Positions 1 to 64,000 of a stretch of 64,000 nucleotides of DNA are shown in pieces. Each line of letters opens with the position of its first letter. Within the stretch, counting starts at the first letter, position 1. The stretch is from Brachionus manjavacas. Its lineage: Eukaryota; Rotifera; Eurotatoria; Ploima; Brachionidae. Made by a program: the position numbers and the translations under genes. The DNA lies in contig JAHQIY010000004.1 in the NCBI GenBank assembly GCA_019054805.1, forward strand, positions 5,208,001 through 5,272,000. The letters run 5' to 3'. A model generated the notes under the pieces. That model was given only the letters and a program-made list of their open reading frames with translations, was not told the origin of the DNA and ran no database searches.

Positions 1-1917
1 CTGACGGACCCCTGTCTTAATTTGGAAATATTCTGAGGTACTCTCCTGCAGAGTCACATTGAACTCAAAATTATCAAAAAAAAGCTTTATAAAATTTATG
101 ATTTTCTGAGGAATGCCGTACGATCTAAGCACGGCCCATAGGGTTTCTCTGTGTACACTATCATATGCCTTCCTAAAATCGATGAAGCTGACAAAAAGGA
201 GTACGTTCCATTCAATATACTGTTCCACGATGTTACGCAGTGCATATATCTGATCAATGCATCCTTTTCATTATCTGAATCCGGCTTGTTCCTTGCGCAA
301 GAGTTAATCAATCGGAGAATTATACGATTGGAAAAAATTCTGCAGAAAATTTTACTTGGAATAGAAATTAATGTTATTCCACGACAATTATCGCATTTCG
401 AAAGATCACCCTTTTTCGGTATTATATGATATGTCCTTTAGTCCAATCTACTTGAATTACCTCTTCGACCCAGATAGAAGAAAAAAGGTCAAATTTTATA
501 GAGACAGATAAGGCTCCGTCAGCTTTTATCATCTCAACCGGATTTTTATGATTGAGAACTTCCTTGAAGTGTTCGACACATCTTGATGCTTGTTCTTGAA
601 TTGTAGAAAGGGTTTTTCCTTCTTTGTCTTTCAACAGTGCTACCTTTGTTCGGTTTCCGCACATGTGATTTGTGATCTTGAAGGTTTAACTAAAGTCCCC
701 TCTTTCCGCGGCTTCATCTGCAATTTTGGCCATTTGATCAGTAAAGGCGCTTTTATCTCATCTTGCGCTCTTCTTGACATCTTTATTTTTGTTGCTGTAC
801 TCTTTTTCAATCATGGTCTTTAACCTTTCCGATTTTGAACGGATTAATTTTGCCTTTAGGTCTGATCTTTCCTTAATTTTCGTCGAGGTTTCATTGATAA
901 TCCACTCTCTTCTGGATCCACTCTGATATGCAAGAGTGGCATCTGCTGCATTACATTAAGCTTGCTTGATGACATTCCACTTCTCCTGTAGATTTTCATC
1001 TCATTTGCTGTACCACACTCTTGAAAATTCGCTCTTATCTTTTCGCAGTATTCCTTCTTTAATCTCGGGCATTTCAGGTAATTTAAATTGTATTTTTTTT
1101 GTTCCTGTGTTTCCCATACGTTTTCCTTAATTTGAGCTGTAACGATCCGACAACTAGTGTAAAGACGTCTGCACCTCTAAATGCACGGACATCTTCAATG
1201 ATCCTCTCCATCTTTTACTTACGCCTATATGGTCGATTTGGATGAGTGATCTGCCCCCAGGTGATCGCCAAGTAAGTTTGTGGACCTCCTTATGCTCAAA
1301 CAGAGTTCCTCCAATAACTAGACCACTTTCTAGACAAAAATCGACAAATCTTTCTCCATTTTCGTTCATAGTTCCGCAACTGTGTGAACCTATCACTGAC
1401 TCAAAACCAATATTTTCGTTACCCACCACCGCATTCATATCATCCATCACAATTAGAACATCGTGACGTGGGACCTTCTACGATTTCGCGTAATCCATTG
1501 TTAAAGATTTCTTTCTCTTCAGTGCAAGCTACGTTGGTCGGTGCATAACATTGTATTATTGTAATTTTACAATGCTTTCCTTGAAAACGTGCGGTGATCA
1601 TCCGTTCGTTAATCGGGTTCCATGACAGCAAGGTTCTTGCGGCGAATTTTGATAGCATTATTGCAACACCATAAACATGACTGCCATCTTGAGGCATTTC
1701 GGATAATAATATTGATATTCCGTCCTTTTTGACGCTTTGACCTGATCCAGCTCAACGAGACTCGCTTACTCCAAGGATATCAAGTCGGTATTTTGACATG
1801 ACGTCGATTACTTGAGCTGATTTTGATGTTTCCCACATGGAACGTGAGAGCCATTTTTATAGGGTTTTTCTTGTTAAGAAATTTCGGAGTTAGACCCTCC
1901 TCACGGCTTTCAGCCAT
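1..1917 (-). pseudogene. RTE-like non-LTR retrotransposon (endonuclease + RT), decayed, cut by window edge
   Basis: Read on the minus strand from an ATG at 1917. The apurinic-type endonuclease domain lies at about 1865-1150, with recognisable blocks DILGVSESR, then GVAIMLSK, IQCYAPTN, DMNA and NGERFVDFC, ending near QIDHIGVS. A linker region follows (422-664), then reverse transcriptase (1-311) with FIDFRKAYDSVHRETLW and, at the very edge, the conserved GVRQ; the catalytic box of the RT would lie outside the window. The domain order and wording match LINEs often annotated as craniofacial development protein 2-like (RTE/BovB-type endonuclease). The copy is dead: frames change several times and a TGA replaces the expected Trp in SRWAGSG (about 1757). 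Not all breaks sit in homopolymers, so decay rather than sequencing error is the better reading. Confidence 0.88.
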
Positions 1918-2040
1918 ACTCGTCAAATTTACCAAAAGGTCCCGCCCTTTCTCAGCGCTTGTTTTTTGGTTTTGCGTTATGGGATGGTTTTGTCAGTCTA
2001 TCAAATTTTTCGATACCTGATTCGAACTTAAACATTTTTA

Positions 2041-3295
2041 TTATGTCGCCACGTTTTCTGCGAAGGTGTAGCGATCTAATATTAAATAAAAGTAAACTCT
2101 TCTGACTTTTACTCGAGTTTTTCTTTGAAAGTAAAAGTGTTTTAAAAGATGTGAAAAATAATTAATCCTAAAAGAGATAATTACATTTTTAAATTAAATT
2201 TAAACTGTTTTAAAATTTAGAGTTTTAAGCCTTTCTATCTTAGAGAAAATTACAAATAAAATCTGAATCAGTGGTATCATTCGAAGTGTTATTTTGAGAT
2301 AAATGACAACAGATCATAATTTTCGGTAAGAAATTATAATTTCATATAATCGTTAGAAATTTTAATTATAAATTTAACTTTCAAGAATTAGGTGATCACT
2401 TATGGTAATGTTTTTGAGATGATACCACTGGTTCGAATGCAAAAGACCAAAATTAAGTTTTTTTTCATCAACAAATTACAAAAATCGCCAATGTGAAATT
2501 ACAGTACAAAAATTTTATATTTGTTTGGATAAAAGTGGTTCTGCAAACATTACAATATTGTCAAAATTTTTACAAATAAATTCTAATGTTTGCAACAACT
2601 CTGAAATTTTCTTTAAAATGCACACTATGAAAAAACGTTCGATTAAAATATAAAGATTTTGTACAATTTTTAAATAAGACAGCGTTTTTCTTTTTTGTAC
2701 TAAAATTTCACTTTTCCTTAAAATCCGGTCGAATCTGTAAATCTTTTTTTAGATTTATAATTTTATTAATCTAAATCTAAATATTAAAACCAAGTTTTAC
2801 TAATCTAGGCATTTTGCTTTAATATTTTTTTAGTTTTATAAGTATTAATTAATATTATATTTCATAATGATAATGTAACACCCATTGTGATTATAGGAAA
2901 TTTAAAATCTTAAATCTCACTTTCAAATTTTTTTCATTTTCTAGGATTTTGAATTGAAATTGAAATTCCAGTTTTGACCAGAAACCTAGAATCGATTATT
3001 TTAGAAAAAGTAATATTTAAAAGATGAATACGACGAATTCAAGTCTAATGAAAAAAATTGAAGCTTAAGAAGTTTTCCTTGAAAGACTTGTCCGCAAGCA
3101 TACTTGCTATAGCTTTAACTTATTATTTTTATAATAAGATGATTTAAATTAACTTAATTAATTCAAACCTAACTTAATTCAAAAAATAATTTTTCTATTT
3201 AAATTAATTTATCTTTGTTATTCGATCAAAATTATTTTAAAAAAATTATTAATTTGTTACTTTTAAGTTTAAATTTGCTAATTAAATAAAATTAT
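2041..3295. other. Intergenic, AT-rich; contains one small MITE
   Basis: No convincing coding exon on either strand. Apart from the short inverted-repeat element at 2269-2430 I see only A/T-rich low-complexity sequence. Confidence 0.6.
2269..2430. mobile_element. hAT-like MITE, 162 bp
   Basis: Left end CAGTGGTATCATTCGAA and, as reverse complement of the right end, CAGTGGTATCATCTCAA: twelve identical terminal bases followed by weaker similarity. The CAGTGG start is typical of hAT termini. Flanks (TCTGAAT on the left, TTCGAAT on the right) are similar but not a perfect 8-bp duplication. No coding capacity. Confidence 0.55.
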
Positions 3296-3546
3296 CACTA
3301 GAAAGACCGATTTTTTCCTACTGATAAAGATCACATGATTTAGAAAGATCGACATGAGGTAAAAATTTATTTTTTTAAAACTTTTCCATTTGAATTCTGC
3401 TGAATAAAATTAATCAAGGAAAAAGAATCATTATTTTGGTTTCATGATTTTAGGCAACAAAGAAATGTAAAAACTCCTCATTTGAACAAAAAATTTTATT
3501 TCATTTTAATTAAAAATGAGCTTAAAAACTTACAGACCTTCTAGTG
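3296..3546. mobile_element. Decayed piggyBac-like MITE, 251 bp
   Basis: Starts CACTAGAAAGACCG and ends, as reverse complement, CACTAGAAGGTCTG. The same CACTAGAA terminus occurs at 19036, 24698 and 57747, where the flanking tetranucleotide is TTAA. Here the flanks are degenerate (TTAT left, TTTAA right), so this is an old copy. No coding capacity. Confidence 0.5.
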
Positions 3547-3864
3547 TTTAATCTTTGGATAATTTAAAGAGCTATTAAAATATTTAAAATATCTTATTTG
3601 TACCCTAACTACCTGCAATTCTTTCTCTATTTTAATTTATTTATAATAAATAATGATAAAGACATTAATAGACAAAAAAGGTGTTAAAAATTACAAATCT
3701 CATAGTACTTTGTGTAAGTTTTTGTATTTTTTACATATAAATCAATTTTGTACATGGCCAAAAAAATTCAAAAAGTACTATAAGATTTGTAATTTTCTCT
3801 TTTTTATCTCTTCAATTTAAAAGCATAAATGTAATTTATTTTTAAAATTATTTAAATTTGTTTG

Positions 3865-4200
3865 TTCAACAGCCTCTTTTGGCAATCTGCTTACAACTTC
3901 GAACCATTTGCTTCTCTAAACCTTTGTAATAGCTTCTCGTGCAATTATGCTATGAAATTTTCCAAAATGAATAATACCAAACCACCTCATCAAAATTTCC
4001 AATAATTTAATATTGCTTAATTAAATCACCTTTTAATTTTCTGCCATCCAATGTGGCTAAACTAAGCTGCTTCAATCTGTTATCATAGCTACAATTTCTT
4101 AACTCACCAAAAATTTTTCTTTAACTTTTCTTTGATCTTTTTCAATCATTGAAACATCTTTTTTCAAGAATGGATTCCAAACTTGAGCTGAACATTCTTA
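3865..4200 (-). pseudogene. LINE 3' remnant (C-terminus of RT ORF)
   Basis: Minus-strand translation contains SYDNRLKQLSLATLDGRKLK, then GDLIKQY and GLEKQMVRSC with interruptions, preceded by blocks resembling VWNPFLKKDV and IEKDQRK. This is the conserved C-terminal region downstream of the RT domain in CR1/jockey-type LINEs, the same region as at 36930-37300. Stops and frame changes make it a dead 5'-truncated copy. Confidence 0.7.
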
Positions 4201-5234
4201 ATAAGGTATTACTGGTGAAATATACATTTTTTTTAATGAATGCTTTAGAAACACCAAAATTTGAGTAGCCATATTTTGTAAAGCGAAGTGTTTAATTCAT
4301 TATCTATAATAAAATTCTAACATCACGCTCTTGAAGCTAATGATGATATTCCGAACCTAAAAATAGTCAAATTTCTGATTGCTTGTTCCATTGAAACACA
4401 ACTAAAAATTTCCTTCCACAATGAACAAATTTCAACAAGAACCAATCTTTTCTTTTTCTAAAAAAAAGCTCTATCCACCCAACTATCATTTGATTAAAAA
4501 ATGCATTTAAATATTATTTTTATTTAACTAGACTTGCCCTTTTTTAGTTTAAAATGAGAGGATGACCAGTTATGTATTTGGAGGGATGTTATGTTATGTA
4601 TTTAGATCCTGCATATAAATAAGATGACCAGTTGATCACATTACAGTTTAAACCCTTTAAATATTAAATATTTTTTACGAAAAACTAAAAGATTTGCTCC
4701 ACACGTAGTCCGCTGTAGCTCTAATTTTTTTAATTTTTATTTTTTCATTATTATTTACCCTACTCACTTTTATTTAAAAAAAAAGGACATGTTTTTTTTT
4801 CATGCAGCTGAAAGGAAGGACTAGGATCCATTCCAAACTGCCTGGGTTTAAAACCCAAACTATATTTAAAAAAAATATATATATTTTTTACAGATAAGAA
4901 AACTAAATGAACTGACCTTGTGCAGCTAACAAATGATTTATATTGTATTTTAAATTGAATGATGTACTTTTTATAATATGATGGATCAAATTCTTCTATA
5001 TTTTTTTCATTTCGAAAAATTTATCAAAAAATTAAAAAATTATGGAAAACACCTGTTAAATTTTTATTCAAATTACCAAAATGTCACTTGATCAAAAGCT
5101 TATATTTGATTTTATAAGTGTGCAAAATTTCAAGTCAATATATAAACTTTATCAAAAGATATTCAAATAAATGAGGAATTTAATAATTAATTTTTTACAA
5201 AACCCGTAAATAATTTGTCAGAATGAAGTTGTTA
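4201..5234. other. Intergenic, no gene seen
   Basis: AT-rich, with long A and T runs; no exon or inverted-repeat element that I can support. Confidence 0.5.
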
Positions 5235-5999
5235 GGTTCTAGTCGTTTAGGTGAACCATAGTTTACCAATTATGGGAACAATTCTTGTTCTCGGGTTTTG
5301 AGAACAATATTTCACCTAATATTTTTTGTTCAGTAAAAGGTGAACCAAAATAGAATTAGGTGAAAAATTTTTAGATTAGGTGTACAAATTTAATCAAGTT
5401 AATCAATCAAATGCCTAATGCTCGGATTTGATATAAAAATAATTAATAATTAATAATAAATAATTGAAATTTATATTTTTGATTTTTTTTAATTTCAATT
5501 TTTTCAAATTAGCTTTAGCTCGGATAAATAAATAAATAAATTTTATATAATATGATAATTTAAAGTTTTTAAAAAATCAATTATTGAATTAATATTTATG
5601 AGACCTAGAAATTTGTTGTTTTAAACCTATCTCACCTTCATTTTATCCTCTACAGATTTCACATTTTGTATTATTTTTTATGTTACTTAAAACTTGCTTG
5701 ACTTTATCCATGAGGAATTGAGTATTTGTCTTCTGTCAAATTTTTTATTAAATATGATTTTTTCTTTTTTATACATAAATTCATGATTCTGCTTCATCAT
5801 TTATAATTTGCATTTTTTTTGCATCGAAATTTTTAATGTTGTTAAATTTTGTTTCAATTGCATTTGCATTTTTATATTACCTAAAGCTTTTATCTGTATA
5901 GACGAAAAAATTTCAGAATAGGTAAATAATTTTAAGATTAGGTGAACTAATAATTCACAAAACCAGAGAACAAGAATTGTTCCCATAACCGACTAGACC
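5235..5999. mobile_element. Non-autonomous inverted-repeat DNA element, 765 bp
   Basis: The left end (GGTTCTAGTCG, then ATGGGAACAATTCTTGTTCT) matches the inverted right end (GGGTCTAGTCGG, then the same 20-mer). The left arm carries about 24 extra bases between the two blocks. Inside, the decamer ATTAGGTGAA or its complement recurs near both ends (about 5250, 5310, 5357, 5374 and 5937), a subterminal-repeat pattern common for transposase binding sites. No transposase ORF and no clear target duplication; superfamily undetermined. Confidence 0.75.
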
Positions 6000-6070
6000 C
6001 CATGTTTTTTTTATATAAATTAAATTTCGGACAACCATTTCTAGGCACCTATAATATATTTGATCTATAA

Positions 6071-6484
6071 GAGATCTCTTTAAAAAAGATCACCTATAGG
6101 AGACCCGGCTCCAAAGTGAGACCAATAGCCGACTTCTCGGCACTCACTAAAGTCATCGAAGCGCCTAAGTTCGCTTTGAAGTCTTTGTACCAAGTGGTCC
6201 AAGAAATTAAATGGCCAAAACACTTATGGTACTCTAAGATAGGCTTCAAGCAGGCCTTCTTTAACATAGAACTTCACCCCAGCAGTAAATTTGTCACCAC
6301 TTTCGGTTATGGGGGGGAGTTCTTTAATTTTACTCGAATGCCCTTCGGGTTGAGTATAGCACCCTACATCCAGCAAATGCTGCTGAATTGTGTATTAAAA
6401 TTTATTAAAAAGTATACACAATTCACATACGGGCATCTGGACGACCTCATAATCGCACATTCAGCACGATATTTGATCTCATGA
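6071..6484 (+). pseudogene. LTR-retrotransposon reverse transcriptase fragment
   Basis: Open frame from 6071 to the TGA at 6482-6484. It contains KVRPIADFSALTK, a Y-S-K-I-G-F-K-Q-A-F block (equivalent of the first catalytic Asp region, with Asp not preserved), RMPFGLSIAPYIQQ and GHLDDLIIAH (the Y/x-x-DD box). The order matches RT motifs of Ty3/gypsy-like LTR elements, though other LTR-element clades are possible. It is bluntly truncated at both ends, without LTRs, RNase H or integrase. GC content is higher than its surroundings. The same KVRPIADFSALT start occurs at 48980-49015, so both scraps come from one family. Confidence 0.75.
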
Positions 6485-6829
6485 TCTTTTTTAAAGAGTC
6501 TTCAAATTTTTTATAGTTAAATAATTTTTTTAATAAATCAATGAATGAAGTTTTTTATTAGTAAATTAAATTGGAAGAACAATACTTGATGTTAATTGAC
6601 TTTGAAACTTTAAAAAAATTTATTCAAAAATATAAAATTAAACACATCATTGTGATTTAGAACCCACTAGATAGGCCTTATTTGCATTTGTCCATTTAAA
6701 ATATTAATGGAAATATATATTCTTTGATTAAATTTAGAAAAAATACTAAAAAAATTTTAAAAATTGAGCTTAAAAATTGCATATTGAGTATTTTCAGAAA
6801 ATTTTTTTACATTCACAGAAATCAACTTG
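6485..6829. other. Intergenic / presumed 3' UTR of the receptor gene
   Basis: AT-rich sequence between the RT fragment and the receptor stop codon; nothing else recognised. Confidence 0.4.
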
Positions 6830-9800
6830 TCACACATCAGAAATAATTTTATCATTCAAATAGTTAAGCTCGTGCTCATCCTCGACTGTTTTCAGTTCGT
6901 TGACATGATTAGATTTGGAGATGGAAGTGCGACGCTGCCTATTGTACGTACAATAGGCTAGGGGTGCTTGCTTTTGATTAATTCTACTACTTGAATCGGA
7001 TAAATTGGAACTATTGAGCAATTTTCGTTGTTTAGATGTTTGGCTTTTGATCGAGTTTTCACAAATTGAATTTGTTGTTGCTGAAAATGAGTCGGACAAA
7101 GCTGTATTCTCATTAGATGCTAATACAATGTTGTTGGGAGTTGTTGCTGCATTTGAATAAGAAGAGTTTAAACTTGAGTTTGGAATTGAACTGTCCATGG
7201 AGTCCGTCTTTTTGGGCTTTAGCCGAGGCTTTGCTTTGGACCCGATCTGTTTCAGACTAGATAACTTTTTCGAATCCAAAGATGTGCTGTCGATTGATTT
7301 CAGATATGAAATTGACAGTATGGAACTCGAGTCTTCTAATGGCTGCAGAATTGAGCTTGTTGAGTCATTGTAGAATGAAGAATCGTTAGTTATTATTGAT
7401 GATCGTGTCGACGAGTTGTTGATTGCTTTCAACTTGGCAAGTCGCTTGGGCACATCTCTCAACGGCTCCAATTCATTATTTTCGTTTTCTGACAACTCAT
7501 CATCTTCCACTTGATTTCTTTCCACAAAATGGTCTTGGGCTGAATTTATGGACAAATTTACATTGTTAGGTTCTTTTTTTGGGCTAGTCTCTGCACACGC
7601 CTGTTCGACACAGTTATTGTTCATATCAAAAAGTTGGTTGGAATTTTCGTCCAAAGGCGGTTTATCAGGTCCGTAAAAAAATCTTTTCTTATCTTGTTCG
7701 ATGTGTTCTTTACAGACCGAAATGTCTAACAAAGGAGGCTGTGTTTGGTCTCTAATTTTAGTTGTATCTGATTCGGTTTTTGGGATGCTGTTCTGTTCGC
7801 TCAGCGCTTGTAAATTGGCACTCGATACCAATGGCTGAGAATAGACATTGGACGCTAAATGAGCGTGGCTTATTGAGCTGTGTCCATGGGACGGAAATTC
7901 GAACATTTTTTTTCTTTCCTCATCTCTTAATTTGTTGTTAATGCCCCAGCACCTAAAGCACAAGATTTCCACAAATGGCTTGCGAAACTCGCGGTTGAAT
8001 CTGGCATAAATCATTGGATTAAGGGCCGAGTTAAAATAGCCAAGCCAAAGAAGAAACGCGTCCAACCATTGAGGCACATAATCCCCAATGCTGTAGCCGT
8101 TGCCGAGTCCGATCGGTTTAATTAGTGCTAGAATGAAAAATGGCAGCCAGCATAGCATAAAACATCCCATGATGACTCCAAGTGTTTGCGTTGCCTTTTG
8201 ATTTTTGCCATGAATGGTTGGCTGGGACGAGTTGCGCTTGAAACCCGAAAACGCCTGAGTTAAGCGGCGACTGAGCTTTTTTCCAATGCTGTTTCGGCGA
8301 CTGCCAGCCAAAGCGTTTATGGTCACATGACTGCCCGAGTGATTTTGGTTGATGTTAGTCGCGACCATAGTGCTAAGTTGACTTGAATCTTTTTGATGTG
8401 TTCTTTTGTCAATGTGCTCGTTGCTCGAACCAGTCGAATTGGCCAACTTGGACTCAAACGAGCCTTGATCTGACTCCGAAGTAGATTTTGTTTTGTATTT
8501 TTTGCTAGGCTTTTTATTTTTGGTGTCGCGTTTTTCAAAAGGATTTACAATAATGTTTAGAATATTTTTCAAATTTTTTGTCGAATTTTTGCTATTCTTA
8601 ATTAAATAATTATTACTATTATTGTTATTATTTGTCGAAGAGCTAGTTTTTTTACATGACCAGTCATTCATTACTGATGAATCAGTTGAAATTTTGTTGC
8701 CATATGATGAATTGTTAACTAATGGATCTTGATGTTTGGTGTCCGGTGTCAGAGTTAGTGAGGGTCCTGGGTGAAATTGAGCTCGGCAAGAAGTTTCTAA
8801 TTCTCTCTTCTTAATGTGTGCCGCGGCCCGGAATATTGCTATATAAATGATTATCATTGCGGTTGCGGGAAGATAAAATGAAAAAACTGTTGCATATATT
8901 TGGTATTTTAGATCGGTGCTGACTTGGCACGTCTGGTAGATTTTGAGACGAGAAGACGGCTTACCCCAGCCAAAAAGAGGAGGTATGGATATAACTGCGC
9001 TAATGCACCACACAATTAAAATCATTAGCAGCATCAGTTTGGCATTTCGCTTTTGAGTATAAACCATGGCGTGTAAAATTATAAAATATCGGTCAACACT
9101 TATTGCCACAAGGTTCAAAATTGAAGCCGTACACATCAACACGTCGGACAAAGTCCACAGATCGCACAAAATTGCGCCAAGGTACCACCTTAACAGATAA
9201 GATTATAGTTTTTATTTTATCTGATTTATTTAAATAAGTAATTCAGCGTTAGAGTTAAAGTTGAATAGAGAATTTATATCTAAAGAGATTTTGAGCGTAA
9301 AATTTAAAAAAAATATTTTTTTTAATTTTAAGTAGTTAAATAAATAATTGTTCTAAAATTTTGGTCAAGTTCAAATCATTTTTGATTAAAAAATCGGAAT
9401 TATTTCTGAATTTTGGAATGGTTTGCCATCTGGACATGTTACAAACCTAGTCCTTTAAGACACACACTTAAACAATATAATTCTAAAAAACTATACTTAG
9501 AAATCAAAGAAACATCTATCAATGATTTTATTTAGCTATTTTTTGATTTGGATGTGATTACCACAGTAGCTACTCTTTTCCTGTATTCCAAAACCCTATT
9601 CAAAAGAAAATGTTCTTTGTTGTGGGTGTTTTGGTCAATTGTTTCACTAGATGGTCTTCGAAATTTGAGATTTTTCTTTAAAGAAGATAAAATCAACATT
9701 TTTTAAAAGAATTTAATTAATTTAATTTTTTTTTCAAAGGAAAAAAAGAATAAAATCTTTTGAATCGTTTGGGCCCTTTTATGGTACTTCAATTACATCA

Positions 9801-11426
9801 AAAGAAATTTGAATTTTATGCATTGTTACAGACAAAAAGAAATTAAGTAGATGTAATTGATGTGGTATAGAATTCATTTATTTCGAATTTATTTTTCAGA
9901 AAATGATTTTTAAAGGAGAGTAAATATATTTAGTTTTATTTTATTAAAATGATTTTGTGGTTGATTTTTAATTATTATTTAATTTTAAAATTATTTTTTT
10001 TAAACAAAAAATGCTTTTCCTAAAACCAAACTAGAAAAAACACAATTAGAAAAAATTATTAACTTATTTCTTTAGGAAAAAATGCACAAAAATAATATTA
10101 TTTTTGTCTATTTAAACAATGATTTATTTTGATCTATAATTAGTTTTTTTTTTCAATAAAGAATTTTAAAATCAAATTATTTTTTTTCAATTTTTAATGT
10201 TTGTTGAAGAAAGTGTTAATTTTCATTATAATAATTGTGAGGCATATTATTAGAAATTAAAAGTAATTTTAGATAAAATATCTTTACTGCTATTTTTTTT
10301 AAATTATGCAACAAAAAATATGTGCTTTAAAATAGAGTAAATATTTTTTGGCTTACACGCAAAGGCAAAAATTATTATATACCTTGTAACTTTGAATAAA
10401 AATTGATTGATTTTCTTATGAAAATATTAAATTAATTAATAATAACTAAAAATCTACCGAGATTTGAGTTAATTGAATTTGTTAGTTTAATCTTTTCCTT
10501 TATTTGATAAAATGAGAAAAATTAAAAAGAAATTTTTTAAAATATTTCTAATTGAATACGTTAAAATTTCACCATGAGTTTTTAAAATATATTTGTAAAC
10601 TTTTTGAAAAAAAGGAAAAATTTCAGTTTTTTTTTAGTTCAAATATTTAAATAATTAGTTAGTCTTCGATTCTGTCAAAAATATCACCAAATATATTATT
10701 ATCAAATAAAAATCTTTTTTCAATAAAAAAAAAATTGATTGCATTCATAAAACTAGTCATTTTATAATTTAATCAATGAATTGAACTTCACATACCCAAG
10801 AAATAAATTTAGTAAAAGTTAAAGGAAAAGTTAAATTAAAGCATAGTTTAAGTTTAATAGAAATTTTCTTCAGATACTGTTGATAGCTACAAATATAAAT
10901 ATACTTTAAAAATTGATCTAATTTAGTCTTTAGGTAAAATAAAAAAAATGAATAAAAAAATATTTCTGTTAAAATTTACAAAATCTTACTTGTTATCCTT
11001 GCTTATGTTTACATAATATCCAAACGGCATGACCACAGCGCCAACCAGTAAATCACTTACTGCCAGACTAACAATTAATATATTATTAGCGTTGTCTTGA
11101 GTGTGCAGCTTACGAACAATTAAAACAGCCACAATTACGAGTAGATTTCCTATCATAGTTATTATCATTATCGGAATTAAAACCAAAGAAAGTGAAATTT
11201 TTTTTATCATATCCCATGAGTCTAAATTAGTGTCAGTTTGGTTCGTAAAAATTGAAATATTATTCTCGTTGGAGTATGATAGTAGCTCGCTCACCGTATA
11301 ACTGTTTAAATCGTAATCGATTTGATTTTGGCCGCTTGTCACTTGATTTAGCTTAAAAGTGTTCACGTAAATAAATTGGCAAACGAATAAAATTCCAAAT
11401 AAACAAAATTTTAGGAAGTACTTCAT
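6830..11426 (-). CDS. Biogenic-amine (dopamine-like) G protein-coupled receptor, two exons
   Basis: Exon 1 is 11426-10990, exon 2 is 9188-6830; the GTAAGA donor and AAG acceptor join as AA|G, keeping frame and giving 931 residues. N-terminal hydrophobic leader (1-24), N-glycosylation sites N56 and N62, TM1 77-103, TM2 with LAVSDLL (D125), TM3 with C154 and the amine-binding Asp D161 in SDVLMCTAS, DRY at 178-180, ECL2 C233, TM5 about 240-266, CWLPFF at 492-497, NPMIY at 536-540 and Cys pair C556/C559 (likely palmitoylated). TM3 is very close to dopamine D2 receptors, whereas the end of TM7 (FRKPF..ILCFRC) recalls invertebrate D1-type receptors, so subtype is open. Only one of the three usual TM5 serines remains. 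The third loop (~210 residues, Asn/Ser-rich) and the tail (~390 residues) are unusually long. Plasma membrane. Confidence 0.93.
9189..10989 (-). other. 1.8-kb intron of the receptor gene
   Basis: Begins GTAAGA and ends TTAAG on the minus strand, placed in the first extracellular loop just before TM3. AT-rich; no nested gene or transposon recognised. Much longer than the 34-90 nt introns elsewhere in the window. Confidence 0.85.
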
Positions 11427-14400
11427 AATTCGAAACTAACGAAATCTATTTTCTTACAAAATTATCTGCTATTAAAAATTTATTTTTTTCATTCATCTAT
11501 TACTTCATTCTAGTCTTGAATGTTTAAAAATCTAAATTTTAAATAAATTCTTTTCAAATCGTTTGTTCTGGCAATTTATGATTTTTTTCATTAGTTAATT
11601 TAATATTAACAATTTTAAATGATTTGAATTAATTGTGTATTTAAGTGAATGATATTTGATAAATAAGTGTCTAACAGACCCAGTGCAACACCTATGCATG
11701 TGCTTGGTAAGCTAGCTAAACATAATAGAATTTCCGCAGCATGAAATAAATCTCGGCTTTGTCTAAGAAATTTCATACAGCATTATGAAATGAACCACAC
11801 TCTAAAAGAAAATATAAAATTATAGAAAATATTTAATGAAGATTTTAGAACATGAAAACTTATAGATACGGAAGAGAAGCTATTGAACCAGAGCATTTAA
11901 GCTTGAAATTAAATCCTAGTTTAGCATACTATGCTAAAATCTTTTTTTAATTGACTTTTTGGAAGCTTTTTAGAAAAGAAAAATTTTGGAAAATTAAAGA
12001 TGTTTCGCCAATTCCAAAGGATGTTGATTTTGGCTAGATTACCAATTTTTTCTCGCGATTAGCAGCTCTGATTTACATGAAAAATTAAATCCGAAAATAT
12101 TTTAATAATGCTGAAATTCGGGCTTTATTGATTAGAATAAATAAGATTTCTTGTATTGATATGACGATTTAGCTTAAAGCTTGACAAGAATAATTAATAT
12201 TTTTTTCAGATTCCTTTTATGCTTTTTGGAAAAGTTTTATTAAAATGAAATGGAAATGAATTGATTTGGAAATTAGAAAAAAAAATAAGTAAAATTCTTA
12301 ATTTGATAATTAAGAAACATAAACAACTTTAGAAATTTATGTTTCATTTGAGTTTCTTCCATTTCAATTACTGATTAGCGGAAAAGATTCAACTTAAGGA
12401 CACAATAGGAGCGCATTTAAGCCAAGCTCTTAAGAGTTCCTTTAACTTTTGTACACAATTTAAGCTAAACATTTAAATGAAAAAATTTAAATATCAAAAA
12501 TTTAAATTAAGCTAAATCGGGAGGAGGGCATAATTTTATTGATTTTGTTATTCGGTGTTTTTAAAAACTATATTTTCAATTCAAAAAAATACAACAACAA
12601 CAAAAATTATTAAACAATTTCTTTCTTGAATAAGTTCATTAGTTTAAGTTTTTATTGATTTCTAATAAATTCAAGTTCCGGCATTTCCGCTTGAAACAAT
12701 TAAAAAAAATCCTCTCTTTTAATTCTGGGATCACACGCAAAGATTTAATGTTTTTTTTGCTGTGACTTTTTTTTAACAAAATATCGGAAATCAAAGAAAT
12801 ATAATTTTCCATTTTTTAAACAGTTAAGCCATCTAAATATTACCACTAATGGAAATAAAAAAACAGTAAAAATCTGAATTCAATAAAATATTTTTTTTTA
12901 AAGCTTAATGTGTGGCTTAAGTGAAAAAATTCAATCTAGTTTTCCCAGAACAGACTTCGATCGAAAGACTTTCAAACTGGATTGGAATTTAAATGAGAAA
13001 GAGTGAACTAGATTGATGGGTTTTGCTTTAAATTAAGCTGCTGAGTAGCGATTAATTTATACCGGATTAAATATTTGATAATTTTTAAATTGCTTAATAA
13101 AAAATTCGCTTTTAATTTTTTAATTTTAGCGCAATGTGAATCTATTTACAAATATTTGGTCTTTTCGAATTTTTTTTTGATATCAGATTAATCTTAAAAA
13201 ATTCAAGCCAAATTGAAAACAAAATCCATTCTTGAAGCTATTAAGTAATTGAGAAAATTTTTGATAAATAATTGAAATAAAATAAAAAGTATTTTCATTT
13301 GCATCAATTTTCCAACAACTGAAACGTTTAGTTGTCGAAAGCTTTGTTTGGAAAATTTTCTTAAATCAAGATATCCGGCTCATGTAAAATATTTTACGCT
13401 TAGCCAAAAAATATTACGTCTTTGAATATTTAAGAATTTTCAAAATCGCAAAAAATTACATTTCCTTATTTAACAGGGCACGAAAATTAAAATAACATTT
13501 GTCAATAATTAATCAACATGGCCTCTTAGAGTGATCGGAGCGCAGATTGTATGCTAGGTTTCCAACATTATATAATTGAAGATTATTAGATTCTCTTGAA
13601 TGAATTTCCATCTGGTTGATTTTTTAAAATATGCTCAATGATTAAGCTGAAGAAAAAAAATTATGCTAAGAGTTTACATTCGGAAATTAGATACTTCTAC
13701 ATTCTGATATGCTATTATTGCTTCTTAATAGTTTTTCTGTAAATTTAAGTATTTTTAAAATATTTTTTTTTCGCATAAATATGATTAATTTCTTAAATAC
13801 TTAGCGAAATCGATCGAATTTTAATAGTATGAAAAAAATTTTCAAATTTTTTAATTCGATTTATCAAGGTTTACAATGTTTGTCAAAATCTAGATAGTTT
13901 ATATTCTCTACGCTCTTGTTCCGTATTCTCAGTACTAATTAAATTCTTTTATATTTTGTTCGAGTTAATGCATCATTACCCAAGCCAAAAATATTCTCAG
14001 CCTCAATTTAAAATTAAAAATTAAACTAATGTTTTACCTTTTTCTCCAAAGATGTGTTAAGCAAAATTAATAGCTTATAGAAGAAGAAAAAAAAACAATT
14101 TTAGAGTTTCATCAGCATGTCTTTCCTTCTCAGTCGAAATATTAACTACTGAGTTTGCACGATATTGATTTTCAGCATTACAATATTTTATTAGAATTTT
14201 TTCTAATTAACAAAGAGTATGTAAAACTTAACTATTTAATATAAACAAAAACTTATCTAAATACTTGACAGAAAAAAATTGATTAATTTAAAATATCAAA
14301 TTTGAATAAAATTATACGAATTATTGAAATCACTATTTTTTTGAGAATGACTTGCAAAAAGTTTTAAACCTAGAAAAGTAATTTAAGTTCAAAAAAACTA

Positions 14401-17400
14401 AAGGTTTATTCCTTGATAAGATGTTATTTTTCTTCTAGCTATCTGCCTGAAAAATTAATTAATTTTTATTTTGAAAAACTTAATCGAAGCTTTAAATTTT
14501 TTGTTCAAACAGATTTTTTAAACATTTATTCTAGAGTTTATTTTATTGATTTTTTAAATGATTTTTAATTACTTCTTTAATAGTTTAATGGCCTTTTTTC
14601 TTTCCAGAACTATAGCAAATTCCTAAATTTTCTGATATTGGTATCATACCAATTAACTCTAGATCTCAATTCGTTAATTATATAACTGTCTGAAACAATT
14701 CTCGGTTAATTAAATTAGGAAAAAAACGTCACTCGATTTTAAGACACATTCAAAATTTTAAGCTACGGAATCTCTTGGAGATTTTGTGTTTTAAATAGAC
14801 CCTATTGATCTGAATTAAATTGTGTTCAAAAAGAAAATTTTATGTTGATTATCTTTGTTTGAAATGATCAAAATTTGATTATTTATATCTCAAATTTTTG
14901 ACAATCAGTTATCTAGATCAGAATTCTTTTTATTTAGAGGCCTAACTTTGAGCCAGATGAATTAGATTGATTAAAACAAGCATGCAAAACAAGTAAAAAT
15001 ATTTTTTTAAATTCTAATTAGACAATTTAATGCAAGATGCTTTTTATTTGATTAAAAAATTCAAATTTAACTTATGTTACTAAACAAAAATTGATCATTC
15101 AATTTAAATTGACTAAACTAAGCAAAAATTTGGCGATTAATAGAATATTTACGAATTTCAATAAATCATAAGCTCTAATAAATCAATATATTTTTTCTAC
15201 TAAATCATGACACAACAAGGAAAATCATTATAGAATCAAGAACTAAACATAACTCGAACAGCGCGTTTTTTTTAAACCTCTATAAATATCTTATCTGCAT
15301 AAGCAATAATTTATGTGGAACAAAAGTGTAAATAAGTATAAATGAAAACTCATCGGATTCTAGTCTGTTTGAATGTAGGCTGGAATCAAGACTAAAGCGA
15401 TTTGGTAAAATTATTTGGTTTTGTTCCATAAAATGTTCGTTGAAGTTTAAGAATTCGAAAATAGATTTTGGTGAAAGTTTGTGATTCAGAAAATGTTGAT
15501 TAGCAAACTTAAACAGATTTTGGGTTTTAAAGGAGATAAAGTGATAATACAGATTTTCTACGAATGTTTTATCTCACTAAAAATTATCTTTATCTTCGTT
15601 TATAAAAAAGTATCTGGAAAATTCAGGAAATAGTTCCATTCAACCTATTGAAAATATAAACAAATTCTACAATTTTTCTCTGCTGTTTTTCTGCATATCT
15701 ATAAAATAAAAATTGATTATTTAAAATAAATTTAAATTCATCAATAAAACCAAGTTTAAAAAATACGATCTATTAATTATTTCTGCTAGTGTTTTATCAT
15801 ATAAAATTTTTTTAATATTTTATAAGCGCATTTTTTCAATAATGCCTTTAAGCTCTGAATTACGTAAATATTTCGGAAAATAAAAAATAAAGATGAGAAC
15901 AATTATAGATGGAATAAAATAAATTTACTCTTCGATTTGAAAATTGGCTTTTGACAATAATTGATTTTTGTTATTGAAATTTAAATAAAGTAGCGCTAAC
16001 TATTATACCACAATTATTTGTCGCTTCCGTTTTCCTGCTCGTGTTCATGTCATTCTTAATTGGATTTCTTGCTTATTCTTTTAAAAAATTTTAAACAAGT
16101 TTAAAAAAAATGAAAAAAAAATATAATTCTATTATTTATTTAATTTAATGAAATAATATTGAAAAATTCAAAAAATCAAAAAATAATTTTTATTGCCTAA
16201 ATCAAATTTCTATTTTATACTAAAATATTGCTTAAAAATCACCAATAAATTAAACGACAATCAACAACCAACTCCAAAGTGATTCTTCTATAGTTATTAA
16301 ATTATGATCTAATACCAATGTATCATGGAAAGTATTATTTTAATAAAATTAATTTTTATTTTTTTAAAAAAGGTCAAAATTCTATTATTTACATCCCAAA
16401 TTAAATTAGAATCCTTAAAAAATATTTATCAGAATAATAATTATTATTAAGTCAGTTATATCATATTTTTTTTATTAAAAATTAGAGGAAAAAAAATATC
16501 GTGACTTTAAAGTGCATAGAAAAAATCAAATCGAGAGTAAAAATAATTTGAACAAACAAAATAATCTTTTTCTAATCTAAAACACATCAAATAATCTTCC
16601 AAAATTTAATAATGTGTCCAATTATTAAATCTGGGAAAGCAATAACAACAAAAAAACTTAAATATAATATAATCTTCTGGTAAAAAAATGCAATATTGAA
16701 TTCATTCTTTAAATCAATAAAATCAAAATTGCATTGATTAGTCTATTCTTAAATATTTTAAAGTAAATGAAATTCATTTTTTAAATTGAATAAGCATAAG
16801 GGTTTCTAAAGTTTTATGAATTCTAAGAGTTTTCAGATTTAAAGCTTTGAAAAAAAAACATCTTAAAATCTAATTGGGGTTTTTATCTTAGTGTTTTGAA
16901 TTCTTTAAACTCTTCGATTGTTTCAAGGCATGAGGTAATCTCACGAGCACTCTAGGCGTATATTTCTCCGGAAGTAGCAAACAGTTTTAAACAATTTAAA
17001 TCTATTTATTTTATCTCTTCAAGTTCTTATTCCTGATAACTTTATTCGGTCTAAAGAGAAAAATTCACAAATTAATGAAACAAAAATTAAATGAAAAACT
17101 GATACAAATTTGGGCACCAGAAATAAAGTTTCTTCTTGGAAATGGATCAAGAATTATTAAATTATTATTTCTTTCTATAAATAGAAGGCGAATTATTTAA
17201 AAAATTCACATATAAAGAATTTTATCTATAATTATAATTCTTTATTTTCGTGTTAGCACTGCTATTACGAAACAAAATTTCAAATAATCGAGCCCCCTAA
17301 ACAATATAGAAAGCAATTATTAAACAATTTTGGGAAAGCTTTCTTTATTGAAAATTTGTTCTTATTAGCAACCAGTTTAGTTTCCAGTTTTTGTTTTTGA

Positions 17401-19035
17401 TGCAAATGTTTTGAAATAGAAATTGAAACATAAAATGCCTCGTGGCTATGAAAATAATATTTGCTGAAATTATTTGTTTCTTTATTTAACTTGAAGAAAT
17501 TAATCATTTAAACAAGAAATTTGGAATAATTTGTCTTCATGTATGTTTAAATTGGGGGTATCCTTAAGAAAAAAAATTGCTAAAATATAATTTAGCCACT
17601 TAATTATTAGATATCAGGTGACAACAAAAAAAAAACATTAATCTCTAATCTAAAAAGTATCAGTATTAATACATATTCTATGATGTCAATTATTTGATTT
17701 TATTTTACGATGGAAAGTACTGAATATTTAAATTGTCAATATCATTCAAAAGCCACTATGCCTAATTATATCTTATAGAGAATTTTTTAGACCCAAAATC
17801 AATTAATGTGTCACATAAGACCTTAATTTTTTTAATAATTAAAAGATTAAAAAGCAATCAAAATCTTCTTCTAAAAACTTAAAACGTGTCGATGGCATTT
17901 TGGCATCGAAATTTTCTGATTTTAATGTTAAAAAATTAACTTAAACAATTTCTTTTATTCACATAAATAAAGAATTAAACAACAAATTTGCTTCAATTTA
18001 AACAAAAAATTAATGACGTAACTGATCGTGTGACTAAAACGACTTTTTAAAAAAAAAGAATTTTTTTTAAAATTATTAAGTAGTGATAGTTTAAAATTTT
18101 AATTTTAAGTTCTGAATAATGTAAAATCAGAAATTTATTTAGCAGGATACAAAATGGCAGCAGCGTGCAACAATTTTTGTTGGAAAAATTTTGAAAATCT
18201 GCAAATCCTATTTTCATCAAAAAATTTACGGAATTAAAAATTATTCTTCTATTTATATCTTATACTGCACAGTTTTTTGTACAATCAGCAGAGATTTATT
18301 TCGAATGATGTAACAAAAATTGCTAAAATTAACACAACCGACGTTACTTGTTAAATTTTTACTTTGTTTTCTTTTAAATATTTTTTTTGTTCCGTTTTTT
18401 TATTCAGATATCAAAATATTAGGATAAACTTAAAGACCAAAAATTTAATTTTAATTGATTTCAAGTTTTTGCACAGACAATCAAATAAAAAAGCAAATTT
18501 AAGTAAAAAAATATTTGAAAATTTCTTAAATTAAATCTTGTTTCAGAAATTTTCCAAGAAAATTAAAATCAATTCACAAAAATTTTTAAAAAATTGTGTG
18601 TATTATCGATAAATTATCCTAATGATATAAGGTTTAACTATTTCTGGTATAGATCATAAATAATTCTTAACTGCTGTAAAAAAAAATTCAAAAAAAAATT
18701 TAATCTTTATCTTTAAATCGCATTAACTCAACATTAGGCCGATGAATGTTTTTTCACTTTGATTCGAATTAAATTAAATTTTTTAAATAAATGGTTAAAA
18801 AATGAGAAAATGATTTAAGAAATGTTTTAAAAGCACTTATTTCAATAAGTTAATTATTACACCTCTTGTATTCGTTATTATAACTCTAATAGTCTACAAC
18901 ATTCTTCGTTTAAATTTAAATTTAAATTTAAATAAAATACATTTTATTGTACTTAACGTCACTTAATATTTTTTTTAACAAAAATGAAACGTTGAAAAAA
19001 TATTAATCAGAACAATATTTGACTAATTATCTTAA
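11427..19035. other. AT-rich gene desert
   Basis: 7.6 kb without a protein-coding exon, RNA gene or transposon terminus I can support. Short open frames here (for example 17280-17507 minus) are Lys/Asn/Phe-rich and look random. Regulatory sequence of the receptor may lie just upstream of 11426 but no specific site is visible. Confidence 0.5.
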
Positions 19036-19419
19036 CACTGGAAGATCCGAGAAGTTAAAAAAAGCTTCTTTTTTAAATAACTTTGAAAAAGGAGGTAAGA
19101 TTTTTTTGGACATCTTAATTAAATTTAATTTATGTAATTAAATTAAAATTCAGAATTAGTTCAAATTGTTCCAAAATTACTGACTCAAAAGTAGAATTAA
19201 CTGCAAAAGAATATAAAATGCTTGATAAGTCAAAAAAACTTCTCGGGTCTTAATGTTGATTTTTTTAAAAGCTTTTTATTAAGTGATAAAACTAGTTCTT
19301 TACAAAATATAAATTAAATTTTCAAAAATTTAGGAAAAAAAATTTGGGAAATTTTCGTTTGGTTTACATTTAGTATAATGGTCCAAAGAAGTCTAAAAAA
19401 TCTTTCGGATTTTCTAGTG
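19036..19419. mobile_element. piggyBac-like MITE, 384 bp, TTAA target duplication
   Basis: Flanked by TTAA at 19032-19035 and 19420-19423. Left terminus CACTGGAAGATCCGAGAAG, right terminus (inverted) CACTAGAAAATCCGAAAGA. An additional right-end-like copy, ACTTCTCGGGTCTTAATGTT, sits inside at about 19235-19256, so the element has two right ends. No ORF; non-autonomous. Confidence 0.7.
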
Positions 19420-19423
19420 TTAA

Positions 19424-20930
19424 TAACTCTTCCAACAAGCAAAAAAAAAAATTGAATTTTTAAACTTGTTATTTTTAAAGGTGAATTAATTTTTACGAAA
19501 AAAATTAAGTCTTTGAGTTTATTTTGAAGAAAATTTAAACGTTGACTTTTGGCAAACAAATTACTAATTTGATATCAAAAAATTTTTTTATTCAAAAAAA
19601 AACTATATTCTTATGAAAAATAAAAAAGCTGGCGATTCTTATCTGGCATAAATCATCTATTTAATTTTAAGGAAATACACTTAATTAATAAGGCTTTCCG
19701 TTTAATCTGTTAAAAAATGACAAAGTTCTAGAAAAATTTCAATCTAAAATTCAATATTTAAAAAATGGATAATTAGCTTTTTTTCTTAAATGACTTGAAT
19801 CAAATTTTATTCAATCATTCTTAAGAAAAAAAGGAAATGTCTGAAATTATTAGCGAATTCTTGTTTTGGATTTTATTTTGATTCCTTTTTGGAATCTATC
19901 TAATAAATGGTACAATATAAAATGTGAAATGTTTTTTTTTTGTATATTTTAAACATTAACTTAACTTAATTTTCTATTAATTAAAATAAATACTACTAAT
20001 TCGAGATAAATGTAAAATATTAAAAAATCGATTCATTTCAAACAACTATTAACTCGTCGACTCGTATGGTAAAGCAAAAATTATAAAAATTAAATTAAAC
20101 TAGTTTTGATCTTTTTTCTTTTTTGTTAATCAAAAATCTGATTTTAATTGGTGTGAAAAATTTTACAAATCTTAAACATAAAGAGTTAAATTGAAATTAA
20201 TAACGCAGACATAATAATTTTCAATCTATTTAGAATAAAGATTAAAAAAAAACCTAATAAGCAATATTTTAAAAATTATTGCATGTTAATTTAAATTTTC
20301 CTAATTATACATTTTCTAAATTAGAAATGTTTTCTTTGAGAAAGTATAATTAAATTTCTTTATTTTTAAAAATTATTGAAATAATACAATATTAAGTAAT
20401 TGTTTTCCTTAAATTGTTAGCAGCATTTTTCGATTTTTCTTCCAAAATAATTTGATAGTCTTCTGGTTTTATTGTATAATACCTAACTACTATTTTAAAA
20501 TAAAAAACGGCGTTCTAATAAGGCAAGCGAAAAAAATTGAAAGCTTTATTTTCAGCTAAAACATAAACCAAAAACTATTTTGATTCTATTTTAAGAAACA
20601 AACTTTATATTAATTGTTTGAATGCAATTCTTTATATATTAAGAAAAATTAACAAGAAAAATCAGTTTAACTTTATAAACGAGATTTTTTTTCTTGTAGG
20701 GAATGTTTTAAAATATCTTAAATTTATAAACTAAAAATTACCTGAACCTATCTAAGTCGAAAATTATTCGTTAACTTTTATTAAACTAAATTTAAACATT
20801 TTCGAGAAAAATTGTTTGAAAAATTTTAGTTCGTAAACAATTTAATAGTAAAATGTTTTCAAAATTTAAAATACTTTAAATTGATAAAATTAATAAAAAA
20901 AATTTTAATTTAAACATATTTATTTCATAA
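19424..20930. other. Intergenic, no gene seen
   Basis: AT-rich sequence without recognisable coding or repeat structure; includes the presumed 3' UTR of the CAP-Gly gene. Confidence 0.5.
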
Positions 20931-21803
20931 TTAAGCAGTTCCAATATAATTTTTTCTTGATAAATTAAAACTTTCAAATGCATTATTTAGATCTGTATTC
21001 TTGGGCAAATGGACATTTTTGTAAGACCAATTGACTGAAGTATACAATTCCATTTCTTTTTTGGGCATAAATGTTCTTTGAATTGAAGATTGAGACTGAA
21101 AATTGTTTGAATTCTTTGAATCACCTTCTGACGCTGAACTAGACAAATAAAAAAAATGAACTACATTTTAATTTTAATTTTAGAAAAACGTCACCTTTTT
21201 GGACAATAAACTAAATAATTATTTTTATTAAATCTGGGTTGATTGGCGAAAATGTTATCATATGATAGGCCAAAGCATGATTTGGCTCTATGCAAATAAT
21301 TTTCAGTAATTGAATTTACTTTTTCTTCAGGACAAGTACCTTTAAGAATTTTTTTAACTCTAAAAAAGCTGACTTAAAGTTACAATTTTACTCCTGAATA
21401 ATAATTCATCACATTCTGATTTTAAAGATTTGTGTAAGGTACATTTGCTTTTTAAAAATTTAAATTAAATAATAAAAAGATTAAATCTGACAGTGTTTAC
21501 CGTTTTCTTTTCAAATGAGGAACAAGTCTAATCTCATCGGCATTTAAAAACAAACCAAGTTTATCTGCGCACTTAAAATAAACTCTTCCCAAAATTCGTC
21601 CATCACAGTATCCAACTTATTAATATTTAAATCAATTCTAATTAAGATCAACTATACAAACTTGGTTCATCGGCCTCAATTCCAATGAATACACCTTTTT
21701 TGCCATTAACGCCCCCCTTATATCGAACTGTTCCGCTACAAATCTTTTCGTTTTTCATAAACTGGACTCTGAGTCCTAATGTAATCGAATCGTAATTAAC
21801 CAT
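20931..21803 (-). CDS. Small CAP-Gly domain protein, five exons
   Basis: Exons on the minus strand: 21803-21662, 21615-21501, 21447-21392, 21357-21195 and 21138-20931. All junctions are GT-AG, the total is 684 nt with no internal stop, giving 227 residues; introns are 46, 53, 34 and 56 nt. Exons 1 and 2 encode one CAP-Gly domain: LGLRVQF, GTVRYKG, GVFIGIEADEPIG, then DGRILGRVYFKC and GLFLNADEIR. CAP-Gly domains bind EEY/F tails of tubulin and EB proteins, so a microtubule or centrosome/cilium role is likely by family. The usual GKNDG loop is replaced by GYCDG, which may weaken binding. The rest (residues ~90-227) is Ser/Lys/Asn-rich and unrecognised. ATG at 21803 is the first in frame and lies seven bases after a possible acceptor, so a 5' UTR intron is possible. 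Confidence 0.85.
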
Positions 21804-22322
21804 TTTAGGTCTAAAATGAAATTTTTTTAAAAAAGACGTAATTTTTTGAGAGTTAAAATCAGTTGTTAAGGTAACATAATCATTGTTCTAAGCAATTTTA
21901 AGGTAACTTAATTACGCCGAATAAAAACTTAAATCCATAATCAATAATCAAAATTTGAATTTAAAATTTAAAAAATTTATAGTGGATTTTTCTTAGTTTT
22001 TTCATTAGATTTATCTATTTATATCTAGGACTGAAAGCTCCATTTAGATTACTATTTTATTTTCTGGCAAATAAAGCCTATTGAAAGTTAAGGAAAAAAT
22101 ACAGGGGCTGATCAACTTCATGACCAGCCGGTCCTATATTTTATCGAAAAAAAATCACCATTTATTTGAATATTATTTGAGATTATTTTATTTGAGAAAA
22201 AAAAAATTAATTCTATTTACAATATTTTTTTTTAAAGTCATGTTTAGAAAAAATTTAACTGGTCATAATATTTAATTTGATTTTTGAAAAAAAAAAAAAA
22301 AAAACATACAATTTTAACCAAA
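21804..22322. other. Short intergenic spacer
   Basis: Separates two minus-strand genes. Contains an A18 tract near 22288-22305 and an imperfect GCTGATCA...TGACCAGC inverted repeat around 22108-22129; no coding exon recognised. Confidence 0.4.
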
Positions 22323-22800
22323 TTAACTTTTGATTTTACTTCTTAAATTATATTTACCTATATTACCATTTTTCGAAATTTTATTTATGGGATTATCAAT
22401 GAAAGAAGACCACTCAGTTTGTGTCGAGACTTCATTAACTAAACGCTTTGAAATAAATTTACGATTTGACTCTTTTTTTATTTCCTGTTTTTTACGCCTA
22501 CTATTGTAATTAAAATTGGAAGCATCTGTCTGGCTTGATCTTGAATTCTCAATTTCTCGCAAAATTTTCAGGTTTTTTATCCTATTGTAGCTTTAAAAAA
22601 AATCACCTGAATTTAATTTTAAACGAAGCTTATCATTTTTTTGCTTTTGTTCTAGATAATTTATACGGTTATCCAACTTATCCATGTTATGAACACGTAA
22701 CAAATACAGGCATTTCTACGAGAAAATTTTTGTGCTTTTTCTCTGGATTCATGCTCTACTAAACACATATTGTGACGCCACAATACTTCGTCGAAGTATC
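22323..22800 (-). CDS. Small coiled-coil-like protein with two LC8-type motifs (tentative exons)
   Basis: Proposed minus-strand exons 22800-22697, 22643-22607 and 22555-22323, with GT-AG introns of 53 and 51 nt; from the ATG at 22768 this gives 342 nt, about 113 residues, and a clean stop at 22323. The alternative of reading straight through meets in-frame stops, so I prefer the spliced model, but the 37-nt exon is short and the true 5' end may be further upstream. The protein is Lys/Glu/Arg-rich with SSQTD and STQTE, both close to the dynein light chain LC8 binding consensus (T-Q-T/D-E). Its position 0.5 kb upstream of a CAP-Gly gene on the same strand is suggestive of a shared microtubule theme, no more. 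Family not recognised. Confidence 0.4.
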
Positions 22801-24282
22801 CTTGCAATTAAAATTGTATTTTAAATAGATGAAAAATATAAAAGTTATAACAAAAAACTCATAGAAAAGTATTAATTTTAAGAAGATACAAGTTTTTTTC
22901 AAATAAGTAACTAAAGCTATTAAGAATTAAGCTCTTAAACTAAATCAACAATTATGGATTATCGGATCTGTTTTTTGACCAAATATTCTGGATGTTTAAT
23001 TCAATGTTAATTAAGATAAATATGATTTTAAAAGCCATAAAGGCTTTAAAATCATTTAAAATTTATTTGTAATTATTTTATCTTTCCCTCGTCAAAACTT
23101 ATAGTTTTAATAATTTAATTCTTTCAAATTAATTTGATGCTCACAATAAAGAAATAAATTTTTATTTATTAAATAAATTTTTGTTATTCAAGAAAATAAT
23201 TGCAGTTATATATTTTTGCATTTAACACACTTTTTTAAATCTTAAGGTAAACTCTACAAAGTGAATACCATCTAATACAATTTTAAGTGAGTTATTTTTT
23301 GCAGACTTATGAAGAGTTTCTCTTTAGATTTAACATAGAATGTTAAATCCAAAAATATTCAACTGCAATTATTTTTTTTAATAATCAAAAATTTATTTCA
23401 ACATTGCAAGCATCAAAAATTGATTATTAACTTCAAAATGCCATGAAAAGTCTTGTTTAGTTTTAAGAGTTTCTATGAGCTTTTTTTTTTACTTTTTGTA
23501 ATGTTGTAATGCTGATCTGAATCTCACTTATTATATTGATGAGTCATATTTTAAATAAATTATAAATGTCGAAATGTTGAAATCTAATTTTGAAAAATTT
23601 ATTTTATTATTCAAATTTTAAGCATAATAAATAAACGATTGACACAGATCTCAATGAAGAAATACACTTGAAAATATTTGGTACTGTTAACTGAAATGAA
23701 ACCTATCTTTTATTTATTTATGCTTTTGTCTATAGCTTACGTGATAAAGAAGAAAGAGAAATGACAAAGAATCAGTGGCGCAGCCAGACATGGAATACAG
23801 ATATGGCGAACCCATTTGAGACGAGGGGCTAGTTAAGGTAGTATTTCTTTTTTGATAAAGAAAAACTTTTTTCAATTTAAAGTATGAATTTATTTAAAAA
23901 TAAAAGTATTGCATCAATTTTTAATTAATAATTGTATTTTTTAATATAAAGCGAACAAAAAAATATTATGCTATTTAAAATGATTTATCCAAAATTAGTT
24001 CTTCGTTCAAGTGAAGAAAATATTTCAACTATGACTTCAAGATCAATATTTTCAACTTTACCTAACTTTTCTTTGCTCTTTCAATTGTACTTTCAATTTA
24101 ACTAGGTAGTTCTATTCTTCTTTTTCGCTCAATTCTTTGGTTTAATTTTCCAAAATCAACAGCATTTAAAACTGATAGCACTATAAATGTGTGTTCTGAC
24201 CTTTCAACAGAACACAAATTCTTCAACGGCGCCAAGGTAAGAAAAATCGTTTAGAGTAGTTTTATTTCTCAGAAGATCCTAA
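22801..24282. other. Intergenic with possible hAT remnant
   Basis: AT-rich. At 23773 the sequence CAGTGGCGCAGCCAG looks like a hAT terminus; no matching opposite end was found. A degenerate minus-strand frame at about 24000-24235 (with LCSVERSE) may be transposase debris but is too weak to call. Confidence 0.35.
23773..23787 (+). mobile_element. Solo hAT-like terminus
   Basis: CAGTGGCGCAGCCAG, followed by less AT-rich sequence to about 23830. CAGTGGCG-type ends are typical of hAT transposons; the partner end is not visible, so this is a remnant at best. Confidence 0.3.
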
Positions 24283-27015
24283 TTTATTTTATTTGTTTTC
24301 TGTACCGAGCTAGGGCTCCTTCAGAATAAATTAAAAAAATCAAAATAAAAAATAAAATTAAAGTTAATAAAATAAGCTAAAAAAAAACAAAAAATGAAAG
24401 TTTAGAAGACATAGATTGTTACATGTGGCAAATGTTTACATAGTTCAGGTTTCAGGAAAAAAGGAGGAAATTGTAAGGTAGCAATTACACAATGGAGTGG
24501 ATATTCAATATATCTTGCTTCGAAACCTTCTCTGTATTCCTCCACAAGTCTGACAACCAATGGAATAGAATGACTCAGTCCTGTCCCAACATATCTCTCA
24601 CTCAACTCAAAAAGCCGATTTGAGACTGTTAGTAATTTAAGTTTATTAAAAGCTTCATGATGCACGATGTTGGAGGGAGTATCATATTTTAATTTAACAC
24701 TAGAAGCACCAACGAGTCAAAATGACTCTTTTTCGATTTTTGGCCGCTAAAATCTAAGTTAATTTTTGCTATTTGAGCACAATTTTTTTTTTCAGCATAA
24801 AAATAAGAATAACTTTCTAAATTAACTAAATTCAAATAGAAAAAAATATTTCTTTGGTACAAAATCAAGTATATACTACTAGAAGAACCAAAAAGAGTCA
24901 TTTTGACTCGTTTTTTAATTAAAATTTTGAATTTATCTACAAAATCAATGGATGAGTCATAAAATATTTATAAAAAGTATTCAAATCTTTAAAAACTGAC
25001 TTAAATCCTAATACTTGAACGAAGATAAGCAAATTTAAAAAATGCAAATATTAAAGTTTGCGTATTTTACATGAAAGACGAAAAATTGGTTCAAAAAGAA
25101 ATGAATTCAGTAGAAGATAAAATTTTTGCAAGATACTTTTTTTTAGCCAAATTTTTATTTTTACTCAATTAAAATTAAGTTTTGAATAGATTTATCCCAA
25201 TAATAAATTATTATCCATTTTTATCAATTAGATTCTATTAAAACAAGTCATTTTGACTCGTTTTGGTGCTTCTAGTGTTAAAGATAAATCTTACTGCTGA
25301 ATTCTGAATTGCTTGTAGTTTTTTGATATTATTTTCTGAAAATGAATTCAAGCAAGGAAAAGAAAAGCCTAAAATAGATCCGACTAAAGATTTAAATAAA
25401 TTTCCTAGTGTGTTTTGAGTGAGACCCCAATTTATTTGAAAGTATCTTAATGATATTTAGCCTTTTGTTGCAGCGTTCTTTATTTTCGTCTACTAATATA
25501 TTAAAATTTTATTTAGAATCAAATTTTATACCAAGAAACTTGATTTCTTTTTGGTACATTATTCTGTTTCCATAAATTTTTAAGTTTAAATTATCACTCT
25601 CTTTTTTGTACCTAGAGAAGACTACTGAACACGACTTTTCAACTGATATCTTCATTTTCCATTTAATAAGCCATTGTTCTAGTTCGTTGATGTATTTATT
25701 TATCTTATTTTCTAGGTTCCCCTTTTTGTTATAAATGGAGAATGTAACTAGATCATCTGCGAAAAGCAGAAGGTATTCGTTATTTGTTTTGTTTCTTTTG
25801 GGGATGTCATTAATATATATACTAAATAAAAGAGGACTAATTACTGAGCCTTGAGGAACCGCTGCAGTTATTTGATATTCGTCGCTCAATTGGTCATTCA
25901 CATTTACCTTAAATGTCTTACTATCTAAAAAGGATCTAATCCAGTTAGTCAAGTAATGAGGTGGATTCTTTTTATTCAATTTAAAAATTAAACCCTCATG
26001 CCAAACCCTATCGTAGGCTTTAGAAATATCAAAAAAAAGGCCACAAACTCTTTTTTTTCTATTAAATGATTCCACAATTTTTTGAATTAAAAAGAAAAGA
26101 TTATCTGATGTTCGCCGGTGTTTCCTAAATCCAGATTGCTTCTGGATAAGGAGTGAATTATATTCCAAAAAATTGTATAATCTTGAATAAACTATTCGTT
26201 CCAGTAACTTTCCTAAGCAACTCGTTATACTAATTGGTCTATAATTTAAAAGATCTTGTAAATTAGAGGCCTTTTTTTGAATCATTGTAATGTTCGAAGT
26301 TTTCCACGCTTACGGGACCTTACCTTCTATAAGAGATAAATTAAAAAGTTCTGTGATTACTATTAATGAATTTTTAGGTAAGTTTTTTAACATTAAATTA
26401 TGTATTTGGTCAGGATGCCGCTTCATTTTTCAATCTTTTTAAAGCCATAATTAATTCATTTAAGCAAATTGGATCATAAAAATTACACCGATCATAATTT
26501 CTAAAAAATTCAGAGTTAGAATTAAATATTTCGAAATCTTTCATAGTATCAGAATTAGGACTAAATACTGAAGATAAGAGTTCTCCAAAGCATTTTCCCT
26601 TTTCTTCATTAGTTTTGAATTCCTTGTCATTTGAAAACAAATTTGTGATTAAATTTGATCCTTTTTATGTTCTAAATTTATTATTTTTTTTCAAAAAGGT
26701 CTACTTGTAAGTGGGTTTTTTCCCATCTACTTGATAAAAATCAAACCAATTTTGATTCCAGAATTTTTTTAAAGAGGCCTTTAACTCAAATGTAAGTTGA
26801 ATATATTTTTGCTTGAGCTTATGACAGCGAGTTTTTTGAAAGTTTCTTCTTACTTTCCTGTGTTCTTTTATCAGAATAACAATGTTCGGGGGAAGACTGG
26901 TTTTGAAAATTTTCTTAGAAAGATAAGGAATGCTTTTATGAGTAGCAGAAATGATTTTTTCTGTAATTTTATCATTTAGTTGATCTATAGTGATGGTAAA
27001 TCTGATAAATCTTTA
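24283..27015 (-). mobile_element. Jockey-like LINE, 5'-truncated, copy 1
   Basis: Minus strand. The 5' part (27000-26700) encodes the linker between endonuclease and RT (blocks like LIKEHRKVRRNF and FWNQNWFDFY). The RT domain lies at 26285-25509 with NYRPISITSCLGKLLERI, SGFRKHRRTSDN, FFDISKAYDRVWHEG, AAVPQGSVISPLLFSIYIND and the catalytic LLFADD. The C-terminal region follows to 24402, then a 3' UTR ending CTCGGTACAGAAA and an AAATAAAATAAA tail at 24283. The endonuclease is missing, as expected for 5' truncation. A frameshift sits between 26285 and 26410, and the ORF is interrupted by a TTAA-flanked MITE (24698-25277). It abuts the tail of a second copy at 27016. Confidence 0.9.
24698..25277. 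mobile_element. piggyBac-like MITE, 580 bp, inserted in LINE ORF
   Basis: Flanked by TTAA at 24694-24697 and 25278-25281. Left terminus CACTAGAAGCACCAACGAGT, right terminus (inverted) CACTAGAAGCACCAAAACGA; subterminal palindrome GAGTCAAAATGACTC next to both ends. A second left-end-like block (ACTAGAAGAACC plus the palindrome) lies at about 24879-24910. Removing the element and one TTAA rejoins the LINE frame exactly. No ORF. Confidence 0.88.
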
Positions 27016-27440
27016 TTATTTTATTTATTTATTTGATTTCTGTACCGAGTTAAGGTTCCTTCAGAATAAATTAAAAAAATCAAAATCAAAATATCTGCTA
27101 AATGAATATTTTAAAATTGCCATCAATTAATGGACTGACAAAAAAAATTAAATTTTACCGACAAAAAAGATTAAATCTACTGACAAAAAAAACTACATAT
27201 GATGACAAATAAATTAATTGACTGATAAAATAATGATTTGAGTGACAAAAATACTTTTTTGACTAATTAATTATTTTTACAACAAATTAATGATTTTGAG
27301 GTGACAATAAAAATCAAAATCTTGAACTATAGCAACAGAATTGGAAGGAAGTTCCAGATGATTATGGCAAACTGTTTTGTCCAAATCTCATCATCAAGCT
27401 AGAGTCAACAATGAGAAAACGTCACAATTTAAGTTCATTC
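27016..27440 (-). mobile_element. LINE copy 2, 3' end only
   Basis: The 3' end CTCGGTACAGAAA followed by an AAATA-type tail (27040-27012) is nearly identical to the end of copy 1 (24283-24330), same orientation. Further 5' (27440-27300) are traces of the RT C-terminus (ELPSNSVAIVQDFDF). Strongly 5'-truncated and older than copy 1, which was inserted next to or into its tail. Confidence 0.7.
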
Positions 27441-28833
27441 CTTACAATCTTTGAGAATTACATTATTAAATAGCTTAATTAGAACTAAAATAAAATAAAA
27501 TAAAAATAAAATCTATATAAAAAATAGGTTTTATTTTTTCAGTGCAAAATTATTGAATAGTCATCTCAATATATATATATATTTGTCAGTCCTTTAGTTT
27601 TTTTGTCAAAATAATTAGTTTTTAATAGTCATCTTAAAAAAATTAAATTTGTCACCCCCAAAAAATTTAAGCCTTTTAAAATTAATCATTTTGGAAACAC
27701 AGAAATCATTAAATTATTTTGTTAAATTTTATTTTTTTCAGAAATCAATTAAAGAAAAAATTAAAAACACGTTGCATTTAGCTTTTTAGAATAAATCTAA
27801 TATCATTTTAAATTTTTTGAAAAGATTCTTTTACAAAAATTGATTTTTTGTTTCCAAAAAAAAAATTCATATTTAGGAATCATTCAATGTGAATTAGATG
27901 ATATTATTAATTTAAAATTATTTTGAAATAATTCATGATTTTAGTCTAAAAAGACAAAAGGCGAAACAGTAGACAAAATTATTTTTTTGGAAAAAAAAAA
28001 CGATTTTAACCAAAATTATCTTAAGCAGTTTTTAATGTTTAACTAAGCAAACTATTATCCAAAGGTGAAAAAATAGACTTTGATTTTATGATTTAAGTAG
28101 TTTTTATTATTCAAACTTTAATTGGAATTAGTGAAATTTGATATATTCCGAGAAAAACGAAAAGTAACAAAATATTTGCTTTTAATAAAACTTGATTAGA
28201 AACTTTAAGATTTTTATAAAAAAAATTGTATAATGATAATTTTTTATTATATTTCTTTATTCAATTAGCTTCATATTAAATCAATTAAACCGGATTGAAT
28301 TAAAAAAAATTTTTTTTAAATTTTTTATTTTAGAAATCATTCTCGATTTTAAATTAAATTTTGACACAAAAATAGAAAAAAACATTTTAAAAATTAAAAA
28401 AAAAACTTAAAAAATTATTTTGTGAATCTTCAATATAAATTATTTCTTAAATCACCAAAGATACCAAAAAAAATAAAAAAAATACAAAAAAATGAGATTC
28501 ATTTACTTAAAAAAATACTTAGTTATTTTCAAAGCCTTTTAAAAGCAAAAAAAATTCTGGTTTGTTTTTATTTTTCCAAGAGCACATCGACTTTTTTTTA
28601 AAATAAGATACAATAATTATCGATATCTCTCTTTGGCTAATATAATATTCACAAATATTTAGCAAAATTTTAATTATTCTATCTTGCATGATCTTAATTA
28701 CAAAAAATACTAAAAAATCTAAGTTTGTTTTCTTTTGAAATAAATTATTAAAAATTTCATGCTCTCAAATATTTGACATAAAAAATTCTTTTTTTTTAAA
28801 TTACAAAAATAAATAAACAAAAAAATTAATTAT
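27441..28833. other. Intergenic / 3' flank of propeller gene
   Basis: AT-rich, long A and T runs, a short (AT)n at about 27573; no gene or transposon end recognised. Confidence 0.5.
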
Positions 28834-30072
28834 TTAACATTCTCTAGGATCTAAAATGTAGATTTTTCGCGGTCGCTCAGTCAACACAAAAATGTAATCG
28901 AGTTGATTTGTCACGACACTAATCGGCCTGCCATCTACCGAGTACCGGTTAACTAGGTCTATTTTTTCTCCGTTGTTGAACAAAAATTGTTTAATTTCAT
29001 TGCTACAACTATCAGCTGTGTAAATATTGGACGTGGTTCTTGACTGAGCAGCAACATGAACGTCCTCTAGGCAATCCATATTGGTGTAGAAATGGCACAC
29101 ATTTACTCGATTCCTCTCGCCGAAGAGACTGTACTTTTTGTGGCTTGTTATCGTGTTGGACAGAGACGGATTAAAGAGAGCCAGTCCGTCAGATCCGTCC
29201 ATGAATACCCGCACGTTCTGGTTCAATGACAATCTCCGATGGTTGGACACAATTACACCATTCAGATAGATAATTCTCACTAGTCGCAAATAATTGTCAT
29301 ATATTCTGACTTGGTTCTTGGGGTTTTCGCTTACATAAATGTGATCATCATAGCAAGCGATTGTAGACGGTCGAAAATCAAAGTCCCTATTAGATGAAAC
29401 TTCTCTAAACAGTATCTGTGATTTGTTTCGGCGACTGGAGTATCTACTTATAAATGAATGGTTCAGTTCGTATTTGGCTATCTTGTTTTGATCTGGAAAA
29501 ACAATGAATATATGCTTGTTTCTATCAGCGCATGCATCCGCAGGCACCTCGCTACGGAAGTACTTTGTTCGTATGTGGTTCAGAGATTTGTGGTAAAGAT
29601 TGAAATTGAATAGCTTTAATGTGCTGTCTGACTTGCTTATTAGACCAATGGTAAATGGATCGACTAGAAACAAACGATCAGCAGTTAAACCATAGTTATT
29701 GTGGAAGCCAAAACTTCCGACAGTGCACGACTTTTTTTCAACACTGAACAGGGATCTCGAAAATCTGTTGAGCTCGTCCTTTTCATCTATTTTGGCCGAA
29801 TAAGGACACATTTTTACCGCATTCTCGAATAGGTTTTTATTTTTTTTCTTCAAATCAGCAACTCTTCGTTCGGCAAATTCAAAAAAAGACTCATGTGTGT
29901 TGCCAAATATTGAAGTGTCAACTGTTGATGTTTCAGTCATCTGATGGTCATTGTTTGACAGTTGAATTTGGCCGATACTTGGACTATGCTTGCTCATGAA
30001 ATCGAAAAAAGATGAACCAGTGCTGTATTTTTGCAATACAATTAGTGTTATAAGGACTAAATTAAACTTCAT
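28834..30072 (-). CDS. Secreted NHL-like beta-propeller protein, intronless
   Basis: Single open frame of 412 residues from the ATG at 30072. That start is preferred because it opens directly into a signal peptide (Lys-Phe, then LVLITLIVLQ, cleavage near TGSS), whereas frame upstream of it has no ATG. Residues ~20-105 are polar with a basic stretch (RRVADLKKKNKNL). From about 110 onward there are repeated strand-turn patterns of NHL/six-bladed propeller type: STIACYDDHIYVSE...QVRIYD (234-259), then a block with SNIYTADSCSNEIKQF and a final RPISVVTNQLDYIFVL...KIYILD. Ten or so cysteines agree with extracellular location. I do not recognise a specific orthologue; NHL-domain proteins act as protein-binding scaffolds. 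GC content is higher than its flanks, as for the other real genes. Confidence 0.8.
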   Translation of the reverse strand: MKFNLVLITLIVLQKYSTGSSFFDFMSKHSPSIGQIQLSNNDHQMTETSTVDTSIFGNTHESFFEFAERRVADLKKKNKNLFENAVKMCPYSAKIDEKDELNRFSRSLFSVEKKSCTVGSFGFHNNYGLTADRLFLVDPFTIGLISKSDSTLKLFNFNLYHKSLNHIRTKYFRSEVPADACADRNKHIFIVFPDQNKIAKYELNHSFISRYSSRRNKSQILFREVSSNRDFDFRPSTIACYDDHIYVSENPKNQVRIYDNYLRLVRIIYLNGVIVSNHRRLSLNQNVRVFMDGSDGLALFNPSLSNTITSHKKYSLFGERNRVNVCHFYTNMDCLEDVHVAAQSRTTSNIYTADSCSNEIKQFLFNNGEKIDLVNRYSVDGRPISVVTNQLDYIFVLTERPRKIYILDPREC

Positions 30073-33000
30073 AGTTTTAATTTTCAAAAAATAAAACAAA
30101 AGACCAAAAAATGGCGAAAGTGGACTTTTCTAAAAAAAAACGATAAATTAGTTCATATGGCAAAAAGGCGGACGTTTGGACATCCAAAATTAAATATTTT
30201 TTTGAGGTTAATTTACTAAAATTGTAGAGCCAAATTAGTCTACAATACGCCAAAAGTATATATATTTATTTTTTTAAATTGCATCTTAAATTTATTTAGA
30301 TAAAAGAATTGTAGCAAAATTTTTCTTGTAAAATAATTGAATTTTTTAAACTTTTACTCTCTTTAAACCAGACGAATTTTGAGAGCGTCTTTAAAAATTA
30401 GAAAATAAAAGTGTTATTTGAGTTTTTGTTTCATCTAAAAACCTAAATACAGACTGATGATTCAATTTTTTTTCGTTAAATATAAGAAATAATATATCGG
30501 CCAAAATAAGAAAAAAATTAAAGACGAAATTTTAATATTTAGAGACAAGCAATGGTGCCGCATAAATTCAATGGCGAAATAAAAGTAAAACCAGTTTGGT
30601 ATCATTTTTCATTTAAAAAATTTTGAATAACTAGAAATTTAATATAAAATTTAATTTTCTATAAATAATAACTAATTTTAGATAACTCAATGGTTTTTAA
30701 GTTAATTTACTTTTATCTGTATTAAAACTATTTTTAGCTTCTAAAATCATAACCGAAAAAATAATTTAATTTTTTGATCTAAAAAAAATTGATATAAAAA
30801 TTTAGTTGAAATAATTTTTTTTTTTAGCTTGTTTATATTAAATATAGGAAAAAATTACTAAGCCCTCAACCTACGAATTGTTTTCCGATTCATAAAGCTT
30901 CTTAATCTATTTTATAAGGTTTATCAATATTGAAATTTCTAAAGATTTATTAATATTGTCAGTAGTCAAAGAGAAAATAAAAAAACTTGGGCGAATTTTT
31001 GACAGATTTTGGTTTCATGTTAGCTGGCGTTTCATAAATTCATGATTAACAGTCAATTGTTAAAAAGGCAATGCAATTCAAATGTATTTAGTCCTTAGCA
31101 TAAATTTCAGCAGTTTTTACTCCGAAATTTGATTTTAAAATTGATGTAAAAATCTAAATTCTTAGTCATCAATTCAATTCATATCTAGAAGAAATTAAAA
31201 TTGAATCATGAAATATCTGAAAAATTTGCTAGAAACGAAATTTACTAAATTTTTAAAATACAGACTTTAAAATTTGGAATTTTGCTCCTCAAAAAATTCT
31301 AGAAAACTTCCTTTTTGAAGAATTTTCGGACTTATTCAAAGTTTACTATTTTAAATTAAATCAGTAAAATATAATGAAAATGGTACAAAAAAAAAGCTAA
31401 ATTGTCAAGTTTTATAGACTGACGAGATCTTGTCACACAAAAAAACTCATGATGCATGGCTAGCTTTTGATCAAACGAAATCACCCATAATAAAACTATC
31501 GTGTACATATTAAAATTAGCAAAAGGACTTAAAGACATACAAATTAATTAGTGTTGCATAAAATTTTAGTTTTTTTTTAAATACGTAATATTTAAGACTT
31601 TTTAAGTCTAGACTAGGAATCATGCAATTTTCTCCTAGTCGGCTCATTTTGTTCTATTATGTTCAGGAAAGTTATGCTTTATTAAAGACAAATTTTCAAA
31701 AATTTAGAACCATTAAGATCCACATGGTCCTTGTTACCAATGAGTGATTAAATTTAAAATTCAAATCTCATAAGAAATTCTACAAGAAATTGCATTCAAT
31801 CCTACTTAAGTTAGTTAATTAAAAGCATAATTTAAAATTTTATTTTAATTCAAAATTTAAAATTATCTTCTTAATTTGCCAAACTGAAATCGTATCCATT
31901 ACGTCTATAATAAAAGTCTAGACATAGTTTGTAGGAAAATTTCTTTTACTCTGCTTACAAAAAATATTCAAATACTAAAATAGAATTTGTTTTATTTTTT
32001 TTCGAGAAATTTTTTGCCCTATGAAAATGTTTAAAAATAGTTTTTAATTAAATTCATATTGCTAGTTTGTTATCCTTATCTCGTAAGACCAAAGAGCCAA
32101 AATATGATCCCCTAAGCCAGAACCGTTTATTCAATAACACATATAACATATAGATAACAGATAGCATATTTTAGCTAGATTAGTTAGCCAAATCCCTACT
32201 TAAGAAAATTTAACTAAAAATTTTATTTTATTTGATCAAATTCGAATCCCTTCAGTGTCTCAAAATTTAAAGTTTTTTCTAAGTAATTAGTTTTAAAAAA
32301 TAACACGCAAAATGATATAAAATGATATAAAAAATGATACAAAGTTTAAATTTAGAAAGTATGATAGTGCAATTTAATATAGAAAGCGGAGAAAGAGCAT
32401 TTTTACCTAGGAACCTAAATTTAAAAAAAAGCATCAATTTCATGAATTTTTCTGTACTAAAAATAAGATTCAATTATTTAAAATCTAAGTGTATTCTTGG
32501 GGGTAAATATTATTTAATGAAAACAATGTAAGGGCATAAACATTAAACTTACAATTTCAAATATTTGTGAATTTAGTTCCTTTTTTTAAAGCCCAATGAT
32601 GCTTTTTAAACCTTTAAATTGTCGCTTGTGGTTTATTATTCGATTACCTAAGATTATGTAATTAGATTTATTCCGTTATTTTTCTAGAATATAAACCTTT
32701 AAATTTGATCTTGAATAGAGCCTTCATAAACCTAATTTTATTGTCTTTTAAAATTTTGCTTGGTAATTCTTGACAAAAAAAATCGTTTAAATCTAACTAG
32801 AATAAAATAATATTTTTATTTTTCAATACTATTTTCTACGAGTGTTTTTTCGAAGTGAGGTGGTCAAAATTTGCAAGAATTTAGTGTGTCATAAATATTT
32901 CTGAAATTAATATTTTATGTTTTTTATAAAAATGATTCAATAATATTGATAAATATTTGTTTTGATATTCAGATCTATTGAAGAACGGTTTGATAAAAAT

Positions 33001-36000
33001 TGGCAGAACAAATGTCAGCTGATTAAGTGGCTTTAAGCATTTTTCTTATTTAACGAATAACTGATGCAGAGGATAAATATAAACCTGAGAAAATAATTCC
33101 ATTTCTTACATGGGAATATGAATCATACCATTTATTAGTAACACTATTTTGATTTGATTTTACAAAAGTCTTACTAAATGCATAGAAACCCATAAAAATT
33201 TCACAAAAAATTCGATAAACAGATTGATCCGTAAAAAAGACCGCTTTTTGCTTCTTTAATTAGAAAAGAAGTTAAAATAATTGTCTAGTTTTATTTAATT
33301 TTTGCCCTACTTATACTCTCGGCCGGTTGAAATTGAATAATTATTTTTACAACAATCAAATTTTTGAAATAATATGAATTTTTTATTAAAATATTCAAAC
33401 TTATACCAGCTTTTTTTAATATGTTTAAAATTGGTCTTACAACCAAAATTTAAAACAAAAATTAGTTGTTAAATTAAATTGTATTTTGGAGGCAAAATTA
33501 TTTAGCTGTAAAGGAAAAAAAATTTTAATTCCGTATTCTCTAAAGATGAAATGAAAAAGGAAAAGTAAATGTAACTCACTTAAATTTTTAAATTATTTTC
33601 AATTCAAAAAATTCGAGACTAAAATAGTCAGTCAATTGAGTCTGCAATTATATATTTAGAATTAAACAAATTTTAATTAAAATAACAACCTACTTGAATT
33701 GAGCAAAGCATATTTCCGAATTTTAAAATTTATCTTTATTCAAAATTCTATTATTTTCCAATTATTGCATAAAATTTCACATATTTCTAAGGTTTCACTT
33801 AAATTATACGGATCTCTACAATTTAAAAAAATTTATAGAAAAAAGATATGTCAAAATGACTCAGTGTCTCGTAATCTGTATTAGAACAGTATCAATCAAA
33901 AATACTATTTACTCTGGCTCTTAATTCAAATAAACGTAAAACCCTTATTTGCAAATATTTTTTTTTCAAAAAATTTCGATAATAAAAAGCCAACAAGTTT
34001 TTTTTTTTAGTAAACATAGTACGTCATTTCTCACATTTGTTCCCATAATTATTTGCTTATTCTTGCCTGAATAAATGCCGCAATTCCGCGTTAAATTTAC
34101 GTTTTTAAAAAATCGATATTTTCTTAAAATTTATTTGTGTACTTAATATACTCTGTTTGGAAAAAGTTTTAACTTTTAACCATAGATCTGCAGATAAATA
34201 AAATTTCTGTCACGTTTTTTGCTAATAATGTTTAGCTACTAACACATGACTTTTTTCTATGATATTCTTTTAAGATTTTTTTCAAAATGATCTTTTAAAA
34301 AACAGTGTGTTTTGCTTTAATTCTTTTAAAAAGCTGAAAACAAATTTGTTTAATTATGAGAACGCTTTAAATAATTAGATATTCAGACAGGATATTTTAT
34401 ACAAGATTTATTAATCAAAAACCATATATTAAAACACTAATTTAAACAGGATACAGAAAAAGAGAAAATAAAAGTCATAATTTGACATCAAGTGCCTTTT
34501 TTTATTTCAGATAAATGAAATAAAAAATTAAATTAAATGAAAAAGTAATTTTAGTTTAATAATAAAATAAAATGCTAAAATTTGATTAATAAAATGAACT
34601 CTAAAATATTTGATTATTGGACAAAATAGAAAAAACAGAATCTAATATACTATTTTTATAAACGCCTAAGCATTTTATTAGAAAAATGAAAAAAGCAAGT
34701 TTGTCGTCTACAGAAATATTAATTTTATTTACATTTAATCTTGATTTTTATCGATATCAAGAGTTTGAAAAGAGTACATCAATTATATTTAAAAGAATTT
34801 TGTCTTAAAAGGTCAGAAAAATATTAAGAATGGTAATTTCTCATGGAATTTTAACTTCAAATTTTGAATTCAAATCATCTATTAATAATTAAATTTTTAA
34901 TTTTGCTAATTTATATGATATAAAATAAAGTGAAATTTTAAATGAAAAATAATATCCACTATTAATATTAAATTTTAACATGTACAATACCAAAAAGGAT
35001 TAATTAACTAGAAAAATATCTCTTTCGCTTAACGCCTCTGAGAAATTTTTTTGTATTTTTATTACTATCTTATAATATCGGTATTTGTAAATAGATCCAA
35101 TATTAGAAGATTTTATGTTGCTTATTTTAAGAATTAAAAAATGTTCTATTGACAGTGATTCTATACAAACTCTATTTTTTTAATAACTTAAAAATATTGG
35201 GGTTGTAAAGTTCATTTCAATTTTATTATCATTATTATTATTATTTATTAAATATTTAAGAGCATTGAAAATTATATTATATCTAAAGAAAAAATATAAC
35301 AATAGAATTCGATTTAGCAAATTTTACAGAGTCAACAAGGCCCACTTTAAAACTTTAAAAACTAAATGAAATAAACGCTTTCACAATTTTTGATTCATAT
35401 TCTAAGCAGTTAATAAATAAACGCTTCATTAATGGATAAGTGGATAAGTTGAACACAGAGCGATTTTTTTTTCTTGTCCACTGTAGGTTGACTTTTGCGA
35501 ATATTATGGAAAACTTCTTTTCATAATGGGAATCTTATCAGTGGTTCTTAAAAATAAATTTTATGTTTAAAATGAATCTCACTGACTGACTAAACTTTAT
35601 GTGCCTCATACAGCGGGGTCACACGAGTAAAATTTTTCAACCCAAAAGTCCGCTTAATTAAAAACTCTGTCTTTTGTCAAGTTCACTAAGCATAGCATTC
35701 GGAATTAGAATGTTGTCCAGAATGTGCCTAAAGATTGACTGGCAATATTGTTTGAATAAATATATGAAAAGGTGATTTCAATTCGGTTCTTTGCTAAAAA
35801 TATTTGAATGAAATGAAATCCTGCAAAGCGTAAAAATTAAAAGCAAGTTTTTTACACATGGGAACTAAGTCTGCAATAACTGTTCAGTATTATCTCACCT
35901 TATTTAAATCCTTCTTGATGAACTACAAAATGCATAAATTTGAACGCCACTTTGCAGACTTAGCTTTGAAGTGTAACAAACATGTTACAGCTTGTTAATT

Positions 36001-36929
36001 TTTGCAGAATAAGTTTATTTTTTCCATTCAAAAGCTATTAACAAAAAACCGAATTGATATGAACAAATCGAAACGAAATTTAATTAAATTTATGAATTTT
36101 AAAGAAGTTATTGTTAAATCTTGGAATATTATAAAATAAGTAAAATATTGCACAATTAAAGATAAATTTATTTTTTAAGATCAAAATTCTATTCATTAAA
36201 GTAAATGTCACATATTTGCAGTGATAAAGCATGAAAATGAAAAAAAGTTATGGTGAAAAAAAAAAGAAATGATGAATATTAACGATCTCAATTTATTTAA
36301 ATTGACATTTTACTTTTTTCGGTTTTATGAAATTATTATTATGTTCGAAAGAAAAGGACTACGCGATAAAAAATTGGTAAATTGAATCAAAAATAACTAT
36401 TAAAAAATGAATTAAATTTGTTTATTTTAATTAAATTACGCAAGCATATTTTTTAATAATAACTAACCTATATTTCGATAATGATCTTTAAATTTTTATA
36501 ATAAAATTTCAAAAAAACTTTGAAATGTAGAAATGAAGAATTAATCTATCTGAATGGAGTGTATTTTTGACTTTTTCTCAACAAGTAAATTTATTTTTTC
36601 AAATGTATCAAAAACTTAATTCAATTAGCATCGAATAATAATATAAAAAAGAATAATGAAAAAAATTAACCAAACTTTTAGCTGATAAATTAGATTATTG
36701 AATTACAGACAGACAGATTTTATTAAAATATTTATATTTATTTAAAATTTACTTCAAAGAAAGCGAAAGAAAGAATTACAAATTTTAAATTTGAAAAGAT
36801 CATCTTTCAAATTAATATTATAGAAAGAAGTTAAAGAACGTGTATCTCTTTATAAAATAAAGTTCAAAATATAGACCCATATTGTTTAATGTTATTGGTG
36901 ATTCGTTTTTATTAGTTATAATTTGGACC
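30073..36929. other. AT-rich gene desert
   Basis: 6.9 kb without a coding exon, RNA gene or transposon end that I can support on either strand. Short frames at 31356-31538, 32279-32531 and 33699-33884 have random-looking composition. A less AT-rich patch at about 35580-35780 holds nothing recognisable. Confidence 0.45.
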
Positions 36930-37300
36930 TTTATAAACATTGATAATAATAATAAAAAGGCTAGTTGTCAAGTATATTTTTAAAACCATTAATTGTTTCT
37001 TATTCAACAACTTCTCTTAGTAAAATATTCCAAACATTTACAATTCAGTTGGTAAAAAGTGAGTGCAATTTCGAACTAATTGTTTTTCAAACCCATTATT
37101 ATGACTTCTGGTACCATACTGACTAGAAAATAGATTTAGAGTATGATGCCATTCAACTTGATCTTGGTTTCTCACTATTTTAATTTGTTCAATTAAATCA
37201 CCTCTTACTCTCCTCTCTTCAAGAGTGGTGAAGTTTGGGTTCAATAAACGATCTTCGTATTTTAAATCTCTATAATTATTGTCTAATATTAAAAAAAAAT
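36930..37300 (-). pseudogene. LINE 3' remnant (C-terminus of RT ORF)
   Basis: Minus-strand frame with NNYRDLKYEDRLLNPNFTTL, EERRVRGDLIEQIKIV, VEWHHTL, SSQYGTRSHN and EKQLVRNCT, followed after interruptions by traces of the V-x-W-N-x-L-P and F-K block. This is the post-RT region of CR1/jockey-like LINEs. Only the last ~120 residues survive; 5'-truncated. Related to, but clearly less decayed than, the copy at 3865-4200. Confidence 0.82.
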
Positions 37301-39346
37301 TTTAACTTCTTTTTGCTATCATGAGGATACAAATAAATTGAAATAAAATAAACAATATGAATAAATTAATTGAAAAAAGAGTGTCAAGTGATAAAATTAA
37401 ACTTCTTTTACTTAATTAATATAATATTTAACATTTTTTTGACAGCTTCTAAATCGATTTTTGATAATCTTTTTCAAAATTTAAATTTTTTGGCCAAATT
37501 AAGTAAAATAAATTTTAAAATATGTTTTTTGAAGGAAATTTTTTTTATGGACGTGACCCGAAATAAACAGCAGAATTTAAAACTGTTTCAATCTTTTTGA
37601 ATTTTTAATTCGAAAATTTAATAAAATTTTTGTGTTTAACATTTTTCCATAAACTTTTAAGTAAAAAAAAGCCAAGTAAGAACAAGTTTCAGTTATAAAA
37701 AATGATTACTGATTTTAATTTATTTTATTCCTCCTTCGAGTTTTTTTTAAAAATTAGTCCAAACGAAACTTGTACCGTGCTCAAAGAACTAAATTTATTC
37801 AATTTGAACCACTAAATCAAACCTAATTTCCTAAATTTCAGGCAAAATAAAATGAAATAAATATTTTTATGTAAAATAAGAAATGACTGGTGTTTCAAAT
37901 TAGAAGAAAATGATCTCTAATACATAAATGATAAGAATAAGTGATTAGATTCTTTTCGATAATTCTCTTAATATTTATTCCCAAAATTACTACAAAAATA
38001 AAAGATTTTATTGATGATATTTGAATCTGTAAAAAAGATAATGCAAATTGAAGCTTTTGATCAAATTTAAATTTCAAGTCAAAACTTTTAGTTTTAAATT
38101 TAAAAAAAGGTATCTTATCAACTTTTCAATAAAAAATGACAAAACTTTTTTAAACATGATTTGTTTAACCTTCAATTTGGAAGAGAATTAAATGAATTTT
38201 TATCTTAAGTAAAATTAAAATCTAAATCAATATTTTGAAATTTTGCAATAAAAAATTTTTCTTTGTTTTTTTTTAAATTCTAAAAAATAGTTGATTCGTA
38301 AAAAATTTCAAAATATTGAATTGACAATAATAATAGAACTAAATACCTTTTGCACTTTTTTTTTTTAGAGTTTATTGAAAAATGTTAAACAGAAAAAAAA
38401 CTTGCCATATATTTTAATTAGTCTAGTGTAAACTTATGTCAAATGAATCTAATGTCTTAAATAAAATGTCATAGAAAATAATGCCTAAAATTTTTATTTT
38501 AAAAAGATAATAAAAGAAAATGATACTAATTAATTAATATTTTTAAATAAGAAATTAATGACAAAAGAAATCAATCTGATTCTAAAAAAAGTAATCTAAT
38601 TCTTAATTTACTAATGTCAAAAAATCTAAAATATAAAAGTAAGAAAATATTAGAAATTCTAGAGATAACTTCGAGTCTCGCCGTATTTGTTAAGAAAATC
38701 CAATGCCATTTGAACTTATACTCTTTCAGTAATTTTTTTGCGTAATTTACATATTGCAATATGTCGAAATACGTTTCCTTGATTCGTTTCAACTAGCTCT
38801 CCACTTACGTTTTATTTTATTTTTTATGTCCTCCGAGGTAATGGCAGTTGTGTGTTCTTTTGTTAATTTTTAATAAGTCTTTTCATCAGCTTTCTTTGCG
38901 TTTGACATTACATCTAAAATATCATGGCTCATCATAAAAAGTAAATAAGAAGTTTTTATTTTAAGATTTTTATTAATCAACAACTTTTAATTTAATCAAA
39001 GAAATCAATCAAAAAAAATTATCATTATTTTCCATTAGCAATACTTCTTTTATTTTCGACAATAAATTCTTAAATATTAAATTGACTTTACTTCTTTATT
39101 TAGGAAAAGGCAATAGATTCCTTATTTTATTTTTGGCATTATTTTTTTATTTAACGATTTGACATTAAATTGATAATAGTGAATCTTTTAATTTGTTAAT
39201 GCTTTTAAATCTCTAAATAAATATTATTTTTTTAATTTTTTGCTTGCTTTTTTATTTATTTATTTATTTAGAGAAGTTGACCAAACTAAAATTAATAAAC
39301 ATTAATAATGCTTTTAAATTTTTATTGTTTGATATCAAAAATTTTC
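37301..39346. other. Intergenic; contains left member of a 48-bp direct repeat
   Basis: AT-rich; no gene. The repeat at 38281-38328 recurs at 50531-50578. Just upstream (38231-38246) AATATTTTGAAATTTT is the inverted copy of a block in the repeat, giving a potential 16-bp-stem hairpin. A (TTTA)n run lies at about 39251-39270. Confidence 0.45.
38281..38328 (+). repeat. 48-bp direct repeat, left copy
   Basis: Matches 50531-50578 in the same orientation with only two mismatches (core AATAGTTGATTCGTA). The two copies lie outside the inverted repeats of the large element, 1.0 kb and 0.1 kb away respectively. Confidence 0.8.
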
Positions 39347-39753
39347 AAAGAACAATACACTGTTTCCATTGAAATTTTGCCCTTTTATATTTTATTTAAA
39401 AAAAGAGGGTTCAACTTAATTTTTATATCAAAATAAAGGTTTTTTACTCATCTTTCGGCAAAATTATCTAATTTTTTTAGATTTCCAAAAAAAATGTCAA
39501 TTTTGGCAAGATGAAAATCTACATTTTTCATAATAAACTTTACAATTTTACTTGCAAGCAGTCGTTGTTTCTTTTTTTTCTTGGTGAAAAAGAATAATTC
39601 TCTATTAAGGATTTATTTTGCTTAGAATTGAATTAAATAACAATTTAAAAATAATAAAAAATATCTTTTGATAAAAGTTATGTAATTTTTAAATAAAAAT
39701 TCAGATTAAAGATGCAGAAAACTTAATGAACCTTATTAAATACTTAAAATCTT
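39347..39753 (+). repeat. Long inverted repeat, left arm (407 bp)
   Basis: Begins AAAGAACAATACACTGTTTC and ends at TACTTAAAATCTT. The reverse complement of 50026-50429 matches it throughout with only scattered substitutions and small indels (for example around 39688-39696). Confidence 0.92.
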
Positions 39754-40802
39754 ATTTTATATTTATTTAATTTATTTTTAAAAAACAATGATTTATTTTA
39801 TTTGGGATGATATTCATGATTTGAAAAATTTTTTTATCTAAATGATTATTTCCCTTTAAAGGCTTTACCAAAATAAAAAGGTAAATAATTTAAAGTATTT
39901 TGGATTATCAATAATTTACTTATTTTTGATCATAAATTTTTTCATCAATTATCGACTACTTTTTAAAAAGAAATAAAAATGAAAAAAAATGAATTTAAAC
40001 CAGTAACGCAGAGGAAAGCAAAAGCAATTAAAAATTTAATATAATCTAAAATATTTAAACTTTTTGTTAAGTTTTATTTTGTTTCATTTGTCAATATTCA
40101 TTTTGAAATATTATTTTCAATTTATTTTTTCCATATTAATGATTTAAAATTAATAAAAAATTATAGCATACATCTCAAGAAAAATTTTTTTAATTGTTTA
40201 TTGAAACAAAATTTTCAAAAAATGATTAGTCATTTTAAAAAATGAATTTTTTGATTTTGAAATTTCAGTCAGTCTCTTTTTAACCTAGCTCAAAATTTTA
40301 ATGGCCTTATGAAATCTGTTTTAAAAGAAGTTTGAACCGATTTCTTTGTATTTTGATCTTCTTTTCTAATCTATTTTTTTACTCAAAAAGTTTCTTTAAG
40401 CTTTTCTTTACCATCCGGTTTCAACTTGTTTTTTTCATTAATATTTCTTTTATAAAGTGAGTTCGTTCAATGCGTTTTTGGAGAAATTTTGGTCAAGTAC
40501 AAAAATTGCAGCTAAAAAGTCTTCGATTTCAACGAATTTGACAGTTTCAAACTTTTTGAACAATTCTAAAAATTCAATAGATATCAGAATTGATATAAAT
40601 ATGATATCAATGACCAGATTTTTTATAGTTCTTTTGACTGTATTTTTAATTTGCTTATCTGTATCATTACTGAAAAAATTATTTTTCAAAAAAATGTAAT
40701 TTCTTTTTCTAAAAGCTGAGCAATTTTTTTATTTTTAAATTAAGAACCCAAATTCAGATTTGAACTTAAGTATTGGTCAAAATGGTGTCTCACGTTTTTC
40801 AG
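39754..40802. other. Subterminal region inside the large element
   Basis: Mostly AT-rich. The stretch 40442-40699 is open on both strands; the plus frame ends in a membrane-helix-like segment (FFIVLLTVFLICLSV) plus basic tail and could be an upstream exon of the gene at 40803, but it lacks an ATG at its start and the splice phase fits only if one base of the A7 run at 40688-40694 is an error. Confidence 0.35.
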
Positions 40803-41252
40803 CTGATAATCGGAATCAGATTTTGGTAATAAATTGTCTTGCATTTTCCTTTTAAATATTTTTAAAGGGCCAGGACCAAAATGTTCCTATAATTGATCGA
40901 CAGCCTTGTCTGTGCGCACAACCAAAATTTGCCAAAGCATTTTTGAGAGATCTTAACGAGGTTTTTTCAAAAATATCTTATAAAAGAATAAGCAAAATTT
41001 TTTTTAAGCTTCAATCTGCAATCGTTTCTGAAGAAGTGTATAATCAGACAAATGACGATAGCTTCGAAGTAATTTACAAAGATAAAAAAATGGCATTTTT
41101 TTACACAATTTCATTAAAAGGATGTTTGTATTTATGAAAACCAATATGAAAATTCTCAATTTTTAAGGGAACATTTTAAATTAGAAAAACTAAATGATAC
41201 TGATTCAACCAGAACAAGAGAATTAGTTTCTCATCCTGTTTCATGTTTCTGA
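40803..41252 (+). CDS. Unrecognised small gene in the large element (5' end unclear, one frameshift)
   Basis: Proposed exons 40803-40825 and 40868-41252 joined through a 42-nt GT-AG intron, reading DNRNQILGQDQNVPIIDRQ, then CLCAQPKFAKAFLRDLNE and FEVIYKDKKMAFFYTISLKG. Near 41115-41122 the frame must change by one base to continue into IYENQYENSQFLREHFKLEK and a Ser/Thr-rich end, stopping with TGA at 41250. Composition looks like real protein but I recognise no family. The start codon is not evident; a possible upstream exon with a membrane helix lies at 40442-40699. It is convergent with the transposase gene that ends at 41520. Confidence 0.4.
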
Positions 41253-41519
41253 TCCATTGTTTTTGTATTAATATTTCCTTCTAACTTGTTCTGGTTAATT
41301 GTCTTTGTTGCTTTTTGTATAATTTAATTGTAAAAAATTTGCTGCGATCCATTAAAATTTTGTAAATATATTAGTTGTAATTAATATTTAATTTTTTTAC
41401 TTATCAACATATATTTAAAAAATCAACATACGTCTAAAATTTTTTTGTTATAACGTTTAAATGTTAGTAAATAGAAAATGAATTAATAATTTGTTTATTC
41501 AAAAAAATTTTAAAAAAAA

Positions 41520-44500
41520 TTAAAAACTATTGATTAAATAATAAAATGAATAACTGATGGTTGCTTTTTGAAAATAAAAATGATCTCTCTTCTTTTTCAG
41601 ATTTTTTCCATATTTAGATAATTTTTTGACAGTTTTATATATGTCATCAACCACATAAAAATCATTTTTTAGCTTAAAAATTGAAACAGTATGGCCTGGT
41701 TTGTTTAAAGTTGCACAAAGAAAATTATAGTTTCTATTATCACATGTTATAACATCTGGTAATTCATGGATAAAAATGTTCTTCTCTGCTGATTTTATAA
41801 ACAAAAATGTAGGCTGATTAAAAAATTTAACGTTGAATTCAAAAGTCAACTTGCATGACTTGCATCTTTCTTCATTTTCAGCTGATAACTTAATTTTTGA
41901 ATTAGATTTTTTAAAAAGTATGACATCAGATTCTTTGGGAATATTTCTCTCATTTTTTTCACATCTTGAACAACTTTGTTGAATAAATACATACTTTTGA
42001 AATTCTTTTAAATTCTTTGAAAAATTATCTTCTTCATTATTATCAAGTGATATTTCAATAAAATTTTCAGAAAAATTTAATTTTGTATCATAGCTCATTA
42101 TTTGTTTAATCCATAATTCTTTAGCTTTATCGAAATTCTTTTTATCCACTTCATCTATAATGTCTTTTATAACTATAGTCAACTTGTTACTTATTATATT
42201 TTGAAAATAAGAAGAATTTTTTTTATAAAGATACCAGAATGCTAAAAGAATATAATCAATTGAGCAAGTTTTTGAAACAAAAACGTTTTTTTCCCCTTTG
42301 TATTCAATGAAAGCTCCCCACTTTGGTATGTGATTTTTGAATGATTCAATACTTGTTAAATCGTTTGATGATATTTCATGAGTTTGATTCAATTCCTTTT
42401 GAAGGATTTCAATTTCAATATCACTTGAATCTGAACAACTAGTAGTATATTCCGAATCACTTGAACTTTCTTTTCTACTTCTCTTTCCTTTAATATTTTT
42501 CGGTTTGTTAGGCAACTGTTGATTCTGTATATCGATAGGAATTTCGTTTAAATGTCTTCCTTTTGATATGATACCAGGTGTTCTATATTTTAAATAGCTT
42601 AAATAATAAATCACAGTTGCGACATGGCTACAGCATCCGACTATTCGACGACCTGACAAACATGTGCATATATGAGCTTAAATAAAAATTAAAATCAAAA
42701 GATTACCTAGTAAATAGTGTAAAATTTTGAATTTACCTTGAATTGACTTCGAATGATTTAATCCAGGTATATATTTGATAAAAACTTTGTATGTATTTTT
42801 AAACTGTTTAACATAGCTGGTTTGCCCAATATCTTTTAGATTTTTTTAGATCTTCTATGACGTGAAATTATTTCAAATGCAAGGATTTTTGAATTTTCAT
42901 ATTCATCAGTTAAAACCCTATTTGACATATTCTTCATCAATCTTGAGCTAACAATGTAAGCTGTTTTATTAAATAAAAGGTCATCAGCGTAGGCTCTAGC
43001 TTGCTTTAACTGATATGATCCAAGAAATAACTTTCTCATCATTTGTTTTGGTCTTAGAATTGGAAAATCAACAATACTTGAAATCGAAATAGATGCTATC
43101 AATTTTGTTTCCAAATGTTTTCCTATTAAAAACTCTAATTCATTCTTGGTTATTTTTGATTTTCTAATCATTCTTCGCGCAATTTTTTTCCATGATTTCC
43201 ATCAGGGGAACAACTAATATGGCTGAAATTAATCATTGCTGATGCTATTCGATAGTCAATTTGAATATGACCAATAGCTGTATTTCGAACATTTTCTAAA
43301 GCCCTAAATTTTTTAATTTCGCCGATTTTTTTTTCAACTATGAATCGACACTTAATTAATCAAATAAAATTTTAATAAAAAAAACATAATTTAATTTACC
43401 TTTGTTACCATTCGTGTTTCATTAGCCTGTTTGGTAGAAAGCTGTTTAGATTTTAAATTAGACTCATCCAAATCATTATTTAAAAACTGCTGACAAGTTG
43501 GAATTTTTACATCAAAATCGTATTTTTCTCTAAGTTGTAATACGACATCTCTAAATCCTTTTAAATAAATCTTTTATTTTTAACAATTCACATAATAAAA
43601 TTCTTTAGTGCAAATTATAAATTTTTACAAACCTCTATCGAGAAAGATAATTGTTTTTCCAGGAAGAAGAATCTTTTCTTTTAGAGCTAAGTCTGTCTTC
43701 AATATATATTCAAATATACAAGCATCGTTCATATTTGCAGAAAATGATCCATAACAGTCAATAATATATCCATCACTACAGCATATAATAAAAGGCTTAA
43801 GTAATGATGTTGATTTTTGAACACTCCAACTTTTATACTGGAAGTTATTATTCTGACTTTTTTCAATGCGAGTATAGGTACCATCACAAACAATAACAAG
43901 TTCTTCATTCTTAATTGATAGAAGTTCTGTTACCATTTCATTGTTGTGTTTCAAAAAAATTCTCTTTTTCTATCAGCTCCAAGAAAAAATGGAACAAAAT
44001 CATCGTTTATTGCCTTTCGTATTTGAGACAAGTATTTACTAATGGCTTGTTGAGAACATCCCTTTTAAAAATTTTAGCAAGTACTGATTGGTTTGTTCCT
44101 GTTCTTAACCAGTATCGATAAAGAGCAATCAGCTGTTCTTTCGAACGATTTTTACTATTTTTTATGCTAGTGATGAATTTAGAAAAGTCTAAAAATTGTT
44201 TTTTGTCCAACCTGTAATTTCAATACAATGTGAGTCTTGAACAGAAGAAATATCTTTAAATTTTTCAAACACACTTTTTTCACCGACTTCAAACATATCA
44301 AACATTTTTATTAATTGATTCTTATAATTTTTTTTTTGTACGAATTTGACCATAAAGTTCCTCTTTAATACAACCATTATTATCAAGATGGTTTCTGCAG
44401 CATCTTGCATTTTCATCAATAATTATTCTTTTCATTTTGAATGCATGAATAATTGAATTTTTATTAATTGTTCGCAGTTTAATCCTATCAGAACGCTTCC

Positions 44501-44561
44501 GTCTACAAATAAAACAGCAATTATGCGAATTTATAGCTGTTTCTATCTTTTTCGTGGACAT
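41520..44561 (-). CDS. DDE transposase fused to SWIM finger and C19 (USP)-like protease domain, frameshifted
   Basis: Four minus-strand exons: 44561-43633, 43557-43400, 43350-42737 and 42676-41520, all GT-AG. In order: zinc finger (C16-x2-C19, C54C55-x2-H58); HTH (LIALYRYWLRTG..., AISKYLSQIRKAI); DDE core of DDE_Tnp_4/Harbinger type with VCDGTYT (D1), ANMNDACIFE (D2), LDRG|FRDVV and RFIVEKKIGEIKKF (E); SWIM-type C-x-C...C-x-H spanning the last junction (CTCLSGRRIVGCCSH). Exon 4 then continues 385 codons uninterrupted: acidic Ser-rich linker, Cys box KTCSIDYILLAFWYL, two CxxC pairs (CSRC, CKSC) and His box GHTVSIFKLKNDFYVVDD, the layout of ubiquitin-specific proteases. Five or six single-base frame changes occur in exons 1 and 3, mostly in homopolymers (T10 at 44328-44337, A6 at 44199-44204, T7 near 43950), so either decay or sequencing error. 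Nuclear; presumed mobiliser of the surrounding element. Confidence 0.82.
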
Positions 44562-44881
44562 TTTAATTTATTTTTTTATCTAAAAAATGAAGATTGAGTT
44601 CTTAAAAATTTCATAAAAATAATATTTTGTGTTATTATCGATTAGAGTGATATAATAAATATAGTTTAAACTTTTATTTGAAAAAAATACAAAAAAAATT
44701 GAAAAATCTACTTTGATTTTTTGGTTTCATTAACTTTTTTTATCTGACATTTTACTCTTGATTCTTCTGTTAAAACTTTAATACAAATGTAAATTATGCA
44801 CAGTTTTGTATAAATAGATTTCACTGTAAGAAGACAAGCTCCGATAAACACTAGATCCTAAATAGATAACAAATTTTAAAT

Positions 44882-45466
44882 TCAAATCTTCAAATAAAAA
44901 AATACTTTTAATCCAACAAAATAAAAAATTCTGTTTTTTTCTTCATCGTATAATCCAAATGAGAACATAAGCCAACAAGCGAACTCATTATTTTTAAATA
45001 AGAGCCATTCAATTGTCTCTTCTACATTTTTTATGTCGCTAATTGCTATTGTTTCCCTAATTATAATTAGAACTTGTTCTTCATTTATTTTAAACCTAAC
45101 AAAAGAAATTAGAGTAAGAAAATTAAAATTTACTGCAATCAAAAATTACCTTTTAATTTTTTGACATGTTTCTGAATTTTTTTGATGGTAAAATAAAATG
45201 CCTCCATCCCGTGGATAAAAACCAATCTGAGAATCGCCAAAAATAATTGGTAGATATTTGTCGAAACAATTCAATGAATGATTTGGAGATATTGAAAATT
45301 CAATAATTTTTAGGCAACGAAGTTTATCATCACATGCCACAGCGTTGCTTACACCATGAAAAGTGTTTGGAGGAAAATGACTAGAAAATGTTTCAGTGTT
45401 TACATTTTTTTTATTAGAAATTATATGGGCAGATGATAAAGTTTTACTTTTTTGAAATTTAAACAA
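44882..45466 (-). CDS. Unrecognised two-exon gene in the large element, 5' incomplete
   Basis: Exons 45466-45150 and 45095-44882 on the minus strand, joined by a 54-nt GT-AG intron in phase (AG|G, Arg). The reading runs SHFPPNTFHGVSNAVACDDK, CLKIIEFSISPNHSLNCF, YLPIIFGDSQIGFYPRDGG, then after the intron FKINEEQVLIIIRETIAISD and VEETIEWLLFKNNEFACW. About 177 residues are visible. No ATG is found at the 5' side, so a further upstream exon must exist or the start is lost. No family recognised. It reads away from the minisatellite at 45600, and the homeodomain gene reads away from the other side, so the repeat array could contain a shared promoter; that is inference. Confidence 0.5.
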
Positions 45467-45599
45467 AATAAAAAAAGAAAAAAATATATAATTGCATCTC
45501 CTTTTAGATTTTGTTTGAAAAAAATTATTTTACTACAACTTTTTTATCGAAATAAAAAAATATTATATTTTTAAGAATATCTTTTTTGAATCAAGTTTC

Positions 45600-46352
45600 A
45601 GCGAAAATTCTTACTTTTTAACATAAAAAATCGATATTGACCTCAATAAAGATTTTTATACTAAAAAACTTATTTTAAGGCAGAAAACATATCTTTAAAA
45701 AAGATAAAAATTATAGTTTTTTCTTCCAAATTCTATTTTTTAACATAAAAAATCGATATTGACCTCAATAAAGATTTTTATACTTAAAAAACTTATTTTA
45801 AGGCAGAAAACATATCTTTAAAAAAGATAAAAATTATAGTTTTTTCTTCCAAATTCTATTTTTTTAACATAAAAAATCGATATTGACCTCAATAAAGATT
45901 TTTATACTAAAAAACTTATTTTAAGGCAGAAAACATATCTTTAAAAAAGATAAAAATTATAGTTTTTTCTTCCAAATTCTATTTTTTTAACATAAAAAAT
46001 CGATATTGACCTCAATAAAGATTTTTATACTAAAAAACTTATTTTAAGGCAGAAAACATATCTTTAGAAAAGATAAAAATTATAGTTTTTTCTTCCAAAT
46101 TCTATTTTTAACATAAAAAATCGATATTGACCTCAATAAAGATTTTTATACTAAAAAACTTATTTTAAGGCAGAAAACATATCTTTAAAAAAGATAAAAA
46201 TTATAGTTTTTTCTTCCAAATTCTATTTTTTTAACATAAAAAATCGATATTGACCTCAATAAAGATTTTTATACTAAAAAAAACTTATTTTAAGGCAGAA
46301 AACATATCTTTAGAAAAGATAAAAATTATGGTTTTTTCTTCCAAATTCTATA
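45600..46352 (+). repeat. Minisatellite, six copies of a ~123-bp unit
   Basis: The block ACATAAAAAATCGATATTGA starts at 45620, 45743, 45867, 45990, 46111 and 46234, spacing 121-124 bp. Copies are almost identical, differing mainly in T- and A-run length. Each unit contains ATCTTTAAAAAAGAT, a short perfect hairpin, and ends TTTTTTCTTCC. The array lies between two divergently read genes of the large element. Confidence 0.97.
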
Positions 46353-46453
46353 TCTTTTACCTTAAAAATTTTTTCTTGTCGTTAGTATTTTAATTTTAGA
46401 TTTTTTTTGATATAATTATTATTCCAATATTTTATTTTAATCTTTTTATCTTG

Positions 46454-47035
46454 ATGTTTAAGATTATTTTTAAAATGGCATTAATTCGTTATTCAAACAT
46501 TTTACTCACTTCACTTAGAGCTTCAGCTAACTTAAGCTGGAGATTTTCTACCAATGCTTTTAAAATGTTTTTTAATTCTTCGAAAGTCTCTTTTCGAAGT
46601 TTATCGAAAGTTTTCAATACATTTATCAATAAAAAACAGTCCAAGAAAAATGATAATCAGCCTATTAAGAAAAATTCAAAAAACGAATAAATTTTAAAAA
46701 TCGCAGGATTCTTTACGATGCACTCATATACCAAAAGATTTTCTCGAAATGAAAAGATTCAATTAGCTAAAAAAACAAATTTGTCGGTCCGTCAAATATC
46801 AAGATGGATTTCAAATTCAAGAAATAAAAAATTTAATTCGTCTAAACGCATATCATTAAACGAAGAAATAAAACTGAATGAATTTTTTGAAAATGTGTGT
46901 GCATATCCACAAAAAGAACAAATATCTGAATTGGCAGAGAATCTCGAGATCACAAGAAGACAAATCAGTCAATGGTTTTACAGAAAAAGAAGAAAAGAAT
47001 TAAAAAAAAAAATAAATCAATTTAATTTTATGTAA
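46454..47035 (+). CDS. Tandem-homeodomain DNA-binding protein in the large element (in-frame stop at 46688)
   Basis: One reading frame from the ATG at 46454 to the stop at 47033, broken only by a TAA at 46688-46690. Two homeodomain-like units: the first from about 46691 (GFFTMHSYTKRFSRNEKIQL, helix 3 VRQISRWISNSRNKK with the conserved W48, N51 and R53), the second from about 46850 (LNEFFENVCAYPQKEQISEL, helix 3 RRQISQWFYRKRRKE, where N51 is Arg). The N-terminal part (46454-46687) is Ser/Lys-rich and may or may not belong to the same protein; translation could alternatively start at the ATG at 46718, which would cut the first homeodomain short. By analogy, PIF/Harbinger transposons carry a separate Myb-like DNA-binding protein; a homeodomain protein could fill that role here. 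Confidence 0.65.
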
Positions 47036-48079
47036 ATTTTTTTTTAAATAAATTTTTACTTGCTAAATACAATAATTAACTTTTTAAACATAGTGTATAT
47101 TTTATTAGATTATTAATAGCGATAAAAAAATTTAGAGAAAAGGAAAAATATCATTTTTTTAGAATATCACTTTTATTTCAAAAAACAATGTTTAATTTTA
47201 AATTTCACTTGAATGATAAAATCTTAATTTTTGCATCTGAACTTGGTTTTTGATTCAGGAAAATAGATGGATAAATTCGAACGAATCATCATTTTATTGG
47301 AATTTTTTATAAGATATTTAATATTCACATTTATTTAACAAAAATATAAAATTACAAATAAACAAATAAATTATTTACCATTAATGGTATTGTGAATTTA
47401 AAAAACAGAAAATAGAATAAAAAAATTTTATTTAAGGCGATAAAGTGTAACATACTTTGTTGCAGTTTGTGGCCTTATTTTTTCTAATATTTTTTATTAA
47501 CTCTAATTTTGATTTATCAAAACATCATGAATTTTTTTCTATTTTTTTGAAATTCACAACACCCCAAAAAATCTAATCAAATGTCAAAAAGAGCCCAAAT
47601 CTGAGCTGAAGAATAAATAGGTTTTTTTAATGTTATATTTTTGTGACATGATTTGGATTCGAATTCTTAATAAAAAAATATTATCTCTTTTTACTCATTT
47701 ACATATGCAATGAATTATCAATAATCATTTGAATTTAATAACTTTAAAAAACTTAAAAACTTTCATAATTTTATTTAACCTGCAAATCTAAGACTTATTC
47801 ATTTTTTTATGCTGACTGTTTTAAGTCCTAATGCTCCTGCAAATTAATCACAATTTTACTTGTGGTACTCTACAAATAGCACCAATTGTCATTAAAAAAG
47901 CTGACCTCGTATCCTTGAGCCACTTATTGATTAGAAAAATTTAATAATTAATATTTAATTTTTTAATCGTTTTTTATAATTGTGGTTAAAAACTATTATA
48001 AACTTTAAAAGACTTTATTCTAATTCAATTGAAGTTTTTTTGTTTTGGTAGTTAAGTAGTCTCTAAAGGAAGCTGGGAT
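47036..48079. other. Non-coding part of the large element
   Basis: AT-rich; no exon that I can support. Confidence 0.45.
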
Positions 48080-49020
48080 AGGACCCTAAATTTTTTTGAA
48101 GATCATGATATTCTCATTAGATAAGGCAAGCTACATCCCACAGAGGGACAACGTAGTAGTGGTAGCCACAAAGCCTGCTAGCTCCTCAGGAAGGCTTCCT
48201 AAAACAGGAGGCAACAAGACAGCTACAGCTAAGTCTCGCACTCGCTCAAAAAGCAGGATGCGGTTTTAAGGAACTAGCAAAGCTCACACCGGGGATCGAT
48301 TTAGTCAACAATATCCTTTCACCCACCACTAATCACCCTAATTATTCATTAATTCATAAGTGGAAGTTCGGTCGCCCGGTAATTAGTAAATACTTCTGGG
48401 ACAAAGACACGAACATTATTAATTAATTATGGAATTAATTAGTAATGTTCCATAATTCCTTATGGAATCGTGGAGGTACATGGACAATCCAGAAAGCTCG
48501 GAAGACGAGCTTCAAGAGCAAAATGATAAGGAAAATGATCAAATAGGCGAGGGATCTCCAACAGCCTCCTCCACCTACTACCACCAGCTTCTTTGCAACC
48601 AGGTCGAAAGAATTTTCGCCCAGTTCGATGATTGTCAGATTCAGGCCAAGGGTCTCACAGCTCACAGCTCTATATCTAGGGAAAAAGTAAAGGTGGACGC
48701 CTACTTCGCTCTACCCACAGATATCTTTCCATTAGGAATTTCCAATCACTCACGCGCTCTTTGCCAATCTACAAAACGGTCTCATGATTCGGTCGGCAGC
48801 TGGTTGCGCTCGTATTAAGAGCTATTAGCACAAAATTAGTCCAGCGATAAGGATAAGGACTCGTGCTGGTCTCTCTTTAAAAGGCCAGAATAGTCGAATC
48901 ATCCCGATATTGCGGAACGATCAAATAGGAACGATATTGCGGAACTTTTTGCTGGTCTCGAGACCCAGGACGAAAGTAAGACCCATAGCGGACTTCTCTG
49001 CATTAACAAGGTCCATAAAA
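48080..49020 (+). pseudogene. LTR-retrotransposon fragment (gag-like region joined to start of RT)
   Basis: Clearly GC-richer than its surroundings. Plus-strand blocks in order: DNVVVVATKPASSSGRLPKT and a basic stretch (SRTRSKSRM) at 48130-48270; KELAKLTPGIDLVNNILSPT and KWKFGRPVISKYFW to 48426; then from 48462 an acidic N-terminus (DNPESSEDELQEQNDKENDQ) and VERIFAQFDDCQIQ; finally KVRPIADFSALT at 48980-49015, identical to the RT start in the fragment at 6071-6484. The tract looks like a gag-type coding region with frameshifts, deleted internally up to the beginning of RT. No LTRs, protease, RNase H or integrase. It interrupts the large element between two of its genes. Confidence 0.6.
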
Positions 49021-49080
49021 TAATATTTTTCTTATTTAAATTTTAAAAAAATTTTATTTTTTAAAGAAAAAACAATAATA

Positions 49081-49707
49081 TTACACTAATTTTTTTCTAG
49101 CATATAAACATATAAAAAAAATTAAAGTTAAAAAAATTATAACAAAGGTGATCACACAAATAACAATTTGAAAAAATCCAAAAATTCCAACATTTGTAAA
49201 TAATCCTTTAAAAAAAAATTTAAGTAGAGACCACCACAATGCCCTATACTAGAAGCTATATCAGAAAAAGTAACAAGGATTGCTCTTAGAAAAGAAGGAC
49301 TCTTTGAACAAAAGTCTGTGAAAAAAAAAACAAAAAAACTTAAATCTTTATACGGCAAGCACTTATTATATGCTATTTCTTGTTCAACATAGTTAACATA
49401 AACACCTTCCCCAATCAAAATTCCAAACAAACTAAAAATGACAACCATCAATGATATTAAGAATGTTTTAAGGGAAAAATATTTATTTTTAACAAGCTTG
49501 ACGTCCTCAATTCGAAGATTTTTTGCAAAAGTCCTCTGATTACTATTCCATACCAGCTCTAATTTTTCTTGATTTATACTCTTAATAAATCCTATTTGAA
49601 TTAATCCTTAAAAAAAATTTTAAACAATATTTAATTATAATGCATGATATTAATTTTATACCATTTGATCTTTTAAATGAAACTTTATCATTGATTTTTA
49701 AATTCAT
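49081..49707 (-). CDS. SH3-like barrel plus membrane-helix protein, two exons, one homopolymer frameshift
   Basis: Exon 1 49707-49662 from ATG, exon 2 49606-49081, joined in phase (G|GA, Gly) over a 55-nt GT-AG intron. The N-terminus (INDKVSFKRSNG, IQIGFIKSINQEKLELVWN, then NLRIEDVKLV) resembles the SH3-like barrel found at the N-terminus of kinesin-13 and in Tudor-type folds. It is followed by a helix (LISLMVVIFSLFGILIG), a Cys-containing loop with several hydrophobic stretches, and, after a one-base shift in the T9 run near 49210, a clear C-terminal membrane helix (FFQIVICVITFVIIFLTLIF) with basic tail ARKKLV. Without the shift the frame stops early at 49152. About 190 residues. Family not recognised. 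It is the last gene before the right inverted repeat of the large element. Confidence 0.6.
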
Positions 49708-50025
49708 TTTTTAGCTTCAGTTAAACTTTGTCTAAAATTTTTAAAATGAATTTATATATAAATTAATTTATGTGCAATTTTTAAAAAATATGCTATGTCC
49801 AATTTAATATGTAATGCTCTATTTTCAATTGGAAAAAAATTTGATTATTGAAAAATACGAAGAAGATGACTCAAAAATTATCCTCTTTTTTAAATAGATA
49901 TTTATGTAATCTTATTTAAAAACTTTTTTGTAACTAAAATTATTTTTTGTTAAATGAAATAAAAATTACAACTTAAATCTTTAGAAAAATAACTCTCAAA
50001 CGCTAAAATTTTCGTTGTATTCTTG

Positions 50026-50429
50026 AAGATTTTAAGTATTTAATAAGGTTCATTAAGTTTTCTGCATCTTTAATCTGAATTTTTATTTAATTATCTAACT
50101 TTTATCAAAAGATATTTTTTATTATTTTTAAATTGTTATTTAATTCAATTCTAAGCAAAATAAATCCTTAATAGAGAATTATTCTTTTTCACCAAGAAAA
50201 AAAGAAACAACGACTGCTTGCAAGTAAAATTGTAAAGTTTATTATGAAAAAATGTAGATTTTCATCTTGCCAAAATTGACATTTTTTTTGGAAATCTAAA
50301 AAAATTAGATAATTTTGCCGAAAGATGAGTAAAAAACCTTTATTTTGATATAAAAATTAAGTTGAACCCTCTTTTTTTAAATAAAATATAAAAGGGCAAA
50401 ATTTCAATGGAAACAGTGTATTGTTCTTT
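50026..50429 (-). repeat. Long inverted repeat, right arm (404 bp)
   Basis: Reverse complement of 39347-39753 with scattered differences; ends CACTGTTTC-type block inverted at 50429. See left arm. Confidence 0.92.
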
Positions 50430-50530
50430 AATAAATTTTTTAATTAAAAGTTAAATCTTGCTTACTTTTAGATATTTTATTCTAATCAAAAGGTCGATTT
50501 TTGTAAATAAATTTTATGGTTTAAAAATTT

Positions 50531-50578
50531 TAAAAAATAGTTGATTCGTATAAAATTTCAAAATATTGAATTAACAAT
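50531..50578 (+). repeat. 48-bp direct repeat, right copy
   Basis: 46 of 48 bases identical to 38281-38328, same orientation, 12,250 bp apart. Confidence 0.8.
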
Positions 50579-50712
50579 TTTTCAAACAAATTAGACTGAT
50601 CTGCAAAAAATTAATTTGCGTCACATAATCGAATGTCAGCTTTCATTTTAGATTTAAAGAAAATTTCTTGTTATATTTTTATTAAAAATAAAAATAATTA
50701 AATTAAAGTAAT

Positions 50713-52646
50713 TCAAGTAATTTCTTTATTTTTAACTGATATCAAAACATTTTTCACATTTTCATAAACAACATAAGAAATGCTCACAGCTGGAACAACT
50801 TCAATCAAATTATTTATTATTATTTAATTGGTAATCAATAAAGTTTGATTATTACCTTTAATTATATTTGGCAGAAGGCCTCGATAGAAGCCCCTGAGGC
50901 CTTCATTCCGCCATATTCGAATTAATAATTTTCTCATAGTATCACGATTCAATGAATCCATAGGGACCTCTTGTGCTTGCAAACGAGTTCTAATTAAAGA
51001 AAAAGGATAACTAACCAATTGACCACATATTGTACTAGTAGTCCCGCACAAAAGCAAAACTGGAATAGACGGATTTTCATCGATCTGATTTTTTTTCATG
51101 TAAAATCGTTTTAAGGTCTAAATATTATCGTAAATAAAAAGATAGAATATCTTTCTTCAAAAAGACTGACCTCGTAGACAGCTAAATCGGTACCTGCATA
51201 AGGAATAATTCCCAAGATATTTGGAATAAAACCTTTGTAAAAAGCTCTTAATCCCTCATATTTAACTATTTTACTAGCACAATCGAAAATACTAGAATAT
51301 TCACCAGTTTTCCCAAGAACCATACGAGTTTTTAGTAACTTGATTAAAAAATTATTTTTATTTATTAAGTGCAAATTTTTTTTTTATACTTCCATAGGAT
51401 AAATAGTGGACTGAGCTAAAGCACCAGCCATTGATCCTGCGCAAAAACGCTCAAAAACATTTGCTTCTCGATTTTTGTCTTTGATGAAGTATGTTTTTAG
51501 CTAAAAATTTATCCAAATTAAATTGTAGTAAATTGTATTAAATTTGTTACCTCCTCATAAAATGTGAATTTTAGAGCAGCTTCTGGAGCTATCTTTATGA
51601 CATTCATGCCATTGCCTCTCCACAAACTTCTTAAGCCTCCTTCTTTCAGCATATGCCCAAAACCTCCGATAACTTTTATTTGTTTTCTCGATCCTAAAGC
51701 CTTAAAAGTTTAAAATAAATAAAAGGCAAATATCAAATTTGATTTTTGAGTAGATTTGTACTTGCATAACAGTTTTTAGGCGGTCAAAAGGGGCTGTGCA
51801 AGTTCGCGATACAGCTCCGGCAAAAGCGCCTGCGATCAAATTTCTAAAAATCATGTCTGTTCGATTTTCTTCATTTGAAAAGTCATCCGGTACAGTATTT
51901 CCTTCGCCTATGTCAACAAGCTAATATAGAGAAGATAACAAATGGCAAAAAATTCACATTTTTTTTACCGTAGAATATCTCCAATGATAAAGTAAATCAT
52001 GTATATTTTCTATCGGTGCTAAAGAAAAATATTCTCTCCACTCTTTGGGCTCTATTACCAAAGAACCATTACGATTCACTCTTTTAGAAAACTCAGTTTT
52101 GCAAATCATTTTAATTGTTAAAAAAATACTTTTGAACAAGCTTTCTGGCTTCGTTTGTGCTTATTTCGATTCCAAATTTTCTGAAATATTTGATTAATTC
52201 ATCATTGCCAATTTTACCTGAATTATCCTAAATGATATATAGAAAAAAGAATAAAAGCTGAAAAATATTACTCACTATCGCTGTTTGTATCAATACCTCT
52301 AAAAACCAACTCTAGTATGTTCTCGTGTTCAAGCATGTACTGAACAAACTCATTAAAATTTAAATCTCCCGAAGAATTTTTGTCACTTTTGGATATAAAT
52401 CTCTGAAATAATAAAAAAATTGGTTATTTTATTTGAAGAAAAAATCAAACGTTGTGTTACCTTAGCTTTGGTAAGATTTGATTCTTTTTTACGGCTTGGC
52501 TTAGGATCTTCGTTTTCGTTAGGATGATTAATTTTGTCAAATAAAACATTTAAATCGTAAACATCTATTTTTCCATCAGAATTGGTGTCCAATTTTTCGA
52601 ACATTTCATGGTAACGTTGCATGTCTTTTTCACTTAGATTTTTCAT
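50713..52646 (-). CDS. SCaMC: Calcium-binding mitochondrial ATP-Mg/Pi carrier (SCaMC, SLC25A23/24/25-like), ten exons
   Basis: Minus-strand exons: 52646-52461, 52402-52276, 52227-52130, 52080-51969, 51920-51762, 51701-51551, 51500-51390, 51338-51171, 51117-50856, 50798-50713, with short GT-AG introns. The product (about 485 residues, normal for the family) has N-terminal EF-hands ([12 protein letters not shown] at 20-31; a later loop [10 protein letters not shown]) and three mitochondrial-carrier repeats with signatures APFDRLK, YPMELLKTR and YPFSLIRTR, plus [15 protein letters not shown] and [12 protein letters not shown]. SCaMCs exchange ATP-Mg for phosphate across the inner mitochondrial membrane under cytosolic Ca2+ control. 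Two one-base problems: exon 2/3 phases disagree by one, and exon 6 has T5 (51659-51663 on the plus strand, A5) where T4 keeps the conserved frame. Everything else is intact, so I favour sequence errors over a pseudogene. Confidence 0.93.
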
Positions 52647-54532
52647 TTTTAGTCCGAAGATTTTGGTAAAATTTCGACCATATCATGTAACTAGTATTTT
52701 AAAGTATTTTTTCTAATTGAAAAAAAAAAGTTTAAAAAGTTTTCTACTAATATTTTGGTTCATACATTCCAAAAAAGCTGTGTAAATTAAATTTTTTTAA
52801 TTTAACATCATAATATATGCAAAAATTAAAAAGGAAACTTTTTTATGAAATTTTTTTTAATTCAATCAAATTTGAATTATTTTTTCAAAAGAATTGATCG
52901 ATTATTTATTAAAAATGTAAAAATTTGAAGAATTTTTAAAGCTTCACACAAAAACAGACGCCTGCAAAAACTTGACGATTATCTGTGAAGTAATTAAGCA
53001 TGTGATTAAAATTATAATTGTAATGACGAGATTGAGTTGAAAGAAACTTCGTTTCTATCAAAATTTAAATTTCTTGAAAAATTTTTTATTCAAAAATGGA
53101 AAAATCTCTCTCAGCTATTCTCAAAATATAATTTGACACGAAATAAAATAATATTTGTTTTTACTTTTTTGCTTAGAGTATTGATGAAATTAAATTTATT
53201 TTTGAATGAAATTAAAAAAATTGAATTTAATTTCTATTCGAATTCAAATAATTGATTCAGAAGCTTTTCAGATTTAAAATATAAAAATTTATTTTCAGCC
53301 AAACATGAACGTATTGAATAAGTTAATAATTTGAATTTTTTAAATGCTGAAAAATTCATAAATTTGAATTTTGTTTTAACTAGTGATGTCAATCGATTAT
53401 TAATAATTCATTTAATAATCGTCTAAAATTTTTCAATCGATTGGTGACGATTCCCAATGCAAATAGAGAATAAAATTATTCACCTTATTTTGACTTTAAA
53501 ATACTCGATGTTGAAATCGATTGAAAAAAAATAAGTCGATTCTTGAATCCTATCAATCAATTGGAGTCGATTGCCAGCACTAATTATTAATATACCGTAT
53601 TTGATTTCATGACAAGTTAAGAAAGACCTTGATTTCTTATAAATAATTCATTTAATTAAGAAGCTTTAAAATATCAAAAAGATTCGCAAATATTAAAATT
53701 AACTAAAAATTTTCTATAAATTATAGCAACGCTAGGACTGAATTTTATTTGAAAAGTCAAAGGAAAAATTGGAGTCACTATGTACCATAATGCCTTGATG
53801 GAGAAAGAGCCAAGTTGGAAAGAACTTTATATGTTTAACCTCAATTAAATTGTCTAGGCGTCAAAAAGCTGTAGCAGAAATACCTAAAAATAAATCGTTT
53901 ATTTATCTATACCCTTGCAAAGAGATGCATGCACCAAAAATCAAAACTCAGGTTTTAGCCCAAGCATCACGTTACATCTCGCCCATGTTAAACTTTCCCC
54001 CTGTTGATGCGTGAATTAAAATGCAGATTTTTGGTGTTTAACGTCGCTTTAAAAACCCAAAACTCGGTAGAAAACGCCGCGTTAATTCCTGAAAATCTAA
54101 TTTAAATGCGGCATCATTAATACATGTAAGTCTTTAACTTTTTTTTGAAATTCAAATTTAGATGCCGCGTTAAAAATTGAAAAAAAAATAATTCATTAAT
54201 GATTAAAAATTATTTTTGTTTATTAAAAAAACATTTTCTAGTTTTAAGTTAAAAAGGTGATTTCACTTTTATCTAAATGAATGCTTTTTTGAGTTTTGTA
54301 TGAATGAAGAAAAAAAATGTCAAATAAGACTCTGTAATCATAATAAAACAAATATTGTCTGTTCTTCGTGTTATTTTATTTATTTCAGTATAAAAAACAA
54401 ATTATTATAGCATAAGAAGTCAATTAAATTAAAGAATAAAAATAAATCTCTAAGATTACTTCCATACATCCAAGAAAAAAAATAATAATAAGAAAATAAA
54501 AAAATCAATCAAATTCTTAAGCGGTTCTTACC
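52647..54532. other. Intergenic with one hAT-like MITE
   Basis: AT-rich apart from the MITE at 53381 and a less AT-rich patch at about 53920-54170 containing several GCCGCGTTAA-like words (54081, 54162) that recall 34077-34100. No gene seen. Confidence 0.45.
53381..53582. mobile_element. hAT-like MITE, 202 bp
   Basis: Left end TAGTGATGTCAATCGATTAT, right end inverted TAGTGCTGGCAATCGACTCC; the interior is rich in AATCGATT-type words in both orientations. This layout, with (T/C)AGTG ends and AATCGATT subterminal repeats, is common for hAT-derived MITEs. No clear 8-bp target duplication. Confidence 0.6.
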
Positions 54533-54800
54533 TTACGTAGGTGGAAGATCTAGTTTCTTTTTTGTTGGTTTATCTAAATCAACTACCTCATCCTCAACTT
54601 AACTTTTTTTTGACGCCCACCACTTCTTTTACCTTTACCTTCATTTTTAACACTCGCATGGAGGTCCACATCATCAATCTGTGGCTCAACAAGATCCACC
54701 TGAGGCTCAATCACAGTTATCTGAGGTTAAATTTATCAACTTGTGTCTGAACAAGATCGAGTTTGTCCACAAAATTTTGACGAAAACTGCTAGCTGTCTC
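54533..54800 (-). pseudogene. Degenerate coding remnant, possibly transposase tail
   Basis: Minus-strand blocks VDKLDLVQTQVDKF, EPQVDLVEPQIDDVDLHASV and GKGKRSGGRQKKVK, then after a one-base shift in an A7 run VEDEVVDLDKPTKKKLDL and a TAA at 54533. The basic GRQKK stretch resembles tails of MULE transposases downstream of the SWIM finger, but no diagnostic motif is present. Interrupted by a stop near 54726. Confidence 0.35.
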
Positions 54801-55213
54801 TATTTTCTATGCCGAGGTCTAAGTAAAAATTTTGTCGGCCTTTCATCACTTAGAGAGAAAAAATAATAGTAAAACTATACTGAAATTTTTTTTAGGAAAA
54901 TAATTTTTGTAGAAGCAATTTTTTCGAGGAGCAGATTTATTATTAATTTTAGCAAAAAATAGAAGCAATTATTATATCAATTAAGAGCAAAAATATTTTT
55001 ATTAATAGAAAAAAAAATAAAAAAAAACAAATATAATATCAAAAGGCAAATTCCAATTATTCAATTAACTAATTTAGTACATTTGTTTTATTTTTTGATT
55101 TCTCACTTTCTTAATGAAAATTTTTGCGACGCATTAGTATTAGAAGTCGATTGAGTAACTAAAAATACGCTAGCAACTGACTCAATTGTGTTAACTACGG
55201 TCGTAATAGGAGT

Positions 55214-56995
55214 TTAAGCATCAGTTGAAGTTGTTGGATTTGAAAAAAGGTCTTGATTTAAAGGTCCGATTGAGTTTCTTTGAAATACTGGTAATGCTTT
55301 TTTACGACGACCTCTTGAGGCATTTTTTTCGATTCTTAAATCGATAGTTGGGAAAGTTAGCAACTCCAAATTGTACGCGATACCAATGACATGCTTACAA
55401 ACGAATTTCTTTTTCTAGAATTGACAAGAACATTTGCTCAACTGCCAACACTCTTTGTTGATTTCTACTATTTTATGTGAGTTACTCAATTTTATAAATT
55501 GATCGAAGGAATTCCAACTGTTCGTGTTAAAATAAAAACGACAAATTTCTTTCGTAGCTTCTACGTCACTTTTCTCAGGTGACACCATGCATGTCACTAC
55601 CTCTTCTTCTTGTTTTATTTTGACAATTCGCTTTTTTGACTAGCACCAATTAAAACCAAGTGTCCATTCATGAGTCGATATCTCTGGCATTGTTTTAAAC
55701 TTTGTCGTTGTTTGAAAACTTGGATTTCTTTCTTTCGACCACGTTTCGATCAATTGATCCATCACTCTAACAAAGTCTCTAAGCGGTAAACGGTCTCGTA
55801 AAGTTGCATTTTTTTTGATAGTGTTATTCATCGATTCTATCCCGTTGTTTGTACTAGGATAACCCTCAGCATTTCCTTCGAACCATCCGATCGTGTATTC
55901 AGACATCCATTGCTCCTCGAAATACTCAAAAAACGCTTGAATATTTGGGTTGTTAAGTTGAGTCCATTTTAATGACAAAAGTATAAAAGCTGCATTGAAA
56001 TTTTGCTCTGAAGCAGTTGATTGAATGAGTCTAAAATAATTAACAATTTTCTGTTTTACATCTTGACCAATTCCTTTGATGTTCTCTTCAATTTTTCTTT
56101 CGACGTGAGACCAACATACGATTCTCCTTTTAACGTTTCCAAAAACCTTAATAAAACCGTTTGTGATAGTTTTTGCTTCATCAGCTAATAGAATCTCAAT
56201 TTGTAAACAATGACCATAAAGCTTGTATGATAAATCTTTGATTGTTTGAAAGAGAAATGCATAATCTTCGCCAGTTTCGGTTTTTAAGAGAAGAAGTCCA
56301 AAAGGGTGAAAGTGCGTATCTTTATTTGTCGTTCCTGTAAACAAAACTGGAAAATTAATCCAATTTAACTTATATGTACCATCAGTCGAGATATGATCAC
56401 AAAATCTAACGAGGAATATTAACGATCAAAAAAATTTGAAACGATACATTATCAGTCTGCAAGTTGAAATTTGAAATGACAAACATTGTATCATCAGCTT
56501 CTGGAATTGATGATCTACTTTGAGCACAATTGATAAGAGCATCTATCGACTTTCCTGGATCGTTCGATTCGCCATTTCGCGTACGCTTATGCCGACTTAC
56601 AATATTGTTGATTGTTAAATCTTTGACTTCTACATAACCATCATTAAAATTATTTCTGAGCCACCTTCCAATGATACTTGAAGGCTATTTCGATGGACAA
56701 GAATGTACGCTCTTTTGTTACAACGTGAACATTTGAAGAAGCGCTTCTCTCCTTGATCAGTATTTTTGGTTTCTTTTGCACTCCAAGTAACGTTTTCGAC
56801 TGTCCCATCTTTGAGCTCTTTTACACACTCTTCTAATGATTCAAAACTTTTGAATGGATCATAAGGAAGATTTTCGCCTCTCTTTCTTTTTGGTGCTGGT
56901 TCTTCAATATCGTCTTCAGTATCGTTTCCATTGTTAGCTCTTATGCGAATAATAGATGTTGATGATGACTCTTCAGATTCAATAAATTCAGACAT
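55214..56995 (-). pseudogene. MULE (Mutator-like) transposase with in-frame TAGs and frameshifts
   Basis: Begins at the ATG at 56995 with an acidic leader, then a FLYWCH/WRKY-like zinc finger region (RFFKCSRCNKRAYILVHR). The MULE catalytic core is present: STDGTYKLNW (D1, ~56385), LLADEAKTITNGF (D2), CWSHVERKI, and NGIESMNNTIKK (E). After the core comes a SWIM finger (CSCQF...VCKHVIGIA) and a basic AT-hook-like end (RGRRKKALP), stopping at 55214. Defects: frameshift near 56650, a one-base shift in a T7 run near 56430, and TAG codons in frame at 55640 and 55415 (the latter between the two halves of the SWIM finger). No terminal inverted repeats found. Inactive as it stands. Confidence 0.85.
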
Positions 56996-57956
56996 TTTCA
57001 ATTTTGATTTGGATAAGCCAGTTATCTCCAAAATTTATAGATTTAGTAAAATTTGTCAACATTATAATCAATTTTTTTATCGAAAAAAAAATTAATGAGT
57101 AAAAACTTATCAATTTATTTTGATTCTCAAAAATTAATTCTGCTCCTGTTATCAATAAATAAAGCTGCTAAAATTGAATTAATTAGATAATATTCGACTT
57201 GCTTCTCTAAAATAAAATATTAGATATAAAGTGATATAAAATTGCTCCTTTGGAAAATGTAAGCCTTTTTTTTATACTTAAGTTGCAAATGTTATACTTA
57301 AATAAATAAATAAATTTATGCTTCTTTTAATTCCTTATTCTAAATAGTTTTTCTTTATTAAAAATTTTTTTTCTAAAATCTTATTTTATTAATATCTATT
57401 TTGTATAGTATCAATTTATTTTGTAATCACTTTTTATATTTTTTGTGTACATAATAAAAATTAGTAGATAATTTTTTTTAATGAAAGCTTTTGAAGAATT
57501 TTTTTTTGCCAGAATCAACGTTATTTTACTCAATTATTAATCAAAATTTGTTTAAAAATATGAACTTTTGAACTATCAATTAAATTTTTTTTTTCGTAAA
57601 TTTTCTGATACTCATTTCACAATTGACTTAAGATAAACTTTATAATTAACATTGTCTTTTTAATTATCTCAAATGAAAAATGAATAGGGTTTGTTTAAAA
57701 CTCCTATGGATCTTTGATGGTATTAAAAAAAATCGGACCTTCTAGTGTTAAGCTTGTTACCCTTCTAAAGACTGTTATTTTTTCATTGTATCTAATTATT
57801 TTTTTATTTTATCTAAATAATAAGCTATCTAAATATAGTGAATAATTATTTTGTCTTAGTATCTAAAATTTTTGATTGTTTATCAAAAATTTGTTTATCA
57901 AAAATTTTTTTTGTTGTATCTACTACAAAAAGGAAGAAAAATTAAGAAAAAAAAAA
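56996..57956. other. Intergenic; solo piggyBac-like terminus
   Basis: AT-rich; holds only the transposon end at 57735-57751. Confidence 0.45.
57735..57751 (+). mobile_element. Solo right end of a piggyBac-like element
   Basis: GGACCTTCTAGTGTTAA, i.e. inverted CACTAGAAGGTCC followed by TTAA, the terminus and target of the MITEs at 3296, 19036 and 24698. No left partner found within several kb. Confidence 0.4.
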
Positions 57957-58250
57957 TTAATCTTTTTTTGTTCTTTTGTTTTGAGGTTGATCTTGAATTG
58001 ATTTCAGCTTGTTTTTTGATCCAGTGGGTCTTCCTCTATTCTTTTTTCGAATCTTTCCTATTTTCACCTAAAGGTACATTTTTTGCGTTTCTATGCCATT
58101 CCAATCCTCGATAACGACAAGCAAGAACCAAAATGTGTTTGCAAATATTATTTTTTCCTCAATATGGGCATGTGCATTCACTTTGAGACCATTCTAAATG
58201 AATAGTAGTCATCCAGATTTTGCGAGCTTGATTATATTTGTTAATTAGAT
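57957..58250 (-). pseudogene. C-terminal fragment of a second MULE/SWIM transposase
   Basis: Minus strand: WMTTIHLEWSQSECTCPY followed, after a stop, by NICKHILVLACRYRGLEW, which together form a SWIM zinc finger (C-x-C...C-x-H), then after a frame change an AT-hook, NRGRPTGSKNK, and a basic tail ending with TAA at 57957. The catalytic core is absent. A different family member from the MULE at 55214-56995. Confidence 0.65.
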
Positions 58251-58382
58251 ATTAAATTGAATTATTGTTCGATACACAAAAATAATAATTAGATACTGTA
58301 AAAAAATATCAGATACCAAAATTAGATACATAAATAAAAAAATTAGATAGCTTTGAAAATATAAGCCCCTTCTAAATAAGCT

Positions 58383-58940
58383 TGCAAGACCTCATATATT
58401 ATGTGTATCTGATACTTGGTTTTCTGAATCTTCATTGCTGTACGTTTGTGGCTTTACCATTTACCTAAAATACAGATTAGAACGAGATGGTGGTATTTGC
58501 ACTTATGCGAGGGATGATCTTTGCTCGATAAATATTCGGCTCGTACAAATGGGGTAGAACAGATGGTGTGGAGTAAGATGTGGTGCTGAAAGTTTGTAAG
58601 TTGAATGTGGTACAGGCAACGATGAATGGGACTGATGTTATAGAATTTATTAATTAGTCTCTTCGAGCATCAGGGATTCTAATAATGATTAAAAAATTCT
58701 AATAAAACGAATTTATGATGAAAAAATGATGGTTTGTTGAGATTCTAATTTACCAGATATCATTTGAATTCAAGACAGTGGAATTGCAAGTTTTACTGAG
58801 AGTTAGCAGGAAGCTTATTTAATATAGTGTGTTAATTTTCCAACATTTCTTCTTGGAAATAATGGAGAATCTAGTCTATTGGAGTTTTCTGATACAGTTG
58901 ACCGAAGACTAGCTAAATTAATCGATGGGAATTGATGAAG
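58383..58940 (+). pseudogene. LINE endonuclease-domain fragment
   Basis: Plus-strand blocks PHILCVSDTWFSESS, RDGGICTYARDDL (the GGGVCIYVR motif of jockey/CR1 endonucleases) and, further on, DSNLPDII (the G-D-F/x-N motif), with stops and shifts. Less AT-rich than its flanks. Only the endonuclease half is present and it is in the opposite orientation to the other LINE pieces here. Confidence 0.6.
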
Positions 58941-59417
58941 TTTATCACTTAATACTTGATTAAAAACTGTTCAAAACCCGCTTCCCGCTACCTTGTTGGA
59001 AATAATCTAAAAAAAAACAAATTAAGTTTGGAAAAAATTAATAAATTAAAAAATTTACACTGCAGTTCAAAAGCTAAGCATTGCTTATTTAAAAATTATT
59101 TTAGACTTTCTAAAAATAAGCTACAAAATATTTTAGCTATTGCTTTTTTTTACAAAAAAAAAGTAAACTTTTAATTTTAATAATATATTTTAATGACTCC
59201 ATAAGATTATTTTATTTTAATAAATTTATTTTGCATCATTGCTTGATTTTTCTATTTCAAAGAAAGAGTGATTGCAGCTTAAAATATTTATTGCTACTAA
59301 TTTTTTTGTAAAATAATCAACAAAATAAAATTAATTAATTTTAATATTTTATCAAAGAAATTTCCTAAAGTATTTTATCAAAAAACAGGATTCATCAATT
59401 GAATGTACTGGCTAAAT
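58941..59417. other. Intergenic / 3' flank of UGDH
   Basis: AT-rich; the short plus-strand frame at 58956-59174 is Lys/Asn-rich and not credible as a gene. Confidence 0.45.
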
Positions 59418-61165
59418 TTAATGATTGTCCAATTTTTTGCCAACAGCTTCGACATGGAACCCGATTGAAATTAATTGCTCGTGGTCAAGTATCAATCTTC
59501 CATCGAAAATATGAGCCGGTTTTTGCATTATTTCAAAAATCTCTTTGTAATTATAAGTCTAAAAATATGACTTAAAATTTCTAATTTGAAATTCAGAAAA
59601 TTAGCGTACTTTGAAAATGTCCCATTCAGTACAAACGACTAGTGCATGTGAGCCCTTACAAGCTTCTATTACATCATTTGAGTACAATTGGACTTTTCGT
59701 TTTACCATTTCAATAGGCAAACTTAGCTGAGGATTTGATAGTTCCAAAATCATTTGCTCATATTCTACTTTAGGATCTAAGACTGTTATTGAAGCTCCCT
59801 CATCAAGCAAGTATTTGCAAATTTGAATTGCAGCAGATTCCCTAAAAAAAATTATAATTGAAATATGCTATTTAAATCCAATTTTAATAAAATCAAAATA
59901 TATATAAAAAAAATTTAAAAACCGCATACCTGGTATCACCCGTATTCTTTTTGAATGCAAAGCCTAAAAGGGTAATTTTTTTATTGTTCAAAGTATTAAA
60001 TAAACATTTGACTATTTTGTCGACAAATCTTTTTTTTTGGTAATCATTGATAACTAGGACTTGATGCCAGTATTCAGCAACCTCTTTCAAGTTAAGATTC
60101 TCGCAGAGATAGATGAGATTGTTGATATCTTTTTGAAAACAGCTACCACCAAAGCCAACACTGGCTTTCAAAAATTTACTTCCTATTCTAGTATCAAAAC
60201 CAATAGCCTTGGATACGTGCTCAATATCGGCCCCACTTGCCTCACAAATAGCCGAAATAGAATTCACACTAGAAATACGCTGGGCTAACATGGCATTTGC
60301 AGCCAATTTGCTCAATTCAGAAGACCATGTATTAGTTGTAATAATTAAAGACTTATCGACCCAATTTTCATAAACACTGCTTAATTGACCGATTGCCCAT
60401 TTTCCTTTTTCATTGCTATCTCCACCGATCAAAATTCGATCTGGTTTTAGCAGATCATTGACAGCTGTACCTTCGGCTAAAAATTCCGGATTAGACAAAA
60501 CCTGAAATTCGACATTTGGTTGATGATTTGACTTGAGCATGTTGGTAATACTTTCGGCAGCTTTTACTGGAACGGTTGATTTTTCAACAATTATTTTGGA
60601 CGTTTTGGCCACCTTGGAAATAGTCCTTGCCGCTGATTCAACATAGGTCAAGTCTGGTGCTCTTCCCTACAAATTATAATCAGTTTGAGCATTTTCCCAA
60701 AATAGACAAAATTTACCAATCCAACACCATAAGTCTTTGTGGGTGTATTTACACTTATGAAAATAATATCTGCTTTTTCTATGCATTCTTCTACTCTAGT
60801 GGTAAAATGTAAATTTTTACCAATGCATTTTTGTACGATTTCGTTCAAACCAGGCTAAAATTAAGTCTTTTTAAATAATTTTTAATTATGTTTTAAATAA
60901 CCGATTTTGTTACCTCATAGATTGGAATGTTTGGTGAATTCCATGCGTTTATCCTTTCCTGGCTTAAATCGACCACATTTACTTGAATGTGTGGGCATTT
61001 GAATGCAATAATACTGCAGGTTGGTCCTCCAACATATCCAGCTCCAATACAGCAAATGTTTTTGATGGGTTTGGACAAATACTCAGGGGGGATATCTAAA
61101 CAAAATTAAATTTACTGAATATAATGATTGTTCATGAGATTACCTTTTTGAGTATCAGTGGCCAT
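59418..61165 (-). CDS. UGDH: UDP-glucose 6-dehydrogenase, six exons
   Basis: Minus-strand exons 61165-61144, 61095-60914, 60854-60717, 60666-59930, 59841-59610 and 59558-59418; all GT-AG, 1452 nt, no frame defect, 483 residues. Converts UDP-glucose to UDP-glucuronate with two NAD+, supplying glycosaminoglycan synthesis and glucuronidation in the cytosol. Motifs: Rossmann loop GAGYVGG (25-31), [40 protein letters not shown], the catalytic-Cys loop [10 protein letters not shown] (C290, equivalent to human C276), [14 protein letters not shown] and CTEWD. Compared with the human enzyme it has ~14 extra N-terminal residues and lacks the ~25-30 residue disordered C-terminal tail, ending GKKLDNH. 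Introns are 48-88 nt; the first exon codes for seven residues. Confidence 0.97.
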
Positions 61166-64000
61166 TTATGGTGTCTTTAAATTAATTTAAATTTTTGAAA
61201 AAATTAATCTTAAAAAAAATTCAATTTTTTTGTTAATTTTAAAACGACAAATTTTTAAATTCTTATGGTTTTGTTTATTCACAAATATATATTTAAATTT
61301 ATTAGATATAAAACTATTTGAAGTATTTTTGAAAAATTTTCAGCGCAACTCTTCGAATCTTGCCAAGATTGAGTGATTCGCTTTGAATAATATTTCATTT
61401 CAATATAAATTTTAAAGGTGATATTTCTAAATTTTAAAAATTTTTGAATTTTATTCATGAATTCCTCAGCAATTTATAAATTATGATTATTAAGAAGAAC
61501 TTTTCTTTAACGTACTCAATATCGAATTAAACAGTAGAAGAAATGATGATAAATCATGCTTGGCAAATAAAGAATGACACAAACAATAGCCGAACCTGAT
61601 TAGGAGAAAAACAGCATTATCAAAAAATATTATTTTATAGCTTTTATAGAACCTGTTTTTACTTAAGCCTATTACTTTAGTAAACTATGAATGATTAGAA
61701 TAAATTCTACTAGTTGAAGTTTGTAAATAATATAAAATTTCACGCAACAATCAAATAATTCTTGGATGAAAATTTACACATTTTTTTACCATATAAATTT
61801 TAATTAACTTTTAGATTGAAAATGCGGAATCTTATTATGATCAAAAAAAAAAGATTTAAGCTCCGCTTTAAACTATGCAATTATTTATTTAATTGTTGTC
61901 GTTTAGATGATTATTTTTTTTTAATTTGTTGCCACTATTTTTTCATTAGTACTCAAATTTTTTGTTTTTATGGGTTATTCTGTTGCCAATTAATCAGCTG
62001 AACCTTAAGTAACGTGGCATATAACTTTGATTAATTTTTAAAATATTTAAGAGATTAATTAAATTATGTAAAATTTCAATCATTTAATAGCAATTGTTAG
62101 CCAATAGAAAAAAATTCATAAAGAATAATTTATAATCTTTTAGTAAAAGTGTTTCTTAGGTAACCTACGCTAAGTTAGAAATGAAACTAATTTTAAAAAT
62201 GCTCGCTTTTGATTAATAATTATTAATCTATTATTAATTGAATTCAACTCCTTTTATGAGAACTAGATTTAAAAAAAAATAGAAAAAAAATAAAAAATTA
62301 ATATTTGTAGAAAACCGCATTAAAAGATAAACTTAATTAATATTCTTATCCTAAAATCGATGCTAAAAATAAAATCTCTTGTTTTATTTTAAATAAGAAT
62401 AATTTTTTGTTTACTTGAAAAATCAATTCTAATGCAAATATCTAATCTTAACTTTGATAAACAATTAATTTTTTTAAATGATCAATCAAGCGTAAAAAAC
62501 TATTAACAAGATAAAAAAATCACATAATATAAAATTTTATTTAAATGATTATATCAAAAAAAGTGTGGGAAAAAATTGAAATATTTTAAAATAGCAATTT
62601 TAAATTTTGCCTAAAGTTTAAAATGAAAAAAAGTGATTTTAATCGAAATTAATTAGTAAAAAAAACAAAATTATTCAATTTCAAGTTTTATATTTATACT
62701 CCAGTCAAACTTTATTCAAAATGCTTGAATTCATATTTTACTGAGCATCTATTTATTTTTTACAAGACACAATAGTTTTGTATTTTTTCCTTCAATGATT
62801 CAATGATTATTTAAGTTTTTAATAAAATAAAATAAATTCGCATATTATCTTTTGCTTCCATTTTTATTATTTGAATTAGTTTTTAAAAAAATTAAATAAC
62901 TGATTTTTTTTCATGAATGGTTTAAAGCTAATCTTGATTTTAAAATACGCATTGAAACAATTAATTATATAAATCATTGGTAAGTTAATATTTATTTCAA
63001 ATATGTTATTATTACCCAAATAAAAAAATACACTGGTCTTAATCAATAACGAAATTTTCGAGTTTATTTGGTATTTGTTAAACAATAACTTTTTATAAAA
63101 CGTGAGAGCATTTATTTTTAGAAAAACTGAGCCTGATAATTATCATTTAAAAAATGAGTCGTTTCTAACAAAGTTTTACAAGATAATTTTTGATAGCTTA
63201 AAATGACTCATTACTGAAAGATTTTCTATTTAAAAAAACCTTTAACTAAAGATGAAGGTGTTTATTTTAACTTTTATCTTATTTGTTTGAAGGAATTTCC
63301 ACTTTCTTTAACAGTTTTACTAAATATTTATCTAAAAAAATGTTATATAATTTTAATTGAATGTTAAAGTTTTCAAACATAAGCGGGTAAATATTTGAAA
63401 AATTTATAGGTAAATTTTTTTATCTAAGAATTAAAAAATTCAATTATTTTTTTTTTCATAATGAGCATAGGTAACATTCAGTTCAACTCTATGTGGTCAT
63501 AATTAAAAAGAAATTTTCTTTTGTCTCAAAATTGTCTCAAACAAAATGTGTTCAATTTTTACGAGTATCTCTCTAGAAAAAAACCTAAAATATCAAAGGA
63601 GATTTAGAAATTTTATTCAATCTTAAAGCATTTGATCTTTTCTTATATAATATCTTAATGATTTAAAACTTAGAAAAAGTATAAATTTTTTTTCTATTAG
63701 ATTTTATTTTGTCGAAGTGACAATGTTTTAGAGCCTTTTAAAAGCTGCACTTGGCCAAAAAAAAGTTAAATTTTCGCATTAGAACTTTTTACAACTACAA
63801 AGAGTTCAAGTCCAGACTTATGAGAAAATATTTTCAATGAAACACTCTAAATGAGCATTCAATTAATTTCTTTCGACAAAATTATTTTTAAGTTTTTGAA
63901 TAAGAATTCAATCTTGTGAAATCATAAAATAGTTATTATCGTTTTATTTTATTGGTAATTTTATCATCAAATTTATTTTTTTTAACTTAAAAAGAGATTT
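61166..64000. other. Intergenic, no gene seen
   Basis: AT-rich to the window edge, long A and T runs; open frames at 61816-62001 and 62876-63085 have random composition. UGDH promoter elements presumably lie just above 61165 but none is recognisable. Confidence 0.5.

Follow-up and report, generated by a model that had tools for sequence, protein, structure and literature searches.

The window, that is, the whole 64-kb stretch of DNA analysed here, holds an element bounded by long inverted repeats and carrying several genes (Table 1). Inverted repeats lie at 39321-39753 and 50026-50455, in four blocks of 95-100% complementarity, and the two arms of the element agree in 398 of 405 columns (98%) for a repeat length of ~402 bp, which confirms the near-identical ~405-bp inverted repeats 10.3 kb apart described in a sequence-only reading of this DNA. 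The extent given in that reading, 39347-50429, takes in the element, but the outer AAA and TTT belong to the host, and the element proper runs from 39350 to 50426. The window also contains rhodopsin-type receptor genes, which indicate an animal host.

Table 1. Coordinates of the element and its parts in the window.
Feature	Position	Strand	Basis or description
Host target half-site AAA	39347..39349	.	Precedes element in 15/15 copies
Left terminal inverted repeat	39350..39753	+	404 bp
Family-specific ORFs "E", tentative gene	40442..41137	+	ORFs 40442-40699, 40856-41137
Transposase gene, several exons, frame-broken in window copy	41520..44561	-	ORFs, Pfam, relatives
Last transposase exon	41520..42677	-	385 aa in total, with CxCx9CxH motif and C-terminal region
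Transposase exon with PF13359 match	43625..43969	-	E=5.7e-7
Gene B, three exons	44708..45497	-	Splice reading; homologues in divergent relatives
Minisatellite	45605..46368	.	123-bp unit x 6.2 in window copy
Tandem-homeodomain gene	46454..47035	+	PF00046
GC-richer block, retroelement-like fragment	48030..49020	.	Present throughout family
Gene D exon	49152..49607	-	151-aa ORF, one strong hydrophobic stretch (hydropathy)
Right terminal inverted repeat	50026..50426	-	401 bp
Host target half-site TTT	50427..50429	.	After element in 15/15 copies

The DDE transposase gene proposed inside the repeats is indeed present, with a match to PF13359 (DDE_Tnp_4) in the window copy that exceeds the curated cut-off; the transposase of the C10 family scores 20.9 bits, under the 24.8-bit cut-off. 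The protein comprises a Cys-containing N-terminus, the DDE domain, a SWIM-like motif (a sub-threshold match in the last exon, E=0.47) and a long C-terminal region without assignment, and its last exon is 39% identical to that of the C10 family. A protease identity for this C-terminal region, considered because its Cys and His boxes look USP/OTU-like by eye, was not supported by any PDB or Pfam match. The tandem-homeodomain gene was likewise correctly recognized, as PF00046 is matched in two stretches (E=6.4e-14) among the Homeodomain/KN matches in Pfam. Its frame is interrupted near 46690 in the window copy and spans 208-212 aa in one piece in several other copies. The minisatellite, also rightly noted before, lies between the divergently oriented B and homeodomain genes, and its number of units ranges from 3.1 to 7.2 across the 15 copies.

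The predicted B protein has a short hydrophobic start, a Cys-containing domain, a C-terminal hydrophobic stretch and a Lys-rich tail. Splicing with the junction at GT places exon 3 in frame in both families compared, and in the window copy the probable start codon falls outside the reading frame. Homologues of D occur at C50, C4:1.05M, C4:35k and C4:1.07M. No Pfam family was matched in a scan of B and D, and from their predicted sequences both look like membrane-protein genes. Three unrecognized genes had been proposed, two of which (45146-45529 and 49152-49607) stand as B and D, being conserved in divergent relatives, whereas the third (48456-48818) lies inside the GC-richer block. This block looks like passenger DNA; it is full length at 17 places (15 complete copies and two truncated), 91% identical in a decayed C24 copy and 67-78% identical over shorter stretches elsewhere. 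The tentative gene E gave no match in a Pfam scan of both its ORFs, and ORF 40442-40699 has a hydrophobic stretch.

At least 15 complete copies of the element with fixed ends, including that in the window, are present across the 114-Mb AT-rich animal assembly, with lengths of 10,715-11,218 bp and 99.77-99.95% identity between the window copy and the other 14; these copy counts are lower bounds since 40 of 87 candidates from the end-repeat search were scored. The end repeat could have proved to be a singly dispersed repeat, yet it forms a matched pair at 10.7-11.2 kb spacing in at least 15 copies; single ends and decayed pieces are likewise present. C26a and C26b have flanks in common and are therefore one duplicated insertion, and the remaining 13 copies have differing immediate flanks. 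Inspection by eye found no direct repeat or target-site duplication at the element ends in 15/15 copies; a short "TGATA" repeat at C26a/b was taken as chance, with none at other sites. Three insertions (C2b, C16, and C23b) sit within a LINE or satellite arrays of which uninterrupted copies are available, and these paralogous empty sites, aligned across the junction, have a single AAATTT and no duplication. Insertion between 5'-AAA and TTT-3' without duplication is the hallmark of the rare Spy transposons of the PHIS superfamily and not of PIF/Harbinger.

In the window copy the reading frame is broken in the transposase, at the beginning of B and in the homeodomain gene, and no copy with every gene open was seen among the copies. 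The breaks vary from copy to copy, and 373 of the 389 indels among copies are of 1-2 nt in homopolymers (counts of substitutions and indels exclude the minisatellite columns 6350-7350 and columns 8400-8760); for these reasons most of the breaks are probably assembly errors. Between the window and C10 families, pN/pS is 0.29 for the DDE exon, 0.49 and 0.56 for other transposase exons, 0.55 for B and 0.67 for the homeodomain gene. This test of selection is crude, and weakest for the homeodomain gene, because dS is close to or beyond saturation.

The same gene order and orientation recur at six divergent loci (C10, C4:1.05M, C13, C4:35k, C50, and C33), where the homeodomain gene, B and D stand beside the transposase or beside each other. 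Amino-acid identities are 29-54%, and three of the six loci have a related end sequence no more than 5 kb away. All four genes occur together only at C4:1.05M; D was not detected at C10, D or the homeodomain gene at C13, B or D at C33, nor the transposase at C4:35k and C50. The internal genes might never have co-occurred elsewhere, and their joint recurrence in relatives shows otherwise. The end pattern has 93 matches in the assembly vs. 0 for a reversed control, and a relaxed pattern 139 vs. 11; ends lie close to element genes at C10, C11, C13, C4:34.6k, and C4:1.07M. Longer relatives include intervals of 16.2 kb at C10 and 21.4 kb at C6. Another element gene lies within 15 kb at 6/14 homeodomain loci (matches at E<=0.001), 4/8 B loci and 4/4 D loci, against maxima of 4, 3, and 2, respectively, in 20,000 random placements each, a simulation that assumes uniform placement whereas transposons cluster. 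These lists cover loci other than the 15 copies, the C16 and C7 truncated copies and the decayed C24:687-776k cluster, and neighbouring exon matches of one transposase were merged by hand into a single count. No other type of element gene lies within 15 kb of three B-like loci on C2, of one on C41 or of eight homeodomain loci. The weaker homeodomain matches resemble ordinary host homeobox genes, with the exception of C11:1501880, which adjoins the C11 cluster slightly more than 15 kb from its transposase piece. A homeodomain, B or D match lies within 15 kb at 5 of the 53 listed non-family transposase-like loci, counts that are lower bounds with 107 of 121 candidates scored.

We conclude that the feature is very probably a cut-and-paste DNA transposon of ~11 kb with Spy-type target behavior, present here as a complete copy, recently mobile and probably autonomous. 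Its assignment to Spy rests on target-site behavior, the type of DDE transposase (IS5/PIF-Harbinger, from the PF13359 match) and the terminal inverted repeats of 401-404 bp. The proposal of a large DNA transposon with extra genes and a Harbinger-related catalytic domain is thus upheld by the copies, PF13359 and the recurring genes. Placement in a Harbinger-like lineage does not survive the target site, which is AAA/TTT in copies and empty sites with no TWA duplication. PIF/Harbinger elements have TWA duplications, repeats mostly <60 bp, an average length of ~4.1 kb and a Myb/SANT partner, and the PF13359-type catalytic domain is common to the PHIS superfamily (PMC4482050). A PIF/Harbinger transposon with acquired cargo would share this related catalytic domain and a second gene for a DNA-binding protein, but the 3-bp TWA duplication is absent in 15/15 copies and the empty sites hold a single AAATTT. 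Furthermore, the role of partner would fall to a tandem homeodomain protein, no Myb or SANT match being listed in Pfam for the 15 ORFs (>=80 aa) of the element, and this explanation is quite unlikely. ISL2EU elements, with a related catalytic domain, have an AT duplication, a YqaJ-domain protein as second gene and an average of ~4.8 kb in the same source (PMC4482050); neither an AT duplication (copies, empty sites) nor YqaJ (Pfam, element ORFs) was found.

Alternatively, this might be a Spy element with a single gene of its own that captured B, D and the homeodomain gene passively, as fragments of no use to it. The GC-richer block resembles such a passenger, ORF 40856-41137 occurs only in the family of the window element and its decayed C24 relatives, and 48 of the 53 listed non-family transposase-like loci lack these genes within 15 kb (for example C1:124532, with a 1073-aa frame). 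However, conserved order and strand at such low amino-acid identity, and pN/pS ratios under 1 for the homeodomain gene and B, would be unexpected for old passengers, making this reading unlikely. Polinton/Maverick elements carry a protein-primed DNA polymerase, a retroviral-like integrase and capsid genes, and make a 6-bp duplication. An integrated virus or virophage-like element of this type would fit the size, long inverted repeats, several genes and membrane-like proteins, but no Polinton/Maverick match, whether capsid, polymerase or packaging, was obtained in a Pfam scan of the 15 element ORFs of >=80 aa and five ORFs of L046 (an ORF-based scan that could miss shorter or spliced genes), and there is no target-site duplication; we regard it as very improbable. 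The probability of a segmental duplication or assembly artefact is close to negligible: the shared flanks of C26a and C26b are of this kind, but the other 13 copies differ in theirs and three interrupt a LINE or satellite arrays with known uninterrupted copies.

As a Spy element the window copy is unusual. In the published account, intact Spy elements measure 1165-5910 bp with one ORF, inverted repeats are 5-691 bp, members are known from three phyla, transposases are ~700 aa in the five tested and the discussion gives one or two ORFs (PMC11304231). The window element resembles Spy, for example cgSpy of Colletes gigas, in its PHIS-type DDE transposase, its AAA/TTT insertion without duplication and a repeat length inside the published range. 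In contrast, its family measures 10.7-11.2 kb with four genes that recur in relatives, outside the published range of size and ORFs, and its transposase is longer, with a SWIM-like motif and an extra C-terminal region. It is therefore a large multigene variant of Spy, about twice the published maximum size, given that published intact members span 1.2-5.9 kb with one ORF. The suggestion of an undescribed large transposon thus holds in part: the kind, Spy, was already described, while no large multigene form turned up in the literature searched, most subscription journals lying outside its scope. Growth of a cut-and-paste superfamily to a multigene form has a precedent, from a different superfamily and host, in the enlarged CACTA elements of Chondrus crispus, given as 16-20 kb with 4-5 ORFs (PMC6431247).

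The transposase would bind the ends, excise the element and join it into AAATTT without a filled-in staggered cut. The homeodomain protein may act as an accessory DNA-binding factor, the role of the Myb/SANT protein in PIF/Harbinger, and its binding sites may be the element ends or the repeat-rich stretch that separates B from its own gene. Most tentatively, B and D could be membrane or secreted proteins that aid the element via the host cell. That all this amounts to an old, separate multigene Spy-type lineage, with a homeodomain regulator for the control or targeting of transposition and two membrane or secreted proteins for host-cell manipulation or passage, as a step toward a capsid-less virus-like lifestyle, is a proposal that we think doubtful.

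Spy has been noted as a cut-and-paste group that leaves no target-site duplication, its published members being small with one, at most two, ORFs. The size of this lineage, its recurring extra genes and its near-identical copies suggest that Spy chemistry can carry large natural cargo. A multigene Spy lineage offers a natural test of the roles of accessory genes in transposons, and with a homeodomain protein in place of Harbinger's Myb the same problem would have been solved independently. Published cargo tests of cgSpy relied on inserts of 1.6 to 8.5 kb, which gives a naturally occurring 11-kb member practical interest as well.

We conclude that a recently mobile DNA transposon of the Spy type occupies window 39350-50426 as a complete copy. 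The long inverted repeats reported by the sequence-only reading are real and form the ends of this 11,077-bp unit, their arms (404 and 401 bp) being identical at 398 of 405 alignment columns. The left repeat was searched for in the whole assembly (114,169,980 bp, 61 contigs), in which the window is C4:5208001-5272000, and 40 of the 87 candidates were scored, all 40 of which matched. From these, at least 15 complete copies are recognized including that of the window, the 14 others being loci with a correctly oriented repeat pair. Copies range from 10,715 to 11,218 bp, owing largely to a 123-bp minisatellite of 3.1 to 7.2 units per copy, and over ungapped columns each of the 14 others shares 99.77-99.95% identity with the window copy. 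Two further loci, C16:42452 and C7:6115647, which we call truncated copies, have one end and some element genes, with the next copy starting before any opposite end. Two shorter intervals bounded by paired ends of the window family, C10:138797-145230 (6.4 kb) and C6:1569634-1575111 (5.5 kb), have no match listed in any of eight protein searches with the element genes and thus appear to be non-autonomous derivatives with internal deletions. A cluster at C24:687-776k consists of a decayed relative whose repeats are 92-95% identical. Two complete copies (C26a and C26b) lie 6 kb apart at C26:510981-539181 (loci L009-L012), and their identical immediate flanks indicate a single insertion that was duplicated together with the surrounding segment.

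AAA lies directly 5' of the element start, GAACAATACACTG, and TTT directly 3' of its end, CAGTGTATTGTTC, in 15/15 complete copies, and no direct target-site duplication was seen in any of them; with the flanks shared by C26a and C26b, these represent 14 independent insertion sites. Three insertions lie in repeats for which uninterrupted copies are available: C2b within a LINE (paralogue at window 26548-26975, 94% over 430 positions), C16 within a ~337-bp satellite, and C23b within a different satellite. Aligned across the junction, the empty sites (one LINE copy, three C16 satellite units, one C23b unit) have a single AAATTT with no base gained or lost, the one-base gaps in the C2b and C23b alignments lying at least six bases away. 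Such empty sites without duplication are the published Spy signature (available parts of PMC4482050 and PMC11304231). The mode of movement is well supported by anatomy. The LINE pieces of the window (24282-26996) include an RVT_1 domain, and their C2 paralogue hosting one copy gave the clearest empty site. The C16 satellite array (C16:40-63k; L033, L034, L037) surrounds one complete and one truncated copy and was the source of another.

Similar ends are found in relatives. In the divergent C10 family (locus L046, C10:2285600-2294000) the element ends at position 8202 and is followed by TTTT, its final 34 bases agreeing with the window end at 26 positions; the AAA/TTT context is established in the window family, and at a single C10 end the TTT half. 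A pattern built from both ends occurs at 93 places with up to three mismatches, compared with 0 for the reversed pattern. Among these are C10:2277596 and 2293801, with a 16.2-kb interval holding the C10 genes between them. Matched C10-type ends also lie 21.4 kb apart at C6:726237-747642, the interior of which has no match listed in any of the eight protein searches; this points either to a nested insertion or to a very large element carrying different genes. With a looser pattern (139 places, 11 reversed), ends adjoin element genes at C13, C4:34.6k and C4:1.07M among the matches listed. In the window, C10 and C13 families alike, coordinate subtraction puts the DDE match 4.06-4.35 kb from its end. 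Another type of end, GAACAATACTCTATTTGCATTGAAATTTGGACC, occurs on C29, C2, C1, C3, C5, C12 and C31 (16 places exactly, 2 nearly) and probably marks another family of the same group.

The genes of the element also travel together outside the window family (see table). Among non-family matches (E<=0.001), a second element gene lies within 15 kb at 6/14 homeodomain, 4/8 B and 4/4 D loci, with maxima in 20,000 random placements never above 4, 3 and 2, respectively. A homeodomain, B or D match within 15 kb accompanies just 5/53 transposase-like loci outside the family, which places the kit in a single branch of this genome's transposases. No other element gene is near three B-like loci on C2 (9.03-9.10M), one on C41 or eight homeodomain loci; these homeodomain loci are probably mostly host genes.

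Relatives of the element by contig, and two features of the window copy. Identities follow gene order; genes missing at a relative locus were undetected at E<=0.01 and may still be present
Feature	Location	Content	Identity or E value
Relative	C4:1.05M	D, homeodomain (opposite strand), B, transposase; order kept	46, 47, 43, 73%
Relative	C10	homeodomain, B, transposase	32, 38, 65%
Relative	C13	B, transposase	54, 73%
Relative	C4:35k	D, homeodomain, B	37, 47, 48%
Relative	C50	homeodomain, D	53, 47%
Relative	C33	homeodomain, transposase C-terminus	37, 34%
Minisatellite in B/homeodomain intergenic region, window family	45605-46368		
Transposase DDE exon	43625-43969	PF13359 match	E=5.7e-7

In the transposase, we take the RFIVEKKIG segment, in an exon downstream of the DDE exon, for the third catalytic position. 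The last exon, 39% identical as a whole to the C10 family, starts with CTC...CCSH, the SWIM pattern CxCxnCxH (sub-threshold in Pfam, E=0.47), and otherwise has no credible Pfam or PDB match. A distant relative at C1:124532-126622 has a single 1073-residue frame spanning both the DDE and C-terminal matches, which supports one long transposase polypeptide. This intact frame has no homeodomain, B or D match nearby and is a candidate one-gene relative. Two homeodomain stretches are found by Pfam in the window homeodomain ORF and likewise in the 220-aa C10 protein, of which the first is KN/TALE-like and the closest solved structures are PBX1 and Meis. Gene B can be read as three exons in both families (222 aa in C10), and its predicted product begins with a short hydrophobic segment (judged by eye) and continues with a shared-cysteine domain, a hydrophobic stretch towards the C-terminus and a Lys-rich tail; gene D has a 151-residue exon with a single strong hydrophobic stretch. 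Neither B nor D has anything above threshold in Pfam. Any role given to the products of B, D and the homeodomain gene is a proposal.

Gene B and the homeodomain gene share one intergenic region, from which they diverge. In C10 the place of the minisatellite is taken by other repeats, a nest of inverted and direct copies in which Tandem Repeats Finder reported no array; we suggest that the intergenic region may be regulatory or protein-binding. The block at 48030-49020 is present in full at 17 loci, namely the 15 complete copies and both truncated ones; it is 91% identical in one C24 copy and 67-78% over shorter stretches elsewhere, and within the family it predates the burst of copying. It looks like a retroelement piece: by eye, one reading frame close to its end contains KVRPIADFSALT, which also occurs in the reverse-transcriptase ORF at 6071-6484. 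Matches to ORF 40856-41137 are confined to the window family and the C24 relatives.

Over about 9.9 kb of columns, the 15 copies differ from the column majority by 73 substitutions and 389 indels in total. At roughly five per copy across ~10 kb, the substitutions point to a recent burst. The frame breaks vary between copies, and 373/389 indels are of 1-2 nt within homopolymer runs of four or more, which could reflect slippage in the genome itself. Short homopolymer indels are, however, the usual long-read error pattern in near-identical repeats, and we therefore judge most frame breaks to be artefacts. Between the window and C10 families, third codon positions vary most in every transposase exon, B exon 1 and the homeodomain gene, and pN/pS is 0.29 to 0.69; with dS near or past saturation, this is only a qualitative sign of constraint, the homeodomain gene being the weakest case.

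Intact Spy elements, described from arthropods, cnidarians and molluscs, are reported to be 1165-5910 bp long, with one ORF and repeats of 5-691 bp (PMC11304231, available part). In the literature searched, which covered few subscription papers, no Spy or Harbinger element was found to carry a homeodomain gene, a SWIM motif or large cargo, and the word homeodomain is absent from the Spy papers examined, the original 2014 Spy paper being outside them. Enlarged CACTA elements, but not Harbinger, are mentioned in the available part of a review on giant eukaryotic transposons (PMC6431247). The literature search returned no earlier description of the large multigene Spy form; as it fell short of most subscription papers and the 2014 paper, priority is not proven.

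Elsewhere in the window, 55640-57034 is a separate DNA transposon with a MULE transposase domain (PF10551) and an upstream ORF. Rhodopsin-type receptor genes (PF00001) are also present and indicate an animal host, and a 431-residue ORF at 28834-30129, which starts with a hydrophobic stretch and matches nothing in Pfam, is probably a host gene.
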